A stretch of DNA of 64,000 bases, taken from assembly GCF_004795835.1 (NCBI RefSeq), contig NZ_CP039249.1, positions 2,579,001 through 2,643,000 on the forward strand, read 5' to 3'. The stretch's first letter is position 1. Every line of letters begins with the position of its first letter. A program made the translations under genes and the position numbers. The notes beneath the pieces are model-generated. The model did no database searches. It was not told the DNA's origin and saw only the letters and a list, made by a program, of their open reading frames with translations. Below are positions 1-64,000 of this stretch, piece after piece. This DNA is from Sphingomonas sp. PAMC26645. GTDB taxonomy: Bacteria > Pseudomonadota > Alphaproteobacteria > Sphingomonadales > Sphingomonadaceae.

Positions 1-477
1 GTCGCGCAACGGATCGCCGACCTCGAGCAGGACATCGCGCTGAAGTCCCCGCAGGTCGAGGACATGCGCGCCGCCGAGGAGCAGATCCATACCGCCGTCG
101 CGCAGACCGATCGGAAAATCGAACAGCTCCGCCGCGAGGTCGAGGTCGTCAAGGTCAACGAGTCGGTGCAGAAGGCGCAGGCTTCGGTCGCGTCGGGCAG
201 CATGGGTGCGGGCAACAAGCTCGGCTCGGCGGCGGACAGCCTCGCGCGTATTCGTGAACGCCAGGCGATCCGCGGCGAGCGGATCAAGGCTGCAGGCGAA
301 CTGGAAGACCGCCGCACCGGTGCCGATCTCGACGAGAAGCTGCGGCTGGCGGGCATCGGACCGGGACAGTCGTCGGCGGATGACGTGCTCGCGCGCCTGA
401 CGGCACCAAAGACGCCGCAGGTCGGCCAGACGCTGCAGATCGAGCAGCGCGACGACTCCAAGACGTCGGACTCCTGA
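1..477 (+). CDS. PspA/IM30 family membrane-stress protein (5' end missing)
   Basis: The reading frame is open from base 1 and ends at 475-477, so the window holds only the C-terminal 158 residues. The visible part is highly charged and heptad-rich, as in the long coiled-coil hairpin of PspA/IM30 (ESCRT-III-like) proteins, and then a Gly/Ser-rich linker, a short helix (SLARIRERQAIRGER) and a polar tail. PspA proteins bind stressed inner membrane and limit proton leakage. The stop overlaps the next start by one base, so it is translated together with the ATP-grasp ligase. A PspA-like protein (YjfJ) and a GSP-synthase-like ligase (YjfC) also share an operon in E. coli. Family call is fairly firm; the missing N-terminus prevents subfamily assignment. 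Confidence 0.75.
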   Translation, partial: VAQRIADLEQDIALKSPQVEDMRAAEEQIHTAVAQTDRKIEQLRREVEVVKVNESVQKAQASVASGSMGAGNKLGSAADSLARIRERQAIRGERIKAAGELEDRRTGADLDEKLRLAGIGPGQSSADDVLARLTAPKTPQVGQTLQIEQRDDSKTSDS

Positions 478-1646
478 TGCGCCGGATCGCGGTCGACCCG
501 CGCGGCGACTGGCGCGAACGGGCCGACGCGATCGGGTTCGTCTATCACGACACGGATGGCGAACCCTATTGGGACGAGGGTGCGGCCTACAGCTTCACGC
601 TGGCGGAGATCGAGGACGACCTCGAACCCGCCGCCGAACAGCTGCACGCGATGTGCCTCGATCTGGTCGACGAGGTGGTCCGCGATCAGCAGCTGATGGA
701 ACGTTTGGCTATCCCGCGCGAGCAGTGGAACTACGTCGCGGAGACGTGGCGGACGCGCCAGCCGTCGCTTTATGGGCGGTTCGACTTCGCCTATGACGGG
801 ACCGGGCCTGCCAAGCTCTATGAGTATAACGCGGACACGCCGACCTCTGTGTTCGAATGCGCGACGTTCCAGTGGATGTGGCTCGAGGATCTGCTTGCCA
901 GCGGTGCGTTGCCGGCCGGAACGGACCAGTTCAACAGCCTGTTCGACAAGCTGCGCGAACGCTTCCGCGCGTTGTTCCCGAGCGGCGGCTTCGTGCACTT
1001 CGCCGCGGACGCGTCGGCGATCGAGGACCGCCAGACGGTGCGGTTCTTCGAGGATCTGGCGTCGCAGGTCGGGATCGAGCCGAAGTTCGTCGAGATGAAG
1101 GACATCGGCCTCGCCGCCGACGGCCGCTTCATCGATACCGACGGCTTCGAGGTGCAGGCCGCGTTCAAGCTGTATCCGTGGGAGTTCATGCTTCGCGAGC
1201 CCTACGCGCCGAACCTGTCGCGCGCCGACGTGCGCTGGATCGAGCCGGCGTGGAAGTCGATCCTGTCGAACAAGGGCATCCTGCCGCTGCTGTGGGAGCG
1301 CCATCCGGAACATCCGAACCTGCTGCCGGCGTTCTTCGACAAAGATCCCGCCGCGAAGATCCTCGGGCCGAAATATGTGCGCAAGCCGCTGTTCTCGCGT
1401 GAAGGCGCCAACGTCGAGGTGATCGGCGATAGTGGCCACGCCGTGCTCGACCAGGGCTACGGCGCAGAGGGCGCAATCCGCCAGGCCTATGCACCGCCGC
1501 CGGTTTTCGATGGCCGGCATCCGGTGATCGGCGCATGGATGGTCGGCAACGAAGCCGCCGGGATCGGCGTTCGGGAGGACGACACGGTCGTGACGCGCAA
1601 TCTCGCGCGGTTCGTGCCGCATATCATCGAGGCGAATGGTGACTGA
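477..1646 (+). CDS. glutathionylspermidine synthase-family ATP-grasp ligase (YgiC/YjfC type)
   Basis: A 389-residue protein similar to the C-terminal synthetase half of glutathionylspermidine synthase, without the amidase domain. The family-typical segments are visible: YEYNADTPTS at residues 115-124, a KLYPWEFM segment in the middle, and KPLFSREGANVEV near residue 305 in the ATP-grasp region. By family it should form an amide bond using ATP. The true substrate of YgiC/YjfC proteins is not known, so glutathione and spermidine should not be assumed. The start codon overlaps the stop of the PspA gene (TGATG) and the gene overlaps the ankyrin gene by 11 bases, a strong sign of a coupled envelope-stress operon. 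Confidence 0.85.
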   Translation: MRRIAVDPRGDWRERADAIGFVYHDTDGEPYWDEGAAYSFTLAEIEDDLEPAAEQLHAMCLDLVDEVVRDQQLMERLAIPREQWNYVAETWRTRQPSLYGRFDFAYDGTGPAKLYEYNADTPTSVFECATFQWMWLEDLLASGALPAGTDQFNSLFDKLRERFRALFPSGGFVHFAADASAIEDRQTVRFFEDLASQVGIEPKFVEMKDIGLAADGRFIDTDGFEVQAAFKLYPWEFMLREPYAPNLSRADVRWIEPAWKSILSNKGILPLLWERHPEHPNLLPAFFDKDPAAKILGPKYVRKPLFSREGANVEVIGDSGHAVLDQGYGAEGAIRQAYAPPPVFDGRHPVIGAWMVGNEAAGIGVREDDTVVTRNLARFVPHIIEANGD

Positions 1647-2157
1647 CGCGCCAGAGTTGCCGCCACTGCCGCCGATGGAGCGGCTGGTCGAGCTAATGTT
1701 CGATGCAGCCCGGACGGGGCGTGACGAGATGATCCCGGCGCTGCTGCAGGCGGGCGTCGATATCGAGGTGACCGACGCCAAGGGCTACACGTCGCTGGTG
1801 ATCGCCAGCTACAACGGCCAGGCCGAAGCCGCCGCGGCTCTCCTCGCAGCAGGCGCGCAGGTCGACGGCGCAGCAGATGCACGCGGCAACACCGCGCTGA
1901 TGGGCGTCTGCTTCAAGGGCTATACCGAGATCGCGCAGATCCTGCTCGACGCGGGCGCCGACGTGAACCGGCGCAACGGCGTGGGTCAGACCGCGCTGAT
2001 GATGGCGGCGCTGGTAAACAAGACGGCGATCATCGACCTGTTAGTGGAGCACGGCGCGGATGCGACGATTGTGGATGCGGCGGGAAACAGCGTGCATTCG
2101 CTGGCGGTGTCGCAAGGTAATGCAGCGTTGGCCGAGCGCTTCGCAACGACCAACTAG
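1636..2157 (+). CDS. ankyrin repeat protein
   Basis: A 173-residue protein with about four ankyrin repeats, seen as recurring units such as GYTSLVIASYNGQAEAAAAL, GNTALMGVCFKGYTEIAQIL and GQTALMMAALVNKTAIIDLL. There is no signal peptide or membrane segment, so it is probably a cytoplasmic protein-binding scaffold. It overlaps the ligase gene by 11 bases and ends the operon. Small ankyrin proteins in proteobacteria often sit beside an enzyme that they help to fold or localise (the KatB-AnkB pair is known). By analogy this one may serve the ATP-grasp ligase or PspA, which is inference. A large inverted repeat follows the stop. Confidence 0.85.
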   Translation: MVTDAPELPPLPPMERLVELMFDAARTGRDEMIPALLQAGVDIEVTDAKGYTSLVIASYNGQAEAAAALLAAGAQVDGAADARGNTALMGVCFKGYTEIAQILLDAGADVNRRNGVGQTALMMAALVNKTAIIDLLVEHGADATIVDAAGNSVHSLAVSQGNAALAERFATTN

Positions 2158-2165
2158 CCCCCCAT

Positions 2166-2222
2166 TTGTTCACCCGCGAAGGCGGGTGCCCAGACTGGGC
2201 ACCCGCCTTCGCGGGTGAACAA
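2166..2222. repeat. perfect 28-bp inverted repeat, GCCCAG-type paired hairpin
   Basis: The arms 2166-2193 and 2195-2222 are exact reverse complements separated by one base. Each arm is itself a hairpin (CACCCGC-GAAG-GCGGGTG) followed by CCCAG. It lies between convergent genes (ankyrin and trhO) and can form a hairpin in both transcripts, so it may act as a bidirectional terminator. The same architecture recurs at 13040-13117 and 18837-18947. Confidence 0.9.
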
Positions 2223-2237
2223 GCTTACTGCACTTCG

Positions 2238-3212
2238 TTAGCCATCGACCTCGAGCGCGGCTCCGGCATGCGTCTTTGGCAAAACCGCCCCGACATGCGC
2301 CTCGCCCCGAGCCTCTGCCAACCGCATCTGCCGCTCGCGCTCCGCATACCCCGCCCGCTGCGCCTCATCCCGTGCGTCATAGCACGCCGGGCAACTCACC
2401 CCCTCGACATATAGAGGCGAAGCACGGTCCTCCACGCTCACCGGCATCCGGCACGCATGGCACAGCACATGACTTCCCAGCGCTAGACCATGTCCAACCG
2501 CAACCCGCTGATCGAACACGAAACATTCCCCCTCCCACAGGCTTTCCGCCGCGGGCACGGTTTCCAGATATTTCAAGATGCCGCCCTTGAGGTGATACAC
2601 CTCGTCCAGCCCCTCGGCCTTCAGGAACGCAGTCGACTTCTCGCACCGTATCCCCCCGGTGCAGAACATCGCGATCTTCGGCGGCGGGCCGTCCCCGACC
2701 AATTCGTCACGATGCTCGCGAAACCAAGCCGGAAAATCCCGGAACGTCCGCGTCTGCGGATCGACCGCGCCGGCAAACGTCCCGACCGCGACCTCATAGT
2801 CGTTGCGCGTATCGATCAGAATCGTCCCCGGCTCGGCGATCAGTGCATTCCAGTCCTTCGGCTCGACATAATGGCCGACGCCCGTCAGCGGATCGATCGT
2901 CGGTTCACCCATCGTCACGATCTCGCGCTTCAGCCGCACCTTCATCCGGTGAAACGGCATCGTCTCCGCGCGCGATTCCTTGACGTCGAGGTCGGCACAT
3001 CCCGGCAACGCGCGGATATGCGCGAGTACCGCGTCGATCCCCTCTTCGGACCCCGTGATCGTTCCGTTGATCCCTTCGGCGGCGAGCAGCAGCGTCCCCT
3101 TCACCCCGTTCGAGCAGCAGGCGAGCGCGAGCGGCGGCTGGATCGCGGCGATGTCGGCGAACGGCGTGAAGCGGTACAGCGCCACGACGCGAATGGGCAT
3201 GGTTTCGGTCAT
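2238..3212 (-). CDS. trhO: tRNA uridine(34) hydroxylase TrhO (YceA), rhodanese family
   Basis: A 324-residue protein with the N-terminal domain of the YceA family (residues 1-95), a rhodanese domain at about 120-220 and a Cys-rich C-terminus (CHACRMP and CPACYD). The catalytic Cys184 lies in [11 protein letters not shown], the loop typical of TrhO. TrhO hydroxylates U34 of certain tRNAs to 5-hydroxyuridine with O2, the first step to cmo5U/mcmo5U wobble bases. The two C-terminal CxxC pairs could bind a metal, a trait of longer family members. It is transcribed alone and converges with the ankyrin gene. The start at 3212 matches the family N-terminus; MPIRVV four residues later is an alternative. 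Confidence 0.9.
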
Positions 3213-3267
3213 CGGTTCATCGTGCAGGGGAGGAGATGCGCTCCCTTAGCGCAAGTCGCCCGCCGCG

Positions 3268-3633
3268 TCAGCCTGCGGTGACGATCATCCCGTCGACTAC
3301 CGCGACCGGCCAAGGCGTCAGCCGCGTTCCCCCGCATGGTCCGCCGACGCACGCGCCGTTGTCGATCTCGAACAGCGCGGAATGCCAGCTACACGCGATC
3401 AGGTCCCCGCGCGGCGTGAGATACTCGTCGAGCACCTGCGCGAGCGGCAGTCCCATGTGCGGGCAGCGATCGACATAGCCGAACACCGCGTCGTCCTTGC
3501 GCACGACGAACCCGTGGAAGCGGCCGGCGCGCATCTGCAGCACGAAGTTCCGCGCCTTGCCGTCCACGATCGCGTCGAGCGGCGCGAGCTTGATCCCGGC
3601 CGGCGTCGCGATCAGCCGTTCGCCGTCGCTCAT
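3268..3633 (-). CDS. Rieske [2Fe-2S] domain protein in the homogentisate operon
   Basis: A 121-residue Rieske-type protein. Cluster ligands are Cys57-Pro-His59 and Cys81-Ser-Trp-His84, separated by a rather long 21-residue loop. It has no signal peptide and no catalytic oxygenase domain, so it looks like a soluble electron carrier or a small stand-alone Rieske protein. The ATG at 3633 overlaps the stop of maiA (ATGA), so it is the third gene of hmgA-maiA-Rieske. A longer in-frame reading upstream to 3783 lies wholly inside maiA and is not credible. Its partner in tyrosine catabolism is unknown: a reductase for a ring oxygenase is one possibility. Confidence 0.8.
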   Translation of the reverse strand: MSDGERLIATPAGIKLAPLDAIVDGKARNFVLQMRAGRFHGFVVRKDDAVFGYVDRCPHMGLPLAQVLDEYLTPRGDLIACSWHSALFEIDNGACVGGPCGGTRLTPWPVAVVDGMIVTAG

Positions 3634-4274
3634 GCGCGGTCCGCGTCCGGTTGCCGATCCGGATGCGCGGCGGCGAAAGCGGGGAGAGCGCGGGCGTTCT
3701 CTGCCGCCGCCTTGAGCTTCGGGTAAGGTGAGAGATCGACCGCAAACCGTTCCGCGGAGTAGACCTGCGGGACGAGGTGACAATCGGCGATCGTCGGTGT
3801 CGTCCCGAACGCGAAGCCGTCGCCATGCCGCGCGATCTGCGTCTCGATCGCGGCGAAACCGTCGCCGATCCAGCGTGCGATCCAGCGGTTCACCACAGCC
3901 TCGTCCACTCCGAATTCGGTGCGCAAGGCGTTCAAGATACGAAGATTATTCACCGGATGAATGTCGCACGCGATCGTCGCGGCCATCGCACGGACGATCG
4001 CCCGGCCGTTCGCGTCGCCAGGAAGCAGCGGTGGATCGGGGTACGTCTCCTCGATCCATTCGAGGATCGCGGGGCTTTGCGTCAGGACCGCGTCTTTGGT
4101 CTCTAGAGCCGGCACGAGCCCCTGCGGGTTGAGCGTGCGGTAGCCAGCCTCGCGTTGCGCGCCTTTGCGAAGGTCGTGCGTGACCTGCGCATACGCCACG
4201 CCCTTCAGCGCCAGCGCGATGCGAACGCGGTAGGCGGTGGTCGAGCGCCAGTAACCGTGTAATGTCAGGCTCAC
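3630..4274 (-). CDS. maiA: maleylacetoacetate isomerase (zeta-class GST)
   Basis: A 214-residue glutathione S-transferase-fold protein. The N-terminal thioredoxin fold has the zeta-class region [18 protein letters not shown], with the usual catalytic Ser position partly replaced by Thr residues, then the cis-Pro segment GLVPALE and the ESxAI-like glutathione site [15 protein letters not shown]. The all-alpha C-terminal domain contains [12 protein letters not shown]. It isomerises maleylacetoacetate to fumarylacetoacetate with glutathione in tyrosine degradation. It overlaps hmgA upstream by 4 bases and the Rieske gene downstream by 4 bases. Fumarylacetoacetase, the next enzyme, is not in the window. 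Confidence 0.88.
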
Positions 4275-5605
4275 TTCGGCAGGATCGCCTTGGGGAAGTC
4301 CGACCAGACCGCATCATAATCGAGTTGCGAATGCTCGAGCGCATAGGCGGTCGGCTTGTACGGCCAGCAGCTCTCCAACATGAACGCCATCGTCCCGTCG
4401 ATCTTGTGCGGCTTCAGGTCGGCCGCGCTCGCACCCTGCCAGCTCGCCAGATCCGGCCCGTGGCCCGACATGAGGTTGTGCAGCGATATACCGCCCGGTG
4501 CGAACCCCTCGGCTTTCGCGTCATATGCGCCGGTAATCAGGCCCATAGCCTCGGACATGACGTTGCGGTGGAACCAGGGCGGCCGGAACGTACCCTCGGC
4601 GACCATCCAGCGTGGCGGGAAGATCACGAAATCGGCGTTCGCGCGACCGGGCACGTCGCTCGGCGAGGTCAGGAGCGTGAAGATCGATGGATCGGGATGG
4701 TCGAAGCTGACCGTGTTGATTGTGTTGAACCGCGACAAATCGTAGCGCCACGGCGCCAAGTTGCCGTGCCACGCGACGACGTCGAGCGGCGAGTGATCGA
4801 GCGTCGTGGTCCACAGCGACCCCATGAACTTCTGAACCACCTCGACCGGCTCGTCGCGGTCCTCGAACCACGCGACCGGCGTCTCGAAATCGCGCGGGTT
4901 GGCGAGGCCGTTGGCGCCGATCGGGCCGAGATCGGGCAGACGGAACAGCGCGCCGTGATTCTCCGCGACATAACCGCGCGCTTCGCCATCGGGGAGTTCG
5001 GCGCGGAAGCGCACGCCGCGGGGGATCAGCGCGATCTGGCCGGGGGCGATGTCGATACGGCCGAGTTCGGTCAGCAACCGGAGCAGTCCGGCCTGCGGCA
5101 CGAACAGCAGTTCGCCGTCCGCATCTATGAAAACGCGCGTCGTCATGTCGGCGTTGGCCGCATAGACATGGAGTGCCACGCCTTCGAGATCGGCGGGTTC
5201 GCGGTTGGCGAGCATCGTCGTCATGCCGTCGATCAGATCGGTGCCAGGAGTGGGCGCCTCGATGGGATCCCAGCGCAGGCGGTTGGGCGCGAGCGGCGCA
5301 TCGGTGGTGCCGGGCGCAAACCGCTTGGCGCCGGCGTAGCGCTCGAACGGGGGATGCTCCGCGGTCGGGCGCATCCGGTAGAGCCAGCTGCGGCGGTTCT
5401 CGTGGCGCGGTGCGGTGAACGCGGTACCGGAGAGCTGCTCGGTATAGAGGCCGAACGCAGGGCGCTGCGGCGAATTGCGGCCGATCGGCAGTGCGCCGGG
5501 GATCGCCTCTGTCGATACGTGGTTGCCGAAGCCGGGCTGATACGCCGTGTCTTCGGTCTGGCCGGCGGTCTCGCCTGCGGCATTGGTCGGCTGGTGGATT
5601 GTCAT
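4271..5605 (-). CDS. hmgA: homogentisate 1,2-dioxygenase
   Basis: A 444-residue ring-cleaving dioxygenase that opens homogentisate to maleylacetoacetate using Fe(II) and O2. The C-terminal cupin carries the iron-ligand segments [15 protein letters not shown] (His and Glu) and [15 protein letters not shown] (His). The N-terminal [13 protein letters not shown] is typical of the family. I start it at the ATG at 5605 because GGAGAGGA lies just upstream; a TTG at 5635 would add ten residues without a clear ribosome-binding site. It is first in hmgA-maiA-Rieske and lies about 200 bases downstream of hppD in the same direction, across a large repeat. Confidence 0.95.
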
Positions 5606-5664
5606 GGCTTCCTCTCCGTCACCTGTTCCGATCAACGCCCGAACCGCCGGCCGTTCAAACTCTT

Positions 5665-5796
5665 ACCCCTCTCCCCTCGGGGGAGAGGGAGGGAGACGCG
5701 CACTTGCGCGGCGGAAGGGTGAGGGCACGTGCTGGCGTAGCCCGTGCCCTCACCCTCGGCGCTAGCGCGCCTATCCCTCTCCCCGAGGGAGAGGGC
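5665..5796. repeat. compound inverted repeat with GGGTGAGGGCAC core
   Basis: The spacer between hppD and hmgA is a nested palindrome. Outer blocks are CCCTCTCCC/GGGAGAGGG hairpins at both ends. The core arms AGGGTGAGGGCACG (5716-5729) and CGTGCCCTCACCCT (5743-5756) pair perfectly. A half copy with the same GGAAGGGTGAGGGCAC run lies at 40603-40668. It follows the hppD stop directly and could terminate or stabilise that transcript. Confidence 0.85.
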
Positions 5797-5803
5797 TTAG
5801 AAC

Positions 5804-6874
5804 TTACGCGTCGACCGTTATGACCCCGCGGCGGATCTGATCCAACTCGATCGACTCGTACAACGCCTGGAAATTGCCGTTGCCGAAGCCCTCATTCCCC
5901 TTGCGCTGGATGATCTCGAAGAAGATCGGCCCGAACATGTTCTCGGTGAATATCTGGAGCAACAACCCCTCCTCGCCGACATTGCCATCGATCAGGATGC
6001 GGTTGCGGCGCAGGCGCTCCAGGTCGTGGCCGTGGTTCGGCACGCGCTTGTCGACCAGCTCGTAATAGGTCTCGATCGTGTCCTGCAGCTTGACGCCGCG
6101 CGCGCGCAGCTTCTCGACCGTCTCGAAGATGTCGTCGGTGGTCAGCGCCAGATGCTGGATGCCCTCGCCGTTGTAATCCTTGATGAATTCCTCGATCTGG
6201 CTCTTGTCGTCCTGGCTCTCGTTGAGCGGGATCCGGATCGCACGGTCGGGGGCGATCATCGCCTGGCTGAACAGACCGGTCGCCTTGCCCTTGATGTCGA
6301 AATACTTCTGCTCCTCGAAGCCGAAGATCTGGCCGTAGAACTCGGCCCAAGTCCGCATCTGGCCACGCTTCACGTTGTGCGTGAGGTGATCGAGCAGATC
6401 GAGCCCTACGTTGTTCTCGGCTTCGGCTTCGGCCGCGCCCGGCACCGCATTCCAGTCGTCGTACAGGCTGCCGGCCGCGCCGTGCTTGTCGACCAGATAC
6501 AGCAGCGAACCGCCGATCCCTTCGAGCACATAGCTGCCCTCGCCGAGCGCGCCCATGCTCGCATCGGCCGCCTTGGCGCCGCGGGCGAGCGCCGCGTCGA
6601 AGGCTTCCTTGGCGTCATGAACGCGGAACGCCATGCCGCTCGCCGACGGGCCATGATCCGCGTGGAATGCCGCCGCATGACCACCGTCCTCGCGGTTGAG
6701 CAGCAGGTTGATGCGGCCCTGCTTGTAGCGCGTGACGGCCTTGGTCGGGTGAATCGAGGCGGCGACGAAGCCGAATTGCTCGAACTGCGCGGCCATCCGG
6801 TCGGGATCGGGCGACGTGAATTCGGCGAACTCGAACCCGTCGAGACCCATCGGGTTTACGTCCATATGGTCCAT
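5804..6874 (-). CDS. hppD: 4-hydroxyphenylpyruvate dioxygenase
   Basis: A 356-residue non-haem iron enzyme that converts 4-hydroxyphenylpyruvate to homogentisate, the step before HmgA. The C-terminal vicinal-oxygen-chelate domain has the iron ligands in DHLTHNV, GIQHLAL and FFEIIQRKG. Length matches bacterial HPPDs. The ATG at 6874 is chosen because AGGAT precedes it and it gives the usual MDHMDVNPMG start; the reading frame runs on to 6937 but would include the promoter. The promoter region is shared with the divergent MarR gene and contains an inverted repeat at 6891-6910. Confidence 0.95.
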   Translation of the reverse strand: MDHMDVNPMGLDGFEFAEFTSPDPDRMAAQFEQFGFVAASIHPTKAVTRYKQGRINLLLNREDGGHAAAFHADHGPSASGMAFRVHDAKEAFDAALARGAKAADASMGALGEGSYVLEGIGGSLLYLVDKHGAAGSLYDDWNAVPGAAEAEAENNVGLDLLDHLTHNVKRGQMRTWAEFYGQIFGFEEQKYFDIKGKATGLFSQAMIAPDRAIRIPLNESQDDKSQIEEFIKDYNGEGIQHLALTTDDIFETVEKLRARGVKLQDTIETYYELVDKRVPNHGHDLERLRRNRILIDGNVGEEGLLLQIFTENMFGPIFFEIIQRKGNEGFGNGNFQALYESIELDQIRRGVITVDA

Positions 6875-6890
6875 GATCACATCCTGACAG

Positions 6891-6910
6891 TTGGTATCCG
6901 TTGTTACCAA
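6891..6910. promoter_or_regulatory. inverted repeat, probable MarR operator between hppD and its regulator
   Basis: TTGGTA at 6891-6896 and TACCAA at 6905-6910 form a perfect 6-bp inverted repeat with 8 bases between. A smaller one, GTTG-AA-CAAC, follows at 6919-6928. Both lie in the 79-base gap between the divergent starts of hppD and the MarR gene, where autoregulation with control of hppD would be expected. Assignment to this regulator is inferred from position. Confidence 0.5.
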
Positions 6911-6953
6911 TCTGGCGGGTTGAACAACTGGTGTCAATCGTTACGATTTTGAT

Positions 6954-7454
6954 ATGCCCAACTCCGATGCCACTCGCGCACTCGTCCTGGACGATTTCAT
7001 CCCGTATCGCCTGTCGATCACCTCGAACCTCGTCAGCGAGGCGGTGGCGGATACGTATGAGGCGCTGTTCGGGCTGACGATCCCGGAGTGGCGGCTGGTG
7101 GCGGTGGTCGCCGAGGCGGATGGAATCACGCAACAGCAGGTCGGCCAGCAGACCCGGATGGACAAGGTCACGGTCAGTCGCGCGGCGATCGCGCTGGTCG
7201 AACGCGGGCTGATGCAGCGGCATGCGAACCCCGAGGATCGCCGCTCGCATCTGTTGAAGCTCACAGGTGATGGTCACACGCTTTACGCCTCGGTCGCGCC
7301 AAAAGCGCTTGATCTGGAGCGCCGGATCTTCGCCGGGTTCTCAGGCGCAGAGGTGGAGCAGTTCGTGGCGATGCTGAGACGGATCGATGCGGTGACGATT
7401 GACCTCGTTCAGGACTCCCATGGCGGCGTCGGTGACCAGAGGCTGCGCAGGTAA
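6954..7454 (+). CDS. MarR family transcriptional regulator, probably of tyrosine catabolism
   Basis: A 166-residue winged-helix protein. The core has the family pattern LTIPEWRLVAVVAEADGIT, then the recognition helix region MDKVTVSRAAIALVERGL and the wing PEDRRSHLLKLT. It starts 79 bases from hppD on the opposite strand, so it most likely senses homogentisate or hydroxyphenylpyruvate and represses hppD and possibly hmgA, as MarR-type HpdR/HmgR regulators do elsewhere. That role is inference from position. Its 3' end overlaps the convergent LysR gene by 46 bases. Confidence 0.85.
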   Translation: MPNSDATRALVLDDFIPYRLSITSNLVSEAVADTYEALFGLTIPEWRLVAVVAEADGITQQQVGQQTRMDKVTVSRAAIALVERGLMQRHANPEDRRSHLLKLTGDGHTLYASVAPKALDLERRIFAGFSGAEVEQFVAMLRRIDAVTIDLVQDSHGGVGDQRLRR

Positions 7455-8284
7455 TCGAGTAGTGCAGCGGTACCCGACGACACCGGGCCGCGCGCATGGA
7501 CTGCATAGATTCCGACGTCCGCAGACCCGGCCAGTTCCGGCAGGATGCGGACGAGGCGGCCACTCGAAAGGTCCGCGCTCACGTCCCACAGCGAGCGCAG
7601 CGCGATGCCGACGCCAGCCAGCGTGAGTTCGCGCACGACTTCGCTGGAGTTGGTTGCGACGTAGCTCGGGCGATCGATCGTAACGTCGCCATCTGGTCCG
7701 GCCAGGCGCCAAGGCATCTGGCCCTTCGCTGCGAGCAGGCGGTGTTCCGTAAGATCGGCCGCGTCGCACGGCGCACTGTAGCTCGGAGCAGCGCACAGGA
7801 CCCGACGGGTGTCGGCGAGGCGATGGCCGGTCAGGCTTGGCGGCACGGCTGGGGCGATCCGGATCGCGAGGTCGAGCCGGTCGCCGATGACGTCCGAGAA
7901 GCCGTCCGACAGATCTAGGTCGAGTTCGATTGCCGGATACGCGTCGAGGAACGGCTTGAGGTGCGGCGCGATGTGGAGGCGGCCGAACGACGTAGGTGCG
8001 CTGACCCGTAGTGGACCGGCCGGCGTATCCGTGCGGTCCGACACCCGCGCCTCGGCGTCGCGGATCGCGGCGAGGATATCCACCATGTCGCGGTGATAGG
8101 CGGCACCCCGTGCCGTAAGGTCGAGGCGGCGAGTGGTCCGGTTGAGCAACCGCACGCCAAGCCGTGCCTCCAGCCGCGCGATCCGTTTCGACACCATTGC
8201 TGGCGAGATACCCATCGAACGCCCCGCCGCACTGAGGCTGGCGGTGCGGACGACTTCGGCGAAGAGGACGATGTCGGGATCCAT
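7409..8284 (-). CDS. LysR family transcriptional regulator
   Basis: A 291-residue LTTR. The N-terminal helix-turn-helix spans about residues 4-62 (FAEVVRTASLSAAGRSMGIS, then VSKRIARLEARLGVRLLNRT) and a type-2 periplasmic-binding-like effector domain follows from about residue 90. It is divergent from malate synthase G with 93 bases between starts, so glcB is its most likely target. The tail overlaps the end of the convergent MarR gene by 46 bases, so the last 15 codons of each are read from the same DNA. No effector can be predicted. Confidence 0.88.
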   Translation of the reverse strand: MDPDIVLFAEVVRTASLSAAGRSMGISPAMVSKRIARLEARLGVRLLNRTTRRLDLTARGAAYHRDMVDILAAIRDAEARVSDRTDTPAGPLRVSAPTSFGRLHIAPHLKPFLDAYPAIELDLDLSDGFSDVIGDRLDLAIRIAPAVPPSLTGHRLADTRRVLCAAPSYSAPCDAADLTEHRLLAAKGQMPWRLAGPDGDVTIDRPSYVATNSSEVVRELTLAGVGIALRSLWDVSADLSSGRLVRILPELAGSADVGIYAVHARGPVSSGTAALLDYLRSLWSPTPPWES

Positions 8285-8377
8285 TCGTTCTCCAGGCGAT
8301 CAACAGCTTTCGGTTTATAGTGTCTAGTGGCGAAGGTGGCGGGCGTCTATCATCGCAGCAGAGTATAGGAGAGCAGC

Positions 8378-10486
8378 ATGGCCGAGATGATCAAAAAGGC
8401 AGGCCTGAAGGTCGCCGCATCGCTCGTGGACTTCATAGAGACACAGGCGTTGCCGGGGACGGGTCTCGACGCCGCCGCGTTCTGGCAAGGCGTGTCCGAT
8501 ATCTACGCCCGGTTCGCGCCGGAAAACACCGCGCTACTCGCTGTTCGCGACGACCTTCAGGCCAAGATCGATGCCTGGCACGAAGCCCGCGCCGGCAAGC
8601 CGATCGACCAGGCCGAGTATCAGGCTTTCCTGCGCGCGATCGGCTATCTGGTCGACGAGCCTGCGCCGTTCGCGGTCGCCCCGACCAAGGTCGATGCGGA
8701 GGTCGCCTCGCTCGCCGGCGCGCAGTTGGTGGTGCCTATCCTCAACGCGCGCTTCCTGCTGAACGCGGCGAACGCGCGGTGGGGGAGCCTGTACGACGCG
8801 CTCTACGGCACCGATGCGATTCCCGGCGCGGCGTCGGGCAAGGGGTATGACGCCGCCCAAGGCGCGCAGGTAATTGCCTGGGCGAAGGCCTTCCTCGACG
8901 ATGCCGTGCCGTTGACGAACGGGTCGTGGACCGACTGGACCGGTGGCACGCCGCAGCTCGCCGAGCCGAGCCAGCTCGTCGGGCACGAAGGCGACAATAT
9001 CCTGTTGCGCCACAACGGCCTGCACATCGAACTGGTAATCGACTCCCAGCATCCAATCGGCCGCGACGACCCTGCAAACCTCGCCGACGTCGTGCTCGAA
9101 TCCGCGCTCAGCACGATCGCCGATCTCGAGGACTCGATCGCCGCAGTTGATGCGGAGGACAAGGTGGCCGCCTATGCCAATTGGCTCGGGCTGATGAAGG
9201 GCGACCTGACCGCCAGCTTCGACAAGGGCGGCCGCACGGTCACGCGCTCGCTCGAACCAGACCGGCAGTACACCGCCCTCAACGGTAGCGCGTTCACGCT
9301 CCCCGGTCGCAGCCTGATGTTCGTGCGCAATGTTGGCCATCTGATGACAACGCCTGCGATTCTGCTCGCTGACGGCGGCGAGGCGCCCGAGGGTATCCTC
9401 GACGGCATCGTCACGTCGCTGATCGGCCTGCACGACCTGAAGAGCACCGGCCCGATCCGCAACAGCCGCGCGGGCTCGATCTATATCGTCAAACCGAAGA
9501 TGCACGGGCCCGACGAAGCCGCCTTCACCAACCGGCTGTTCGACGGAATCGAAGACCTGCTCGGGCTCGCGCGCCACACGATCAAGGTCGGTGTGATGGA
9601 CGAGGAGCGCCGCACCTCCGCCAACCTCGCCGCCTGCATCGCCGCGGTAAAGGACCGCGTCGTGTTCATCAACACCGGCTTCCTCGACCGCACCGGCGAC
9701 GAGATGCACACGTCGATGCGCGCCGGCCCGATGATCCGCAAGGGCGAGATGAAGGCGTCGTCGTGGATCAAGGCGTATGAGGATCGCAACGTCCAGATCG
9801 GCCTCGCCTGCGGGCTCAGCGGCAAGGCGCAGATCGGCAAGGGCATGTGGGCCGCGCCGGACCGGATGGCGGACATGCTGGAGCAGAAGATCGCGCATCC
9901 GATGACCGGTGCGAACACTGCCTGGGTACCGTCGCCGACCGCCGCGACGCTGCACGCGACGCATTACCACCGGGTCGACGTCTTCGCGCGGCAGGCGGAA
10001 AGAAAGGCCGAGCCGATCGCCTCGCTCGACGCGCTGCTGACGATCCCCGTCGCGACCGGGCATAACTGGCAGCCGGACGAGGTTCGCGAGGAGCTGGAGA
10101 ACAACGCGCAGGGCATTCTCGGCTATGTGGTGCGCTGGGTCGACCAGGGCGTCGGCTGCTCGAAGGTGCCGGACATCCATGACATCGGCCTAATGGAGGA
10201 TCGCGCGACGCTGCGGATCAGTTCGCAGCACATGGCGAACTGGCTGCTTCATGGGATCGCTACGCCCGAAGAGGCTGACGCGGCGCTGCGGCGGATGGCG
10301 GCGAAGGTGGATGCGCAGAATGCGGGCGATCCGCTGTACCGGCCGATGGCGGGGCGGGAGGACGAGAGCCTTGCGTTCCGAGCCGCCCGGGCGCTCGTGT
10401 TCGATGGTCTCACGCAGCCGAGCGGCTATACCGAGCCGCTGCTCCACGCGTTCCGCGCGCGGGCAAAGGAAAGGGACGCTGCCTGA
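8378..10486 (+). CDS. glcB: malate synthase G
   Basis: A 702-residue monomeric malate synthase, condensing glyoxylate with acetyl-CoA to malate. The length fits isoform G. The catalytic region has [20 protein letters not shown] (catalytic Arg), [11 protein letters not shown] and [13 protein letters not shown], all characteristic. AGGAGAG precedes the ATG. It overlaps the carbonic anhydrase gene by one base. Together with the fatty-acid degradation genes that follow, it supports growth on C2 units from beta-oxidation; isocitrate lyase is not in the window. The divergent LysR gene is its probable regulator. Confidence 0.95.
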
Positions 10487-11013
10487 TGCCGCTGTACGAG
10501 ATCGAGGGTAAACGACCGACGCTGGCCGACGACGTCTGGGTGGCGCCATCGGGCGACGTCATCGGCGACGCACGGTTGGGGGAGGGCGCGAGCGTCTGGT
10601 TCGGTGCGGTGATCCGCGCGGACAACACGCCGATCCTCGTCGGCGCGCGAACGAACATCCAGGAGGGCGCGATGCTGCATTCCGATCCCGGTGCGCCGCT
10701 GACCATCGGCGAGGGTTGCACGATCGGCCATCACGTGATCCTCCACGGCTGCACGATTGGTAACAATGTGCTGGTCGGGATGGGCGCGACGATCCTCAAC
10801 AACGCGGTGATCGGCGACGATTGCCTGATCGGTGCGAACGCGCTGGTGACGGAGGGGAAGGTGTTTCCGGCCGGGAGCCTGATCGTCGGCGCGCCAGCCA
10901 AGGCGGTCCGCGAACTCTCCCCGGAGGCGATTGCGGGGCTGAAGATGTCCGCGGCGTCGTACGCGGCCAAGCAGCGCATCTACGCCGACGGCTTGAGACT
11001 GGTCGAGGTATAA
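10486..11013 (+). CDS. gamma-carbonic anhydrase-like hexapeptide protein
   Basis: A 175-residue left-handed beta-helix protein of the gamma-carbonic anhydrase/YrdA group. Hexapeptide repeats run from about residue 12 to 130, with the metal-site His positions in AMLHSDPG and IGHHVILHGC. It forms trimers with a metal between subunits; many members have weak or no carbonic anhydrase activity. It is translationally coupled to glcB (TGATG), an association whose meaning is unclear. A GC-rich hairpin follows the stop at 11017-11037. Confidence 0.85.
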   Translation: MPLYEIEGKRPTLADDVWVAPSGDVIGDARLGEGASVWFGAVIRADNTPILVGARTNIQEGAMLHSDPGAPLTIGEGCTIGHHVILHGCTIGNNVLVGMGATILNNAVIGDDCLIGANALVTEGKVFPAGSLIVGAPAKAVRELSPEAIAGLKMSAASYAAKQRIYADGLRLVEV

Positions 11014-11016
11014 AAC

Positions 11017-11037
11017 CCTCCCCCTTGCGGGGGAGGA
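11017..11037. terminator. GC-rich hairpin between convergent genes (fragment of the CTCCCCC repeat)
   Basis: CCCTCCCCC-TTG-CGGGGGAGG forms a stable hairpin just after the carbonic anhydrase stop and before the end of the convergent fadL gene. It matches the terminal hairpin of the longer repeats at 18974, 50567 and 58790. There is no U tract, so termination is only inferred from position. Confidence 0.55.
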
Positions 11038-11054
11038 TCGTGAAGGTGGGACCC

Positions 11055-12389
11055 TTAGAAGCTCAGCCGGCCACCGAGCGACAGCACGACGGCCGACGCA
11101 TCGCGCAGTGCACCGGAGGTCAGGATGTTCGTCTGTGCGGCGGTGCCGACATAGGCGGCAGTCCTGCGGTCGATCGTGGTGTTCTCGAAGTCGACATATT
11201 GCGCGGCGGCATCGAGTGCGATGCGCGAGGTCAACTGGTACGACCCACCCGCCGCATAGGTCCAGCGGTCGGCGTCGGGCACGCGGGCATCGCGCAAGCC
11301 GTCCTGCGTCGGAGTCTTGGTGCGCTGGACACCCGCGCGGATCGTCGCCTTGGGGGTGACAGCGTAATCGAAGCCGCCTGCGAGGCTCCAGCTGTCCTGG
11401 TAGTTTTCAGGGATCGCGGTGTTCAGCGGGGCACCGAGATCGATCGTGTCGAACTTGCTCCAGTTGTACGCGACGACCTGCGCATTGAGCGTCAGCGCGT
11501 TGGTGGCACGGATACGACCGGCGACGATCACCTGGCCCGGCGTGTTGAAGCTCGCCTTGGCGCCGTCGATCGAGACGTTCGAGCTCGCCAGCGGGCCGAC
11601 CAGCCCCGTGATGTTCAGGCTGCCCTTCAGATTGTGGCGGATGCTCGACTTGTAGCTGACGCCGACGGTCGCGAAGTCGTTGTGCAGCTGAACGCCTGCA
11701 GTCCAGCCGAAGTCCCAGCCGTCACCCTTCAACTCCTGGAAGCCATCGGGCAGCGCCGCAGACAGGTTGGGGAGCGCGTTGTTCAGCGTCGCATCGGTAT
11801 ATTCGACGTTCAGCGCACCACCGACACGGAGCCAGTCGGTCACCGCAACGCCGATCGACGGCTGGATGTCGATCGTCCGCAGCCGCGTCTTGTCCGCGCT
11901 ATAGCGTGCCCAGCTGTTCGCCTCGTAATTGGTGGTGAAGCTGAACGGCGACGTCACCGCGACGCCGATCGCGATCCGGTCGGTCAGCGGATAGGCGATC
12001 GCGCCCGACGGAACGACACCCTTGTTGATCGGATCGCTCGACGTACCGTTGCCGCCGACCGGCGCGTAATTGAACCCGGTTGGACGGCCGGTCGTGGGCG
12101 AGAAGGTCGGGCGGCCGATGAGCGTGCCGGTGTCGACGACGTCGCCCTTGGGCAGGATCGCGCTTGCGCTCAGTGTCGCGCTACCATCGCGGATACCGGC
12201 GATCGCGGCCGGGTTCCACCACAGCGAGTCAGGACCGGTATCGGCGCCTTCGCCCGAGAATGCGCGGCCTGCGCCGCGCGCGGACTGCGCCTGGAGATAG
12301 AAGGCGTCGGCGTAGGCTGTGCTGGCGAAGCCGAAGGCGGAGACGAGTGCGGATACCGCGAGAAGCGGAGCTTTGGTGCGAAGTATCAT
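11055..12389 (-). CDS. FadL/OmpP1-family outer-membrane fatty acid transporter
   Basis: A 444-residue outer-membrane beta-barrel protein. A signal peptide ends at about residue 27 (FGFASTAYA), followed by the family hatch-like segment DAFYLQAQSARGAGRAFSGE and SLWWNPAAI. The rest is amphipathic beta-strand and ends in LSF, with a terminal aromatic residue. FadL proteins let long-chain fatty acids and other hydrophobic compounds diffuse across the outer membrane. Neighbours (beta-oxidation fusion, thiolase, acyl-CoA ligase) fit fatty-acid import. The start at 12389 has AGGA upstream and leaves a proper signal peptide; the longer frame to 12473 runs into the next gene. Confidence 0.88.
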   Translation of the reverse strand: MILRTKAPLLAVSALVSAFGFASTAYADAFYLQAQSARGAGRAFSGEGADTGPDSLWWNPAAIAGIRDGSATLSASAILPKGDVVDTGTLIGRPTFSPTTGRPTGFNYAPVGGNGTSSDPINKGVVPSGAIAYPLTDRIAIGVAVTSPFSFTTNYEANSWARYSADKTRLRTIDIQPSIGVAVTDWLRVGGALNVEYTDATLNNALPNLSAALPDGFQELKGDGWDFGWTAGVQLHNDFATVGVSYKSSIRHNLKGSLNITGLVGPLASSNVSIDGAKASFNTPGQVIVAGRIRATNALTLNAQVVAYNWSKFDTIDLGAPLNTAIPENYQDSWSLAGGFDYAVTPKATIRAGVQRTKTPTQDGLRDARVPDADRWTYAAGGSYQLTSRIALDAAAQYVDFENTTIDRRTAAYVGTAAQTNILTSGALRDASAVVLSLGGRLSF

Positions 12390-12439
12390 GGGTAAGGTCC
12401 TGAAAGCTATACTGATAATAGGGAAGAGGAAGCCGCGCC

Positions 12440-12850
12440 TCAGCGCACACGCGTCCAGGTCTGGGTTTTGCAAAGCGGGAAGAAAACGCAGCCGCGCAGC
12501 TTGAGCTGGTTCGCACCGAGCGGCGTGATCTTGCCGCTATAGGTCTTGCCGTCCTCAGCATTATAGACCTGACCGCTGCTCCACACGCCGTCCGAGTCCG
12601 ACTTGAACCCGCTGAGCATCTGCAGGCCCTGGATCGGGCGACTGCGCAGCGCGGTGTTGGAATTGTTCGCGTCCTTCATCGAAGGATTCGCGCGCAACGC
12701 GTCGGAGGTAAGGATCTTGCCACAGATCGACGGGCCGCAACGAGCGATCTCGACGATGGCGTTGTGCGTCTCGGTCTTCCAGCGGCCAATGACGGTCTCG
12801 GGCGTGGCAGACGCGCCGGCGAGCAGGGCGGTGGCGATCAACAGGGACAT
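12440..12850 (-). CDS. DUF2147 secreted protein
   Basis: A 136-residue protein with a short signal peptide (cleavage near GASA, residue 15) and a DUF2147 domain: VIGRWKTETHNAIVEIARCG and CGKIL near the start, then YSGKITPLGANQLKLRGCVF. Four Cys residues could form two disulfides in the periplasm. Function of the family is unknown. GGAGAGGA lies before the ATG. It is upstream of fadL in the same direction with a 50-base gap and could share its transcript. Confidence 0.8.
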   Translation of the reverse strand: MSLLIATALLAGASATPETVIGRWKTETHNAIVEIARCGPSICGKILTSDALRANPSMKDANNSNTALRSRPIQGLQMLSGFKSDSDGVWSSGQVYNAEDGKTYSGKITPLGANQLKLRGCVFFPLCKTQTWTRVR

Positions 12851-13039
12851 CTTCTATCCTCTCCTAGTGTCGTTTGGCGCGCCGTATGCGTACGGTCGCT
12901 AAAATCTCGTAAAGTCGGCGACGTTACCGCGACCTCGTTGCCGTATACGGCAGTTATCGGTCCCGACTAGAATTGTACGAAGACAAGTCAAGTCTTCTTA
13001 CTGATTTCGGGCGGTGAAAAAGTGTTCATGCGCACGGTG

Positions 13040-13117
13040 TGCCCCCGGACAGGCGGGGGCCCAGGATCACGAACGCAACGCTGCTTGACCCTGGGCCCCC
13101 GCTTTCACGGGGGAACA
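13040..13117. repeat. GCCCAG-type paired hairpin repeat
   Basis: Left arm 13040-13065 and right arm 13089-13117 are imperfect reverse complements. Each contains CCCCCG...GCGGGGGCCCAGG, that is a small hairpin followed by CCCAGG. It lies directly after the stop of the FadN-like gene (minus strand) and may end that transcript. Same design as 2166-2222 and 18837-18947. Confidence 0.85.
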
Positions 13118-13120
13118 GTC

Positions 13121-15451
13121 TTAGTTGCGGAGTGGTTTGCCAGTCTGCAGCATGTGCACGACTCGCGCCTGCGTCCGCGGATCCTTCACGCTCGCCATGA
13201 ACGCCGCGCGCTCCAGGTCGAGCATCTGATCCTCGGTCACCGTATCGACCAGATCGGCCTCGCCGCCGGTCAGCACCTCGGCAAGACGATCCGCGACGAC
13301 GAGGTCGTAGTCGGTCGCCATGCCCTTCTTGTGGAAGTCCGCCACTGCCATGTTGAGCCCTGTCCGGCCGCTTGCGCCCGCCAGGCGGAAGGTCGGCTTC
13401 TCCGGCGCGACATAGCCGTCAACCAGCGACAGCGCCTTGGCTTTCGCATCCGCGAGCAACCGGTCGCGGTTCATCGTGATGCCGTCGGCCTTGCGCAGGA
13501 TCATCATCTCCTTCGCCTCCGCTGCCGACTTGGCGACCTGCGCGGTGGAGACCGCCTGGAACACCTTGGTCAGCACTGGCATCGGGCCGTTCGGCAGCGT
13601 GCGCGACTTGGTCCAGCGATCGAGCATCTCGCCATTGCCGCCCCAGCCGGGGACAAGGCCGACGCCGCATTCGACGAGCCCGGCATAGGTCTCGGCATGC
13701 GCCTGCACCGCGTCCGAGTGGAGCAGGATCTCGCAGCCACCGCCGAGCGCGAGGCCGGCGGGTGCGCTGACGACCGGGAAGGGGGCGTATTTAAGCGCCT
13801 TGTACGCCTGCTGCCCGCCCGAGACGCTGGCCTCGACCATGTCCCAAAGGCCTGCCCCGACCGCGAACATCGCCGCGCCCAGGTTCGCGCCCGCCGAGAA
13901 GTTCGCCGCCTCATTATACACCACCAGCGCCTTGAAGCGCTCGCGTACGACCGGGATCGCCTCGTTGATGAGCGCGACGACCTGATCGTCGAGCGCGTTC
14001 ATCTTGGTGTGGAACTCGAGCGCCGCGACGCCGTCGCCGACATCCCAGAGCGACGCCGACAGGTTCATCATGATCGGCTGCGAGCGAAGCTTGATGTCCT
14101 CCAGCAATTCGACGCCGTCGGCGCGCGGCACGTCGGCATACTCACCGCCAGCCGTGAGGTACTGACGCTGGCCGTTCTCGACGCGATAGAACGGTCGATC
14201 GCCCGCGGTCGTCAGGATCGCAGGAACGTCGCGACCTTCCTCGGCGAGGCGCGCGGCGAGCACGCCGGGACCCATCCGGTCGATCAGCTCGAACGGCCCG
14301 TATTTCCAGTTATACCCCAGCTTCATCGCGTCATCGATCGCGACGACATCGTCCGCCGCCTCGCCGACGAGCATCGCCGCGTAGGACAGCGTGTTGCCGA
14401 GGATCGACCACGCATAGGTGCCGATCTTGCCCGGCTCCGCGATCAGTGCGGCAAGGTCCTTGCCGGCCTTGCCCGGCAACTCCGCCGGCTTGGCCTCAGG
14501 CCGATACTCGCCGGTCGCTAGGTCCAGCGACAACTTGGTCCGCGTCGCCTTGTCGAAGCGGTAGAAGCCACCCTTGCCCTTGCGGCCGGTGAACCCTTCC
14601 GCGATCATCTTGTCGACCAGCGGCAGCGGACGCACCGTATCGAAATACGGATCGCCCGCGGGGAGCGTGGAGGAGAGGCTCTTCGACAGCAACGGCATCA
14701 AATCGACGCCGACGAGGTCGACGAGCCCGAAGATCCCGGTCTTGGGCACGCCCATCGGACGGCCGCCGATCTGGTCGGCTTCCTCGACGGTCAGCCCCTG
14801 GTCCATCGCCGCGTTGATCGCGATCGCCAGCCAGTAGGTGCCGATGCGGTTGGCGATGAAGCCCGGCGTGTCTTTCGCCCGGACGATCCGCTTGCCCATG
14901 AAGCGATCGACGAAATCCTCGACCTTCTCCGCGACCGCGACGTCGGTTGCCACGCCGCGGACGATCTCGACCAGCCGCATGTAGCGCGGCGGGTTGAAGA
15001 AGTGCGTGATGAGGAAGTCGGCCTTGAACTGGTCCGAACGCCCCTCGACGAGGTTGCCAAGCGGGATCGTCGAGGTGTTCGACGACACCGCTGTGCCAGG
15101 ACGCTTTAGCGCTTCGAGCTTGGCGTAGAGCGCCTGCTTGATATCGAGCCGCTCGACGATTGCCTCGACGATCCAGTCGCACTCGGCGACTCGGTCGAGG
15201 TGATCGTCGATGTTGCCGGTCTCGACCAGCTTGGCCGCGCGCTTCGACATGAAGGGGGCGGGGTCGGTCTTGAGCATCTTAGCGACCGCGCCCTTCGCCA
15301 CCGCATCGCGGTCGCCGCCCTCGGGCAGGTCGCGCGGTACGATATCGAGTAGCAGCACCGGGATGCCGGCGTTGGCGACTTGCGCCGCAATGCCCGCGCC
15401 CATGACGCCTGCGCCAATGACGCAGACCTTTTTCACAGCATCGACCATCAT
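13121..15451 (-). CDS. FadN-type 3-hydroxyacyl-CoA dehydrogenase/enoyl-CoA hydratase fusion
   Basis: A 776-residue bifunctional beta-oxidation enzyme. The N-terminal NAD-binding motif GAGVMGAG is at residues 13-20, the dehydrogenase C-terminal domain follows (RPMGVPKTGIFGLVDLVG), and the crotonase domain is C-terminal (FSAGANLGAAMFAVG and GLALGGGCEILLHSDAVQAH). This order is that of B. subtilis FadN, the reverse of E. coli FadB. It hydrates enoyl-CoA and oxidises 3-hydroxyacyl-CoA. The start at 15451 overlaps the thiolase stop (ATGA). A reading extended to 15781 lies inside the thiolase and is rejected. Confidence 0.92.
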   Translation of the reverse strand: MMVDAVKKVCVIGAGVMGAGIAAQVANAGIPVLLLDIVPRDLPEGGDRDAVAKGAVAKMLKTDPAPFMSKRAAKLVETGNIDDHLDRVAECDWIVEAIVERLDIKQALYAKLEALKRPGTAVSSNTSTIPLGNLVEGRSDQFKADFLITHFFNPPRYMRLVEIVRGVATDVAVAEKVEDFVDRFMGKRIVRAKDTPGFIANRIGTYWLAIAINAAMDQGLTVEEADQIGGRPMGVPKTGIFGLVDLVGVDLMPLLSKSLSSTLPAGDPYFDTVRPLPLVDKMIAEGFTGRKGKGGFYRFDKATRTKLSLDLATGEYRPEAKPAELPGKAGKDLAALIAEPGKIGTYAWSILGNTLSYAAMLVGEAADDVVAIDDAMKLGYNWKYGPFELIDRMGPGVLAARLAEEGRDVPAILTTAGDRPFYRVENGQRQYLTAGGEYADVPRADGVELLEDIKLRSQPIMMNLSASLWDVGDGVAALEFHTKMNALDDQVVALINEAIPVVRERFKALVVYNEAANFSAGANLGAAMFAVGAGLWDMVEASVSGGQQAYKALKYAPFPVVSAPAGLALGGGCEILLHSDAVQAHAETYAGLVECGVGLVPGWGGNGEMLDRWTKSRTLPNGPMPVLTKVFQAVSTAQVAKSAAEAKEMMILRKADGITMNRDRLLADAKAKALSLVDGYVAPEKPTFRLAGASGRTGLNMAVADFHKKGMATDYDLVVADRLAEVLTGGEADLVDTVTEDQMLDLERAAFMASVKDPRTQARVVHMLQTGKPLRN

Positions 15452-16584
15452 GCGCGCTCCAGCACCGTAGCGATGCCCTGACCGCCGCCGATGCACTGGG
15501 TCGCCAGCGCATAGCGGCCGCCCTCGCGCGCCAGCAGCGCGGCCGCCTTGCCGACGATCCGCGCGCCGGTCGCGCCGAGCGGGTGACCGATCGCGATCGC
15601 GCCGCCATCGAGGTTGATCGTCTCGTCCTTCAGGCCAAGGTCGCGAATGCAGGCGATCGCCTGGCTCGCGAACGCCTCGTTGATCTCGACCACGTCGAGG
15701 TCGGCGACGGTGATCCCGGCACGCTCCAGCGCCTTCTTCGACGCACCGATCGGGCCGAGCCCCATCGTCTCGGGCGCGCAACCCGACACGCCGATCGACT
15801 TGATCCGCGCGAGGATTGTCAGGCCGTGCTTCTTCGCGAACTCCTCGGAAGTCACCAGCACCGCGGAAGCGCCGTCGGTCAGCGGCGACGACGTGCCGGC
15901 CGTGACCGAACCCTCCGCGCTGAACGCAGGCTTCAGGCTGGCGAGCGCTTCAGTGGTCGTGCCGGCGCGGATCGCGCCGTCCTGGCTGACCGGGCCCGCC
16001 TTGGTCTGGATCGTCACGATCTCGTCGGACAAGCGGCCATCGGCGCGCGCCGCGGCGGCCTTGTCCTGGCTCTTGACCGCGAACGCGTCCTGTTCGGCGC
16101 GCGTTATCTGGTAGTTGCGTGCTACGTTCTCCGCAGTCTCGCCCATGCCCATGTACGCGCCGGCGCTCTTCTTCGCGAGCTCGGGGTTGGGGAGGGGGTT
16201 GTAGCCGCCCATCGGCACGCGGCTCATCGATTCGAGGCCCGCGCAGATGAACGCCTCGCCCGCGCCGACCGCAATTTGGCCGTAAGCGATGTGGATCGCG
16301 CTCATCGACGAGCCGCAGAACCGGTTGACCGTCATGCCGCCGACCGAGATCGGCAGGTCGGCGATCTGTGCGATCAGCTTGGCGACGTTGAGGCCCTGCT
16401 CGCCCTCGGGGAACGCGCAGCCGAGGATGATGTCCTCGATCTCGGCGGGATCGACGCCGGTCTTGTCCAGCAACCCGCGAATCGTCTGCGCGGCGAGATC
16501 GTCCGGACGGACGCGGGCGAGCTCACCCTTGCCGGCGATGTGGAACGGCGAACGGGCGTACCCGGCGATGACGACGTTGGTCAC
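15448..16584 (-). CDS. fadA: acetyl-CoA acyltransferase (thiolase), beta-oxidation
   Basis: A 378-residue thiolase that cleaves 3-ketoacyl-CoA to acetyl-CoA and a shortened acyl-CoA. Nucleophile Cys90 lies in NRFCGSSMSAIH, GHPLGATGARIVG is the His motif, and the second active Cys is in QCIGGGQG near the C-terminus. It begins with GTG; GAGAGGA is six bases upstream and the only nearby ATG is out of frame. It is the first gene of a fadA-fadN operon and is divergent from the acyl-CoA ligase, sharing a promoter region with a palindrome at 16651-16668. The symbol is by role. Confidence 0.9.
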   Translation of the reverse strand: MTNVVIAGYARSPFHIAGKGELARVRPDDLAAQTIRGLLDKTGVDPAEIEDIILGCAFPEGEQGLNVAKLIAQIADLPISVGGMTVNRFCGSSMSAIHIAYGQIAVGAGEAFICAGLESMSRVPMGGYNPLPNPELAKKSAGAYMGMGETAENVARNYQITRAEQDAFAVKSQDKAAAARADGRLSDEIVTIQTKAGPVSQDGAIRAGTTTEALASLKPAFSAEGSVTAGTSSPLTDGASAVLVTSEEFAKKHGLTILARIKSIGVSGCAPETMGLGPIGASKKALERAGITVADLDVVEINEAFASQAIACIRDLGLKDETINLDGGAIAIGHPLGATGARIVGKAAALLAREGGRYALATQCIGGGQGIATVLERA

Positions 16585-16650
16585 GATGATCCTCTCATAT
16601 TGCGGTCGACCCGGTTAACGCTTGCGGGTTACCCTTAAGGTGCGATACCT

Positions 16651-16668
16651 CACCTTTACGTCAAGGTG
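16651..16668. promoter_or_regulatory. 18-bp palindrome, probable MerR-family operator
   Basis: CACCTTTACGTCAAGGTG has perfect 6-base arms CACCTT/AAGGTG around TACGTC, whose inner ACGT is also symmetric. Another AAGGTG half-site is at 16637-16642. It sits between the divergent thiolase (start 16584) and acyl-CoA ligase (start 16716). A MerR gene is coupled to the ligase, and MerR-type regulators bind such elements within the promoter spacer. Binding by that protein is inferred. Confidence 0.6.
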
Positions 16669-16715
16669 AAGCGGCCGACAATATGGCTTACGCACACTGA
16701 GCAATGGAGAGCGAG

Positions 16716-18401
16716 ATGCAGGACACTTCCGGGGGCAAGGCGATCGGCGTTCCGTTGCTGGGCGAGCCACGGCTGCTGGGCGACATGCTCGACCTGTCGG
16801 TGCAGCGGTTCGGGTCGCGCAACGTGCTCGATTTCATGGGCCGGACGCTGACCTACGCCGAGCTAGGCAAGTCGGTCGATCGGGCGGCGCGCGGGCTCCA
16901 GGACATGGGTGTCGTGAAGGGCACGCGCGTCGCGCTGTGCCTGCCGAACACGCCCTATTATCCGATCCTGTTCTTCGCGATCCTCAAAGCCGGCGGCGTC
17001 GTCGTCAACGTCAACCCGCTCTATGTCGAGCGCGAGCTAGCGCATCTGCTCGAGGATTCGGGCGCGACGATCATCGCCACCTGCGACATCGCCGAGATCC
17101 ACGCGCGCGTGCTCAAGGTCGCGGGGCAGATGGGCGTGAAGCACGTCATCACCTGCCCGATCGCGGGCGCGCTGCCGACGGTGAAGTCGATCGCCTACCG
17201 CATCTTCAAGCGCGCCGAGATTGGTCATGCGCCCAGCGACGCACGGCATTCGACGTTCGATGCGCTGCTGAAAGCGAAGGGCGCGCCTGCTCCGGTCGCT
17301 GTCTCCCCGGACGAGGTCGCGGTGCTGCAATATACCGGCGGCACGACCGGTGAGCCCAAGGCGGCGATGCTCAGCCACGCCAATCTCGTCGCGAACGCCG
17401 ATGCGATGGTCGTGTTCGTCGGCGGCGAGCAGCCGCATCAGGATCGCGTGCTTGGCGCACTGCCACTGTTCCACGTCTTCGCGCTGACCACCGTGCTGAC
17501 CTATTCGATCCGCACCGGCGCGGAGATGATCCTGATGCCGCGGTTCGAACTCGGAGCGCTGCTGAAAACGATCGAGCGCACCAAGCCCAGCTATTTCCCC
17601 GCGGTGCCGACGATCTACGCCGCGATCACCACCGCCGCCGAGACGCAGAAGATCGACTTGTCCTCGATCCACGCCTGCATCTCGGGTGGCGCACCGCTGC
17701 CAGCGGAAGTGCGGATCGCGTTCGAGGCGGCGACCGGCGCCAAGCTGTGCGAGGGGTATGGTCTGTCGGAAGCCTCGCCGATCATCACCTGCAACCCGAT
17801 CGATGGCCTCAACAAGCCGGGCTCCGCCGGGCTGCCCTTTCCCGGCACGACGATCGAGATCCGCGACCGCGAGGACCCGACCCGGCTGCTGCCCGTAGGT
17901 GAGAATGGCGAGATCTGCGCGCGTGGGCCCCAAATCACGCAGGGATACTGGCACAAGCCCGCCGCCACCGCCGAGTTGTTCGCGGATGGCGCGCTACGCA
18001 CCGGTGACGTGGGCCACCTCGACGCGGACGGCTATCTGTTCATCGTCGACCGGATCAAGGATCTGATCCTCGCCGGCGGGTACAACGTCTATCCGCGCGT
18101 GATCGAGGAGGCCTTGTACGAACACCCCTCCGTGCTCGAAGCCGTCGTCATCGGCGTCCCCGACAAATACCGCGGCCAGGCGCCCAAGGCGTTCGTGGTG
18201 CTGGCCGAAGGTGCGGTCGCTACCCCGCTCGAACTGCGCGATTTTCTCCGCGACAAGATCAGCAAGATCGAGCTTCCCCGCGAGGTCGAAATCCGCGACA
18301 GTCTCCCCAAGACGCTGATCGGCAAGCTATCCAAAAAGGAACTTGTCGCTGAAGAGACCGCAAAAGCGGCGGCGTCGGAGGCGAGGGGAGTGGACGCGTG
18401 A
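16716..18401 (+). CDS. fadD: long-chain acyl-CoA synthetase
   Basis: A 561-residue adenylate-forming ligase that activates fatty acids with ATP and CoA. The P-loop-like AMP motif LQYTGGTTGEPKAAMLSH is near residue 200, GYGLSEASP in the middle, and TGDVGHLDADGYLFIVDRIKD plus the hinge/Lys region PKTLIGKLSKKEL at the C-terminus. No signal peptide is seen. The ATG at 16716 is preferred over 16704 because GGAG lies at 16706-16709, six bases before it. It overlaps the MerR gene (GTGA) and is divergent from the fadA-fadN operon. Substrate chain length cannot be read from the sequence. Confidence 0.9.
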   Translation: MQDTSGGKAIGVPLLGEPRLLGDMLDLSVQRFGSRNVLDFMGRTLTYAELGKSVDRAARGLQDMGVVKGTRVALCLPNTPYYPILFFAILKAGGVVVNVNPLYVERELAHLLEDSGATIIATCDIAEIHARVLKVAGQMGVKHVITCPIAGALPTVKSIAYRIFKRAEIGHAPSDARHSTFDALLKAKGAPAPVAVSPDEVAVLQYTGGTTGEPKAAMLSHANLVANADAMVVFVGGEQPHQDRVLGALPLFHVFALTTVLTYSIRTGAEMILMPRFELGALLKTIERTKPSYFPAVPTIYAAITTAAETQKIDLSSIHACISGGAPLPAEVRIAFEAATGAKLCEGYGLSEASPIITCNPIDGLNKPGSAGLPFPGTTIEIRDREDPTRLLPVGENGEICARGPQITQGYWHKPAATAELFADGALRTGDVGHLDADGYLFIVDRIKDLILAGGYNVYPRVIEEALYEHPSVLEAVVIGVPDKYRGQAPKAFVVLAEGAVATPLELRDFLRDKISKIELPREVEIRDSLPKTLIGKLSKKELVAEETAKAAASEARGVDA

Positions 18402-18790
18402 ACGACCGACAGGACGATCTTACCGGCATACAGGAAGTCTCGCGCATGCTCGGCGTGAGCGCGCGAACGCTCAGGTTCTACGAAGACAAGGGGCTGATCG
18501 AGCCCTGCCGGATCGGCACCACGCGCGTCTACACGCGGCGCGAAGTCGCCCGGATGCAGCTGATCCTGCGCGGCAAGCGGCTGGGTTTCACGCTGCGCGA
18601 CATCGAGGAGTTCCTCGACCTCTACGACGCCGATCCGCAGCATGTGGAGCAGATGCGCGCGCTGGCGGAACGATGTCGCCAGCGGATCGATCTGCTCGAT
18701 GCGCAACGCGAGGCGATCGTGCAAACGCGGGATGAGCTTGAGAAGATCGAGCAGGAGGCTCTCGCGCGGATCCCGGCGGGAACGGTTTAA
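18398..18790 (+). CDS. MerR family regulator coupled to fadD
   Basis: A 130-residue MerR protein: winged helix with IQEVSRMLGVSARTLRFYED and TRVYTRREVARMQLIL, then a long coiled-coil dimerisation helix at about residues 85-125. No Cys-based metal-binding tail is present, so it is not a metal sensor. It starts at GTG within the fadD stop (GTGA). Related MerR proteins (LiuR group) control acyl-CoA and branched-chain amino acid catabolism in proteobacteria, so a sensor of acyl-CoA state acting on the palindrome at 16651 is a reasonable inference. Confidence 0.85.
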   Translation: MNDRQDDLTGIQEVSRMLGVSARTLRFYEDKGLIEPCRIGTTRVYTRREVARMQLILRGKRLGFTLRDIEEFLDLYDADPQHVEQMRALAERCRQRIDLLDAQREAIVQTRDELEKIEQEALARIPAGTV

Positions 18791-18836
18791 GGCCTGCGGG
18801 ACGCGGCACCCCTGAAATTGCACCACCCTTTGAAAC

Positions 18837-18947
18837 TGCCCCACCCCGGCGAAGGCCGGGGCCCAGTTGGAAAGGTGGCAATAACGAAGCGCAGCGCCAA
18901 TCAGCAACGTCCCCCAACTGGACCCCGGCCTCGGCCGGGGCGGGGCA
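18837..18947. repeat. GCCCAG-type paired hairpin repeat, 34-base arms
   Basis: Arms 18837-18870 and 18914-18947 are near-perfect reverse complements, differing at a few positions. Each arm holds a CCCCGGC...GCCGGGG hairpin followed by CCCAGTTGG or its variant. It lies in the 324-base gap between the convergent MerR and phoX genes, which is otherwise filled by the next repeat. No ORF is credible in this gap. Confidence 0.85.
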
Positions 18948-18973
18948 CATTGTGCAGATCGAGGAGCGTGTAA

Positions 18974-19101
18974 AATCCTCCCACGCCAGGGGGAGGTGGC
19001 TGGCACTTGCCAGACGGAGCGGGCGGACAGGATAACCGCTGTTCCGAGTCCTCCCCCTCCGTCACCTTCGGTGCCACCTCCCCCTTGCGGGGGAGGATCG
19101 G
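18974..19101. repeat. CTCCCCC-type intergenic repeat, full copy 1
   Basis: About 128 bases bounded by CCTCCC...GGGGGAGG hairpins. Inside are GGTGGCTGGCACTTGCCAGA (left) and CTCCGTCACCTTCGGTGCCACC (right) blocks. It is shared with 58790-58917 in the same orientation and 50567-50691 in the inverse orientation. It lies just past the phoX stop between convergent genes. Confidence 0.88.
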
Positions 19102-19114
19102 AAGTTCGCCTGGC

Positions 19115-21589
19115 TTAAAGCCCCACGACACCCCCGTCGTTTTTCGTGATCACGATCGTCGCAGACCGCGGCCGTGACGGGGTCGTCACCGTCCCCGCCT
19201 GGTTAGCCGGCCAGCTGCTCGTGATGTTCGTCGGCCCGCCATTCTCACCCGGATGTTGGATGTTAACGAACAGTGACCGCCCATCCGGCGTCGTATGGAT
19301 ACCGGTGATCTCGCACTCCTTCGGCCCGACCAGGAAGCGGCGAAGCGCCGCCCCAGGTGCCTTGCCGACGCGCGTCGTCACCGAGCCGGTCGCCGCACCG
19401 ATCGTGTTGGTCAACGTCCGCGTGCCGCCATCGTTGACGATCCCCGGCACCGAGGCGAGCAGCATGCAGTTGGTGACGTCCGTGAATGCGCCGTCATCCG
19501 TCTCGATCCACATCACCGGTGCGATCGTCCCCGAAGCATTGCTCGGCAGGCCGAACCACAGGCCGTCCGGCGACGAGAAGTCGTTGGTCGCATCGAGGCC
19601 CGACAGGTTGATGTTGGTCGCGTCGAGATCGCTACCCGCACCGAAGGCATAGATGTCCCAAGCGAACGTCGTTGCCTCGGACGTGTCACCGGTCTCGCGC
19701 AGGCGGATGATGTGGCCGTTGGCGTTACCCGTGGTCTGGCCGCCCGTGGTCTTGGGATCGACATAGGCGCGCGGGTTGGGGGCGTCCGCGGTAGCCACCG
19801 TCCGCGACGAGTTGTTGGTGAGCGTGCAATACATCTCGCCGGTTGCCGGGTTCACCGCCGTCCACTCCGGCCGATCCATGCGCGTCGCACCCAGAGCATC
19901 CGCGGCCAGTCGCGTGTTGATCAACACATCGACCTGGCTCGAGAACGGATAGGCTGCGTTGGCCGAGGTGAGGGGCCCCTGGCCGAACACCAGCGGCAAC
20001 CACTGACCGCTGCCGTCCGCTGCGAGCTTCGCAACGTAAAGCGTTCCTGCATCGAGATACTTGTCACCGATCGCGAGGCGGTTCGCCGCCGTTGCATCCG
20101 CCGCAGACCACGGCGTCGCCGACACGAACTTGTAGATATACTCGTTCTGCGCGTCGTCGCCCATGTAGAAGGCCGGCTTCACGCCCGCGATCGTCCGGCC
20201 GATCTGGCAGCCCTCATGGTTCATGCGACCGAGCGCGGTCCGCTTGCGCGGCGTCGAAGCTGCGTCGAACGGATCGATCTCGACCACCCAGCCGTACTGG
20301 AAGATCTCGTTACGGAAATCGCCCGTGCCATCGGCAGGCGCGCTGACCTGTGCGGTGATGTTCCAGCGCGAATAGATCGTGCTGGTCGTGTCCGCTGGCG
20401 TGACCGTCGACCAGCCATAGTTACCGCCGGTGTTGCTCTCGCCCTTGCCGTAGCGCGTCAGCGAGGTGTTCGCCTTGACGCCCACCGGGCCAGTTGCCGC
20501 GCGCCGCGCCGCGTCGCCGACTTCGCGCTTGAAATATCCGACCCAGTTCTCTTCGTTTGTCAGGTACGTGTGCCAAGGCATTGTGCCGTTGGCACAATTG
20601 TTGATCGTGCCGCGGCCCGTGGTGGCATCCGGCGAGTAGCGCGTCTTGAGGCTGTCGGCGCCGCGCACCGGGCCCGAGAAGCTCATCGGCGTCAGTGGTG
20701 TGATGCGACGGTTGAACGACGAGGCGGTCGTGTAGCTCCAGGCGGCGGCGCGGTTGACCTCGATCACCGACACACCGTGGCACTCCATCTCCTTCAGCGC
20801 TTCGGCTTCGGGACGGGCGCCTGCGGTCGTGGTCGGGCCGTTCGGATGGAGATAGGCTTGCGTGATGTTCTCATGGTTGAGCACGAGCAGGCCGCGGGTG
20901 TTGCCGTTCGCGTCGGGCGTTCCGGTGGCGGACATGCCGAAATAGCTCATGCCGTCATGATGATCGCCCGCGCGCTTCGAGAAGGTCGCGTCGGTGCCGT
21001 CATTGGTATAGGCGCCGACGCCGCTGCCGATCGGATCGCCCAGTCGGTACAAGACCGTCACCGCGTAACCCGCAGGCACGGCAACGACATCCGCAAGGCT
21101 CTTCGCAACCGCGGTGAAGCCCAGCGAGGCCGCGCCGACGGTCACGCTGGTGTTAGCGCTGACCGAACCGCTGGCCGATACCGCGGTGAACTGGAAGCTG
21201 AGGACGGTTCCGGCAGCAGCACCCGGTACGACGAAGGTCGCGGTGGCGGTCGAGGCACCGGCTAGCGTGACGGCGGGGCCGGCGGTCTGCGTCCAGGTCA
21301 CGCTGTCGACCTGGCCGATCGCTGCACCGGTCAGCGTCGCGACGCGACCCGCGGTCGAGCTGCCGCCGGCGGTCGCCGTCACCGTGACAGGGCTTGAGCC
21401 GTTGCCGTCATTGTCGTCGTCGCAGCCGGTCAGCAACATGCCGCCGAACACCGCCGCGGCGGTCGCGGACATGCCGCCCATCAAGGTCTGGCGACGCGAA
21501 TAGCGCGACTCGATCAGGTCGTTGATATGCGGATTGGCGGTCGGGTTGGTGTCGATATCGCCGTCGGTATAGATGGTCTCGAACGTCAT
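19115..21589 (-). CDS. phoX: PhoX-family alkaline phosphatase (Tat-exported, DUF839)
   Basis: An 824-residue PhoX phosphatase, which releases phosphate from organic esters using Ca and Fe. The Tat signal has SRRQTLMGG (Arg32-Arg33) and the hydrophobic stretch ends in LLTGC, a lipobox with Cys56 followed by Asp. Residues about 65-155 look like an Ig/PKD-type beta domain (VTVTATAGGSSTAGRVATL), which typical PhoX lacks. The phosphatase part contains DHHDGMSYFGM, LVLNHENITQAYLHP and ALGRMNHEGCQI. It lies downstream of a TonB receptor and near phoD, a phosphate-starvation group. Family call is firm; the lipid anchor is inference. Confidence 0.88.
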   Translation of the reverse strand: MTFETIYTDGDIDTNPTANPHINDLIESRYSRRQTLMGGMSATAAAVFGGMLLTGCDDDNDGNGSSPVTVTATAGGSSTAGRVATLTGAAIGQVDSVTWTQTAGPAVTLAGASTATATFVVPGAAAGTVLSFQFTAVSASGSVSANTSVTVGAASLGFTAVAKSLADVVAVPAGYAVTVLYRLGDPIGSGVGAYTNDGTDATFSKRAGDHHDGMSYFGMSATGTPDANGNTRGLLVLNHENITQAYLHPNGPTTTAGARPEAEALKEMECHGVSVIEVNRAAAWSYTTASSFNRRITPLTPMSFSGPVRGADSLKTRYSPDATTGRGTINNCANGTMPWHTYLTNEENWVGYFKREVGDAARRAATGPVGVKANTSLTRYGKGESNTGGNYGWSTVTPADTTSTIYSRWNITAQVSAPADGTGDFRNEIFQYGWVVEIDPFDAASTPRKRTALGRMNHEGCQIGRTIAGVKPAFYMGDDAQNEYIYKFVSATPWSAADATAANRLAIGDKYLDAGTLYVAKLAADGSGQWLPLVFGQGPLTSANAAYPFSSQVDVLINTRLAADALGATRMDRPEWTAVNPATGEMYCTLTNNSSRTVATADAPNPRAYVDPKTTGGQTTGNANGHIIRLRETGDTSEATTFAWDIYAFGAGSDLDATNINLSGLDATNDFSSPDGLWFGLPSNASGTIAPVMWIETDDGAFTDVTNCMLLASVPGIVNDGGTRTLTNTIGAATGSVTTRVGKAPGAALRRFLVGPKECEITGIHTTPDGRSLFVNIQHPGENGGPTNITSSWPANQAGTVTTPSRPRSATIVITKNDGGVVGL

Positions 21590-21638
21590 GCTTGGTCCCC
21601 CCGGGGATGGTTGCGTGGTGTGTAACGATGCGTGAGAG

Positions 21639-24038
21639 TTAGAATTTTGCGCCCAGCTCGACGCCGTAGAAGCGTGGCTCGCCGGCGATGTAGGTCGGGA
21701 TACCGAAGCCGCCGCCGGTGTTGCCCGCGTCGATCAGGTAGCGCTTGTTGGTCGCGTTCCGGACGAACCCGCCGACACTGTAGCGACCTTGCGCGAACTC
21801 GACCCCGGCGCGAGCGTTGACCAGCGTATAGCCGGGCGTGCTGATGGCCGGATTGTTCGGCAGCTCGAAGAACGCCTTTGTGCGGTAGGTGACGCTCGGC
21901 GTGGCGTAGACCGTCGCGCCGCCGACCGGCAGGCGGAGGATCACGCCGCCCGACGCGGTCGTGTCCGGCTGAAGGCGGAAGCGGTTGCCAGCGAATACGC
22001 CGTTCGCCGCTTCGTCGCCGATGCCGCCGTCGATATACGCAAATGTCCCGAATACCGAGAGATACGAGGCGAGCTTCAGATTGCCTTCGAGTTCGACGCC
22101 GAGGTTCTTGGCCGACCCGGCGCTCTGCGTCGTGGTCACGCCGTTGTTCGTCACCGACACCTGGAAGCCGTCATAGGTCTGGTAGAAGACCGATGCCGCG
22201 CCGCTGAACGGGCCGACGCGACCCTTGATGCCGCCTTCGTAGTTCCAGACGTTCTCCTGCGGCACGACTTGCAGGTTGGGACCGACGCCGAACGCGGTGC
22301 GCTGCGCGGCGAGCTGGACTACCGGCGAGCGGCGTCCTTTGCTGATCGTCGCGTAGAGATTGACCGCGTCGTTGAGCTTCAGCAGCGCGTTGAAGCGCGG
22401 CAGGATCGCGGTGAAGCTCTTCTCCGCAACGAACTTATTGCCATTGGTGTTGGCCGTACCAAGCAGGCTCGACTGGATACCGAGCGCTGCCAAGATTACC
22501 GAGTTCGGCTGGACCGACGAATAGCCCGACTGGCGATCCTCGATCAGGATGCGCGCGCCCGCGGTCAGTTCGAGCGCGGGTATTGGAATGTACGTTGCGT
22601 CAGCGAACACCGAGTAGGTGTCGTTGTTGCCGTAGTTCGTGAACTCCGCAGCGTAAGGTATTGCCGTTGCACGACCACCCGTAAGCGCTGCGGTTGCGCG
22701 CGTCGCGGTAACCGTGCCGTTCGGTGCAACACATCCGGTCCCGGTCGGGATGCCCGCGCCGTTCAGCGCCGAGCGGATCGGGGCGTAGGCGGGCGTGACC
22801 GAACAGGCGAGGTACGTGCCCTCTTCGGTCGCGAACGGGACGCGCTGGAAGCCGTTCTCGAAGAATGCGTTCCAGCCGACCGAGGCGCGGTACTTAGGCC
22901 CTTCGAAAGCAAAGCGGCTCTCATGACTCCACTGGTCGCCCTTCGCGTCCTCGGCGAACTCGAGATACGCGGCAGGGCCACCATCGGCGTCGAACACTTC
23001 GAGCGCATCGAATTTGCGATACCCGTTGACGGTGGTGAAGGTGATGCCCGGCGACACGTCCGCGGTGATCGTCAGGTTCGCGTCATAGACGTTGCGGTCG
23101 AGACCGAGCTTCCGCGCGCCGAGAACTGCGGCGCTGTACGGCGAGCCGGAGAGTTCCGCGTAGCCATAGTCACCGGTCTGGCCGCCGGTCGGGGCGTGCG
23201 CACGGCTCTTGAACGCGGTGCCGGGGTTGCGCTGTCCGTCATAAGTCAGGACGAGGTCGGCGGTGATGCTGTCGCTCGGGCGATAGCGGAGCGAACCGCG
23301 GATGCCGCGCTGGTCCTGGCCGTTCAGATCGTCCTGGTCGACGCCGCCCTGGTTCTGGTTCGGCACGTTCGCGTCGCCCGCGATGTTGCGGACGTAGCCC
23401 TTGCGATATTTATACGCGAAGGCGATGCGGCCGGCGAGCACGTCGTTGCCTGCATTCAAGAAACCCGACACCTGGGTGCGGTCGAAATTGCCGTACGTGC
23501 CGTTGATCGCGCCCGATACGCCAGGCTCTGGCTTGGCCGAGACGAGGCTGATCGCGCCGACCGCAGCCGCAGTGCCGAACAGGGTCGCCTGCGGACCCTT
23601 CACGACTTCGATCCGCGAGAGGTCGAACAGGTCCTGATACGCGCCGCGCGAACGGCTGATGTCGATGCCGTTGTAGTAGAGCGTGACGCGCGCGCCCTGC
23701 TGCGACGAGCCGTTGTCCGACGTGATGCCGCGGATCACGAAGCCCGGGTTGTTGGCGCTCTGCTCCTGGATCTGGAGACCGGGAATATAGGCAGCGACCT
23801 CACTCAGCGAGTTGACGCCGATCGACGCCATGCGGGCGCCGGTCAGCGCGGTGACGGTAATGGGGACGTCTTCGATCCGCTGTTCGCGCTTCTGCGCGGT
23901 GACGACGATCTCGTCGTCCGACGTTGCGGCCTCGGTTTCGGCTTGGGCAGTGCCTGGCGTGCCGGCTTGTGCGAGCGCCATGGTCGAGCAGGTCGTGGCG
24001 AGCGTCGCAACCGCGAGCCGCGTGAAGATACGTGTCAT
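21639..24038 (-). CDS. TonB-dependent outer-membrane receptor of the phosphate group
   Basis: A 799-residue TonB-dependent receptor. A signal peptide (cleavage near ALAQA, residue 25) precedes a plug with DDEIVVTAQKREQRIEDVPI, a TonB-box-like region, and RIEVVKGPQATLFGTAAAVG. The barrel follows and ends in LGAKF with terminal Phe. Its place between phoX and the divergent phoD suggests a role in phosphorus capture, for example uptake of phosphate esters or of the cation needed by PhoX. This is inference from context. 49 bases separate it from phoX, so the two are likely one transcript. Confidence 0.88.
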   Translation of the reverse strand: MTRIFTRLAVATLATTCSTMALAQAGTPGTAQAETEAATSDDEIVVTAQKREQRIEDVPITVTALTGARMASIGVNSLSEVAAYIPGLQIQEQSANNPGFVIRGITSDNGSSQQGARVTLYYNGIDISRSRGAYQDLFDLSRIEVVKGPQATLFGTAAAVGAISLVSAKPEPGVSGAINGTYGNFDRTQVSGFLNAGNDVLAGRIAFAYKYRKGYVRNIAGDANVPNQNQGGVDQDDLNGQDQRGIRGSLRYRPSDSITADLVLTYDGQRNPGTAFKSRAHAPTGGQTGDYGYAELSGSPYSAAVLGARKLGLDRNVYDANLTITADVSPGITFTTVNGYRKFDALEVFDADGGPAAYLEFAEDAKGDQWSHESRFAFEGPKYRASVGWNAFFENGFQRVPFATEEGTYLACSVTPAYAPIRSALNGAGIPTGTGCVAPNGTVTATRATAALTGGRATAIPYAAEFTNYGNNDTYSVFADATYIPIPALELTAGARILIEDRQSGYSSVQPNSVILAALGIQSSLLGTANTNGNKFVAEKSFTAILPRFNALLKLNDAVNLYATISKGRRSPVVQLAAQRTAFGVGPNLQVVPQENVWNYEGGIKGRVGPFSGAASVFYQTYDGFQVSVTNNGVTTTQSAGSAKNLGVELEGNLKLASYLSVFGTFAYIDGGIGDEAANGVFAGNRFRLQPDTTASGGVILRLPVGGATVYATPSVTYRTKAFFELPNNPAISTPGYTLVNARAGVEFAQGRYSVGGFVRNATNKRYLIDAGNTGGGFGIPTYIAGEPRFYGVELGAKF

Positions 24039-24120
24039 TAAGTCCCCCGTGTCGTTGCCGTCGCACTACGGGGGCGAGGTGACGTTTCGATGGCGTCTTC
24101 ATGAAAGCAAAATGACTATT

Positions 24121-24138
24121 CCGTAACGACGCTGTCAC
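24121..24138 (+). promoter_or_regulatory. candidate PHO box
   Basis: CCGTAAC (24121-24127) and CTGTCAC (24132-24138) are two 7-mers spaced 11 bases start to start, the geometry of PhoB sites (consensus CTGTCAT with a 4-base gap). The second matches at six of seven positions and the first at four. It lies 71 bases upstream of phoD and in the divergent region to the receptor. A weak match alone; the gene context gives it weight. Confidence 0.35.
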
Positions 24139-24208
24139 ATCGTTGCCGCCGGGGTGTCTTCGATCGTGGCTAGCAGGCGGGCAACAGCCGTTACGAAAGC
24201 CCGAGACG

Positions 24209-25888
24209 ATGACGATCAACCGCCGCGATGCGCTCAAGTATGCCCTGAAACTTACGGGCTCGGGTGCGACCCTCGCGCTTCCCGCGGTAGCGACACAAGC
24301 GGCCGACGCGGCGAAAGCGCGCTTCGATCACGGGGTGGCGAGTGGTGATCCTTCGGTCGACGGCGCCATTCTTTGGACGCGGGCGACACCGGTCGATGCG
24401 GCGCAGGCCGGCGACATCGCGCTGACCTGGCACGTCGCGGAGACCGAAGACGGCAAGCCGATCCGCTCGGGCACGGTCAAGGCCCGCGCGGCGCGCGACT
24501 TCACCGCCAAGGTCGAGGCGACCGGGCTCCAGCCGGGCCGCGAGTACCGCTATTGGTTCGATGCCGCGGACGGCACGCGCTCGCCGGTCGGCCGGCTCCG
24601 GACGCTGCCGAAGGGCAAGGTTGCCGACGTCGTGATGGCGGTCGTCTCGTGCCAGCTCTACGCGGGCGGGCTGTTCAACGCGTATGACGCGATCGCCAAG
24701 CTCGACCGGCTCGACGCCGTCCTGCACCTCGGCGACTATATCTACGAATACGGCGTCGACGGGTACGGCGCGGACATCGCCAAGAAGATCGGCCGTCTGG
24801 TCGAGCCGCGGCACGAGATCGTCAGCCTCGCCGACTACCGGATGCGCCACGCGCAGGTGAAGCGCGACGTCGACATGCAGGCCGCCCATGCGCGCGCTGC
24901 GTTCATCTGCGTGTGGGACGATCACGAGGTCGCCAACGACGACTGGATGCACGGTGCCGAGAACCACGATCCCAAGACCGAGGGCGACTGGGACGCGCGC
25001 AAGGCCGCCGCGATGCAGGCGTATTTCGAGTGGATGCCGATCCGCGATCCCAAGCCCAGCCAGCCTTGGGCGGCGATCAACCGCAGCTTCGATTTCGGCG
25101 ATCTCGCGACGCTGGTGATGGTCGAGACGCGGCTGCTGGCGCGCAGTCATCAGGTCGTTTCGAAGGGCGAGGCGATCACACCCGCAGAATACGCGCCGAT
25201 GCTGGCGGAACGCGCCCGGCCCGAACGCGAACTGCTCGGGCCGGCACAGCTTACCTGGGTCGAGAAGACGATGGCGGCGTCCGTGTCGGCGGGGAAGCCG
25301 TGGCAGGTGCTGGGCAACCAGATCGTGATGGCGAAGGTCGCTGGTCCCGACATGGAGCGGCAACTCGGACCGGTGAAATTCGGCGAGACGATGGCGAAGC
25401 TGCCGGCGATGTGGCGCGAGCGACTGGCGGCAGGCATCGCTTCGTACCGTGCCGGCATGCCGTTCGGCCTCGACAGCTGGGACGGCTATCCGCCCGCCCG
25501 CGAGCGCCTGTACGCGGCGTTCCGACGTGCGAAGTCGCGGCCGATCGTGCTGTCGGGTGACAGTCATGCCGCCTGGGCGAACGATCTGCACGACGACGCG
25601 GGCAAGCTGGTCGCGGTCGAGTTCGGCTGCACCGCGATCACCAGTCCGTCCTACGGTTCGTTGTTGCCGGGTATCGGCACATTGATCGCCGACGCCAACA
25701 AGGGCGAAGTGCGGTTCTGCGATCAGGACGCCAAGGGCTTCACGCTGCTGACGCTCACGCATGAGCAGGCGACCGCCGATTTCGTGACCGTGTCGACGGT
25801 GTTTGCCAAGCCGTTCACCCAAGCGACGGTGAAGCGGTTTCGTGCGCTCGCGGCTCGGCCCGAACTGCCGCTGGAAGAGATTGCCTAA
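24209..25888 (+). CDS. phoD: PhoD-type alkaline phosphatase/phosphodiesterase
   Basis: A 559-residue Tat-exported phosphatase. The twin-Arg signal INRRDALKYAL is at residues 3-13, with likely cleavage after ATQA near residue 31. The N-terminal beta domain begins at FDHGVASGDP. The metallophosphatase domain has VSCQLYAGG, HLGDYIYEYG, WDDHEVANDDW and SGDSHAAW, which hold the Fe/Ca ligands in PhoD. It hydrolyses phosphomonoesters and diesters in the periplasm. The ATG at 24209 begins the Tat signal; the frame extends to 24143 but would add residues before it. It is divergent from the receptor-phoX pair. Confidence 0.93.
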   Translation: MTINRRDALKYALKLTGSGATLALPAVATQAADAAKARFDHGVASGDPSVDGAILWTRATPVDAAQAGDIALTWHVAETEDGKPIRSGTVKARAARDFTAKVEATGLQPGREYRYWFDAADGTRSPVGRLRTLPKGKVADVVMAVVSCQLYAGGLFNAYDAIAKLDRLDAVLHLGDYIYEYGVDGYGADIAKKIGRLVEPRHEIVSLADYRMRHAQVKRDVDMQAAHARAAFICVWDDHEVANDDWMHGAENHDPKTEGDWDARKAAAMQAYFEWMPIRDPKPSQPWAAINRSFDFGDLATLVMVETRLLARSHQVVSKGEAITPAEYAPMLAERARPERELLGPAQLTWVEKTMAASVSAGKPWQVLGNQIVMAKVAGPDMERQLGPVKFGETMAKLPAMWRERLAAGIASYRAGMPFGLDSWDGYPPARERLYAAFRRAKSRPIVLSGDSHAAWANDLHDDAGKLVAVEFGCTAITSPSYGSLLPGIGTLIADANKGEVRFCDQDAKGFTLLTLTHEQATADFVTVSTVFAKPFTQATVKRFRALAARPELPLEEIA

Positions 25889-25987
25889 AACGATCCTCCG
25901 TTCGAAGAGGAACGGAAACCGGTCGCCGATCGCCAGGGTTACCGCTGACAATCAAAGTTTTTCCGCCGCAAAGTTCAATCGACTGTC

Positions 25988-26037
25988 AATTCCCATCCGT
26001 CCGGGGGATATTCATTCCATCGGACGGAGATGGGAAT
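25988..26037 (+). promoter_or_regulatory. inverted repeat covering the ribosome-binding site and start of the desaturase
   Basis: ATTCCCAT-CCGTCCG (25989-26003) pairs with CGGACGG-AG-ATGGGAAT (26021-26037): 15 base pairs with a 2-base bulge and a 17-base loop. In RNA the right arm contains the GGAG and both candidate ATGs (26030, 26036), so the hairpin would hide the start. As DNA it could also be a protein operator. Confidence 0.7.
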
Positions 26038-26929
26038 GCAGCGAGAGGCTTCGAGTTCGACGGTAGGATGGCCGACCGTCCTTCTGGCAGGTATCGTGTA
26101 CGGCGGATGGGTGGTCGCGACGGCGTGGCATGTGGTCATTCCGACGCCGTTGCTGGTGCTGATCGGCGGGTGGCTGCTCGCTTGGCAGGGATCGCTGCAG
26201 CACGAGGTCATTCACGGGCATCCGACGCGGATCCGCTGGATCAACGACGCGATCGGGTTCGCGCCGCTGTCGCTGTGGCTGCCATACCGCCTGTACCGCC
26301 GCAGCCATGTCGCGCATCACCGCGCGGAGGTCATCACCGATCCGCGGCATGACCCTGAGTCCCGCTACCGCGTGCAGGCGCGTGGTCTCGCCGCGGTCCT
26401 CGGCCGGCTTCAATCGACGCTTCTCGGTCAGATGATCTTCGGACCTGCGATCTCGGTCGGCCGCTTCTTCCTACAAGAGTCCCGCCGACTTGCGCTCGAA
26501 CCGGCGCGCGTCGCGCGCGATTGGGCACCGCACCTCGTCGCGGTCGCACTGGTGCTCTGGTGGCTCGGTCATGTCGGTCTTGGCCTCGGCCGTTACGTGC
26601 TGTGCTTCGTCTATCCGGGCATGGCGCTGACCATGGTGCGCTCCTATGCCGAGCACCGCGCCGATCTCGCAAGCCCCGGTCGCGCCGCCAGCGTCGAGCA
26701 TGGCGGGCTGCTCGGGCTGCTGTATCTCAACAACAATTTGCATGCCGCGCATCACGAGCGGCCCTCGCTCGCCTGGTACGACCTGCCAGCGTACCACCGA
26801 CATAACCGAGCCCGTTTCGCGGAGGCGGGGGCACCGATCTATCAGGGGTATGGCGAGATCGTACGGCGGTTCGCCTTCAGCGCGCATGACGACATGATCC
26901 ACCCCCTCCACCGCGAGCCCGTGTCTTGA
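26036..26929 (+). CDS. membrane fatty-acid desaturase-like di-iron enzyme
   Basis: A 297-residue integral membrane protein. The three His clusters of di-iron desaturases/hydroxylases are present: HEVIHGH near residue 60, HVAHH near 90 and HAAHH near 240. Hydrophobic segments at about 14-55, 78-90 and 165-210 give the usual four-helix layout. The oxidised substrate (acyl chain or another lipid) cannot be told. Of two in-frame ATGs (26030, 26036) the second has GGAG at a good distance. The region is covered by the hairpin at 25988-26037. Its stop overlaps the next gene (TTGA), so it heads a five-gene operon. Confidence 0.82.
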   Translation: MQREASSSTVGWPTVLLAGIVYGGWVVATAWHVVIPTPLLVLIGGWLLAWQGSLQHEVIHGHPTRIRWINDAIGFAPLSLWLPYRLYRRSHVAHHRAEVITDPRHDPESRYRVQARGLAAVLGRLQSTLLGQMIFGPAISVGRFFLQESRRLALEPARVARDWAPHLVAVALVLWWLGHVGLGLGRYVLCFVYPGMALTMVRSYAEHRADLASPGRAASVEHGGLLGLLYLNNNLHAAHHERPSLAWYDLPAYHRHNRARFAEAGAPIYQGYGEIVRRFAFSAHDDMIHPLHREPVS

Positions 26930-27723
26930 CGGGCCGGATCGCCTCGCTCGGGATGTACGATCACCCCGCGCAGCATGATGCCAACGACCGGCTGTGGTCG
27001 GCGATTGCCGCTGTCCTGCGCGAACGCGGTGTCGCGGAGGTGCCCGATCGGCTCGATCGAACGCGTTACGTCCATGCGATCTGGCGTGATCCGGCGCTGC
27101 TGTTCGGTCAGGCCTGTGGCTATCCGTTGATCGCCGATCCGACGCTGGATCTGCGCGTGATCGCGTTCCCGATCTACGCCGGGCGAGAGAGTGGCAGCGT
27201 GATCGTGGCGAGAGCGGACGATTCCCGCGGGTCGGTCTCGGCGTTTCGCGGTAGTCGCGCGGCCATCAACGATCGCCAGTCGAACACCGGCATGAACCTG
27301 TTCCGCGCGACTATCGCGCCGTTTGCGGGGCAGGGGGCGTTCTTTGCCGAGGTGGTCGAAACCGGAGCGCATCGGGCCAGCATCGTCGCGGTCGGGACGG
27401 GCAAGGCGGACCTCGCGGCGATCGACCGCGTGACCTATGCGACCATCGCACGGTTCGAGCCGGCGTTGGTCGCGCACCTGAAGATCGTCGCGCCGAGTCC
27501 TGCATCGCCGAGCCTGCCCTTCGTGACCGCCGCCGGGACCGACGCCGCAACTTTGGCGGCATTGCAAAGTGCGCTTGATCATGTCGCAGCCGATCCCGAT
27601 CTGGCGGCGGTACGCGAGACGCTGTTTCTCGCCGGGATCGTACCGGCCGAGCCGGACGCGCTGACGCCGATATCGACACTCGAAGCCGAGGCCGTCCGGG
27701 CCGGCTACCCCACGCTCCGCTGA
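26926..27723 (+). CDS. PhnD/SsuA-type substrate-binding protein without signal peptide
   Basis: A 265-residue protein resembling the phosphonate/phosphite ABC-transporter binding proteins: IASLGMYDHP at the start, then LLFGQACGYPLIA and the ligand-loop region NDRQSNTGMNLFR. No export signal is visible and no ABC permease or ATPase is nearby, so it probably acts in the cytoplasm rather than in transport. It begins at TTG inside the desaturase stop (TTGA); an ATG nine codons later (26953) is an alternative. Function in this operon is unknown; binding a small acidic or amino metabolite is a guess. Confidence 0.65.
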   Translation: MTGRIASLGMYDHPAQHDANDRLWSAIAAVLRERGVAEVPDRLDRTRYVHAIWRDPALLFGQACGYPLIADPTLDLRVIAFPIYAGRESGSVIVARADDSRGSVSAFRGSRAAINDRQSNTGMNLFRATIAPFAGQGAFFAEVVETGAHRASIVAVGTGKADLAAIDRVTYATIARFEPALVAHLKIVAPSPASPSLPFVTAAGTDAATLAALQSALDHVAADPDLAAVRETLFLAGIVPAEPDALTPISTLEAEAVRAGYPTLR

Positions 27724-27724
27724 C

Positions 27725-28687
27725 ATGAAGGACAAGGCCGTGTCATCAGTATCCGACCCGATCGACCTCGCCACGACGATCGACGAACTGCGCAGCGCGC
27801 GTCGCGCCTGGCGGCAGGAACAGGACGGCCGGCATAGCGTCGCGCGCTTTCCGTCGCTGGACGAGACCGGTCGCGCGCTCGACGATCTCGTCGCGGCGCT
27901 GTTTCCCGGGCGGCTCGGCATGTTCCCAGGTCCGGTCGAGCGCGAGGATGCGTTCGTCGAGACGCGGCTGCGACAGTCGCTGGAACGGTTGCAACGGCAG
28001 GTCGAACGCGAATTTGCCTATTGGCAGGAAGAGGCGGTGCTGTCGTTCGACGTCAGCCATGCGAGCATGATCATCGGCCTGTTCTGCGCGGAACTCGGAC
28101 CCATCCGCGAACTGGTCGACGACGACGTCCGCGCGGCGTTCCTCGGCGATCCGGCGGCCCGCAGCGCGGACGAGATCCTGATCTGCTACCCCGGCATCGT
28201 CGCGATCCTGTATCACCGGATCGCGCACGCGCTCTACGGCCTCGGCGCTCCGATCGTCGCACGGATCATCTCCGAACTCGCCAACAACCGCACCGGTATC
28301 GATATCCACCCCGGCGCGACGATCGGCCGCAGCTTCTTCATCGATCACGGCACCGGCGTCGTGATCGGCGAGACCGCGATCATCGGCGATCGCGTGCAGA
28401 TCTACCAGCACGTCACGCTCGGCGCGCGCAGTCCGCTCGGCGTGACCGACGTGTCGGCGCGCGAACGGCTGGCGCGGCATCCGATCGTCGAGGACGACGT
28501 CGTGATCTATGCCGGCGCGACGATCCTCGGCCGCGTGACGATCGGGCAGGGTGCGACGATCGGCGGCAATGTCTGGCTGCTCGAGGACGTGCCCGCGGGG
28601 AGCGTCGTCGCCCAGCCGACCGCTGTGATCCTCGCGGGCGATGCCGCCGACCAGTTGCACGAGACGCTGAGAGGGCGCGCCGCATGA
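27725..28687 (+). CDS. serine O-acetyltransferase family protein (EpsC/CysE-like)
   Basis: A 320-residue protein. The helical N-terminal region (to about residue 190) contains CYPGIVAILYHRIAHALYGLG; the left-handed beta-helix follows with DIHPGATIGRSFFIDHGTG, VVIGETAIIGDRVQIYQHVT and GGNVWLLEDVPAGS. These are typical of serine acetyltransferases, which make O-acetylserine from serine and acetyl-CoA. It is longer at the N-terminus than housekeeping CysE. No cysteine synthase is nearby, so O-acetylserine may feed a specialised product rather than cysteine. It starts one base after the preceding stop and overlaps the next gene (ATGA). Confidence 0.85.
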   Translation: MKDKAVSSVSDPIDLATTIDELRSARRAWRQEQDGRHSVARFPSLDETGRALDDLVAALFPGRLGMFPGPVEREDAFVETRLRQSLERLQRQVEREFAYWQEEAVLSFDVSHASMIIGLFCAELGPIRELVDDDVRAAFLGDPAARSADEILICYPGIVAILYHRIAHALYGLGAPIVARIISELANNRTGIDIHPGATIGRSFFIDHGTGVVIGETAIIGDRVQIYQHVTLGARSPLGVTDVSARERLARHPIVEDDVVIYAGATILGRVTIGQGATIGGNVWLLEDVPAGSVVAQPTAVILAGDAADQLHETLRGRAA

Positions 28688-29454
28688 TGCGCTTCGCCTG
28701 CTGTCGGCGAGAGGATGGGCCACCGAAACCGGTGATCGGCGTGTTGTGTTGCAACGAAGTGGTCGATCGTCCGATCCAGGCGGTCGCCACCCGCTTCGTC
28801 GAGCCGCTGGTGCGCTATGCCGGCGCCACCGTCCTGCTGGTGCCGGCCGTGGCGGATGCGATGGACGCGCGGGCGTTGGCCGGACGGCTCGACGGCCTGT
28901 TGCTGACTGGATCGCGGTCTAACGTCGCAGGTGCGCGCTATGACAAGTCCGATGCGGCCGACGATGCGCTCGATCTGGACCGCGATGCGGTGGCGCTCGA
29001 ACTCGCGGGCCGGATGATCGAGGCAGGGCGGCCGGTGTTCGGCATCTGCCGCGGGTTGCAGGAATTGAACGTGCTGTTCGGCGGTACGCTGACCGATGCG
29101 CTGGACGATGGCCATCACCGATCGACCGACGACGCGACCGCGTACGAGACGCTGTTCGACCATGTCCACGACGTGAGACTGCGATCGGGCGGGATGCTCG
29201 CTGCCGCGATCGCCGAGCCCAGCATCTCGGTCACGTCGGTTCACCGCCAGGGTATAGATCGGCTGGGGGAGGGGCTCAGCGTCGAGGCGCATGCGGTTTC
29301 GGACGGGCTGGTCGAGGCTTTCTCGGCGCGCCCATGCGGCGGCGACGTGCTCGCGGTCCAATGGCATCCCGAATGGGACGTTGCAGCCAGCGCATCCAGC
29401 CGCGCATTCTTTTCACTTATCGGCCAGTCGCTTGGGACCTATCGGGACCGATGA
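28684..29454 (+). CDS. peptidase C26 / gamma-glutamyl hydrolase-like class I amidotransferase domain protein
   Basis: A 256-residue stand-alone GATase1 protein of the PuuD group. The nucleophile Cys122 is in GICRGLQELN and the His228/Glu230 pair in QWHPEW completes the triad. PuuD-type enzymes cleave gamma-glutamyl amides, for example gamma-glutamyl-GABA. Two adjacent ATGs (28684, 28687) are in frame; the first overlaps the acetyltransferase stop. In this operon it could remove a gamma-glutamyl group from an intermediate or an imported compound. The substrate is not predictable. Confidence 0.82.
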   Translation: MMRFACCRREDGPPKPVIGVLCCNEVVDRPIQAVATRFVEPLVRYAGATVLLVPAVADAMDARALAGRLDGLLLTGSRSNVAGARYDKSDAADDALDLDRDAVALELAGRMIEAGRPVFGICRGLQELNVLFGGTLTDALDDGHHRSTDDATAYETLFDHVHDVRLRSGGMLAAAIAEPSISVTSVHRQGIDRLGEGLSVEAHAVSDGLVEAFSARPCGGDVLAVQWHPEWDVAASASSRAFFSLIGQSLGTYRDR

Positions 29455-29519
29455 CTGCGACCGCTCGTTTGGTTCGCACGGAGATCGTCGCAGAGCGATC
29501 CACTAACAGGGACACTATC

Positions 29520-32009
29520 ATGACTGCTTATCGTACCGCGTTGACGCTCGCCGCCTCGACCCTCGCCTTCGCCAGCGCGCATGTTGCTTATGCGCAGGAC
29601 GTGCCCGCGCAAACAGCGACCGCGCCTGCCGCAGACCCCGCTGCGGCGCCCGACACGGGAGACGATATCATCGTCACGGGCACCCGCGCGGTTGGTCGGT
29701 CGCGGCTCGACAGCGCGTCGCCGGTCGACGTGCTGAGTTCGGCCGCGATCCAGCGCCAGGGGACGACCGAACTGGGCGCGGCGCTGTCGGCAATCGCGCC
29801 GTCGATCGATTTCCCGCGGCCGTCGGCGGTCGACGGCACCGACGCGATCCGCCCGGCAACGTTGCGCGGCCTTTCGCCCGACCAGACGCTGGTGCTGGTC
29901 AACGGCGTGCGCGGCCATACTGCGGCGCTGCTCAACGTCGGCGGGTCGGTCGGGCGCGGCTCGGCTGCGGTCGATCTGAATACGATCCCGACAGTGGCGC
30001 TCGATCGTATCGAGGTGCTGCGTGACGGGGCGTCCGCACAATATGGCTCGGATGCGATCGCCGGCGTCGTCAACCTGCGGCTGCGCGAAGCCCGGTCGGG
30101 CGGTGGCATGACCGTCAATTACGGCTTCTACAACACCGATATCGACACCGCGCGCGGCAGCCGCGGCACGAACGGCGAGCATGCGCTGACCGTGTCCGGC
30201 TGGCAGGGCATCGGCTTTGGCGAGGACGGCTTCCTGACCGTTTCGGGCGAGTATCTGGATCGCCAGGCGACCAACCGCGCCGACTTCGACACGCGCGCGC
30301 TGGTCAAAATTCCCGGGACGCCGGGTCGTGTGACCGGGCTCTTCGGTGATCCCAAGGTCGAGCAATACAGCATCTTCGCCAACGCCGGCACGACGCTGAC
30401 CGGCACGTGGAAGCTGTACGGCTGGCTCGGCTATCAGGACCGCGACACGCGCAGCGCGGCCTTCCCGCGATTGCCGCTGCAGTCGGACCCGGTAGCAGTC
30501 GCGCGACTGGAGCTGGCAGGACTTTCCGATGGCTTCCTGCCGCTGATCAACACCAAGTCGCGCGACATCAACTCGGCCATCGGCATCAAGGGCGTGGTCG
30601 CCGACTGGAACGTCGACCTGAACGCCAGCTATGGCCGCAACAAGATCGGGTTCCGGACGCTGGACTCCGCGAACTACGCCTATGGCCGCACCACGCAGCG
30701 CGACTTCTCCGACGGTGCGCTGATCTACGACCAGTACATCGTCGGGCTCGACGTCGATCGCAAATTCGACGTGTTGCAGGGCGTCAACGTCGCGTTCGGG
30801 CTCGAAGGGCGCCGCGAGGGGTTCAAGATCCAGTCGGGCGAACTCGCATCCTATGGCTATCCCGCCGATAGGACAGTGACCGGCGCATTGCCGACCGCAC
30901 CTCCCGGCGCGCAGGGCTTTGGCGGATTCTCGCCGGACAACGCGATCGAGCGGAGCCGTCGTAATGGCAGCGTCTATCTCGATGTAGAAGCGCAGGTGAC
31001 GGACAAGTTGCTGCTCGGGCTCGCCGGACGCGGGGAAGACTATTCCGATTTCGGTTCGACCGGCACTGGCAAGGTCTCCGCGCGCTATGACTTCGCGCGC
31101 TGGTTTGCATTGCGTGGAACGGCGTCGACCGGCTTCCGCGCGCCGGCGCTTCAGCAACAGTATTTCACCTCGGTCGCAACCGTCATTCAAAACGGAAACC
31201 CAGTTCAGACCGGAACCTACCCATCGGTAAGCCCTATTGCAGCTAGGCTTGGAGGTCTTCCGCTCGAGCCTGAGAAGTCGACCAATTTTTCGGTTGGTAC
31301 GGTCTTTCGGTTCGGCGGGTTCGACCTGACCGTCGATGCGTACCGCATCCGCATCCGCAACCAGATCGGTCTTTCCGAAAACATCACCACGTCGCCGACC
31401 CAATCCGCTGCGGTCAATGCGCAGATCCTCAGCTTGCTAGCCGGATCCGGGGCAACTGCAGCGCGGTTCTTCGTCAACGGCATCGCCTCGACCACCAAGG
31501 GCATCGACGCCGTCGCGCATTACCGCCTGCCGACCGATGCTGCTGGGACGTTCGACCTGACGATCGCCGGCAACGTCAACGACGTGAACGTGACGCACGT
31601 GCCGACATCGACCTCGACGCTCAACCCGGCACCGACACTGTTCGCCCGCAACCGCATCGAATCGCTGGAGAACGGCACGCCGGGCGAGAAGGTGACCGGA
31701 TCGATCGACTGGTCGCTCGACCAGCTCGGCGCACTCGCCCGTGTCACCTATTATGGCGACGTGACTCAACCCGGCACGACCGCGGCCGGCGACGTGCACA
31801 GCGGCAAGCACCTGATCACCGATTTCGAACTCCGCTACCAGGCGAAGAAGGGCGCACAGATCGGCCTTGGCGTCAGCAACCTGTTCGACGTCTATCCCGA
31901 CGCGACGAGCATCGCGAACAACCCGACCGGGGTCATCGGCTACCCCTATTACTCGCCGTTCGGGTTCAACGGCCGCTACGTCTACGCCCGTGCAGGCCTG
32001 AGCTGGTGA
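29520..32009 (+). CDS. TonB-dependent outer-membrane receptor, last gene of the accessory operon
   Basis: An 829-residue receptor. The signal peptide cleaves near HVAYAQ (residue 24), a Pro/Ala-rich stretch follows, then DDIIVTGTRA and the plug with LVLVNGVRGHTAALLNVGG and RIEVLRDGASAQYGSDAIAG. The barrel ends in AGLSW with terminal Trp. It begins 65 bases after the hydrolase gene in the same direction with no terminator between, so it is probably in the operon. It may import the substrate or product of the upstream enzymes. No clear ribosome-binding site is seen before the ATG; upstream in-frame ATGs lie within the previous gene. Confidence 0.88.
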   Translation: MTAYRTALTLAASTLAFASAHVAYAQDVPAQTATAPAADPAAAPDTGDDIIVTGTRAVGRSRLDSASPVDVLSSAAIQRQGTTELGAALSAIAPSIDFPRPSAVDGTDAIRPATLRGLSPDQTLVLVNGVRGHTAALLNVGGSVGRGSAAVDLNTIPTVALDRIEVLRDGASAQYGSDAIAGVVNLRLREARSGGGMTVNYGFYNTDIDTARGSRGTNGEHALTVSGWQGIGFGEDGFLTVSGEYLDRQATNRADFDTRALVKIPGTPGRVTGLFGDPKVEQYSIFANAGTTLTGTWKLYGWLGYQDRDTRSAAFPRLPLQSDPVAVARLELAGLSDGFLPLINTKSRDINSAIGIKGVVADWNVDLNASYGRNKIGFRTLDSANYAYGRTTQRDFSDGALIYDQYIVGLDVDRKFDVLQGVNVAFGLEGRREGFKIQSGELASYGYPADRTVTGALPTAPPGAQGFGGFSPDNAIERSRRNGSVYLDVEAQVTDKLLLGLAGRGEDYSDFGSTGTGKVSARYDFARWFALRGTASTGFRAPALQQQYFTSVATVIQNGNPVQTGTYPSVSPIAARLGGLPLEPEKSTNFSVGTVFRFGGFDLTVDAYRIRIRNQIGLSENITTSPTQSAAVNAQILSLLAGSGATAARFFVNGIASTTKGIDAVAHYRLPTDAAGTFDLTIAGNVNDVNVTHVPTSTSTLNPAPTLFARNRIESLENGTPGEKVTGSIDWSLDQLGALARVTYYGDVTQPGTTAAGDVHSGKHLITDFELRYQAKKGAQIGLGVSNLFDVYPDATSIANNPTGVIGYPYYSPFGFNGRYVYARAGLSW

Positions 32010-32131
32010 TTAAATCATAGTAGTACGATAGGGTATTGCGTTCGGTCGCATCGCTGGGTAGCTTTCGGTTCCAGGATCGACTTCGCGCGTTGCGGTCGTA
32101 ATTCTGCACTAGTCATCACGGAGACCATTCG

Positions 32132-32350
32132 ATGAAGAAGATCACGATCGTGCCAATGATTGCAGTCCTGGCACTTAGCCTCGCCGCTTGCACGAAGCCC
32201 GCAGCGACCGAGAACGTTACCGACATTCAGTCGAACACGGTCGTCGAAGAGCCGGACGCGAATCTTTCCGCGGTGGACGGTATCGAAACGAGCAACTCGG
32301 CCGATCTCGAGAACTCGGTCGATACGAATTCGAGCGGCAACGCGCTCTGA
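32132..32350 (+). CDS. small lipoprotein
   Basis: A 72-residue protein: positively charged MKK, hydrophobic stretch, and lipobox LAAC with Cys20 as the acylation site. The mature 53 residues are acidic, rich in Asn, Ser, Asp and Glu, and have no Cys. GGAGA lies a suitable distance before the ATG. No domain is recognised. Short lipoproteins of this type are frequent in sphingomonads and are of unknown function. A hairpin follows at 32372-32401 and a terminator at 32415-32456. Confidence 0.75.
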   Translation: MKKITIVPMIAVLALSLAACTKPAATENVTDIQSNTVVEEPDANLSAVDGIETSNSADLENSVDTNSSGNAL

Positions 32351-32371
32351 TCGATGACTTGAAATTGTAAC

Positions 32372-32401
32372 AGATGGCTTGGTATGGTAATCGAGCCATC
32401 T
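32372..32401 (+). other. hairpin after the lipoprotein gene
   Basis: AGATGGCT (32372-32379) pairs with AGCCATCT (32394-32401), 8 base pairs and a 14-base loop. There is no U tract after it, so it may stabilise the 3' end of the lipoprotein mRNA rather than terminate it. Confidence 0.5.
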
Positions 32402-32414
32402 GTACGAAGACTCG

Positions 32415-32456
32415 AAAGGCGACGTACTTTCCGTTTTAGGGGAGTCGTCGCCTTTT
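32415..32456 (+). terminator. intrinsic terminator of the small lipoprotein gene
   Basis: AAAGGCGACG (32415-32424) pairs perfectly with CGTCGCCTTT (32446-32455), 10 base pairs, followed by TTGTATTTTT-like sequence. It is the first strong terminator on the plus strand after the lipoprotein gene. Confidence 0.8.
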
Positions 32457-32653
32457 GTATTTTTGAGCGATCTAAGTACGTTTTCTGGCCGATGCATTTC
32501 GACGCAATTTATACTCTACTCACCGAGGGTGATGAATAACTCTATTCCTATTTGATAAGTGGGTATTACAACGGGGCAACGTCAAGGCGAAGTGAAGCTC
32601 CCTAGACGGAACCTAGTGGTCCAGCGGAGCCCTTCTGCTGGGCCACTATTTTT
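32457..32653 (+). ncRNA. possible small RNA ending in a strong intrinsic terminator
   Basis: This stretch of the 377-base gap is AT-richer than its surroundings and has no credible ORF. It ends in a textbook terminator: TAGTGGTCCAGC (32614-32625) pairs with GCTGGGCCACTA (32637-32648) and is followed by five Ts. The preceding gene already has its own terminator at 32415-32456, so this one serves no known gene and implies an independent plus-strand transcript. No promoter could be fixed and no RNA family is recognised. It could also be a decayed remnant. Confidence 0.35.
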
Positions 32654-32727
32654 GAGCGCGAGGTTTGGAAGAGTTCGCGGCGTGCCGGCATTTGGCAGGG
32701 GCCGTATTCTCGAGTATTCGCTATTAG

Positions 32728-33312
32728 TCAGCTGGTCTTCGGTACCGCGTTGGATCGGCGTCCGCGCCAATAGCGGATCGCGGTCATCACCACCGCAACA
32801 ACGACTGCGAGGATCGCAACGCCCGCCAACTTGTGCTTCGGCATGATGCTGTGGACCGCGTCGAGCAGCGTATCCCCGAACAGATAGCCGATGCCGGTGA
32901 ACATCACGCCCCAGACCACCGCGGAGATCGCGTTGAGCATCATGAACGTGCGTGCGGGGACATGCGACGTGCCGATCGCTATCGGGCTGATCGTGCGCAG
33001 GCCGTAGAGGAAGCGGAAGCCGAGGATGAAGACGGTCGGATGGCGTTCCAGCGTGTCGAGTGCCTTGGCGAAGGCCGGCTTGGCGGCGATCTTGCGGACG
33101 CGGGCGGTGTCGCGGTAGCGGCGCCCGGCGAGGAAGAAGAGTTGGTCCGCGGCGAACGATCCCGCGACCGCCGCGGCGGCGCTGCCCCAGAGCGGCAAGA
33201 GGTGCTGATGCGCCAACACGCCGCCGGTCACGACCGCGGTTTCGCCTTCAAGCCCCGCACCCAGGAATATCGCGGCGAGGCCGTATTGGGCGATGAGCGT
33301 TTCGATCGACAT
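32728..33312 (-). CDS. DedA-family membrane protein
   Basis: A 194-residue protein of the DedA/SNARE-associated family, inner-membrane flippase-like proteins linked to undecaprenyl-phosphate and lipid recycling. The family's acidic motif is seen in GAGLEGETAVV, the Arg-rich loop in FLAGRRYRD and the FRFLYGLRTISPIAIG segment. Four or so hydrophobic stretches are present. MSIETLIAQYGL matches the family N-terminus, so I start at 33312; the ATG at 33354 would add 14 residues. It is monocistronic, facing the small-RNA candidate. Confidence 0.85.
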   Translation of the reverse strand: MSIETLIAQYGLAAIFLGAGLEGETAVVTGGVLAHQHLLPLWGSAAAAVAGSFAADQLFFLAGRRYRDTARVRKIAAKPAFAKALDTLERHPTVFILGFRFLYGLRTISPIAIGTSHVPARTFMMLNAISAVVWGVMFTGIGYLFGDTLLDAVHSIMPKHKLAGVAILAVVVAVVMTAIRYWRGRRSNAVPKTS

Positions 33313-33398
33313 CGCTCGCCCTTGCCGCAGCGCGGAGTTCTCCGCCAGTATCATTTATCCGCCTCGCTACAGGCGGTTATCGACGTCGATGCGGGCTG

Positions 33399-33899
33399 CT
33401 ATCGACCGAGATAGTCCATCTTGCCGATCGGCACGCCGCGCATCCGTAACAGGGCGTAGGCGGTCGTGATGTGGAAATAGAAATTGGGCAGCACGAACCC
33501 GAGCACGTAGTTCTGCCCCGTAAAGTCCAACGTCCGGCTGGGCGTGACGATCGTGACGACAGCGTCTTCCTTGCCGTCGATCGCCTCGCGCGGGACGCCA
33601 TCGAGAAACGCAACCGTTGCGGCGATGCGCTGCTGCAGCGCTGCGAAACTCGTTTCGTCGTCGGCCATCGCGATCGTCGGGACGCCGCCAAGCCGGACCA
33701 TCGCGCCCTTGGCCGTATCGCTCGCCCGCTGGACCTGCGCGGTCAGTGGCGCCATGTCGTCGATCAGGCGCGTGCCGAGCATGTCCGCCTCGGCAATGCC
33801 GTGCTCCTGTGCATAGGCTTCGCCCGATTTCAGGATCGCCGAAAGACTGGCGAAACCGCGGCGAAACGCGGGGACGGTGAGGTCATAGAGCTGGGTCAT
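33399..33899 (-). CDS. DUF1993 family protein
   Basis: A 166-residue protein with the features of DUF1993: N-terminal LTVPAFRRGFASLSAIL, the mid-region QVQRASDTAKGAMVRL and C-terminal GFVLPNFYFHITTAYALLR. The family is predicted to be a four-helix DinB-like bundle; the expected His and acidic residues in NFYFHIT are consistent. No function is established. The ATG at 33899 gives the normal family start; the reading further upstream to 34037 overlaps the glycosylase gene. It is 22 bases after that gene and probably co-transcribed. Confidence 0.8.
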   Translation of the reverse strand: MTQLYDLTVPAFRRGFASLSAILKSGEAYAQEHGIAEADMLGTRLIDDMAPLTAQVQRASDTAKGAMVRLGGVPTIAMADDETSFAALQQRIAATVAFLDGVPREAIDGKEDAVVTIVTPSRTLDFTGQNYVLGFVLPNFYFHITTAYALLRMRGVPIGKMDYLGR

Positions 33900-33921
33900 G
33901 CACGCAGGCGTAGGCGCGCAA

Positions 33922-34425
33922 TCACGTCCAGTCGAGGAGGAACGCGGCGAGCTGGCTCCAGGCGGGCTGCTTTGCCGCGACGCCGATCGTGTGCAGCGGG
34001 CTGCTGGAGGGAAGCGCGACGACGCTCGGTCCAGCAAAGTTCGGTCCGAGCAGCTTCAGGCCCTGCTTGAGCGCGGTGCCGCCGTTGAAGGCGACTGCGC
34101 GAAGCTTCGGTAATCGGCCGATGAGCGCGACGATGTCGTTGCCTTCGGCGTCGAGGATAGCCGCATCGCTGCTTCCCGCCCGCCGCGCCGAGCCGATCAC
34201 GTCCCACAGCGCCACGCCGCTCGCCCGCAACGCCGCCACCCGATCCTCATAGTCGAGCGTGACGAGGTCGCAGCCGACGACCGGCGACATCAGTTGCCAG
34301 AACTGGTTCTGCGGATGCGCATAATAGCGCTGCGCGGCAAGCGACCGGTCGCCCGGCAGGCTGCCCAGAACCAGAACCCGCGCTTTAGAATCGAAAACCG
34401 GCGGAAACGAGTGCTTGAGCGACAT
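33922..34425 (-). CDS. DNA-deoxyinosine glycosylase (UDG superfamily, family 6 type)
   Basis: A 167-residue small glycosylase. It shows VLVLGSLPGDRSL near residue 18, RYYAHPQNQFWQLM, the ALWDV segment and the C-terminal ALPSSSPLH motif, which together mark the hypoxanthine-DNA glycosylase group rather than classical uracil glycosylases. It would remove deaminated adenine (hypoxanthine) from DNA. It lies upstream of the DUF1993 gene in the same direction. Divergent from the kaiC-like gene. Confidence 0.85.
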   Translation of the reverse strand: MSLKHSFPPVFDSKARVLVLGSLPGDRSLAAQRYYAHPQNQFWQLMSPVVGCDLVTLDYEDRVAALRASGVALWDVIGSARRAGSSDAAILDAEGNDIVALIGRLPKLRAVAFNGGTALKQGLKLLGPNFAGPSVVALPSSSPLHTIGVAAKQPAWSQLAAFLLDWT

Positions 34426-34536
34426 TAAGATCCCCGGGCTGCCACGACCGCAAGACTATGCGATACGCCGGTTATAACCTAGGGTCGGTACATATGGTCG
34501 CACCACGCGCGGTACGATCACAGGAAGGACTGCCAC

Positions 34537-36048
34537 TTGGCACTGAACGGACAACTACCGGCGCTCGCACGGACCGGTATCGACGGGCTCGACGACATTC
34601 TGAATGGGGGGCTGACACCGGACCGAATGTACCTTGTCGAGGGTACGCCCGGCACGGGCAAGACGACGCTCGGGCTCGGCTTCCTGCTCGCCGGCGCATC
34701 GGTGGGCGAGGCGGGTCTGTATATCACGCTGGCCGAGACCGAAGTCGAGTTGCGCGCGGTGGCGCAGACGCATGGCTGGTCGCTGGACCCGCTGACGCTG
34801 TTCGAGATGGTACCGGCCGATGGCCTCGGCGAAGACCATGAACAGACGTTGCTGCATCCGAGCGAGGTCGAACTCGGCGAGACGATCCGCGACGTGATGG
34901 CGAAGGTCGATGAGCTTCGGCCCAAGCGCGTGGTGATCGACAGCCTGTCCGAACTGCGCCTGCTCGCGCAAAGCCCGATCCGCTATCGCCGCCAGATCCT
35001 CGCGCTCAAGCACTTCTTCTCGACGCGCGCCTGCACCGTGCTGTTCCTCGACGACAAGAGCGGATCGGGCAGCGATCTCCAGTTGCACAGCATCGCGCAC
35101 GGCGTGATTTCGCTCGAACAGACCTTGTCAGGGTTTGGCGCGCAACGTCGACGCCTGCACGTCGTCAAGATGCGCGGCGTTCGGTATCGCGGCGGCTATC
35201 ACGACTTCGAGATCGAGCGCGGTGGGCTGTGCGTCTACCCGCGCCTCGTCGCGTCCGAGCACGTCATGAAATATTCGGACGAGGCCGTTTCGACCGGCTC
35301 GACCGAACTCGATACGTTGTTGGGTGGCGGCCTGATTCCGGGCACCGCGACGTTGCTGACGGGGCCTGCCGGTGTCGGCAAGACGACCGCGTCGGTCCAG
35401 TCGGTGATCGCAGCGCTGGAGCGAGGCGAGCGCGCGGCGTACTTCCTGTTCGACGAGCGCTTGCCGACGTTGCTGAAGCGCAGCGCGTCGCTCGGCATGG
35501 ACCTGATGCCGTTCGTCGAGAACGGGCAGCTCGAGCTGCGGGCGATCGATCCCGCCGAGATGTCGCCAGGCGAGTTCTCCGGCGCGGTGCGGGCCGCGGT
35601 CGAGCAGCACAAGGCGAAGATCGTCGTGATCGACAGCCTCAATGCCTACCTCCAGGCGATGCCGAACGAGCAGTTCCTGATCCTGCAGATGCACGAGATG
35701 CTGACGTATCTCGGTCAGAAGGGGATCGTCAGCCTGCTGATCCTTGGCCTGCACGGGATCACCGGAGACGTTCGCTCTGACGTCGACCTCAGCTATCTGT
35801 CCGATACGATCGTCCAGCTCCGCTATTTCGAGGCGCACGGCGAGGTGCGGCAGGCGATTTCGGTCATCAAGACGCGTACCGCACGGCACGAACGCACGAT
35901 CCGGGAGTTTCAGATCGGTAGCAACGGATTGCTGGTCGGCGAGCCCCTTCGCGAATTCCAGGGCGTGTTGACCGGCGTTCCGACATTCTCGGGCGAAGGA
36001 AAGACGTTGATGGCCAGTCGGATGGGGATGCAGGACTCGCGCGTCTGA
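34537..36048 (+). CDS. KaiC-like double RecA ATPase
   Basis: A 503-residue KaiC-family protein with two RecA-type domains, Walker A motifs GTPGTGKTT (36-44) and GPAGVGKTT (276-284). The CI catalytic region reads TLAETE near residue 64-69 and CII has LFDERL near 304-309. The site matching the cyanobacterial KaiC phosphorylation pair is Ser419-Tyr420, so only the Ser is conserved. No kaiA or kaiB is nearby. The start is TTG with AGGAAGGA upstream. It is one base from the histidine kinase gene, a layout seen in other alphaproteobacteria where KaiC acts with signalling partners in stress rather than a clock. Confidence 0.88.
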   Translation: MALNGQLPALARTGIDGLDDILNGGLTPDRMYLVEGTPGTGKTTLGLGFLLAGASVGEAGLYITLAETEVELRAVAQTHGWSLDPLTLFEMVPADGLGEDHEQTLLHPSEVELGETIRDVMAKVDELRPKRVVIDSLSELRLLAQSPIRYRRQILALKHFFSTRACTVLFLDDKSGSGSDLQLHSIAHGVISLEQTLSGFGAQRRRLHVVKMRGVRYRGGYHDFEIERGGLCVYPRLVASEHVMKYSDEAVSTGSTELDTLLGGGLIPGTATLLTGPAGVGKTTASVQSVIAALERGERAAYFLFDERLPTLLKRSASLGMDLMPFVENGQLELRAIDPAEMSPGEFSGAVRAAVEQHKAKIVVIDSLNAYLQAMPNEQFLILQMHEMLTYLGQKGIVSLLILGLHGITGDVRSDVDLSYLSDTIVQLRYFEAHGEVRQAISVIKTRTARHERTIREFQIGSNGLLVGEPLREFQGVLTGVPTFSGEGKTLMASRMGMQDSRV

Positions 36049-36049
36049 C

Positions 36050-38029
36050 ATGGACGATCGCGTCCTGATCCTGGCGCCCCGCGGGCGCGATGCGGCAATC
36101 GCGTCGGACCTGCTCGGGCGGAATGACATCGTCGCCTATGTGTGCCGCGATCAGATGGACCTGATCGCCGAACTCGCCAAGGGCGCGGGCGCGGTGATGC
36201 TGACGGAGGAAGCACTCGCCACCGAGGAAGTCGCCCCGCTGGCGGAATGGGTCGCGGCGCAACCCAATTGGGCGGATATCCAGTTCGTCGTGCTGGCCAA
36301 CGGAACGCGGACGCCGCGGACGCCGCGGGCCACGCAACGCCTTACCGATCTTGGCAATGTCCTGTTGCTGGAGCGCCCGCTGCATGCCGAGGCCATGCTG
36401 GGTGCGATCCGGTCGGCGCTCACGGCGCGACGTCGGCAATATGAGTTGCGTGATGTCGCGGTGACGCTCGAACGCGCGGTGCTCGACCGGACCAGCGAGT
36501 TGCGCACCGCGCGTGAGAGCCTGGAGATCGCGCTCGAAGCTGCCGGCATGGGAAGCTGGGACATCGATCTGACGACCGGTGAGTCTCGCCGGACGCTGCG
36601 GCACGACGCGATCTATGGCTATCCGGACGGCCGGCCCGACTGGACCATGGAAACCTTCCTGAGCCATATCGACGTCAAACAACGCGGCACCATTACGCGC
36701 GCGATGACCGAGGCGACGAGAACCGGCGTGATCGACGTCGAGTACCGGATCGACGCGGCCGACGGCGCGTCACGGTGGCTGGTCGCCAAGGGGCGGGTCC
36801 AGTATGACGATGCCGGCAAGGCCGCGCGGATGACCGGCGTGGTCTCCGACGTCACCGATCGCAAGGAAGCCGACGCGCAGCTTGCGCAGGCGCAGAAGAT
36901 GGACGCGATCGGTCAGCTGACCGGCGGTGTCGCGCACGATTTCAACAATCTGCTGACCCCGATCGTCGGCAGCCTCGACCTGCTCCGCCGGCGGCACAAG
37001 GATGACGAGCGTACGCAGCGGATGATCGGCGGCGCGTTGCAGGCAGCAGAGCGCGCCGCGACGCTGACCCAGCGACTGCTCGCGTTCGCGCGGCGGCAGG
37101 CGCTGCAACCGCGCGCCGTCGATATCGGCGCGCTGATCGACGGGTTGGTCGACCTGATGCGGCGCTCGCTCGGGCCGTCGATCGCAGTGACGCTTGAGAT
37201 TCCGCGGCATTTGTCCTCGGCGCGCGTCGATCCCAACCAGCTCGAACTCGCATTGCTCAATCTGGCGATCAACGCGCGCGACGCCATGCCCGGCGGTGGC
37301 AAACTGACGCTGACCGTTAGTGAGGTCGTCGTCGACGATCGCAACATGGTCGGCCTTGCCCCGGATCGCTACGTACGGATCGCTGCGATCGATACCGGCG
37401 TTGGCATGGACCGCGCCACGCTCGCCCGCGCGACCGAGCCGTTCTTCTCCACCAAGGGCGTCGGCAAGGGCACCGGGCTGGGGCTCTCGATGGTCCACGG
37501 CCTCGCCGCGCAATCGGGCGGCACGCTCCGCCTGACGAGCGAACCCGGGTCCGGCACGACGGTCGAACTGTGGCTGCCGGCAACCGAGGAAGCGGCGACC
37601 GAGACGGTAGAGAATACCGCGGAGCCGGTCATCGCGCGGCGTGCGGCCAAGGTGTTGCTAGTGGATGACGAGGATCTGGTACGTGCGGCGACCGCCGACA
37701 TGCTGCGCGACATCGGCTATGTCGTGGTCGAGGTCCCCTCCGCCAGTCAGGCGCTGTCGGCAATCCGATCCGGCGTGGATGCGGACATCCTCGTCAGCGA
37801 TTATCTGATGCCGGGGATGACAGGTGGGCAACTCATCACCGAACTCTGGTCGTCGGGCAATCGCATCCCGGCTTTGCTGGTGACCGGCTATGCCGCGGCG
37901 GGCGAGGACGTGCCCGAGGGGGTCACCCGTCTGTCGAAGCCGTTCCGCCAGACCGATCTCGCCGCGCGGGTCGACGAACTGCTGCGCCAGTCGCCGCCGG
38001 GCCGCCCCAAGCTCCGCGCAGTCGAGTAA
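36050..38029 (+). CDS. hybrid histidine kinase (receiver-like, PAS, HisKA, HATPase, REC)
   Basis: A 659-residue sensor. Residues 1-120 resemble a receiver fold without the phospho-Asp context; a coiled coil leads to a PAS domain at about 155-275. HisKA has the phospho-accepting His296 in GGVAHDFNNLLTP. The ATPase domain has NARDAMPGGG, DTGVGMD and GTGLGLSMVHG. The C-terminal receiver has LLVDDEDLVR and the phospho-Asp in VSDYLMPGM. There is no membrane segment, so it is cytoplasmic. It starts one base after kaiC's stop, so the two are surely co-expressed. A KaiC-kinase module without KaiB is likely; the output is unknown. Confidence 0.9.
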   Translation: MDDRVLILAPRGRDAAIASDLLGRNDIVAYVCRDQMDLIAELAKGAGAVMLTEEALATEEVAPLAEWVAAQPNWADIQFVVLANGTRTPRTPRATQRLTDLGNVLLLERPLHAEAMLGAIRSALTARRRQYELRDVAVTLERAVLDRTSELRTARESLEIALEAAGMGSWDIDLTTGESRRTLRHDAIYGYPDGRPDWTMETFLSHIDVKQRGTITRAMTEATRTGVIDVEYRIDAADGASRWLVAKGRVQYDDAGKAARMTGVVSDVTDRKEADAQLAQAQKMDAIGQLTGGVAHDFNNLLTPIVGSLDLLRRRHKDDERTQRMIGGALQAAERAATLTQRLLAFARRQALQPRAVDIGALIDGLVDLMRRSLGPSIAVTLEIPRHLSSARVDPNQLELALLNLAINARDAMPGGGKLTLTVSEVVVDDRNMVGLAPDRYVRIAAIDTGVGMDRATLARATEPFFSTKGVGKGTGLGLSMVHGLAAQSGGTLRLTSEPGSGTTVELWLPATEEAATETVENTAEPVIARRAAKVLLVDDEDLVRAATADMLRDIGYVVVEVPSASQALSAIRSGVDADILVSDYLMPGMTGGQLITELWSSGNRIPALLVTGYAAAGEDVPEGVTRLSKPFRQTDLAARVDELLRQSPPGRPKLRAVE

Positions 38030-38063
38030 GATCGGACCGGGGGAACGCCACCCGGTCCGATCT
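38029..38063. terminator. perfect 13-bp hairpin between convergent genes
   Basis: AGATCGGACCGGG (38029-38041) pairs with CCCGGTCCGATCT (38051-38063) around a 9-base loop, starting at the kinase stop codon. It is the only structure between the kinase and the convergent TonB receptor, so a bidirectional terminator is likely, although no strong U tract is present. Confidence 0.65.
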
Positions 38064-38074
38064 CCTGTCGGACT

Positions 38075-40483
38075 TTAGAAGCCCTTCTTCAACGATACGA
38101 AGAACTGGCGTGGTGCGCCGGCGAGCAGCGTCTGGTTGTCGCCGCTGGCGGTGAAGCCGTTCGACCCGATCGTAGAAATATACTTCTTGTTGGTAAGGTT
38201 GGTGACGTTGCCCTCGATCGCGACACCGTGGAGCGCGCCATCGCCTTCGAAGCGGTAGCCGATGCTGGCATCGACCAGCACGCGGCTCGGCACCGACTGG
38301 TCGTTGAGGTAGGTGAAGTAGCGCTTGCTCATGTAATCCGCGCCGACCCGGCCGGTGAAGCCCGACTGTTCGAGCACGATCTCGCCCTTGACCATGTGCT
38401 TGGGCGTATCGACGACGGTGTCGCCCTTGCGGACCTGGACCGAGCCGGAAGCGTCGGTGACCGTGTCCTGATACTCGGCGTTGGTGTAGGAATAGCTCGC
38501 GAACAGCGAGAGCGGGCGGAACACGCGGTAATTGGCGGAGACTTCGGCGCCATACGTGCGCACGCTGCCCGCGTTGTTGAGCGTCGGCGCGTTGCCGAGG
38601 ATGCCGACACCGTTCGCAAAAGCGAGCAGGCGGTTCGAGAAGTCGACATAATAGCCGACCGCCGAAGCCTGGAACGGTCCGCTGTGGAGGCGGACGCCGC
38701 CCTCCGCGGTCTTCGAGCGCTCGGGCTTGAGGCGGCCGCGGACGGCGTTGAAGCCGGCCTGCGTCGCCGCGAACGGTCCGGTCGTCGCCGATGACACGAA
38801 CGCCCGCATGTTCTCGGTATAGTCGGCAAACACTTCCGCCGCCGGGGTCAGCTTGAACAGGATACCGGCCTGTGGCTGGAACCAGTCCTTGGCCGAGATA
38901 CGGCCGACCGAGAGCGGCGAGCTCGTATCGGGCAGCATCGTCGCGCTGTTGACGACATACGCGCCCTTCCACCCGGCGTTGACGATCAGGCGGTCGTTCA
39001 TGAGCTTCAGCGTGTCCTCGACATGATACTGCATCGTATCGGTGCCGTATTTGCCGTCCCACTGCGTCGCGTACGAGTTCTTCTGGAACTTCAGCACGTC
39101 GCGGTTGGGCTCCGCGCTGTCCGTCATGCCGTAGAAACGCCGCGCCTGCGTGAAGGTGTTGGTTTCCAGCCAGCCACCGATCTCGAAGGTGTTCGCGCCG
39201 GTCTCATAGGCGATGTTGCTGAGCGCTCCACCGCGTTTGATGCTGTACTCCGTCGTGCGGAAGCCGAGCGGGCTCGGCGCCGTAATCGCGCTGCCGTCCT
39301 GGTTCAGCGCGCCGGCCGGGGTAGGCGAATACGGCGTGATCCACGACCCCTGGCCCTTGTTGTTATGATAGTAGCCGGTCGTGGTCATGGTCAGCTCGGG
39401 CGTCAGGTTCGCGTCCAACGTGACGCCGCCGAGGTAATCGCGCCGGACGCCACCTGCATCGAAATACGCATCGTCGACCGTGCCAAACCCGGTCGGGAAG
39501 GTCGTGCCGGTGCCGGCCCACGGCGCGACGAAGCCAATCGACGAACCGTTGTTCGCCTTCGTATACGTCGCGAGCGCACCCTGGTTCTGGTACGTTTTCG
39601 CGATCTGCAGCGCGAGCGGATAGTTGTCGGCGATGTTGTCGTTACGCAGGCCGCGACGACGGATGATGTCGTAGCTGAGATCCTGGTAGTCCTGCTCGCG
39701 ACGATCGGAGAAGTTCAGGAACGCGGACAGGCTGCCGAACGCACCCAGATCCTTGACGATCTTGCCGTTCGCCTGATGCTGGCGCTGGACGCCGTCGCCC
39801 TTCCACTTGTCGGTGGTGAGGTAGCCGTAGCTGAGATAGCCCTTCAGCCCACCGCCGAGATCGCCGCTGTCGATACGCGCATAGCCGCGGTACGTGCTGT
39901 CGGAGCCATAGGTGCCGCCGCCGGTAACGTTCGCGGTGTCGCGCGGCTTGTCGCTGAAGAACTGGATCGTGCCGCCGAGATTGCTGGTCGATGCGGTGCC
40001 GAGCGCACCGGCGCCCTGTGCGACTTCGGTGCGGGCGACGTTCTCGGAGATGATCGCGCGGCTGATGTGCAGGCCGTTGACGTTGCCATAGCTCATGTCG
40101 CCGAGCGGCACGCCGTCGAGCGTGAAGCCGAGCTGGTTCTGGTTGAACCCGCGCAGCGAGATGCGGACCGCCCATTCATACGCGCCGAACGGGTCGGATG
40201 CCTGGAAATTGACGCCGGGAAGCTTTTCGATCGCCTTCAACGGGCTCGAACCGGGGGTGAGGCGCGCGAGATCGACGGCGCTGACGCTCTGCACCTGGCG
40301 GCTCTGGCCGAAGCCGAGCACGACGATGTCGGACGACGTCTCGGGCGCCGGATCGGCTTGGACTTCTGCCGGCGCAGCTACCGGGGTTTCCGGTGCGGAC
40401 TCCGGGGCGGCCTGGGCAAACGCGGCAGGCGTGGCGAGCGCCGCGAGTGCGACACCGGCGAAAAGCGACGATATGGTCTGCAT
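38075..40483 (-). CDS. TonB-dependent outer-membrane receptor
   Basis: An 802-residue receptor with a signal peptide (cleavage near AAFAQA, residue 25), an acidic Ala/Pro/Glu linker (to about residue 50) and plug elements including DIVVLGFGQSRQVQSVSAVD, RISLRGFNQNQLGFTLDGVP and QGAGALGTASTSNLGG. The barrel ends in LKKGF with terminal Phe. The plug lacks an obvious clue to the ligand. It stands alone, between the kinase (convergent) and the catabolic operon (same direction, 204-base gap with a repeat), so no pathway can be assigned. Confidence 0.88.
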   Translation of the reverse strand: MQTISSLFAGVALAALATPAAFAQAAPESAPETPVAAPAEVQADPAPETSSDIVVLGFGQSRQVQSVSAVDLARLTPGSSPLKAIEKLPGVNFQASDPFGAYEWAVRISLRGFNQNQLGFTLDGVPLGDMSYGNVNGLHISRAIISENVARTEVAQGAGALGTASTSNLGGTIQFFSDKPRDTANVTGGGTYGSDSTYRGYARIDSGDLGGGLKGYLSYGYLTTDKWKGDGVQRQHQANGKIVKDLGAFGSLSAFLNFSDRREQDYQDLSYDIIRRRGLRNDNIADNYPLALQIAKTYQNQGALATYTKANNGSSIGFVAPWAGTGTTFPTGFGTVDDAYFDAGGVRRDYLGGVTLDANLTPELTMTTTGYYHNNKGQGSWITPYSPTPAGALNQDGSAITAPSPLGFRTTEYSIKRGGALSNIAYETGANTFEIGGWLETNTFTQARRFYGMTDSAEPNRDVLKFQKNSYATQWDGKYGTDTMQYHVEDTLKLMNDRLIVNAGWKGAYVVNSATMLPDTSSPLSVGRISAKDWFQPQAGILFKLTPAAEVFADYTENMRAFVSSATTGPFAATQAGFNAVRGRLKPERSKTAEGGVRLHSGPFQASAVGYYVDFSNRLLAFANGVGILGNAPTLNNAGSVRTYGAEVSANYRVFRPLSLFASYSYTNAEYQDTVTDASGSVQVRKGDTVVDTPKHMVKGEIVLEQSGFTGRVGADYMSKRYFTYLNDQSVPSRVLVDASIGYRFEGDGALHGVAIEGNVTNLTNKKYISTIGSNGFTASGDNQTLLAGAPRQFFVSLKKGF

Positions 40484-40602
40484 GATGTCCCCTGAAGCGC
40501 GACGGCGCTCAGCGGCCCTTTGCCGATCGACGTGACGCGTCGGCGACAGATCGAAGACGATTTCGAGACGGTCGGCGATATTGTTACGGTAGTGACCCGA
40601 AT

Positions 40603-40668
40603 GCCTCTCCTAACGGGAGAGAGAAGGGGCCCGCGGCTACTTTGCCGTGGGAAGGGTGAGGGCACTTA
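40603..40668. repeat. half copy of the GGGTGAGGGCAC repeat
   Basis: CCTCTCC...GGGAGAG hairpin followed by GGAAGGGTGAGGGCAC, matching the left half of the repeat at 5665-5796. It lies downstream of the aldehyde dehydrogenase gene and upstream of the TonB receptor start, both minus strand. Confidence 0.65.
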
Positions 40669-40686
40669 TGATAATCATGCCTGCAT

Positions 40687-42105
40687 TCACCCCCGCATCA
40701 TCCCCGCGATTGTCTTCGCCGCCGCCGCACCATAAGGAGGCTTAAGCCCGGCAAGCTTGGCCACATCGAGCTTCGATTGCTTGTAGACAGCCCGCGCATG
40801 GCTGAACGTGCGGAAGCCGTCGATACCGTGATACGCGCCCATCCCCGACGGCCCGCTGCCGCCGAAGGGAAGGTCCTCCATCGAGACGTGGAAGATCACG
40901 TCGTCGAGCGTCACGCCGCCCGAAATCGTCCGGTCCATCACGCGGCGGCGCTCGGTGTCATCGGTGCCGAAATAATAGAGCGCGAGCGGCCGGTCGCGGC
41001 GGTTCACCTGCGCGATCGCGTCGTCGATGCCATCGTAGCGGCGGATTGGCAGGACCGGGCCGAAGATCTCCTCCTGCATCACGATCATGTCGTCGGTCGC
41101 GTCGCGGACGATGTGCAGCGGCATCTTCCGCGAGTTGGCGGCGCCGAAATCCTCGTTGGCGGGGTTCACGACCTCGACCGTCGCGCCCTTCGCACGGGCG
41201 TCGGCGATCCAGTCGGTAAGCCGCTGGTGGTGACGATCATTCACGACCGACGTGTAGTCGGCGTTGGCAAGCAGCGTTGGGTACATCGCACTGGCCGCCG
41301 CCTTGATGCCGTCGACGACCTGCGCCTCGTTTGCGGAGGGCACGAGCAGGTAATCGGGCGCGAGGCAAATTTGCCCCGCGTTCATCATCTTGCCGAGCGT
41401 GACGCGTTCGGTCGCCCGCGCGATATCCGCCAATGCGCCAAGAATGACGGGCGACTTGCCACCGAGTTCCAGCGTGACGGGCGTAAGATTATCGGCGGCA
41501 GCGTGGAGGATGTGGCGACCGATCGCAGTCGCACCGGTGAAGATCAAATGGTCGAACGGCAGCGCGGCGAACGTCTTCCCGACATCCGCACCGCCCGAGA
41601 TGACGGCGAATTCGTCCAGCGCGAAATACTTCGGCACGAGGTCCTCGAACAGTGCGGCCGTCGCGGGCGTATACTCACTCGTCTTCGCCATCGCGCGATT
41701 GCCCGCGGCGAACACGCCTGCGAGCGGCGCCATCAGGAGATTAACCGGAAAATTCCACGGAGCGATGATGCCGATGACACCCTTGGGCTGATATTCGACC
41801 CACGCCCTCGCCCCGAGCAGCCCCAGTGGAAACTGGACCGCGCGCCGCTCCCGCCGCAACCACCGATCGAGATGCTTCGCGGCATGCGCGATGGGCGCAA
41901 GCGAAGCGCCGATATCGGTGATCATAGTCTGCTCGCGGCTACGGTGTCCGAAATCCTCCGATACCGCGTCGCAGAACGCCGCAGCATTATCCCGCACCAT
42001 CGCCGCCGCACGCTTGAGCCGGTCGAGGCGCACCGCTCTGGTGACGGGCAGCTCGTCCATAAACGCATCGCGCTGGCCAGCGAGGATAGTCTGCATATCG
42101 GTCAT
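40687..42105 (-). CDS. coniferyl-aldehyde dehydrogenase-like aldehyde dehydrogenase
   Basis: A 472-residue NAD(P)-dependent aldehyde dehydrogenase. The general base Glu213 is in VTLELGGKSP and the nucleophile Cys247 in NAGQICLAPDYLL, whose APDY extension marks the coniferyl/hexadecenal aldehyde dehydrogenase subgroup. It would oxidise an aldehyde from the GMC oxidoreductase or a fatty aldehyde to the acid for CoA activation. GAAGGA precedes the ATG at 42105; a longer reading lies inside the quinone oxidoreductase. It is last in a six-gene operon, 10 bases after the preceding gene. Confidence 0.88.
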   Translation of the reverse strand: MTDMQTILAGQRDAFMDELPVTRAVRLDRLKRAAAMVRDNAAAFCDAVSEDFGHRSREQTMITDIGASLAPIAHAAKHLDRWLRRERRAVQFPLGLLGARAWVEYQPKGVIGIIAPWNFPVNLLMAPLAGVFAAGNRAMAKTSEYTPATAALFEDLVPKYFALDEFAVISGGADVGKTFAALPFDHLIFTGATAIGRHILHAAADNLTPVTLELGGKSPVILGALADIARATERVTLGKMMNAGQICLAPDYLLVPSANEAQVVDGIKAAASAMYPTLLANADYTSVVNDRHHQRLTDWIADARAKGATVEVVNPANEDFGAANSRKMPLHIVRDATDDMIVMQEEIFGPVLPIRRYDGIDDAIAQVNRRDRPLALYYFGTDDTERRRVMDRTISGGVTLDDVIFHVSMEDLPFGGSGPSGMGAYHGIDGFRTFSHARAVYKQSKLDVAKLAGLKPPYGAAAAKTIAGMMRG

Positions 42106-42115
42106 TGGCGGTCCT

Positions 42116-43084
42116 TCAAGGCACGAGCACGATCTTACCGACATGCGTGGCGGTTGCCATTGCGGCAAAGGCATTCCGCCAATCGGCCAGGCGGTAGATG
42201 GCATGGACGCGGGGGCGGAGGCGACCTTCGCCTGCCATCGCCCATATCGCATCGAGGTTCTCTGTACCGAGCCGCGGGAAGCGGCGGGCGTGTTCACCGG
42301 CGCGTACGCCGATGACGGCAAAACCCTTGATCAACGCGATGTTGGTCGGGAACGTCGCGATCCGGCCCGAGACGAACCCGACGACCATCAGGCGTCCGCC
42401 GAATGCGATGCAGCGGGTCGACTCGTCGAATACGTCGCCACCCACGGGATCGACGACGATATCCGCGCCCCCGCCGGTCAGGTCGCGCACCGCGTCGCGA
42501 AAGCCGGGCGCGGGCAGGGTGGCGACGGCCGTGTAGGTGTCGGCGACGACCCGCAACTTTTCCAGCGAGCGCGACGTGGCGATTACGCGCGCACCCAGGG
42601 CTTGCGCGAGATCGACCGCGGCAAGCCCGACCCCGCCGGTAGCACCGTGGACCAAAACCCAGTCGTCGGTCGCAAGTGCGCCCAGACGGACGAGCGCCAC
42701 ATAGGCGGTCAGGGAGGCGACGCCGATCGAGGCTGCCATCGCATAGTCTAGGCGCGGGGGAATGAGGCGGGCGGCGCTGGCATCGCACGCGACGATCTCG
42801 GCGAACGCGGCGAGCCTCGTGCCGCACACCACCCGGTCACCGGGAGCGAAACCGCTAGCTGCATCGGCCTCGATCACGTCGCCCGCGACTTCCATGCCCG
42901 GCACGAACGGGAGCGGCGGTTTCAGCTGATACTCGCCGCGCGTCATCAGCAAGTCCGGATAGTTGAGCGAAGTCGCACGCATGCGCACGAGCAACTGGCC
43001 CGGCGCCCGCATCGGCTCTGCGACGTCGTCGAGCGCTACGCCCGACAGGTCCGCCGCCAGCGCCGAGACGCGTACCGCTTTCAA
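42116..43084 (-). CDS. NADPH:quinone oxidoreductase-like MDR protein
   Basis: A 322-residue zinc-free medium-chain dehydrogenase/reductase. LPFVPGMEVAGDVIEAD, the Rossmann motif VHGATGGVGLAAVDLA and DIVVDPVGGDVFDE are typical of quinone oxidoreductase/enoyl reductase types. It may reduce an enone or enoyl-CoA intermediate in the pathway. It starts at TTG inside the stop of the acyl-CoA dehydrogenase gene (TTGA). The precise substrate is open. Confidence 0.85.
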   Translation of the reverse strand: MKAVRVSALAADLSGVALDDVAEPMRAPGQLLVRMRATSLNYPDLLMTRGEYQLKPPLPFVPGMEVAGDVIEADAASGFAPGDRVVCGTRLAAFAEIVACDASAARLIPPRLDYAMAASIGVASLTAYVALVRLGALATDDWVLVHGATGGVGLAAVDLAQALGARVIATSRSLEKLRVVADTYTAVATLPAPGFRDAVRDLTGGGADIVVDPVGGDVFDESTRCIAFGGRLMVVGFVSGRIATFPTNIALIKGFAVIGVRAGEHARRFPRLGTENLDAIWAMAGEGRLRPRVHAIYRLADWRNAFAAMATATHVGKIVLVP

Positions 43085-44301
43085 GCCCCCACCGGCAAAT
43101 CCCGGAACGCCTGGTCCTTGTCGACGCGGATTTCACCGGGGAGGCCGAGGACGCGTTCGGCGATGATGTTCTTGAGGATCTCGTCGGTGCCGCCGGCGAT
43201 CCGCAAACCCGGCGCCCACATCGTCGCGGCGTGGAACGCGCCTTTAAGCGGGGTCAGCGCGGGGTCGGATATGATGCCGTATTGATCGCCCGCCTCGACC
43301 GCGGTGTTGCCGATCGCCTGCAACTGGTTGGCGGCGACGATCTTGCCGATCGAGCTTTCGGGACCGGGGACCTGACCCTTCGACAGCGCGGTGATCGTCC
43401 GCATCCGAGTGTTGCGCAGGCCTTCGGATTGCACCCACCAGTCGGCGAGCGTCTGGCGAAACGCGGTGTCCTTCAGCAGCGGACCGTCTGCGCCGTTGGC
43501 CTGGGCGGCGAAGGCGAGAATATCCTCGGGGCCGACGCCGCCGCTCGTGCCGATCGCGAGGCGTTCGTTCATCAGTGTGAAGAGCGCGACTTTCCAGCCG
43601 CCGTCTACGGGGCCTAGGCGTTGCGCGTCGGCAATCCGGACGTCCTCGAACCAGACCTCGTTGAAGCTCGATCCGCCGGACATCTGGTGGATCGGGCGGA
43701 TCTCGATCCCCGGCGCCTTGAGGTCGAGCCAGAACATCGTCAGCCCCTGGTGCTTCGGCACGTCGGGGTTGGTGCGGACCAGGACGATGCCATAGTCGCT
43801 GTAATGCGCGCCCGAGGTCCAGACCTTCTGGCCGTTGATCACCCAGTCGTCGCTGCCGTCGGCATTTTTGGCGCGCACCGCACGCGCACGGATCGCGGCG
43901 ACGTCGGAGCCGCCGGCGGGTTCGGAGAAGAGCTGCGACCAGATCTCGTCACCGCGCACCGCGGGGCCGACGAAGCGGTGCTTGGTCGCGTCGTCGGCAT
44001 AGGCCATCACGGTCGGCACGCACATGCCGAGCCCGATCGTGAAATAGCTGCCGTCGACCGCATGCTTCGCCTCTTCCTGGCCGAAAATGACGCTTTCGAT
44101 CGGGGTGCCGCCGCCGCCGCCCCATTCCTGCGGCCAGGTGATGCACGCATAACCGCCGGCCGCTTTCCGCGCTTGCCACGCCTTAGCCCTGGTCATGTCG
44201 TCGGGGTAATGGCCGGCGTCATGTTCGGCGATGTGCGCGTAGAGCCACGCGCGCGCCGCGGCGCGATAAGTGGCTTCGGCGTCGCTGTCCTTGAAGTCCA
44301 T
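43081..44301 (-). CDS. acyl-CoA dehydrogenase, large partner of a probable heteromeric pair
   Basis: A 406-residue FAD acyl-CoA dehydrogenase. FAD/substrate segments LFSEPAGGSDVAAIRARA and VINGQKVWTSGAHYSDYG are clear. At the usual catalytic position it reads AGGTDEIL rather than YEGT-type sequence, so the common Glu is absent. In steroid-degrading actinobacteria, paired dehydrogenases (FadE28/29-like) act as alpha2beta2 with split active sites. This gene is 12 bases from a second, shorter dehydrogenase gene and overlaps the oxidoreductase, which fits such a pair. The substrate probably has a branched or ring-bearing acyl group. Confidence 0.85.
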   Translation of the reverse strand: MDFKDSDAEATYRAAARAWLYAHIAEHDAGHYPDDMTRAKAWQARKAAGGYACITWPQEWGGGGGTPIESVIFGQEEAKHAVDGSYFTIGLGMCVPTVMAYADDATKHRFVGPAVRGDEIWSQLFSEPAGGSDVAAIRARAVRAKNADGSDDWVINGQKVWTSGAHYSDYGIVLVRTNPDVPKHQGLTMFWLDLKAPGIEIRPIHQMSGGSSFNEVWFEDVRIADAQRLGPVDGGWKVALFTLMNERLAIGTSGGVGPEDILAFAAQANGADGPLLKDTAFRQTLADWWVQSEGLRNTRMRTITALSKGQVPGPESSIGKIVAANQLQAIGNTAVEAGDQYGIISDPALTPLKGAFHAATMWAPGLRIAGGTDEILKNIIAERVLGLPGEIRVDKDQAFRDLPVGA

Positions 44302-44313
44302 GTGCTGCTCCGA

Positions 44314-45411
44314 TCAGGCGGCGTTGCGCATTTCGAGTTGGCCGACGAGGCGTTCGCGCCACGCCGCGGGTGAGCCTGCGACGAGCGCAAGCTGGCGCGA
44401 TCGGCGGTAATAGAGGTGGCAGTCGGACTCCCAGGTGAAGCCCATCCCGCCATGCGTCTGGATGTTCTCCTTCGACGCGAACCAATAGGCGTCGGACGCG
44501 GCAACGCGCGCGGTGGCGGCGGCGAGTGGCAACTCCGCAGCGTCCGCGTTGAGCGCCCACGCGCCATAATACGCGTTCGAGCGCGCGAGTTCGTTCTTGA
44601 CGTACATGTCGGCGAGTTTGTGCTTGATCGCCTGGTAGCCACCGATTTGCCGGCCGAACGCGTAGCGATCGAGCGCGTAGCCTTTCGCCATCTCAAGACA
44701 GCGATCCGCGCCGCCGAGTTGCTCGAACGCGAGCAGGACAGCGGCGCGATCGAACACCGTCTGCATAGCGGCAATGCCGTCGTCGCTGCCAAGCTTTTCG
44801 CAAGGCGCATCGTTGAAGGAGAGGCGGGCGGCGCTGCGGGTCGGATCGAGCGTTTCGAGGACTTCGGCGGTGACGCCAGCGCCCTTCTCGACGAGGTAGA
44901 GCCCATCGCGTGCGAGCACGATAATCAGGTCGGCGACATCGCCATCGGTGACGGGAATCTTCTCGCCGGTGAGCTTGCCGCCGGAAACGCTGGTGTGGAT
45001 CGAGCGTGCGGTGACCGGGCCGGCACCTTCCGAGGTGGCGAACGCGCCGATGACGTCGCCCGCCGCGATCCTCGGCAGCCATCGGACTTTCTGGGTGTCG
45101 CTGCCGTACAGCATCAGCGCTTCGGCGACGAAATAGACGGTCGAGGCGAACGGGATCGGCGCGCAGGCCCGCCCGAGTTCCTCGGCAATCGCGCAGAGTT
45201 CGATATGGCCGAGGCCTAGTCCGCCGAACTGCTCGGGGATTGCTGCACCGAGCCAGCCTTGTTCGCCGACCGCTTTCCAGAGATCAGCGTCATAGGCGTT
45301 GGCGGCATCGTCGAGCACTGCGCGGACCCGGTCGCTGCCGCAGTGCGCGGACAGGAACTTGCGCGCTTCGTCCTTGAGAAATTTCTGGTCGTCGGAATAA
45401 TCGAAGTTCAT
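44314..45411 (-). CDS. acyl-CoA dehydrogenase, short partner of a probable heteromeric pair
   Basis: A 365-residue acyl-CoA dehydrogenase-like protein. The N-terminal helical domain (DDQKFLKDEARKFLSAHC) and C-terminal domain (HGGMGFTWESDCHLYYRRS) are present, but the middle beta domain is short and the FAD-binding stretch reads FATSEGAGPV. The canonical catalytic Glu motif is missing here too. It overlaps the acyl-CoA ligase gene by 4 bases and is followed by its partner. Probably forms a mixed complex; alone it may be inactive. Confidence 0.82.
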   Translation of the reverse strand: MNFDYSDDQKFLKDEARKFLSAHCGSDRVRAVLDDAANAYDADLWKAVGEQGWLGAAIPEQFGGLGLGHIELCAIAEELGRACAPIPFASTVYFVAEALMLYGSDTQKVRWLPRIAAGDVIGAFATSEGAGPVTARSIHTSVSGGKLTGEKIPVTDGDVADLIIVLARDGLYLVEKGAGVTAEVLETLDPTRSAARLSFNDAPCEKLGSDDGIAAMQTVFDRAAVLLAFEQLGGADRCLEMAKGYALDRYAFGRQIGGYQAIKHKLADMYVKNELARSNAYYGAWALNADAAELPLAAATARVAASDAYWFASKENIQTHGGMGFTWESDCHLYYRRSRQLALVAGSPAAWRERLVGQLEMRNAA

Positions 45412-46946
45412 GCGGACTCCTTAGGCTTCGCCCAATATTCGTCGCGGAGCAGGCGCTTGTAGAGCTTGCCCGTCTCGTGCCGCGGCAGCGTGTCGCGAAA
45501 GTCGATCCGGCGCGGCGCTTTCACATGGCTGAGGTTCGCGCGGGCGAAGGCACTGAGTTCGGCGGCGAGCTGCACGCGATCCTCGGACGGATCGGCGGGA
45601 CAGACGATCGCCACCACCTGCTCGCCCATCTCGTCGTCGGGCGCGCCGATCACCGCGACGTCGGCGACCTTCGGGTGCGTGACGAGGAGGTTCTCGATCT
45701 CAGCCGGGTAGATGTTCACGCCGCCTGAGATGATCATGAAGCTCTTGCGGTCGGTGAGATAGAGATAGCCTTCCTCATCTAACCAGCCGACGTCGCCGAG
45801 CGTCGTCCAGCCATGCGCGTTGGCAGCCTCAGCGGTCTTGGCGGGATCATTGTGGTATTCGAACGCGCCGCCCCCCGCGAAATAGACGTCGCCTTCGGAA
45901 CGCGCGGGGAGTGCGTTGCCGTCCTCGTCGCAGATCATCGTCTGCGCGGTGAGGTTGCGGCCGACCGAGCCTTGGTGCGTCAGCCACTCCGCGCTGGAGA
46001 TCGCGCAGAACCCGTTGCCCTCGGTGCCGGCGTAATATTCGCCGATGATAGGGCCCCACCAGTCGATCATCGCCTGCTTGACCGGCAGCGGGCAGGGGGC
46101 GGCCGCGTGCCACACCGCTTTCAGCGACGACACATCGTAGCGAGCGCGGACTTCGGGCGGCAGTTTGAGCAGGCGGATGAAGTGGGTCGGCACCCATTGC
46201 GCGTGCGTGACGTGGAACCGTTCGATCGCGGCGAGTGCGGCTTCCGGGTCGAAATGCTCCATCACGACGACGGTGCCGCCGACCTGATGCACCGCCATAG
46301 ACCAGCGCAAAGGCGCGGCGTGATAGAGCGGCGCGGGCGAGAGATAGACCATGTCGGGCGTGAAACCGTACAGCCCCTTGCCGAGCATCACGAGCGGCGA
46401 GATGTTGGTGCCAAACGCCTCGTCCGACAGCGCGTGCTTGACGCCCTTGGGCTTGCCGGTCGTCCCCGAAGAATAGAGCAGAATTCCACCGGGAGACGGG
46501 TCGGCAATGGGCGTGGCGGGTTTCGCATCGCGCGCGGCTTCGTAAGACGCGTACCCGTCGATCGCGCCGTCTACGACGTAGCGCCGCACGTCATCGAGCA
46601 TCGGAACCAAGGCCGCTGCCAACTCTGCGCAACCCTTGCTCGCGATAAGCACGCGGCAATCGCCGTCGCGGATGATGTACGCCGCTTCGCTCGCGGTCAG
46701 TTTGGACGAGAGGCAGGTGCAGTAGACGCCGGTGCGCTCCGCCGCCCACATCACCTCCAGATAGCGCGGCGAATTGTCCATCAGCACCGCGATGCCGTCG
46801 CCACGCCTCAGTCCTAGCGAGCGGAGCAGATGCGCGCCTTGGTTCGCCCGTACGTCCAAGTCGCGATACGTTACCGTCTCGCCCGTCGCCGCCATGATGT
46901 AGGCGGGTTTGTCGGGCGTCGTCAGCGCGTGCGCGACGGGGTGCAT
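45408..46946 (-). CDS. acyl-CoA synthetase (AMP-forming), FadD-like
   Basis: A 512-residue adenylate-forming ligase. Motifs: LLYSSGTTGKPKGVKH near residue 150, YYAGTEGNGF, and TLGDVGWLDEEGYLYLTDRKSF with MIISGGVNIYPAEIE at the C-terminal hinge, and ETGKLYKRLLRD. It activates the carboxylic acid from the aldehyde dehydrogenase step. The ATG at 46946 overlaps the thiolase stop (TGATG). An upstream extension lies in the thiolase and is rejected. Similar enzymes take bulky or cyclic acids, but the substrate is not readable. Confidence 0.88.
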   Translation of the reverse strand: MHPVAHALTTPDKPAYIMAATGETVTYRDLDVRANQGAHLLRSLGLRRGDGIAVLMDNSPRYLEVMWAAERTGVYCTCLSSKLTASEAAYIIRDGDCRVLIASKGCAELAAALVPMLDDVRRYVVDGAIDGYASYEAARDAKPATPIADPSPGGILLYSSGTTGKPKGVKHALSDEAFGTNISPLVMLGKGLYGFTPDMVYLSPAPLYHAAPLRWSMAVHQVGGTVVVMEHFDPEAALAAIERFHVTHAQWVPTHFIRLLKLPPEVRARYDVSSLKAVWHAAAPCPLPVKQAMIDWWGPIIGEYYAGTEGNGFCAISSAEWLTHQGSVGRNLTAQTMICDEDGNALPARSEGDVYFAGGGAFEYHNDPAKTAEAANAHGWTTLGDVGWLDEEGYLYLTDRKSFMIISGGVNIYPAEIENLLVTHPKVADVAVIGAPDDEMGEQVVAIVCPADPSEDRVQLAAELSAFARANLSHVKAPRRIDFRDTLPRHETGKLYKRLLRDEYWAKPKESA

Positions 46947-48199
46947 CAGACGCGCTCGATGATGATCGCCGGGGCCATCCCGCCGCCCGCGCACATCGTC
47001 ACGAGCCCGCGCTTCAGGTCCCGGCGTTCGAGTTCGTCCAAGATCGTGCCGATCAGGATCGCCCCGGTCGCGCCGATCGGATGACCCAGCGCGATCGAGC
47101 CGCCGTTGACGTTCACCTTGTCGCGATCGAGCTTCAGGTCGCGGATGAACTTCTCCGCGACCACCGCGAACGCCTCGTTGATCTCCCACAGGTCGATGTC
47201 GTCGACCGTAAGCCCGGCCTTCGCCAGCACCTTCCGCGCCGCGGGAACGGGCGCGTTGAGCATCAGCGTCGGATCGTCGCCCATGTTCGCCATCGCGACG
47301 ATCCGCGCGCGGGGTTTGAGGCCATGCTTGGCGGCGTAATCGGCACTCGCGAGCAGCACCGCGGCGGCGCCATCGACCACGCCCGACGAATTGCCGGCAT
47401 GATGGACGTGCTTGATATCGACGTCGGGATAGCGGCGATTGATCTGCTTGCGATACGTCGTGCCCTTGTCGTCGAGCGGAATGTCGGCAATCCCGGCGAA
47501 CGAAGGGCGTAGCGCGGCGAGGCCCTCAGCGGTTGTATCGGGTCGCGGGTATTCGTCCTTTTCGAGCACCAGCGCACCGGTATCGTCGGTGACGGGGACG
47601 AGGCTGCGATCGAACCGCCCTTCGGCGATAGCCACCGCGGCGCGGCGCTGGCTCTCCAACCCGAGCGCTTCGAGCGTTTCGCGGTCGATCCCCTCGATGC
47701 TGGCGATCGCGTCGGCGCAGATGCCCTGGTTCGATTGCGGATGCGCGGCGTCGAGCCGTGCGTTGCCCGAGCCGATCCCGAGTGGCCGCTTGCCCGCCGC
47801 CATGTCGTCCTGCATCATCGTCGTGGTCAGCGACATCATCTCGGTGCCGCCGGCGATGACGAGGTCTTCCATCCCGCTCATGATCTGCGCCGCGGCGAAG
47901 TTTACCGCGGTAATCCCGCCGCCGCAGAACCGGTCGAGTGTCGTCCCGCTCGCCTTGACGTCATAGCCCGCATCGAGCGCCGCCATCCGCCCGAGATCGC
48001 CGCTCTGTTCGCCGCGCTGAGTCGAGGTCGACCAGATGATGTCGTCGACATCGGCGGTATCCAGCTTGTTTCGCTCGGCAATCGCCTTCAGGACGGTCGC
48101 GGCGAGATGTTGGGGGTGCATGTGCGCAAGCGCGCCCTTGCCGGTCTTGCCGATACCGCGCGGGGTACGGACGGCGTCGATGATCAGTGCCTCGGCCAC
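46946..48199 (-). CDS. acetyl-CoA C-acyltransferase (thiolase), first gene of the catabolic operon
   Basis: A 417-residue thiolase: nucleophile Cys92 in DRFCGGGITAVNFA, EINEAFAVV, GHPIGATGA and the second Cys in MCAGGGMAPA. It belongs to the FadA-like degradative group. GTG at 48199 is chosen because AGGAG lies six bases before it and gives the usual MAEALIIDAVRTPRG start; a GTG at 48217 is possible. It heads the operon thiolase, ligase, two dehydrogenases, oxidoreductase, aldehyde dehydrogenase, divergent from the TetR gene. Confidence 0.9.
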   Translation of the reverse strand: MAEALIIDAVRTPRGIGKTGKGALAHMHPQHLAATVLKAIAERNKLDTADVDDIIWSTSTQRGEQSGDLGRMAALDAGYDVKASGTTLDRFCGGGITAVNFAAAQIMSGMEDLVIAGGTEMMSLTTTMMQDDMAAGKRPLGIGSGNARLDAAHPQSNQGICADAIASIEGIDRETLEALGLESQRRAAVAIAEGRFDRSLVPVTDDTGALVLEKDEYPRPDTTAEGLAALRPSFAGIADIPLDDKGTTYRKQINRRYPDVDIKHVHHAGNSSGVVDGAAAVLLASADYAAKHGLKPRARIVAMANMGDDPTLMLNAPVPAARKVLAKAGLTVDDIDLWEINEAFAVVAEKFIRDLKLDRDKVNVNGGSIALGHPIGATGAILIGTILDELERRDLKRGLVTMCAGGGMAPAIIIERV

Positions 48200-48271
48200 A
48201 TCGCTCTCCTGTTGCACCCGCCGGTTCGGTCGTGGTGCCTGATGCCGGATTGCGTCCGGCTTCGGTACGAC

Positions 48272-48285
48272 GTAACATTCGTTAT
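48272..48285. promoter_or_regulatory. palindrome, probable TetR operator
   Basis: TAAC-ATTC-GTTA (48273-48284) is a perfect inverted repeat that includes the first base of the TetR start codon. It is in the 84-base gap between the TetR gene and the divergent thiolase operon, so it could control both. Assigned by position only. Confidence 0.45.
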
Positions 48286-48868
48286 GGGGAATGGCTTGTC
48301 AAGCAGGGTATTGTTGGAAGACGGGGCGGCACCACGCGCAGATCTGGCGCCGCGCGACTGGCTGGAAATCGGCTTGCAGTTGCTCAAGGATGGCGGGTTG
48401 CGCGCGCTGAAGCTTCGCGGTCTGGCGCAGACGCTTGGCGCTTCGACGGGAAGCTTCTATCATCATTTCAAGGACTTCGATGGGTATCATGCGGCGCTTG
48501 CCGGGTATTTCGTCGAAGCGCATATCGATCCGTTGATCGTCACGCTGTCCGCGTCGGAGCTTCCACCGGTCGAGCGTATTCGCGCATTCGCCGATCATGT
48601 TCGCGACCACGACATGGCGCAGCTGGCCTTGGCGATGCGGGCCTGGGCGAAAAGCGACGCGCGGGTGGCGGCGGCGATCCGCGAGCATGACGACACGGTG
48701 ATGGCGTTCCTCGTCGAGCAACTCGTGGCGCATGGGTTCGCGCCTGCCGAGGCGGGGATTCGCAGCTATGCGCTGTTGGCGATCGGCCTCAGCCAGGTCC
48801 ATGCCGCCGAAGGGATTGAGCGCAGCGTCGTTCGCGAGGGATTGCTGACACTGCTGTGCGAGCGCTAG
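48284..48868 (+). CDS. TetR family regulator of the catabolic operon
   Basis: A 194-residue TetR protein. The helix-turn-helix LKLRGLAQTLGASTGSFYHHF is at about residues 43-63 and an all-helical effector domain follows. It is divergent from the six-gene acyl-CoA operon and 57 bases upstream of the GMC gene in its own direction. TetR proteins at such sites usually repress and respond to an acyl-CoA or pathway substrate. ATG at 48284 is in frame and lies in the palindrome; a larger reading upstream is antisense to the thiolase. No strong ribosome-binding site is seen. Confidence 0.85.
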   Translation: MGNGLSSRVLLEDGAAPRADLAPRDWLEIGLQLLKDGGLRALKLRGLAQTLGASTGSFYHHFKDFDGYHAALAGYFVEAHIDPLIVTLSASELPPVERIRAFADHVRDHDMAQLALAMRAWAKSDARVAAAIREHDDTVMAFLVEQLVAHGFAPAEAGIRSYALLAIGLSQVHAAEGIERSVVREGLLTLLCER

Positions 48869-48925
48869 CGTAGTGGACTGACGCGACTCCGTAAAAAAGC
48901 GGAGCGCGAACAAGAGGATGCGGGC

Positions 48926-50545
48926 ATGCAGACGTATGACTACGTAATTATCGGCGCGGGCTCGGCCGGCTGCGTGCTCGCCGCGCGACTGACGGAGGAC
49001 CCCGACGTGACGGTGCTGCTGCTCGAGGCGGGCGGACGCAACGACGGCGTGCTGGTGCGAATGCCGGCGGGGGTCGGCGAACTCATTAAGAGCAAGAATG
49101 CGAGCAACTGGGGCTTCTCGACCGAGCCCGAGCCGCATCTCGACAACCGTCGCCTGTGGTGGCCGCGTGGCAAGGGGCTTGGCGGCAGCTCGTCGATCAA
49201 CGGCATGATCTACACGCGAGGCCATCCGCAGGACTATGACGAGTGGCGGCAGATGGGTCTGCCGGGCTGGTCGTTCGACGACGTGCTGCCGTATTTCAAG
49301 CGGCTCGAGGGGCATCACCGCGGCGAGTGTGATCTGCACGGCGGCGGCGGGCCGCTGACGATCTCGGGCGGCGAGTCCGACAGCCCGTTCTACGACGCGC
49401 TGGTCGAGGCGGGACGGCAGGCGGGCTATCCCGTCACCGAGGATTTCAACGGCGCGAGCCAGGAGGGGTTCGGGCGCTACGACCTGACCGTCGCGGACGG
49501 GAAGCGCTGGAGCACCGCGGCGGCGTATCTGCGGCCGGTTCTGTCGCGCCGCAACCTGACCTGCGTGACCGGCGGACGGACCACGCGCATCCGGATCGAC
49601 AAGGGGCGGGCGACCGGTGTCGACTATGTGCTCGACAAGGGCGCACGGGCGGAGTCGGTGACGGCGGCGCGCGAGGTGCTGTTATGCGCAGGGGCGGTGC
49701 AGTCGCCGCACATCCTTCAGTTGTCGGGGATCGGCGATCCGGACCGGCTGACCGCGGCAGGGGTGGCCGTCGTGCATGCGCTGCCGGGTGTGGGGGAGAA
49801 CCTTCAGGATCATCTCGACGTGGTGATGAACTGGAAGTCGCGCGGACTGCGGACCGGCTATGCGATGACGAAGGGCGTCGGGATGATCGGCGTCGGGCTC
49901 AACTACCTGTTGCGCGGCAAGGGCGTGGGGCGGCAGCAGTTCCTCGAGGCGGGCGCGTTCGTGTCCTCGCGCGAGGGTCTTTCGCGGCCCGACGTGCAGA
50001 TCCACGCGGTGCTCGCGATCATGCAGGATCACGGCAAGACCAAGGCCATCGAGGACGGCTTCACGCTGCACCTGTGCCAGTTGCGCCCTGAGAGCCGCGG
50101 ACGGATCGGGCTGCGCTCGGCCGATCCGTTCGCCGACCCGACGATCGTCGCGAACTATCTCGCGACCGCGGAGGATCGCCGGGTGATGCGGGCTTGCGTC
50201 GGCATCGGTCGCGATGTCGCGCGACAGGCTGCACTCGATCCGTACCGGGCGGGGGAATTGTCGCCGGGCGAGGATGTCCGCACCGACGACGAGATCGACG
50301 CCTGGGTGCGGCGGACCGCCGAGACGATCTACCACCCCGTCGGGACGTGCAAGATGGGCGCCGCAGACGACGTACTGGCGGTGGTCGATGTGACCTTGGC
50401 TGTGCACGGGCTTCAGGGGTTGCGGGTGGTGGACGCCTCGGTGATGCCGACGCTGATCGGGTCCAACACCAATGCGCCGACAATCATGATCGCGGAGAAG
50501 GCGGCGGATATGATCAGGGGGCGGCAACTGGCGCGGGCTGCCTGA
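48926..50545 (+). CDS. GMC-family FAD alcohol oxidoreductase
   Basis: A 539-residue glucose-methanol-choline oxidoreductase. FAD motif GAGSAG at residues 10-15, GMC signature 1 (GKGLGGSSSINGMIYTRG), signature 2 (CAGAVQSPHILQLSGIG) and the catalytic His/Asn region (YHPVGTCKMG, GSNTNAPTIMI) are all present. No signal peptide, so cytoplasmic. It likely oxidises an alcohol of the pathway to aldehyde or ketone, feeding the aldehyde dehydrogenase. It follows the TetR gene in the same direction and is followed by a repeat. Confidence 0.9.
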   Translation: MQTYDYVIIGAGSAGCVLAARLTEDPDVTVLLLEAGGRNDGVLVRMPAGVGELIKSKNASNWGFSTEPEPHLDNRRLWWPRGKGLGGSSSINGMIYTRGHPQDYDEWRQMGLPGWSFDDVLPYFKRLEGHHRGECDLHGGGGPLTISGGESDSPFYDALVEAGRQAGYPVTEDFNGASQEGFGRYDLTVADGKRWSTAAAYLRPVLSRRNLTCVTGGRTTRIRIDKGRATGVDYVLDKGARAESVTAAREVLLCAGAVQSPHILQLSGIGDPDRLTAAGVAVVHALPGVGENLQDHLDVVMNWKSRGLRTGYAMTKGVGMIGVGLNYLLRGKGVGRQQFLEAGAFVSSREGLSRPDVQIHAVLAIMQDHGKTKAIEDGFTLHLCQLRPESRGRIGLRSADPFADPTIVANYLATAEDRRVMRACVGIGRDVARQAALDPYRAGELSPGEDVRTDDEIDAWVRRTAETIYHPVGTCKMGAADDVLAVVDVTLAVHGLQGLRVVDASVMPTLIGSNTNAPTIMIAEKAADMIRGRQLARAA

Positions 50546-50566
50546 GTGCGTGCGATCGGTATTTGC

Positions 50567-50691
50567 ATCCTTCCCCGCCAGGGGGAGGTGGCACCGCAGG
50601 TGACGGAGGGGAGGACACGGAGCCGGCGTTTCGCTTTCCTCCCCCTCCGTCTGGCAAGCGCCAGCCACCTCCCCCTGGCGGGGGAGGATTA
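50567..50691. repeat. CTCCCCC-type intergenic repeat, full copy 2 (inverted)
   Basis: Bounded by CCCCGCCAGGGGGAGG and CCTCCCCCTGGCGGGGGAGG hairpins. The inner blocks occur in the opposite order from the other copies: GGTGGCACCGCAGGTGACGGAG first and CCGTCTGGCAAGCGCCAGCC second. It lies between the convergent GMC and SDR genes. Confidence 0.88.
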
Positions 50692-50763
50692 GCAGGTCGC
50701 GTTCACCTGGACGGAACGACTTAGCCCCTTGCCGCCTTCTCCGTGGGAACGGTGAGGACGATC

Positions 50764-51543
50764 TTACCGCGGCGCCATCCGGATAGCGCCGTCCAGCCGC
50801 ACATCCTCCCCATTAAAATACCCGCATTCGATCATCGTCAGCGCCAGCGCCGCGAACTCCTCCGGCCGCCCGAGCCGTTTCGGAAACGGCACAGAAGCCG
50901 CCAGCGCATCACGCACCTGCTGCGGGGCGGCGGCCAGCAACGGCGTGTCGAAGATCCCCGGCAGGATCGTGTTCACCCGGATCCCCTCGCTCATCAGGTC
51001 GCGCGCGATCGGCAGGGTCATGCCGACCACGCCCGCCTTCGAGGCGGAATAGGCGGCCTGCCCCATCTGGCCATCCTCCGCCGCAGCACTCGCGGTGTTG
51101 ACGATCGCCCCCCGCTCGCCATCTTCGCCCGGTTCCAGCGTCAGCATCCCCGCCGCCGACTTCGCGAGACATCGGAACGTCCCGACGAGGTTGATCTGGA
51201 TGATCCGGTCGAACGCATCGAGCGGAAAATGCTTGATCGATCCGTCCTGCTTCGATCGCCCCGCAGTCTTCGCCGCGTTCCCCGTTCCCGCGCAATTGAC
51301 GAGGATCCGCTCCTGGCCATGCGCCGCGCGCGCCGCCGCGAACCCCGCATCGACGCTGTCGTCGGAGGTAACGTCGACCTTGCAAAACACGCCGCCGATC
51401 TCGTCCGCGAGCGCCTCGCCCTTGTCCGCCTGAAGGTCGAAGATCGCCACCTTCACCCCCTTGGCGGCCATCGCACGCGCCGTGGCGGCACCCAGGCCCG
51501 ACGCGCCGCCGGTCACGACGGCAGCAGTGTTTGCGAGGTCCAT
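50764..51543 (-). CDS. SDR oxidoreductase (3-hydroxyacyl-CoA dehydrogenase type 2-like)
   Basis: A 259-residue short-chain dehydrogenase: cofactor motif TGGASGLG (11-18), DVTSDD, NCAG (83-86), Ser152 and catalytic Tyr165/Lys169 (YSASK). The closing GIFDTPLLAAAP and NGEDVRLDGAIRM fit the HSD17B10/type-2 3-hydroxyacyl-CoA dehydrogenase group. It may supply the hydroxyacyl-CoA oxidation step missing from the six-gene operon. It is divergent from the P450. Confidence 0.88.
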   Translation of the reverse strand: MDLANTAAVVTGGASGLGAATARAMAAKGVKVAIFDLQADKGEALADEIGGVFCKVDVTSDDSVDAGFAAARAAHGQERILVNCAGTGNAAKTAGRSKQDGSIKHFPLDAFDRIIQINLVGTFRCLAKSAAGMLTLEPGEDGERGAIVNTASAAAEDGQMGQAAYSASKAGVVGMTLPIARDLMSEGIRVNTILPGIFDTPLLAAAPQQVRDALAASVPFPKRLGRPEEFAALALTMIECGYFNGEDVRLDGAIRMAPR

Positions 51544-51597
51544 ACATCTCTCCTGTCAAAGCCCCGGGATCCGCGCCCCGGTTGCAGAACAATAGTT

Positions 51598-51629
51598 ATG
51601 CCGGTATTCGAGGCTTGCCAAGCCGGCAT
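51598..51629. promoter_or_regulatory. nested palindromes in the SDR-P450 divergent promoter
   Basis: ATGCCGG (51598-51604) and CCGGCAT (51623-51629) are perfect 7-base arms, and inside them GGCTT-GCC-AAGCC (51612-51624) is another. They lie between the divergent SDR (start 51543) and P450 (start 51648), close to the P450 start. A regulator binding here could control both; none is adjacent. Confidence 0.45.
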
Positions 51630-51647
51630 GTCGCTGAGGATCCGACG

Positions 51648-53018
51648 ATGAGCCACGCCATGTTGCAGAACGCCAGTCGGCACTGGCTTCCGCGCCAGCC
51701 CAAGGGCGCGCTCGATCATATTCCGGGGAGCAACGGCCTGCCGTTCGTCGGCAACACCTTCAAGTTGCTCGCCGATCCGATCGCGTTTTCGGAGGGCATG
51801 GCGGCGCGGTACGGCCCGATCTATCGCAATCGTGCGCTCGGCGGGACCGGCGTCAACCTGCTCGGTCCCGATGCGAACGAACTGGTGCTGTTCGATCGAG
51901 ACAAGATCTTCTCGTCCGAACAGGGCTGGGGCCCGCTGCTCAATCTGCTGTTCCCGCGCGGCCTGATGCTGATGGATTTCGACAAGCACCGCGCTGACCG
52001 GAAGGCGCTGTCGGTCGCGTTCAAGCCCGAGCCGATGCGGCATTATGCGACTGAGCTAGATGCTGGGATCGAGGCCGCGATCGGCGGCTGGGCCGGGCAG
52101 ACCTTGCGCTTCTACGATGTGGTAAAAAAGCTCACGCTCGATCTCGCCGCGACCAGCTTCCTCGGCGTGCCGCTCGGCGCGGAGGCGGACCGGATCAACC
52201 AGGCATTCGTCGACGAGGTCCAGGCGAGCGTCTCGCCGATCCGCAAACCCTGGCCCGGTACGCAGATGCGTAAGGGCGTGAAGGCGCGCGCGTATCTGGT
52301 CGACTTCTTCGAGCGCGAAATCCCCGCGCGCCGGACCGGCGACGGCCAGGATTTCTTCTCGCAATTTTGTCGCGCGACCGATGACGACGGCGCGCCGCTG
52401 ACCGCGCTGGCGATCGCCGACCACATGAATTTCCTGATGATGGCCGCGCACGACACGATCACCTCGTCCGCGACCAGCTTGGTGATGCTGCTCGCGCGCA
52501 ACGGGGAATGGCAGGAGCGGCTACGCGAAGAGGTCGCTGCGCTCGACCCGGCCGTGCCGCTGACCGAGCAACTCGATTGCCTCATCCTCACCGAATACGC
52601 ATTCAAGGAATCGCTGCGCATGATGCCGCCGGTGCCGTCGATCCCGCGCCGCGCGCTCCAGGATTTCAACTTCGGCGGGTTCGATATCCCGGCGGGTACG
52701 AGCGTCAACACCGCCATCACTTTCACGCACCGGATGGCCGAGCACTGGCCCGATCCCGACAAGTTCGATCCGCTCCGCTTCACGCCCGAGGCGTCGAAGG
52801 GCCGCCACCGGTTCGCCTGGGTCCCGTTCGGCGGCGGCGCGCACATGTGCATCGGCTTGCACTTCGCGACGATGCAGATGCGACTGCTGATCGCGCATCT
52901 GCTCACGCGCTACCGGATCGAGGCGGCGGCGGGGAGCGGCGATGCGTGGCAGGTCTTCCCGATCCCGCGGCCGAAGGATGGTTTGCCGGTGACGTTCGTA
53001 CCGCTTGCCACCCCGTAA
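51648..53018 (+). CDS. cytochrome P450 (class E type)
   Basis: A 456-residue soluble P450. Oxygen-binding I-helix MMAAHDTITSS, the K-helix KESLRM (ExxR), and the haem loop FGGGAHMCIG with Cys401 as thiolate ligand are all in place. There is no N-terminal membrane anchor. It would hydroxylate a hydrophobic substrate, giving the alcohol used by the GMC or SDR enzyme. No ferredoxin or reductase gene is adjacent. GAGGA lies before the ATG at 51648; the longer reading upstream covers the SDR promoter. Confidence 0.92.
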   Translation: MSHAMLQNASRHWLPRQPKGALDHIPGSNGLPFVGNTFKLLADPIAFSEGMAARYGPIYRNRALGGTGVNLLGPDANELVLFDRDKIFSSEQGWGPLLNLLFPRGLMLMDFDKHRADRKALSVAFKPEPMRHYATELDAGIEAAIGGWAGQTLRFYDVVKKLTLDLAATSFLGVPLGAEADRINQAFVDEVQASVSPIRKPWPGTQMRKGVKARAYLVDFFEREIPARRTGDGQDFFSQFCRATDDDGAPLTALAIADHMNFLMMAAHDTITSSATSLVMLLARNGEWQERLREEVAALDPAVPLTEQLDCLILTEYAFKESLRMMPPVPSIPRRALQDFNFGGFDIPAGTSVNTAITFTHRMAEHWPDPDKFDPLRFTPEASKGRHRFAWVPFGGGAHMCIGLHFATMQMRLLIAHLLTRYRIEAAAGSGDAWQVFPIPRPKDGLPVTFVPLATP

Positions 53019-53060
53019 TAGTGTGTCATCTTCGCGCGGTTCATTCGAAGGAGCCGTTCG

Positions 53061-55136
53061 TTGCGCTTGACCCTTGCCCTCCTCCTGCTCGCGGCAACGC
53101 CAGCCCTCGCCCAGCAACAACCGGCCGCCCCCGTGCCCGACGGCCCGACCCGCAGCTTCACCGGGAGCGACCTGTTCGGCCTGACGATCGCGGCCGATCC
53201 GCAGATCAGCCCGGACGGCAAGACGATCGTCTATGTCCGCCGCACCGGCGACGTGATGACCGACACGATGAAGTCCTCGCTCTGGCTGATCGACGTCGCG
53301 AGCGGCCGCCAGACGCCGTTCGCCACGGACGGCAGCAGCCCGCGCTGGTCGCCCGATGGTTTGCGCATCGCCTATGCCGCACGCGACGGCGAAGGATCGC
53401 AGCTGTTCGTCCGCTGGATCGGCGGAGCCCAAAGCGCGCGGATCACGAGCTTCCCCGGCGATCCGCAGGCGCTCGCGTGGTCGCCCGACGGCACCAAGCT
53501 CGCGTACATCGCGACGGTAGCAGGCGAGGGGACCAAGCTCGGTACGCAGCCGCCCAAGCCCGAAGGCGCCAAATGGGCCGAGCCGCTGACGATCATCGAC
53601 CGGGTCAACTACCGCAACGACGGGCCGGGCTATGTAAAGCCGGGCTACGACCATCTCTTCGTGGTCGGCGCCGACGGGGGCGCGGCTCGGCAGCTGACAT
53701 ACGGCAAGTTCGACGATGGCGGCCCGCTGTCTTGGACGCCCGACGGTCGCAGCATCGTCTTCGCCGCGATCCGCGGGCCCGCCGCCGACCGCCAGGTGAT
53801 GAACTCCGACGTGATCGCGGTCGATGCGACGAGCGGCACGATGCGGACGCTGACCACGCGTGACGGTCCCGACGCGCAGCCGCGGGTATCCCCTGACGGT
53901 TCGAAGATCGCGTGGCTCGGCTTCGACGACAAGCGCCGCAGCTACGAGAACACGCAGCTCTATGTCGGCGACCGCGACGCGGCCTCGCCCCGCTCGCTGA
54001 CCGCCACGCTCGACCGCGCGATCGAGGACGCGGTGTGGTCCGCCGACGGCCGCAGCCTGTATGCGAGCTACGACGATCACGGCCAGCGCCGCGTCGCGCG
54101 GATGGGAGTCGATGGCCGCGTCACGCCGCTGATCGACAACGTCGCGGGTGGCGGGCTCGACCGGCCCTATACCGGCGGCGAGTTCTCGGTCTCGAAGGGC
54201 GGGACGATCGCCTATACCGGTGGCGATGCGAGCGCCCCCGCCGACGTCTGGGTGCTGGCGGGCGGAAAGCCGCGCCGCCTGACGACGCTCAACGCAGTGC
54301 TGACCGGATCGAAGGCGCTAGCGCAGGTCCGAAAGATTGCGGTAACCGCGCCCGATGGTCGGCCGATCGACGCCTGGCTCGCCACCCCGCCGGGACGTGC
54401 CGCAGGCCAGCGCGTGCCGCTGATCCTCGAAATCCACGGCGGCCCGAACGCCGCCTACGGCCCCGGCTTCGCGACCGACATGCAGCTCTACGCCGCGGCC
54501 GGATACGCCGTGCTCTGGACCAACCCGCGCGGCTCGACCTCCTACGGCGCGGAGTTCGCAAACCTGATCGACAAGACCTACCCCGCCGCGGACTATGACG
54601 ACCTGATCGCCTCGGTCGACGCGGCGATCAAGGACGGGACCGCCGATCCGGACAATCTGTTCGTGACCGGCGGTTCGGGCGGCGGGCTGTTGACCGCGTG
54701 GATCGTCGGCAAGACCGACCGGTTCAAGGCCGCCGCGACGCAGAAGCCGGTGATCAACTGGATCAGCGAGGCGCTGACGATGGACAACACGCTGTTCACC
54801 TCGCGCTACTGGTTCACCAAGCTGCCGTGGGAGGATCCGATGAGCTATTGGAACCGCTCGCCGCTAAGCCTGGTCGGCAACGTCAAGACGCCGACCTTGG
54901 TCGTGGTCGGTGGCGACGATTACCGGACGCCGGTCAGCGAATCCGAGCAATATTACGCGGCGCTGCAGATCCGCGGCGTGCCGACCGCGCTGGTGAAGGT
55001 GCCGGGCGCGAGCCACGGTGGCCTCGCCGCTCGCCCGTCGCAATCGGCGGCGAAAGCGTCGGCGATCATCGCCTGGTTCGATCGATACCGGAAGCCGGCA
55101 GGTGCAACGACGCCGGCGCAGGGAGCAGCACAATGA
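53061..55136 (+). CDS. S9-family serine peptidase (dipeptidyl/acylaminoacyl peptidase type), exported
   Basis: A 691-residue exported peptidase. Signal peptide residues 1-18 (cleavage after PALA). A WD/PD40-like beta-propeller (repeats such as PQISPDGKTIVYV, SPDGLRIAYAA, PDGSKIAW) covers about 40-380; the alpha/beta-hydrolase domain has nucleophile Ser539 in GGSGGG and the His in ASHGG near residue 660. It trims oligopeptides in the periplasm. It begins with TTG preceded by AAGGAG, and its stop overlaps the next gene (ATGA). Confidence 0.9.
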   Translation: MRLTLALLLLAATPALAQQQPAAPVPDGPTRSFTGSDLFGLTIAADPQISPDGKTIVYVRRTGDVMTDTMKSSLWLIDVASGRQTPFATDGSSPRWSPDGLRIAYAARDGEGSQLFVRWIGGAQSARITSFPGDPQALAWSPDGTKLAYIATVAGEGTKLGTQPPKPEGAKWAEPLTIIDRVNYRNDGPGYVKPGYDHLFVVGADGGAARQLTYGKFDDGGPLSWTPDGRSIVFAAIRGPAADRQVMNSDVIAVDATSGTMRTLTTRDGPDAQPRVSPDGSKIAWLGFDDKRRSYENTQLYVGDRDAASPRSLTATLDRAIEDAVWSADGRSLYASYDDHGQRRVARMGVDGRVTPLIDNVAGGGLDRPYTGGEFSVSKGGTIAYTGGDASAPADVWVLAGGKPRRLTTLNAVLTGSKALAQVRKIAVTAPDGRPIDAWLATPPGRAAGQRVPLILEIHGGPNAAYGPGFATDMQLYAAAGYAVLWTNPRGSTSYGAEFANLIDKTYPAADYDDLIASVDAAIKDGTADPDNLFVTGGSGGGLLTAWIVGKTDRFKAAATQKPVINWISEALTMDNTLFTSRYWFTKLPWEDPMSYWNRSPLSLVGNVKTPTLVVVGGDDYRTPVSESEQYYAALQIRGVPTALVKVPGASHGGLAARPSQSAAKASAIIAWFDRYRKPAGATTPAQGAAQ

Positions 55137-57241
55137 CGATACGGTACATGATGCTGGCCGGCGTTGCGCTGGTCTCGACCGCGGCGGTCGCGCAGGTCCA
55201 GCCACCGCGTGTCGCGAAGAAGCCGTTCCAGGTGACGTCGCCCAACGGCGCGCGTGAGGACGATTATTACTGGCTGCGCGACGACACGCGGAACAACCCC
55301 GCGATGCTCGCCTATCTCGCCGCGGAGGACGCCTACGCGGATGCGCAACTCGCGTCGCTGAAGCCACTCCAGGCCAAGCTCTACGAAGAGACCGTCTCGC
55401 ATATCAAGCAGGACGACAGCTCGGTCCCGTATGCGAAGAACGGCTATTATTATGGCTCGCGGTTCCAGACCGGGGCCGATTACCCTATCCTGGAGCGCCG
55501 CAAGGGAAGCCGCACCGCGCCCGCCGAAACGCTGTTCGACGAGCCGGCGATGGCGAAGGGCCACAGCTTTTTCGCGCTGAGCGACTGGGCGGTAAGCCCC
55601 GACAACCGCCGCGTCGCCTGGGCCGAGGACACCGTCGGGCGTCGCCAATACGTGCTCAAGGCGAAGGACCTCGCGACCGGTGCTACGATCGCCGACACGC
55701 TCTCGAACATCGAGCCGAACGTCGTTTGGGCGGACGACAACAAGACCGTGCTGTACGTCGAGAAAGACCCGGTCACGCTACGCGGCTACCGCGTGAAGGC
55801 GCACGTCCTCGGCACGCCCGTCGCCAATGATCGGCTGCTGTACGAGGAGAAGGACGACACCTATTCGATGGGCGTCTCGCGCACCGCCGACGACAAGTTC
55901 GTCTGCATCGGCGTGAGCAGCACGGTCAGCGACGAGCAACGATGCGCACCGGCCGCCGCGCCGACGAACTTCACGATCGTCGCATCGCGTGCGCGGGAGT
56001 TTCGCTACAGCGCGGATCATATCGGCAACCGCTGGATCATCCGCACCAACAAGGCCGCGAAGAACTACAAGCTCGTCACCGTCGCCGACTTCGATCTGGC
56101 CAAGGGCACAGCCGCATGGCGCGACCTGACGCCAGCCAGCGACACCGTCTTCATCGAAGGCTTCAAGCCGTTCGACGGGTTCGTCGCGATCGACCAGCGC
56201 GAGGGCGGCAACCGCATGATCCGCGTCCTGAACGATGCGGGCAAGTCCACGCCGGTGACGGCCGACGAGCCCGCCTATCGCATGTCGCTCGACGTCAACG
56301 AGGAGACCGCGACGCCGTGGGTCCGCTACACCTACGGCTCGCTGGTCACGCCGACCACGACCTACGAGGTCAACGCCAAGACCGGCGAGCGCCGAGTATT
56401 GAAGGTAGCCCCGGTGCCGGGCTACGACCCCGCGAAATACGTCACCGAACGGGTCTGGGCGCCCGCGCGGGACGGCACGCGGATCCCCGTGTCGCTGGTC
56501 TACGCCAAGGGAACCAAGCGAGACGGCACCGCACCGCTCTTCCAATACGCCTATGGCAGCTACGGAATCTCAAGCGATCCGGGCGTCGACCCCGGTCGCA
56601 TCGGCCTGCTCGATCGCGGCGTGATCTACGCGATCGCGCATATCCGCGGCGGGCAGGAGATGGGCCGCGGCTGGTATGACGACGGCCATCTGCTCAACAA
56701 GAAGAACAGCTTCACCGACTTCATCGACGTCACCCGCTATCTCGTCGCGCAGAAATATGCCGCCAAGGACCGCGTCGCGGCGATGGGCGGCAGCGCGGGC
56801 GGGCTGCTGATGGGCGGCGTCGCGAACATGGCGCCGGCCGACTACAAGCTCATCATCGCGCAGGTGCCGTTCGTCGACGTGGTCACGACGATGCTCGACG
56901 CGTCAATCCCGCTGACCACCTTCGAGTACGACGAATGGGGCAACCCCGCGCAGAAGGCCTCGTACGATTACATGCTGAGCTATTCGCCGTACGACAACGT
57001 CAAGGCGAAGGCGTATCCGGCGATGTATGTCGGCACCGGGCTGTGGGACAGTCAGGTGCAATATTACGAGCCGACCAAGTGGGTCGCCAAGCTCCGCGAA
57101 CTCAAGACCGACACGAACCCGCTGCTGTTCCGCGTCAACATGGAGGCAGGCCATGGCGGCAAGTCGGGCCGGTTCGAGCGCTATCGCCAGAACTCCGAGT
57201 GGCAGGCGTTCATGCTGCAACAACTCGGCCTCGCGAAATAG
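55133..57241 (+). CDS. S9A prolyl oligopeptidase/oligopeptidase B-like, exported
   Basis: A 702-residue exported peptidase with a signal peptide cleaving near AAVAQ (residue 21). The beta-propeller spans about 80-430; the catalytic domain has Ser554 in GGSAGG, the Asp in GLWDSQVQYYEP and His in AGHGGKSGRFERY, features of oligopeptidase B/PtrB. These cleave short peptides after basic or proline residues. It is coupled to the first S9 gene through ATGA. A larger reading upstream is out of context. No acquisition genes are adjacent. Confidence 0.9.
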   Translation: MTIRYMMLAGVALVSTAAVAQVQPPRVAKKPFQVTSPNGAREDDYYWLRDDTRNNPAMLAYLAAEDAYADAQLASLKPLQAKLYEETVSHIKQDDSSVPYAKNGYYYGSRFQTGADYPILERRKGSRTAPAETLFDEPAMAKGHSFFALSDWAVSPDNRRVAWAEDTVGRRQYVLKAKDLATGATIADTLSNIEPNVVWADDNKTVLYVEKDPVTLRGYRVKAHVLGTPVANDRLLYEEKDDTYSMGVSRTADDKFVCIGVSSTVSDEQRCAPAAAPTNFTIVASRAREFRYSADHIGNRWIIRTNKAAKNYKLVTVADFDLAKGTAAWRDLTPASDTVFIEGFKPFDGFVAIDQREGGNRMIRVLNDAGKSTPVTADEPAYRMSLDVNEETATPWVRYTYGSLVTPTTTYEVNAKTGERRVLKVAPVPGYDPAKYVTERVWAPARDGTRIPVSLVYAKGTKRDGTAPLFQYAYGSYGISSDPGVDPGRIGLLDRGVIYAIAHIRGGQEMGRGWYDDGHLLNKKNSFTDFIDVTRYLVAQKYAAKDRVAAMGGSAGGLLMGGVANMAPADYKLIIAQVPFVDVVTTMLDASIPLTTFEYDEWGNPAQKASYDYMLSYSPYDNVKAKAYPAMYVGTGLWDSQVQYYEPTKWVAKLRELKTDTNPLLFRVNMEAGHGGKSGRFERYRQNSEWQAFMLQQLGLAK

Positions 57242-57317
57242 CACGGCCGTTGGCACGCGACCCAAAGCAGGGTACCGAACACGCGGGGCGCGGCTTCGAG
57301 CCGTTTCCCGTGATCGC

Positions 57318-57505
57318 GTCGGTGCCCGGAAGGGCTTGATTGGGAATGCGGTGCGGACGGTTCGCCGTCCCATGCCGCGGCTGTCCCTGCAACTGTAAGC
57401 GGTGAGCGAGACGCACGAGCCCTTTTCGCGAGGGCAGCCACTGGGTCGACGACCTGGGAAGGCGTGGCGAGGAGCTTTGACCCGCGAGCCAGGAGACCTG
57501 CCGGC
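57318..57505 (+). ncRNA. cobalamin riboswitch 1 (upstream of NiCoT permease)
   Basis: Typical B12-aptamer blocks in order: CGGTGCC...GGGCTT, TGGGAATGCGGTGC, GCCGCGGCTGTCCCTGCAAC with TGTAAGCGGTGAGCGAG, GCCACTGG, TGGGAAGGC, and the B12 box GCGAGCCAGGAGACCTGCC (57484-57502). It is 60 bases past the peptidase gene and its output is a terminator next to the NiCoT start. The same core occurs at 59000-59183. Confidence 0.93.
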
Positions 57506-57667
57506 GTCTGGTCGCTCTTGTCCCGGTCCAGGGGGTGGCCGAGGCACGGTGAACGCCGCCTGCGTGACACTGGCTGAGCGACGACCATGTGGCGGGGGCC
57601 GCATCGGCGTCGTGCGTCGGCCGCTCATGGCGTCCGGTCGTCGTATGTCCCGGCCGTTCGCGGCAGG

Positions 57668-57699
57668 CCCCGGTCCTCGTCGGACGCTGCGGGGTTTTT
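57668..57699 (+). terminator. intrinsic terminator of riboswitch 1, 3 bases before the NiCoT start
   Basis: CCCCG-GTCC (57668-57676) pairs with GGAC and CGGGG (57682-57694) with a GCTG bulge and TCGTC loop, followed by TTTTT (57695-57699). The ATG is at 57702. Placed after the aptamer, it is the natural expression platform: B12 binding should favour this hairpin and stop transcription. Confidence 0.7.
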
Positions 57700-57701
57700 G
57701 C

Positions 57702-58751
57702 ATGACGACTTTGACGATGGAACGACCGACGCGGGGTTCGACACGAAAGCGCATCGGCTGGATGTTCGCAGGCTTGGTCGCGGCCAACATCGCCGCATGG
57801 TGTTGGGCGTTCTCGCTGTTCCACGCGCAACCGCTGATGCTGGGCACCGCGCTGCTCGCCTGGGGCCTCGGCCTTCGCCATGCTGTCGACGCCGATCACA
57901 TCGCGGCAATCGACAATGTGACGCGCAAGCTCATGCAGGACGGCCAGCGCCCGATCGCGGTCGGCTTCTGGTTCGCGATCGGTCATTCGGGGATCGTGCT
58001 GATCGCGGCCGTCGCGATCGCATTGACCGCCAATGCGCTGTCGCAGTTTGAGGCATTCAAGCAAGTCGGCGGGGTGGTCGCGACCGTCATCTCAGCCGTG
58101 TTCCTGTTCACGATCGCCGCGATGAACCTGATCATCCTCCGCTCGGTGTGGCGCACCTTCGGCCATGTCCGGGGCGGCGGCACCTATGTCGAGGAGGACC
58201 TCGACCTCCTCCTCGGCAACCGCGGGCTGCTCGCACGTCTGTTCCGCCCGATGTTCCGGCTGGTCACGCGGAGCTGGCACATGGCGCCACTCGGCTTCCT
58301 GTTTGGCCTGGGTTTCGACACGGCGACGGAGGTCGCGATCCTCGGCCTCTCCGCAAGCCAGGCCACCGACGGTCTCTCGATCGGTGTCATCCTCGTCCTC
58401 CCGGTGCTGTTCGCCACCGGCATGGCGTTGGTCGATACCGCCGACGGCGTCGTCATGCTCGGCGCCTATGAATGGGCGTTCGTGAAGCCGATCCGCAAGC
58501 TCTACTACAACATCACCATCACGCTGATCTCCGCGATCGTTGCGATCGCGATCGGCGGTATCGAGACGCTGGCGCTGCTCGGATCGAAGCTCGGCTACAC
58601 CGGCGGCATATGGGACGTCGCAACGGCGCTCGGCGAGAATTTCAACGGCCTCGGCTTCGCGATCATCGGCCTGTTCGTGCTCTGCTGGGTGCTGAGCTTC
58701 GCGATCTACCGCTGGAAACGCTTCGACGAGATCGAAGTCGTGCACGGATAG
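57702..58751 (+). CDS. NiCoT-family nickel/cobalt permease (HoxN/NixA type)
   Basis: A 349-residue inner-membrane transporter with about eight hydrophobic segments. The family signature RHAVDADHIAAIDN (about 59-72), the GHSG loop and LGFDTATEVAILG are present, all needed for Ni/Co transport in this family. Its B12 riboswitch argues for cobalt as the physiological substrate. The ATG at 57702 follows directly after the riboswitch terminator. Downstream is a CTCCCCC repeat, then the second riboswitch. Confidence 0.93.
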   Translation: MTTLTMERPTRGSTRKRIGWMFAGLVAANIAAWCWAFSLFHAQPLMLGTALLAWGLGLRHAVDADHIAAIDNVTRKLMQDGQRPIAVGFWFAIGHSGIVLIAAVAIALTANALSQFEAFKQVGGVVATVISAVFLFTIAAMNLIILRSVWRTFGHVRGGGTYVEEDLDLLLGNRGLLARLFRPMFRLVTRSWHMAPLGFLFGLGFDTATEVAILGLSASQATDGLSIGVILVLPVLFATGMALVDTADGVVMLGAYEWAFVKPIRKLYYNITITLISAIVAIAIGGIETLALLGSKLGYTGGIWDVATALGENFNGLGFAIIGLFVLCWVLSFAIYRWKRFDEIEVVHG

Positions 58752-58789
58752 GCTAGCTCTTCCGTTCCCCAAGCTCGACGCGCTTTCGA

Positions 58790-58917
58790 ATCCTCCCCCG
58801 CCAGGGGGAGGTGGCTGGCACTTGCCAGACGGAGGGGGAGGACGGCGATCACGTTTGTTCCGTGTACGCCCCCTCCGTCACCTCCGGTGCCACCTCCCCC
58901 TGGCGGGGGAGGATCGA
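58790..58917. repeat. CTCCCCC-type intergenic repeat, full copy 3
   Basis: About 128 bases with GGTGGCTGGCACTTGCCAGA and CCCTCCGTCACCTCCGGTGCC blocks between hairpins of CCTCCCCC and GGGGGAGG. Same orientation as 18974-19101. It fills the space between the NiCoT gene and the second riboswitch and could end the NiCoT transcript. The 82 bases after it, up to 59000, show nothing else. Confidence 0.88.
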
Positions 58918-58999
58918 AAACTAGCGATATGCGAATTGGCAGTCCCGCTAAACTGCTCTAACCCACCCCCGAGGCTCGGTTTCACCGAACCTCACAGAT

Positions 59000-59183
59000 C
59001 GCGCCGGTGCCCTTCGGGGCTTGAATGGGAATGCGGTGCGGGAGTTCCTCCCAATGCCGCGGCTGTCCCTGCAACTGTAAGCGGTGAGCGAGACGCACAC
59101 GCCCTTTACGCAAGGGCAGCCACTGGGGAAACCTGGGAAGGCGTACGTCGAGCCTCGACCCGCGAGCCAGGAGACCTGCCAGC
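59000..59183 (+). ncRNA. cobalamin riboswitch 2 (upstream of cobW-cobN-cobG)
   Basis: The aptamer blocks match copy 1 almost base for base: CGGTGCCC, TGGGAATGCGGTGCG, GCGGCTGTCCCTGCAACTGT with AAGCGGTGAGCGAGACGCAC, GCCACTGGGG, TGGGAAGGC and the B12 box GCGAGCCAGGAGACCTGCC (59162-59180). Sequence similarity continues about 60 bases past the aptamer. No U-tract terminator is seen before cobW, so control is probably at translation. Confidence 0.93.
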
Positions 59184-59298
59184 GTTATGGTCGCTCTTGC
59201 TACGATCCAGGGGATGGTCGCGGCACGGTACTCCGTTTGAGCGACGAACGCGTGCGGCCCCGATGGTCGTGCGTGCGTGTGCTCGCAGGAGAATACCA

Positions 59299-60336
59299 AT
59301 GCCCGATCTTTCAAAGGTCCCCGTCACGATCGTCACCGGCTTTCTCGGAGCCGGCAAGACCACGCTCATCAGCCACCTGATCCGCAACGCGAGCGGCCGC
59401 CGTCTCGCCGTCGTCGTCAACGAATTCGGCACGCTCGGCATCGATGGCGATATCCTCAAGGGCTGCGCGATCCCCGATTGCCCGGCGGAGAACGTGATCG
59501 AGCTGGCGAACGGCTGCATCTGCTGCACGGTGGCGGATGATTTCATCCCGACCGTCGAGGCGCTCCTCGCGCTCGACCCGCGCCCCGATCACATCCTGAT
59601 CGAGACCTCCGGCCTCGCGCTGCCCAAGCCGCTGCTGAAGGCATTCGACTGGCCCGCAATCCGCTCGCGCATCACCGTCGACGGCGTCATCGCGCTCGCC
59701 GATGCGGAAGCCGTTGCCGCGGGCCGCTTCGCCCCCGACGTGGCCGCGCTCGACGCGCAACGTGCCGCCGACCCCAGCGTCGATCACGAGACGCCGCTCT
59801 CGGAAGTGTTCGAGGATCAGCTCGCCTGCGCTGATCTGGTGCTCCTGACTAAGGTCGATCTCGCCGGCCCCGAAGGCGTCGCCAAGGCACGCGCCGTCAT
59901 CACCGCGGAGTCCGCACGGCCGCTCCCGGTGATCGACCTGACCGACGGCATCATCGATCCTCGCGTGATCCTCGGCCTCAACGCCGCGGCCGAGGACGAT
60001 ATCGCCAGCCGCCCGTCGCATCACGACGGCGAGGACGATCACGAGCATGACGACTTCGACAGCGTCGTCGTCGAGCTTGGCGAAATCGCCGACCCCGCCG
60101 ACCTGACCGCGAAGATCGAGGCGCTCGCCCGCAGCGCCGACATCCTCCGCGTAAAGGGCTATGCCGCCGTCACCGGCAAGCCGATGCGCTTGCTCGTCCA
60201 GGCGGTCGGCGCGCGTGTCCGTACGCAGTACGACCGCCCGTGGCGGGCCGACGAACCGCGCCGCACGCAACTCGTGGTCATCGCCGAGCACGACCGGATC
60301 GACGAGGCCCGCATCAAGGCCGCGCTGAACGGCTGA
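59299..60336 (+). CDS. cobW: CobW-family GTPase, cobalt chaperone for CobN
   Basis: A 345-residue G3E GTPase: Walker A GFLGAGKTT at 14-22, the metal motif CICC at residues 73-76, and a His/Asp-rich linker (about 238-250, HHDGEDDHEHDD) that may buffer metal. The C-terminal CobW_C domain ends the protein. CobW proteins deliver Co(II) to the aerobic cobaltochelatase. AGGAG precedes the ATG at 59299. It is 8 bases before cobN and under riboswitch 2. Confidence 0.93.
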   Translation: MPDLSKVPVTIVTGFLGAGKTTLISHLIRNASGRRLAVVVNEFGTLGIDGDILKGCAIPDCPAENVIELANGCICCTVADDFIPTVEALLALDPRPDHILIETSGLALPKPLLKAFDWPAIRSRITVDGVIALADAEAVAAGRFAPDVAALDAQRAADPSVDHETPLSEVFEDQLACADLVLLTKVDLAGPEGVAKARAVITAESARPLPVIDLTDGIIDPRVILGLNAAAEDDIASRPSHHDGEDDHEHDDFDSVVVELGEIADPADLTAKIEALARSADILRVKGYAAVTGKPMRLLVQAVGARVRTQYDRPWRADEPRRTQLVVIAEHDRIDEARIKAALNG

Positions 60337-60344
60337 GGCCCACG

Positions 60345-63300
60345 ATGCACGTCGTCTTCCGCGATACCCACGGACTGGAGGAAAGCGCGGTCCCGCAGGA
60401 CCTCGCCCAATCCCCCGCGGACCTCGTCGTCCTCTCGTTCTCCGACGGTGACCTCGGCGCGTTCGCCGCGGGCTGGAAACGTGCGGATGTTGCTGGAAGC
60501 CGGTTGCCCTCGCTGCGCGTAGCGAACCTGACCGCGCTCCAGCACCCGCTCTCGGTCGACACCTACATCGAACAGACGCTCGCTGGCGCGAAGGGAATCC
60601 TGATCCGGCTGATCGGCGGACGCTCGTACTGGAGTTATGGCCTGCAACAGGTCGAGAACCTCGCGCGCGAGAAGGGCATCGCGCTAGCGGTTCTCGCCGC
60701 GGACGGTCGCATCGACACGCGCCTCGACGCAGCCTCGACGATCCCGCTCTCGACGCTCCGCCGCCTGGCCCATCTTTGCGACACCGGCGGCGCGGTCGCA
60801 GCTCAAGCGGCACTGGCACAGTTCGCGCTCGCGGCTGGCATTTACGCCGGCCCGGTCACCGGCGTCCGAGCGATCGCCGACGTCGGCGGCTGGCAGCCGC
60901 ATGACGGCGTGACGTGCCCGGCCGCATTCGCGCTCAACGCGAACCGCCCCCGCATCCTGATCGTCTTCTACCGCTCCTACCTGACCGCCGCCGACCTCCA
61001 CCCGATCGAAGCGCTTCATGCCGAACTGACCGCGAGAGGGTTCGACGTCATCGGCCTGTTCGCGCCCTCTTTGAAAGCTCCGGACGCCGCCGCCTGGACG
61101 AAACGCTGGGTCAAGACACTGGAACCCGCCGCGATCGTCAACGCCACCGCCTTTTCCGCACGCGGCGCCACCGACGCCACGCCTCTCGACGGCGCGGACG
61201 TCCCCGTCTTCCAGATCGCGCTCGCCACCTCCGACCGTGCCGCCTGGGCCGGTGCCACCCGAGGCCTGTCGCCCGCCGACCTCGCCATGCACGTCGTCCT
61301 CCCCGAAGTGGACGGTCGCCTCTTCGTCGGCGTCGCCAGCTTCAAGGAAGCCGCCGCGCGAGACGGCGACCTGGAATACACCCGCCGCGAACACCGCGCC
61401 GACCCAGCCCGCATCACCGCGATCGCCGCGCGCATCGAAGCGTGGACGAACCTCGCCAGCAAACCCATCGCCGACCACCGCCTCTCGATCGTCCTTTCGA
61501 CCTACCCCGGCAAGGCGTACCAGATGGCGCACGCCGTCGGCCTCGACGCACTCGCCTCCACGCAAGCGATCCTCGACGACCTCGCCGAAGCGGGCTACGC
61601 AATCACGCCCGACGCAACTGATCTCGCTACCTCACGCATTCACTGGCCGCTCGCCGAGTACCGCAAAGCCCTCGCACATCTTCCCGAAGCGCTCCGCAGC
61701 GATCTCCAGGAAAGCTGGGGCGACCCAACGGAAGACTTCGTCTTTACCGCGATCGACCAGGGCGGGGCACTGGTCGCTCTTCAACCCGAACGCGGCCGAA
61801 CCGAGCAACGCGCGGAAGAGTATCACGACCTCTTCCGCTGCCCCTGCCACGCCTATGTCGCCTTCTACCTCTGGCTCCGCACGCGCGGCACCGACGCGCT
61901 GGTCCATGTCGGCGCGCATGGCACGCTCGAATGGCTCCCCGGCAAGTCGGTCGCACTGTCCGATGCCTGCTGGCCCGAGGCTCTGACCGGCGCGATGCCC
62001 GTCATCTACCCGTTCATCGTCAACGATCCCGGCGAGGCGGCCCAAGCCAAGCGCCGCATCGGCGCAGTCACGCTCGGCCACGTCCCGCCACCGCTCGAAC
62101 GCACGCGCACCGGCGAAGGCTTAGGCCGCCTCGAAGCGCTGCTCGACGAATTCTCCAACGCCGACGGCCTCGACCCAGCCCGCCGCGACCGCCTGCAACG
62201 CGACATCCGCGACGAAGCCACCGCCACCGGCCTCGCCGCGACGCTGGGCCTCGACGACGCACAGTCCCAAGCCGACGCGATCACCCGCATCGACACGTTC
62301 GTCTGCGACGTGAAGGAGAGCCAGTATGGCGACGGGCTCCACATCTACGGCCGCGGCGAACACGGCGCAGCGGAGCGCCTCGGTCTCCTGTCGGCCCTCC
62401 AAGGCAAACGAGTCGCGTCCGGCCCGTCCGGCTCCCCGTGGCGAGGCCGCGCCGACGTCCTCCCCACCGGCCGCAACCTCTATACAACCGATCCCCGCGC
62501 AGTCCCGTCGCGCGCCGCGCATACCCAAGGCGTGAAGCTCGCCGACGAGCTCGTCCGTCGCCATCTGCAAGACCACGGCGACTACCCACGCAACCTCGTC
62601 GTCGACCTATGGGCCTCCGCGACGATGCGCACTGCCGGCGAGGAGTTCGCGATGGCGCTCCACCTGCTCGGCGCTGAACCTGTCTGGGACATGCAGTCCG
62701 ACCGCGTCACGGGCGTCGAAATCCTGCCACTGGCGAACTTCGACCGGCCCCGCATCGACGTCACCCTGCGCGTATCCGGCCTGTTCCGCGACGCCTTCCC
62801 GACGCTCTGCACGATGTTCGGCCAGACTGTTCGAGCCTTAGGCGCACGCGACGAGCCGCAGGACCGGAACCCGTTCGTCGGCAAGCCAGCCACCGCGCGC
62901 GTCTACGGCCCCGAACCCGGCCGCTACGGCCTCAGCATGGGTGACGCGGCCCAGACCTACACGCCGGAAGCGCGCCTGACCGCCGGCCAAGCATGGCTGT
63001 CCGCCTCCAGCCACGCGCTCGACGCCGATGGGGAAGGGGGCCAGGACAGCTTCGATCCCGCCGGCATCCGCGACCGGGTCGCCGCCGCCGACGCCTTCGT
63101 CCACGTCCAGGACCTGCCCGAAACCGACCTGCTTCTTGCCGCCGACTACGCCGCACACGAAGCCGGTTTCGCCGCCGCACAGGCGGTCGCCGGAGGCAGC
63201 GCCACGCTCTACCATCTCGACGCCCGCGATCCGAACCAGGCCAAGGCCCGCCCGCTTAACGAGGAGATCGCCCGCGTCGTCCACGCCCGCGCGGCACATC

Positions 63301-63590
63301 CGGCCTGGGTCGACGGCATGATGCGCCACGGCTTCCGCGGCGGTGCCGAGATTGCCGCGACGCTCGATCACCTCGGCGCCTTCGCGCATCTGGCAAGCGC
63401 AGTCCGCCCCGAACTGATCGACCTCTATTACGACGCCACGCTGGGCCGCGACGATGTCCACGCCTTCCTCGCCGAAGCCAACCCCGGCGCGCTCGCGGCG
63501 ATGCAGGCGCGTTTTGCAGCCCTGCACGCAGCCGACCTCTGGCCGACCCGCCGCAACTCGATCCTCGCAGCGCTGGACCTGCCGGCATGA
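60345..63590 (+). CDS. cobN: aerobic cobaltochelatase subunit CobN
   Basis: A 1081-residue subunit of the Mg-chelatase-H type, which inserts Co(II) into hydrogenobyrinate a,c-diamide with CobS and CobT. Recognisable stretches include LVHVGAHGTLEWLPGKSVAL (about residue 515), NRLYTTDP-like NLYTTDPRAVPS, and LDEFSNADGLDPARRDRL. Slightly shorter than some CobN proteins. The ATG at 60345 is in the right place after cobW; an in-frame upstream reading lies within cobW. CobS and CobT are not in the window. It overlaps cobG by 4 bases. Confidence 0.93.
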   Translation: MHVVFRDTHGLEESAVPQDLAQSPADLVVLSFSDGDLGAFAAGWKRADVAGSRLPSLRVANLTALQHPLSVDTYIEQTLAGAKGILIRLIGGRSYWSYGLQQVENLAREKGIALAVLAADGRIDTRLDAASTIPLSTLRRLAHLCDTGGAVAAQAALAQFALAAGIYAGPVTGVRAIADVGGWQPHDGVTCPAAFALNANRPRILIVFYRSYLTAADLHPIEALHAELTARGFDVIGLFAPSLKAPDAAAWTKRWVKTLEPAAIVNATAFSARGATDATPLDGADVPVFQIALATSDRAAWAGATRGLSPADLAMHVVLPEVDGRLFVGVASFKEAAARDGDLEYTRREHRADPARITAIAARIEAWTNLASKPIADHRLSIVLSTYPGKAYQMAHAVGLDALASTQAILDDLAEAGYAITPDATDLATSRIHWPLAEYRKALAHLPEALRSDLQESWGDPTEDFVFTAIDQGGALVALQPERGRTEQRAEEYHDLFRCPCHAYVAFYLWLRTRGTDALVHVGAHGTLEWLPGKSVALSDACWPEALTGAMPVIYPFIVNDPGEAAQAKRRIGAVTLGHVPPPLERTRTGEGLGRLEALLDEFSNADGLDPARRDRLQRDIRDEATATGLAATLGLDDAQSQADAITRIDTFVCDVKESQYGDGLHIYGRGEHGAAERLGLLSALQGKRVASGPSGSPWRGRADVLPTGRNLYTTDPRAVPSRAAHTQGVKLADELVRRHLQDHGDYPRNLVVDLWASATMRTAGEEFAMALHLLGAEPVWDMQSDRVTGVEILPLANFDRPRIDVTLRVSGLFRDAFPTLCTMFGQTVRALGARDEPQDRNPFVGKPATARVYGPEPGRYGLSMGDAAQTYTPEARLTAGQAWLSASSHALDADGEGGQDSFDPAGIRDRVAAADAFVHVQDLPETDLLLAADYAAHEAGFAAAQAVAGGSATLYHLDARDPNQAKARPLNEEIARVVHARAAHPAWVDGMMRHGFRGGAEIAATLDHLGAFAHLASAVRPELIDLYYDATLGRDDVHAFLAEANPGALAAMQARFAALHAADLWPTRRNSILAALDLPA

Positions 63591-64000
63591 GCGCGCCTGT
63601 CAAAAATGGCGTCGTCAAAGGCTGGTGCCCCGACGCATGGCGCCCGATGATGGCCGGCGACGGCCTGTTGATCCGCATCCGCCCAACGCTCGGTCGCCTG
63701 ACGCGCGAGCAAACGCTCGGCCTGTGCGACGCGGCGGCGACGCACGGCAACGGCCTGATCGACCTGACCAGCCGCGCGAACCTCCAGATCCGCGGCGTCC
63801 GCGAGGATAGCTGGCGTCCATTGATCGACACGCTGCTCGATCTCGGCCTCATCGATCCCGATCCGATCCCGGAAGCGCGCGCGAACATCCTCGTCGCGCC
63901 GGAATGGCAGACAGGCGACGACACCCACCGCATCGCCGAACACTTGCGCGCGCGTCTGGCGGACTTACCCGAACTCCCCGGCAAAATAGGCTTCGCGATC
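63587..64000 (+). CDS. cobG: precorrin-3B synthase CobG (3' end missing)
   Basis: The first 138 residues of a nitrite/sulfite-reductase-like protein: GWCPDAWRPMMAGDGLLIRI, then HGNGLIDLTSRANLQIRGV, as in CobG. CobG oxidises precorrin-3A to precorrin-3B with O2 and an Fe-S cluster in aerobic B12 synthesis. Its ATG overlaps the cobN stop (ATGA). The cluster-binding Cys residues lie beyond the window edge. Confidence 0.9.
   Translation, partial: MSAPVKNGVVKGWCPDAWRPMMAGDGLLIRIRPTLGRLTREQTLGLCDAAATHGNGLIDLTSRANLQIRGVREDSWRPLIDTLLDLGLIDPDPIPEARANILVAPEWQTGDDTHRIAEHLRARLADLPELPGKIGFAI

Follow-up and report, generated by a model that had tools for sequence, protein, structure and literature searches.

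Results

Organisation of the locus

The window analysed here, a 64 kb stretch of a Sphingomonas genome, contains five adjacent open reading frames, followed by a short lipoprotein gene and a putative small RNA. The features of the locus are as follows:

25987..26012, plus strand: operator 1, CAATTCCCATCCGTCCGGGGGATATT, upstream of the five-gene operon (PWM 27.6, best in the 64 kb window)
26030..26929, plus strand: DES, desaturase-superfamily membrane protein (PF00487, E 2.3e-32; model pLDDT 91.3)
26926..27723, plus strand: PHND, predicted cytosolic protein of AioX/PhnD-like oxyanion-binding fold, without signal peptide (PF12974, E 7.3e-21; model pLDDT 93.3)
27725..28687, plus strand: SAT, EpsC-type serine O-acetyltransferase (NF041874, 168 bits, cut-off 150)
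28684..29454, plus strand: GGH, gamma-glutamyl hydrolase of the class-I amidotransferase fold (PF07722, E 9.5e-52)
29520..32009, plus strand: TonB-dependent receptor, nearly without Met and Cys (PF07715 and PF00593)
32011..32036, plus strand: operator 2, a weaker site upstream of the lipoprotein gene (PWM 15.5, third-best in the window)
32132..32350, plus strand: lipoprotein of 72 aa with a lipobox-like LAAC (no Pfam match)
32542..32567, plus strand: operator 3, CTATTCCTATTTGATAAGTGGGTATT, upstream of the small RNA (PWM 25.7)
about 32568..32657, plus strand: putative small RNA of about 90 nt, unannotated; hairpin with GGCGAAGTGAAGCTCCCT core, then an intrinsic terminator (32614-32648)

The ORF listing showed the five genes on the plus strand in the layout given by the initial annotation, and their order, overlaps and families were confirmed by this listing together with Pfam and NCBIfam (PF00487, PF12974, hexapeptide/EpsC-type serine acetyltransferase, PF07722, and PF07715 with PF00593). 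The PHND gene starts with a TTG codon inside a TTGA overlap with DES and is separated from SAT by a single base, SAT and GGH overlap by ATGA, and the receptor gene follows GGH after 65 bases. An alternative ATG of DES at 26036 is better placed with respect to a ribosome site than that at 26030, and the gene may start there, as the initial annotation assumed. As already stated in the initial annotation, the operon contains no gene for a cysteine synthase, an ABC transporter or an NRPS according to the ORFs and the Pfam and NCBIfam searches; likewise, no sensor kinase, ABC, scaffold-building enzyme or exporter genes were found within it from ORFs and Pfam. The initial annotation had ended one gene (the lipoprotein gene) and one RNA too early, both of which lie downstream of copies of the control element of the operon. 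Small lipoproteins of a similar kind adjoin SAT-GGH or the small RNA in other Sphingomonas. Among the open PMC papers listed by our literature searches (up to 15 titles per search), none dealt with the gene set or the small RNA.

Conservation of the gene set

The gene order of the operon recurs in relatives, and DES adjoins PHND for 74 of 76 PHND matches, which bears out the view that the genes belong together beyond chance; in one of the two exceptions the match sits at the end of a contig, and in the other its E value is 1.7e-4. Both genes are present in 73 of 295 Sphingomonas genomes, and DES without PHND occurs in none (0/295). DES and PHND are a near-inseparable pair. SAT and GGH constitute a second conserved pair, found in 20 (SAT) and 17 (GGH) of the 90 DES-PHND loci. 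In the co-occurrence check on sphingomonads suggested by the initial annotation, these two pairs proved conserved, whereas the full five-gene order is confined to a subset of Sphingomonas, with the TonB receptor being optional. Among sequenced prokaryotic species, at least 557 stretches with PHND homologues were confirmed. The locus counts are not independent because the 90 loci include places represented twice (L013 = L038 and L016 = L049) and near-identical ones (L022, L029-L031 and L043).

In one locus (L055), DES-PHND lies beside genes for a sulfatase, a formylglycine enzyme, TauD and an SfnG-like protein, and in another (L076) beside a MetQ-like protein and a luciferase-type monooxygenase. 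Other company is found at some loci, such as leucine/acyl-CoA genes in the rhizobial loci L093, L102, L105 and L107. Gene starts in the loci of relatives are approximate, and several neighbours were named from sequence clusters or by inspecting the sequence, the family searches having covered part of them. Most NCBIfam names for neighbours and operator-site genes have scores below the curated cut-offs, while TIGR03860, at an operator-site gene, is above.

A shared operator and its distribution

A conserved dyad operator, AATTCCYAY-N6-RRTRGA, precedes DES. The motif search comprised 54 upstream regions after dropping L017, L038 and L049, and, with scores exceeding the 99th percentile obtained from 2160 shuffles, the operator was detected upstream of DES in 30 of the 33 Sphingomonas-type loci used for training, which include an Arthrobacter-titled record (L055) and a Sphingomonadales MAG (L044). 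In the three loci failing this test (L013, L014 and L037), an ORF called too long encloses the site. Support for the operator beyond Sphingomonas is weak: five of 21 held-out DES upstream regions passed the test, and the Jiella/Aurantimonas and Novosphingobium regions tested failed.

The top three operator sites of the 64 kb window are all at this locus, and the next, unrelated site has a PWM score of 5.8. Searching the 4.28 Mb genome for the exact pattern yielded two matches, operators 1 and 3, versus one for the reversed control. Allowing two mismatches gave 49 matches in the genome versus 49 for the reversed pattern; because there is no excess, such sites were not taken as evidence. A site near an SsuD-like gene in the same genome has one mismatch and scores below 14 bits. 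In ten related genomes, the exact pattern was found 23 times (21 distinct sites) versus 0 for the reversed pattern. Nine of the 21 sites lie at operons with SsuD-type or NtaA-type monooxygenases, TauD, SsuC-like or SfnB-like proteins, or a sigma-54 activator, sulfonate ABC/monooxygenase operons among them. Five further sites belong to DES and one each to SAT, an FAD protein (PF13454, named via its G032 homologue), a peroxiredoxin with a 1-Cys C-terminal domain and a lipoprotein; two precede receptors with no sulfur gene recognised, and at one there is no gene. Some of the gene names at the 21 sites were given by homology to named ones. At the level of sequence, one operator precedes the operon, the lipoprotein gene and the RNA, and in relatives it marks genes predicted to serve sulfonate-, taurine- and sulfone-type utilisation and sulfur stress.

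A scan for sigma-70 sequences at the operators found no promoter. A hairpin over the DES start (25996-26028) was set aside, as it is not kept in L029-L031. Regarding the regulator, no CysB orthologue was found in the genome, the best match having 23% identity (E 6.6e-17), and CysB was set aside as the regulator on this search. The LysR-type gene that adjoins ssu operons in two genomes, divergent from ssuC, was rejected as the common regulator, being absent from this genome at 1e-20.

The putative small RNA

The exact RNA core is present in 18 of 295 genomes, and each of these 18 carries DES-PHND. In these 18 genomes, the best operator-like site upstream is located 43-46 bases before the core, scoring at least 15 bits in 13 and weakly (1.7 to 11.5) in the other five. 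The placement of the RNA varies by species, either directly after a lipoprotein gene or behind its own operator, and at least seven genomes carry it apart from the operon. We compared 20 RNA copies, of which 18 are distinct (L219/L043 and L221/L032 are from the same genomes). Of the 20 predicted pairs, 4 show compensatory changes; these four belong to the terminator stem, and the first hairpin hardly varies. An ATG-started ORF of at least 15 aa runs over the core in 7 of the 20 copies, and we regard it as probably a chance reading frame since it is absent from the other 13. A search of positions 20000-36000 of the window against Rfam 15 revealed no riboswitch or other Rfam element at the gathering threshold; beside the RNA there was one match at chance level (E 1.2).

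Sequence and structure features of the proteins

The histidines of the three DES histidine boxes, HEVIH (58-62), HVAHH (93-97) and HAAHH (238-242), are invariant in 31 homologues. Matches of DES to NCBIfam models are far below the cut-offs, and its model is closest in fold to the alkane hydroxylase AlkB and to two chloroplast motor complex subunits. For the PHND model, the nearest folds are ArrX and AioX (Foldseek E 6.7e-18 to 8.2e-15, TM 0.75-0.83). The AioX residues Cys106, Ser161, Ser163, His192 and Asp210 correspond to Cys64, Ser119, Thr121, His149 and Asp167 of PHND, and Cys64 is invariant in 23 sequences. Of the AioX pocket residues, these five positions are kept and Tyr131 is not; with AioX Tyr88 outside the aligned stretch, five of the six pocket positions within it are retained (Ser163 as Thr). 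The PHND model opens with strand 1, lacking a hydrophobic N-terminus. PHND reached 43.5 bits against TIGR03431 (cut-off 261.1), and, in contrast to a PhnD-type protein, it is predicted not to be exported and has no ABC permease or ATPase gene beside it in the operon. These features suggest that the pair consists of a membrane di-iron oxygenase and a cytosolic AioX-like oxyanion-binding protein.

SAT scored 171.6 against TIGR01172 (cysE), below 210.65, and GGH scored 123.9 bits against NF008471 (PuuD), below the cut-off of 266, and contains Cys122 and an HPE motif at 228-230. The receptor has 2 Met and 0 Cys in 829 aa, and its Met+Cys content of 0.15% is the lowest of 30 measured, over about 640-750 residues each, among the 67 receptors of the genome, TonB receptors being generally low in these residues. 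Homologues of SAT (17 sequences) average 1.11% Met+Cys versus a background of 2.56%, whereas GGH homologues show no such depletion (mean 2.88%) and those of PHND only a slight one (2.02%).

Discussion

Proposed role in sulfur starvation

Both the common operator and the genes around homologous loci indicate sulfur scavenging; they do not support the serine-derived, gamma-glutamyl-linked, lipid-modified or metallophore product suggested in the initial annotation. Judged from sequence comparison, the genes very probably form part of a sulfur-starvation regulon, and we consider the locus, with good though slightly lower confidence, a sulfur-starvation (organosulfur-scavenging) island. The operon, the lipoprotein gene and the RNA would represent three transcription units, which a putative transcription factor would activate when sulfate or cysteine is scarce. 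The Met/Cys-poor TonB receptor may import an organosulfur compound, and DES, as a histidine-box di-iron oxygenase, would hydroxylate or desaturate a lipophilic organosulfur substrate adjoining the C-S bond, leading to sulfur release. PHND would bind a sulfur oxyanion or sulfonate in its predicted pocket of Cys64, Ser119, Thr121, His149 and Asp167, as a carrier, sensor or partner enzyme. We put forward this assignment of DES as a C-S-adjacent oxygenase with PHND as oxyanion-binding partner tentatively, at somewhat less than even chances. SAT would make O-acetylserine, the acceptor for freed sulfide and often a starvation signal, and GGH may recycle cysteine by opening the gamma-glutamyl linkage in glutathione or gamma-glutamyl S-substituted cysteines; the chances that both act in the sulfur response in this way appear evenly balanced. 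Finally, the small RNA may adjust translation during sulfur shortage. The earlier statement that simple cysteine metabolism is insufficient holds for the biochemically unexplained DES/PHND pair, but O-acetylserine synthesis and cysteine release from gamma-glutamyl peptides do fit sulfur starvation.

Alternatively, the operon may serve the biosynthesis of a small molecule such as a metallophore, with SAT providing O-acetylserine, GGH trimming a gamma-glutamyl intermediate, DES oxidising the product and the receptor recovering it. The functions of the families and the co-directional overlapping genes agree with this, but the operon has no scaffold-building enzyme or exporter, most DES-PHND loci are devoid of SAT and GGH, and the operator is common to sulfonate and taurine use genes; we consider this reading highly improbable. 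A metallophore or phosphonate pathway was rejected because scaffold, exporter and ABC genes are absent from the operon and the operator is shared with sulfur genes. It is hardly more probable that PHND senses arsenic or phosphorus oxyanions, as AioX, ArrX or PhnD do, in a locus for arsenic or phosphonate metabolism: its best solved relatives are indeed ArrX and AioX and five AioX pocket positions correspond, but the operon lacks a sensor kinase or ABC gene, PHND has no signal peptide, Tyr131 of AioX is not kept, and sulfonate genes have the same operator.

The alternative we regard as unlikely, yet clearly less so than these, is membrane remodelling during sulfur starvation. DES could act on lipids; it would desaturate or hydroxylate a lipid while PHND binds a phospho- or sulfo-headgroup, and membrane or sulfolipid sulfur would be spared or recycled. 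This is consistent with the PF00487 family, the fold similarity to chloroplast motor complex subunits and AlkB, the link to the regulon, and the acyl-CoA catabolism genes at the four rhizobial loci. However, DES is strictly paired with a cytosolic oxyanion-binding protein and several DES-PHND loci adjoin C-S-cleaving oxygenases, which suggests a soluble sulfur product, and no lipid-synthesis gene was recognised among the recurrent neighbour clusters annotated.

Returning to organosulfur scavenging, the sulfur in the habitats of leaf-dwelling and soil sphingomonads is mostly organic. Sphingomonads, and perhaps other Alphaproteobacteria, may possess a non-CysB sulfur regulator whose regulon includes a new organosulfur oxygenase of two obligately coupled parts, membrane-bound DES and cytosolic PHND with its invariant cysteine in the pocket, as well as a new sulfur-economising small-RNA family, a proposal which we consider possible rather than probable. 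If it is true, the widespread DES-PHND pair is a testable sulfur-acquisition enzyme, the operator gives a handle on the sulfur regulator, and the new small RNA connects sulfur shortage with translation. Moreover, the label "fatty acid desaturase" for DES and the label "phosphonate ABC transporter protein" for PHND would then need correcting, as misleading on function.

Comparison with known systems

In Pseudomonas, CysB and SfnR control regulons for sulfate starvation (ssu, tau, sfn, lsfA). The predicted regulon resembles them in uniting behind one operator sulfonate-type ABC transporters, FMNH2-dependent monooxygenases, TauD, an SfnB-like oxidoreductase, a sigma-54 activator and a 1-Cys-type peroxiredoxin, but differs in that no CysB orthologue was found in this genome. 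To our knowledge, DES-PHND, SAT-GGH, Met/Cys-poor TonB receptors, the lipoprotein and the small RNA are not known from these regulons. PHND shares its fold with AioX/ArrX (and PhnD/PtxB) as well as five of six AioX pocket positions in the aligned stretch; unlike AioX/ArrX, it is predicted to be cytosolic, is paired with DES, lacks Tyr131 and is encoded in an operon without an ABC or kinase gene. Plant GGP1 and GGH have the class-I amidotransferase fold in common. According to a plant study, GGP1/GGP3 and ChaC/GGCT2;1 degrade glutathione in the cytosol, a ChaC-type enzyme being induced by sulfur deprivation, while GGP1 acts under full nutrition and not mainly under starvation (PMC10243980). In contrast to GGP1/GGP3, GGH is a bacterial PuuD-like C26 enzyme linked with SAT. 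Trans-acting small RNAs of bacteria include 3'UTR-derived and independent ones. The putative RNA is like them in being short, with a conserved hairpin and an intrinsic terminator; it differs in matching no Rfam 15 family and in having a predicted sulfur-starvation operator in front.

Layout of the operon and association of its genes

Inspection of the sequence and open reading frames of the window (bases 2579001–2643000 of the single-contig 4.28 Mb genome) confirmed the presence of all five genes with the junctions described in the initial annotation. Pfam and NCBIfam searches bore out their families: a desaturase-superfamily membrane protein (DES), a PhnD-like protein (PHND), a serine O-acetyltransferase (SAT), a gamma-glutamyl hydrolase-like protein (GGH) and a TonB receptor. 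The first gene has two candidate ATG starts, and the one previously assigned (26036) is the second of them. In this strain, a hairpin at window positions 25996–26028 (TTCCCATCCGTCCG / CGGACGGAGATGGGAA) covers the desaturase ribosome site; it is not conserved in loci L029–L031.

A 23-sequence PhnD alignment was scanned against one genome per prokaryotic species, yielding at least 557 confirmed homologue stretches and at least 80 loci. The final set comprised 90 loci (80 from the scan and 10 from further genomes, two places being counted twice), whose genes were predicted with a codon-model gene finder and clustered. DES was present in 78 of the 90 loci and lay directly 5' of PHND on the same strand in 57 of the 87 with an anchored PHND. 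Among 295 genomes of the genus, PHND was found in 75 (E up to 0.001), DES in 73 (E up to 1e-20) and both in 73; 74 of 76 PHND hits had DES immediately upstream, the remaining two being located at a contig end or showing an E of 1.7e-4. SAT occurred in 20 and GGH in 17 of the 90 loci, with GGH adjoining SAT in all 17 cases, and the placement of this pair varied (divergent from DES-PHND in L016, L017 and L049, upstream of it in L044). The receptor family (cluster c6) was found in 11 loci. Based on these co-occurrence and adjacency counts, the operon consists of two pairs, DES-PHND and SAT-GGH, plus an optional receptor. Because the genome contains another serine acetyltransferase-like gene (3410260–3410736; 208.1 bits vs. 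a cut-off of 210.65), we regard the SAT of the operon as accessory.

At individual loci of other genomes, DES-PHND has the following neighbours: in L055, genes for a sulfatase, a formylglycine-generating enzyme, TauD and an SfnG-like monooxygenase; in L076, those for a MetQ-like binding protein and a luciferase-type monooxygenase; and in L015 and L058, an ATP-grasp/SfnG-like pair. Other loci show different company, e.g., leucine/acyl-CoA genes in four rhizobia. A RimK-like ATP-grasp gene followed by an SfnG-like monooxygenase gene occurs near DES-PHND in L015, L055, L058 and L092. In Jiella, Aurantimonas and Fulvimarina (L052, L057, L072, L088), sarcosine-oxidase-like genes and a Cys/Met PLP enzyme (PF01053) precede DES-PHND, an oligopeptide-type ABC transporter faces it, and some loci also carry a Rieske gene resembling glycine-betaine monooxygenase. 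These names were assigned in L052 and extended to the other loci by cluster; the loci perhaps break down a sulfur-containing betaine. In L061 (with HTH_3), L067, L069, L070, L081, L095 and L108, DES and PHND are divergent and separated by the gene for an XRE-type regulator (about 280 aa), and PHND may work with a regulator at such loci.

A shared operator and the genes marked by it

A motif common to the DES upstream regions is visible by eye, and an EM search of 54 of these regions returned the dyad (C)AATTCCYAT-N6-RRTRGATATT, which comes close to a palindrome at certain loci (L046, L050) and has a related, weaker form in several rhizobial regions. With a matrix from 33 Sphingomonas-type regions, 30 of the 33 passed the 99th percentile of 2160 shuffles; in the other three (L013, L014, L037) the operator lies inside an over-long ORF call. 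Only 5 of 21 held-out regions, mostly from other genera, passed. By matrix score, the three best sites in the 64 kb window, at 25987 (27.6), 32542 (25.7) and 32011 (15.5), all belong to this locus, and the best unrelated site scores 5.8. The exact pattern occurs twice in the genome, both times at this locus (reversed control, 1), and 23 times in ten other genomes (reversed control, 0). A sigma-70 consensus scan revealed no promoter at the operators.

These 23 matches represent 21 sites, since two palindromes count twice. Nine sites lie at operons with SsuD-type (alkanesulfonate monooxygenase) or NtaA/DmoA-type monooxygenases or with TauD dioxygenases, an SsuC-like permease, SfnB-like oxidoreductases, FMN reductase, NMT1-like binding proteins, rhodanese or a sigma-54 activator; most NCBIfam scores behind such names fall under the curated cut-offs, TIGR03860 being over its own. 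Five sites lie at DES, two at receptors without a recognised sulfur gene, and one each at SAT, an FAD protein (PF13454), a peroxiredoxin with a 1-Cys-type C-terminal domain, a lipoprotein and a place without a called gene. The FAD protein was named by a family search on its homologue in genome G032, and the receptor/monooxygenase locus of G066 by homology to a gene of our strain. The locus, initially considered an accessory operon of unknown purpose, very probably represents a sulfur-starvation island.

Our strain also carries a one-mismatch site (<14 bits) 5' of a receptor adjoining an SsuD-like monooxygenase (L168), and a 21.5-bit site flanked on one side by a TlyA-like gene (identified by eye) and on the other by an alpha/beta hydrolase with 33–44% identity to hydrolases beside DES in relatives. 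A small Ser_hydrolase protein (PF06821; L016:9730–10323 and relatives in clusters c24, c42 and c75) is a recurrent neighbour of DES, and its relative in our strain, at about 1.934 Mb, has a 21.5-bit operator. The PF13454 protein recurs beside DES-PHND (L016:6524–7918, L044:7537–8886, L046:7021–8364), with its own operator in L046. The exact operator in L153 (G064:C499) lies on a contig of 4 kb and has no called gene next to it.

No CysB orthologue was found in the genome of our strain, nor any counterpart, at 1e-20, of the LysR regulator adjoining two ssu operons.

Sulfur content of the encoded proteins

The receptor of the operon, 829 residues long, contains 2 Met and lacks Cys altogether, and its Met+Cys content (0.15%) is the lowest of 30 receptors measured in this genome, whose 67 plug-domain matches indicate a very large TonB receptor set. 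The receptor next to the one-mismatch site ranks as the fifth-poorest of these 30. Mean Met+Cys contents are 1.11% for SAT homologues and 1.56% for DES vs. 2.56% for 284 other proteins of the same loci, from which GGH (2.88%) and PHND (2.02%) are not distinct. Because receptors are generally low in Met+Cys, we take this poverty as support rather than proof.

A putative small RNA

The segment right after the operator at 32542 contains no called gene, only a hairpin and a strong terminator. Exact copies of its 18-base core are present in 18 of the 295 genomes, all 18 being among the 73 with DES-PHND, and in at least seven (G018, G110, G188, G208, G034, G212, G214) the copy lies on another contig or >200 kb from the operon. 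A comparison of 20 copies from 18 distinct genomes placed the start of the best operator-like site 43–46 bases before the core; of the 18 genomes, 13 have a site of ≥15 bits, four a site of 8 to 11.5 bits and one a site of 1.7 bits. The terminator stems vary in sequence, four pairs showing compensatory changes, and the first hairpin is nearly invariant; an ATG-started ORF of at least 15 residues over the core is absent in 13 copies and present in 7. There was no Rfam match, and the element looks like a new RNA family. A covariance model detected weaker copies in L016, L017, L173, L044 and L046 (E 1.5e-7 to 0.004). Because each of these lies 3' of a small lipoprotein gene, the element seems to exist either as the 3' end of a lipoprotein mRNA or behind its own operator.

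Protein properties and proposed chemistry

The roles of DES, PHND, SAT and GGH in the chemistry of the island are ones we infer only. DES, whose desaturase histidine boxes are all conserved across 31 sequences (model pLDDT 91.3; nearest structures, two subunits of a chloroplast motor complex and the alkane hydroxylase AlkB), would oxidise a lipophilic organosulfur compound, and PHND would handle the oxyanion arising from this reaction. SAT would supply O-acetylserine as the acceptor, and GGH, which retains a candidate nucleophile cysteine and an HPE motif, would free cysteine from gamma-glutamyl peptides.

The PHND model (pLDDT 93.3) is closest to ArrX and AioX, and no export signal was found in its structure model or sequence. 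PMC5908839 names seven pocket residues of AioX, five of which correspond to Cys64, Ser119, Thr121, His149 and Asp167 of PHND, whereas Tyr131 of AioX is not kept and Tyr88 falls outside the aligned stretch. The proposed role of GGH may be likened to that of the glutathione-degrading enzyme which, according to PMC10243980, rises in sulfur-starved plants.
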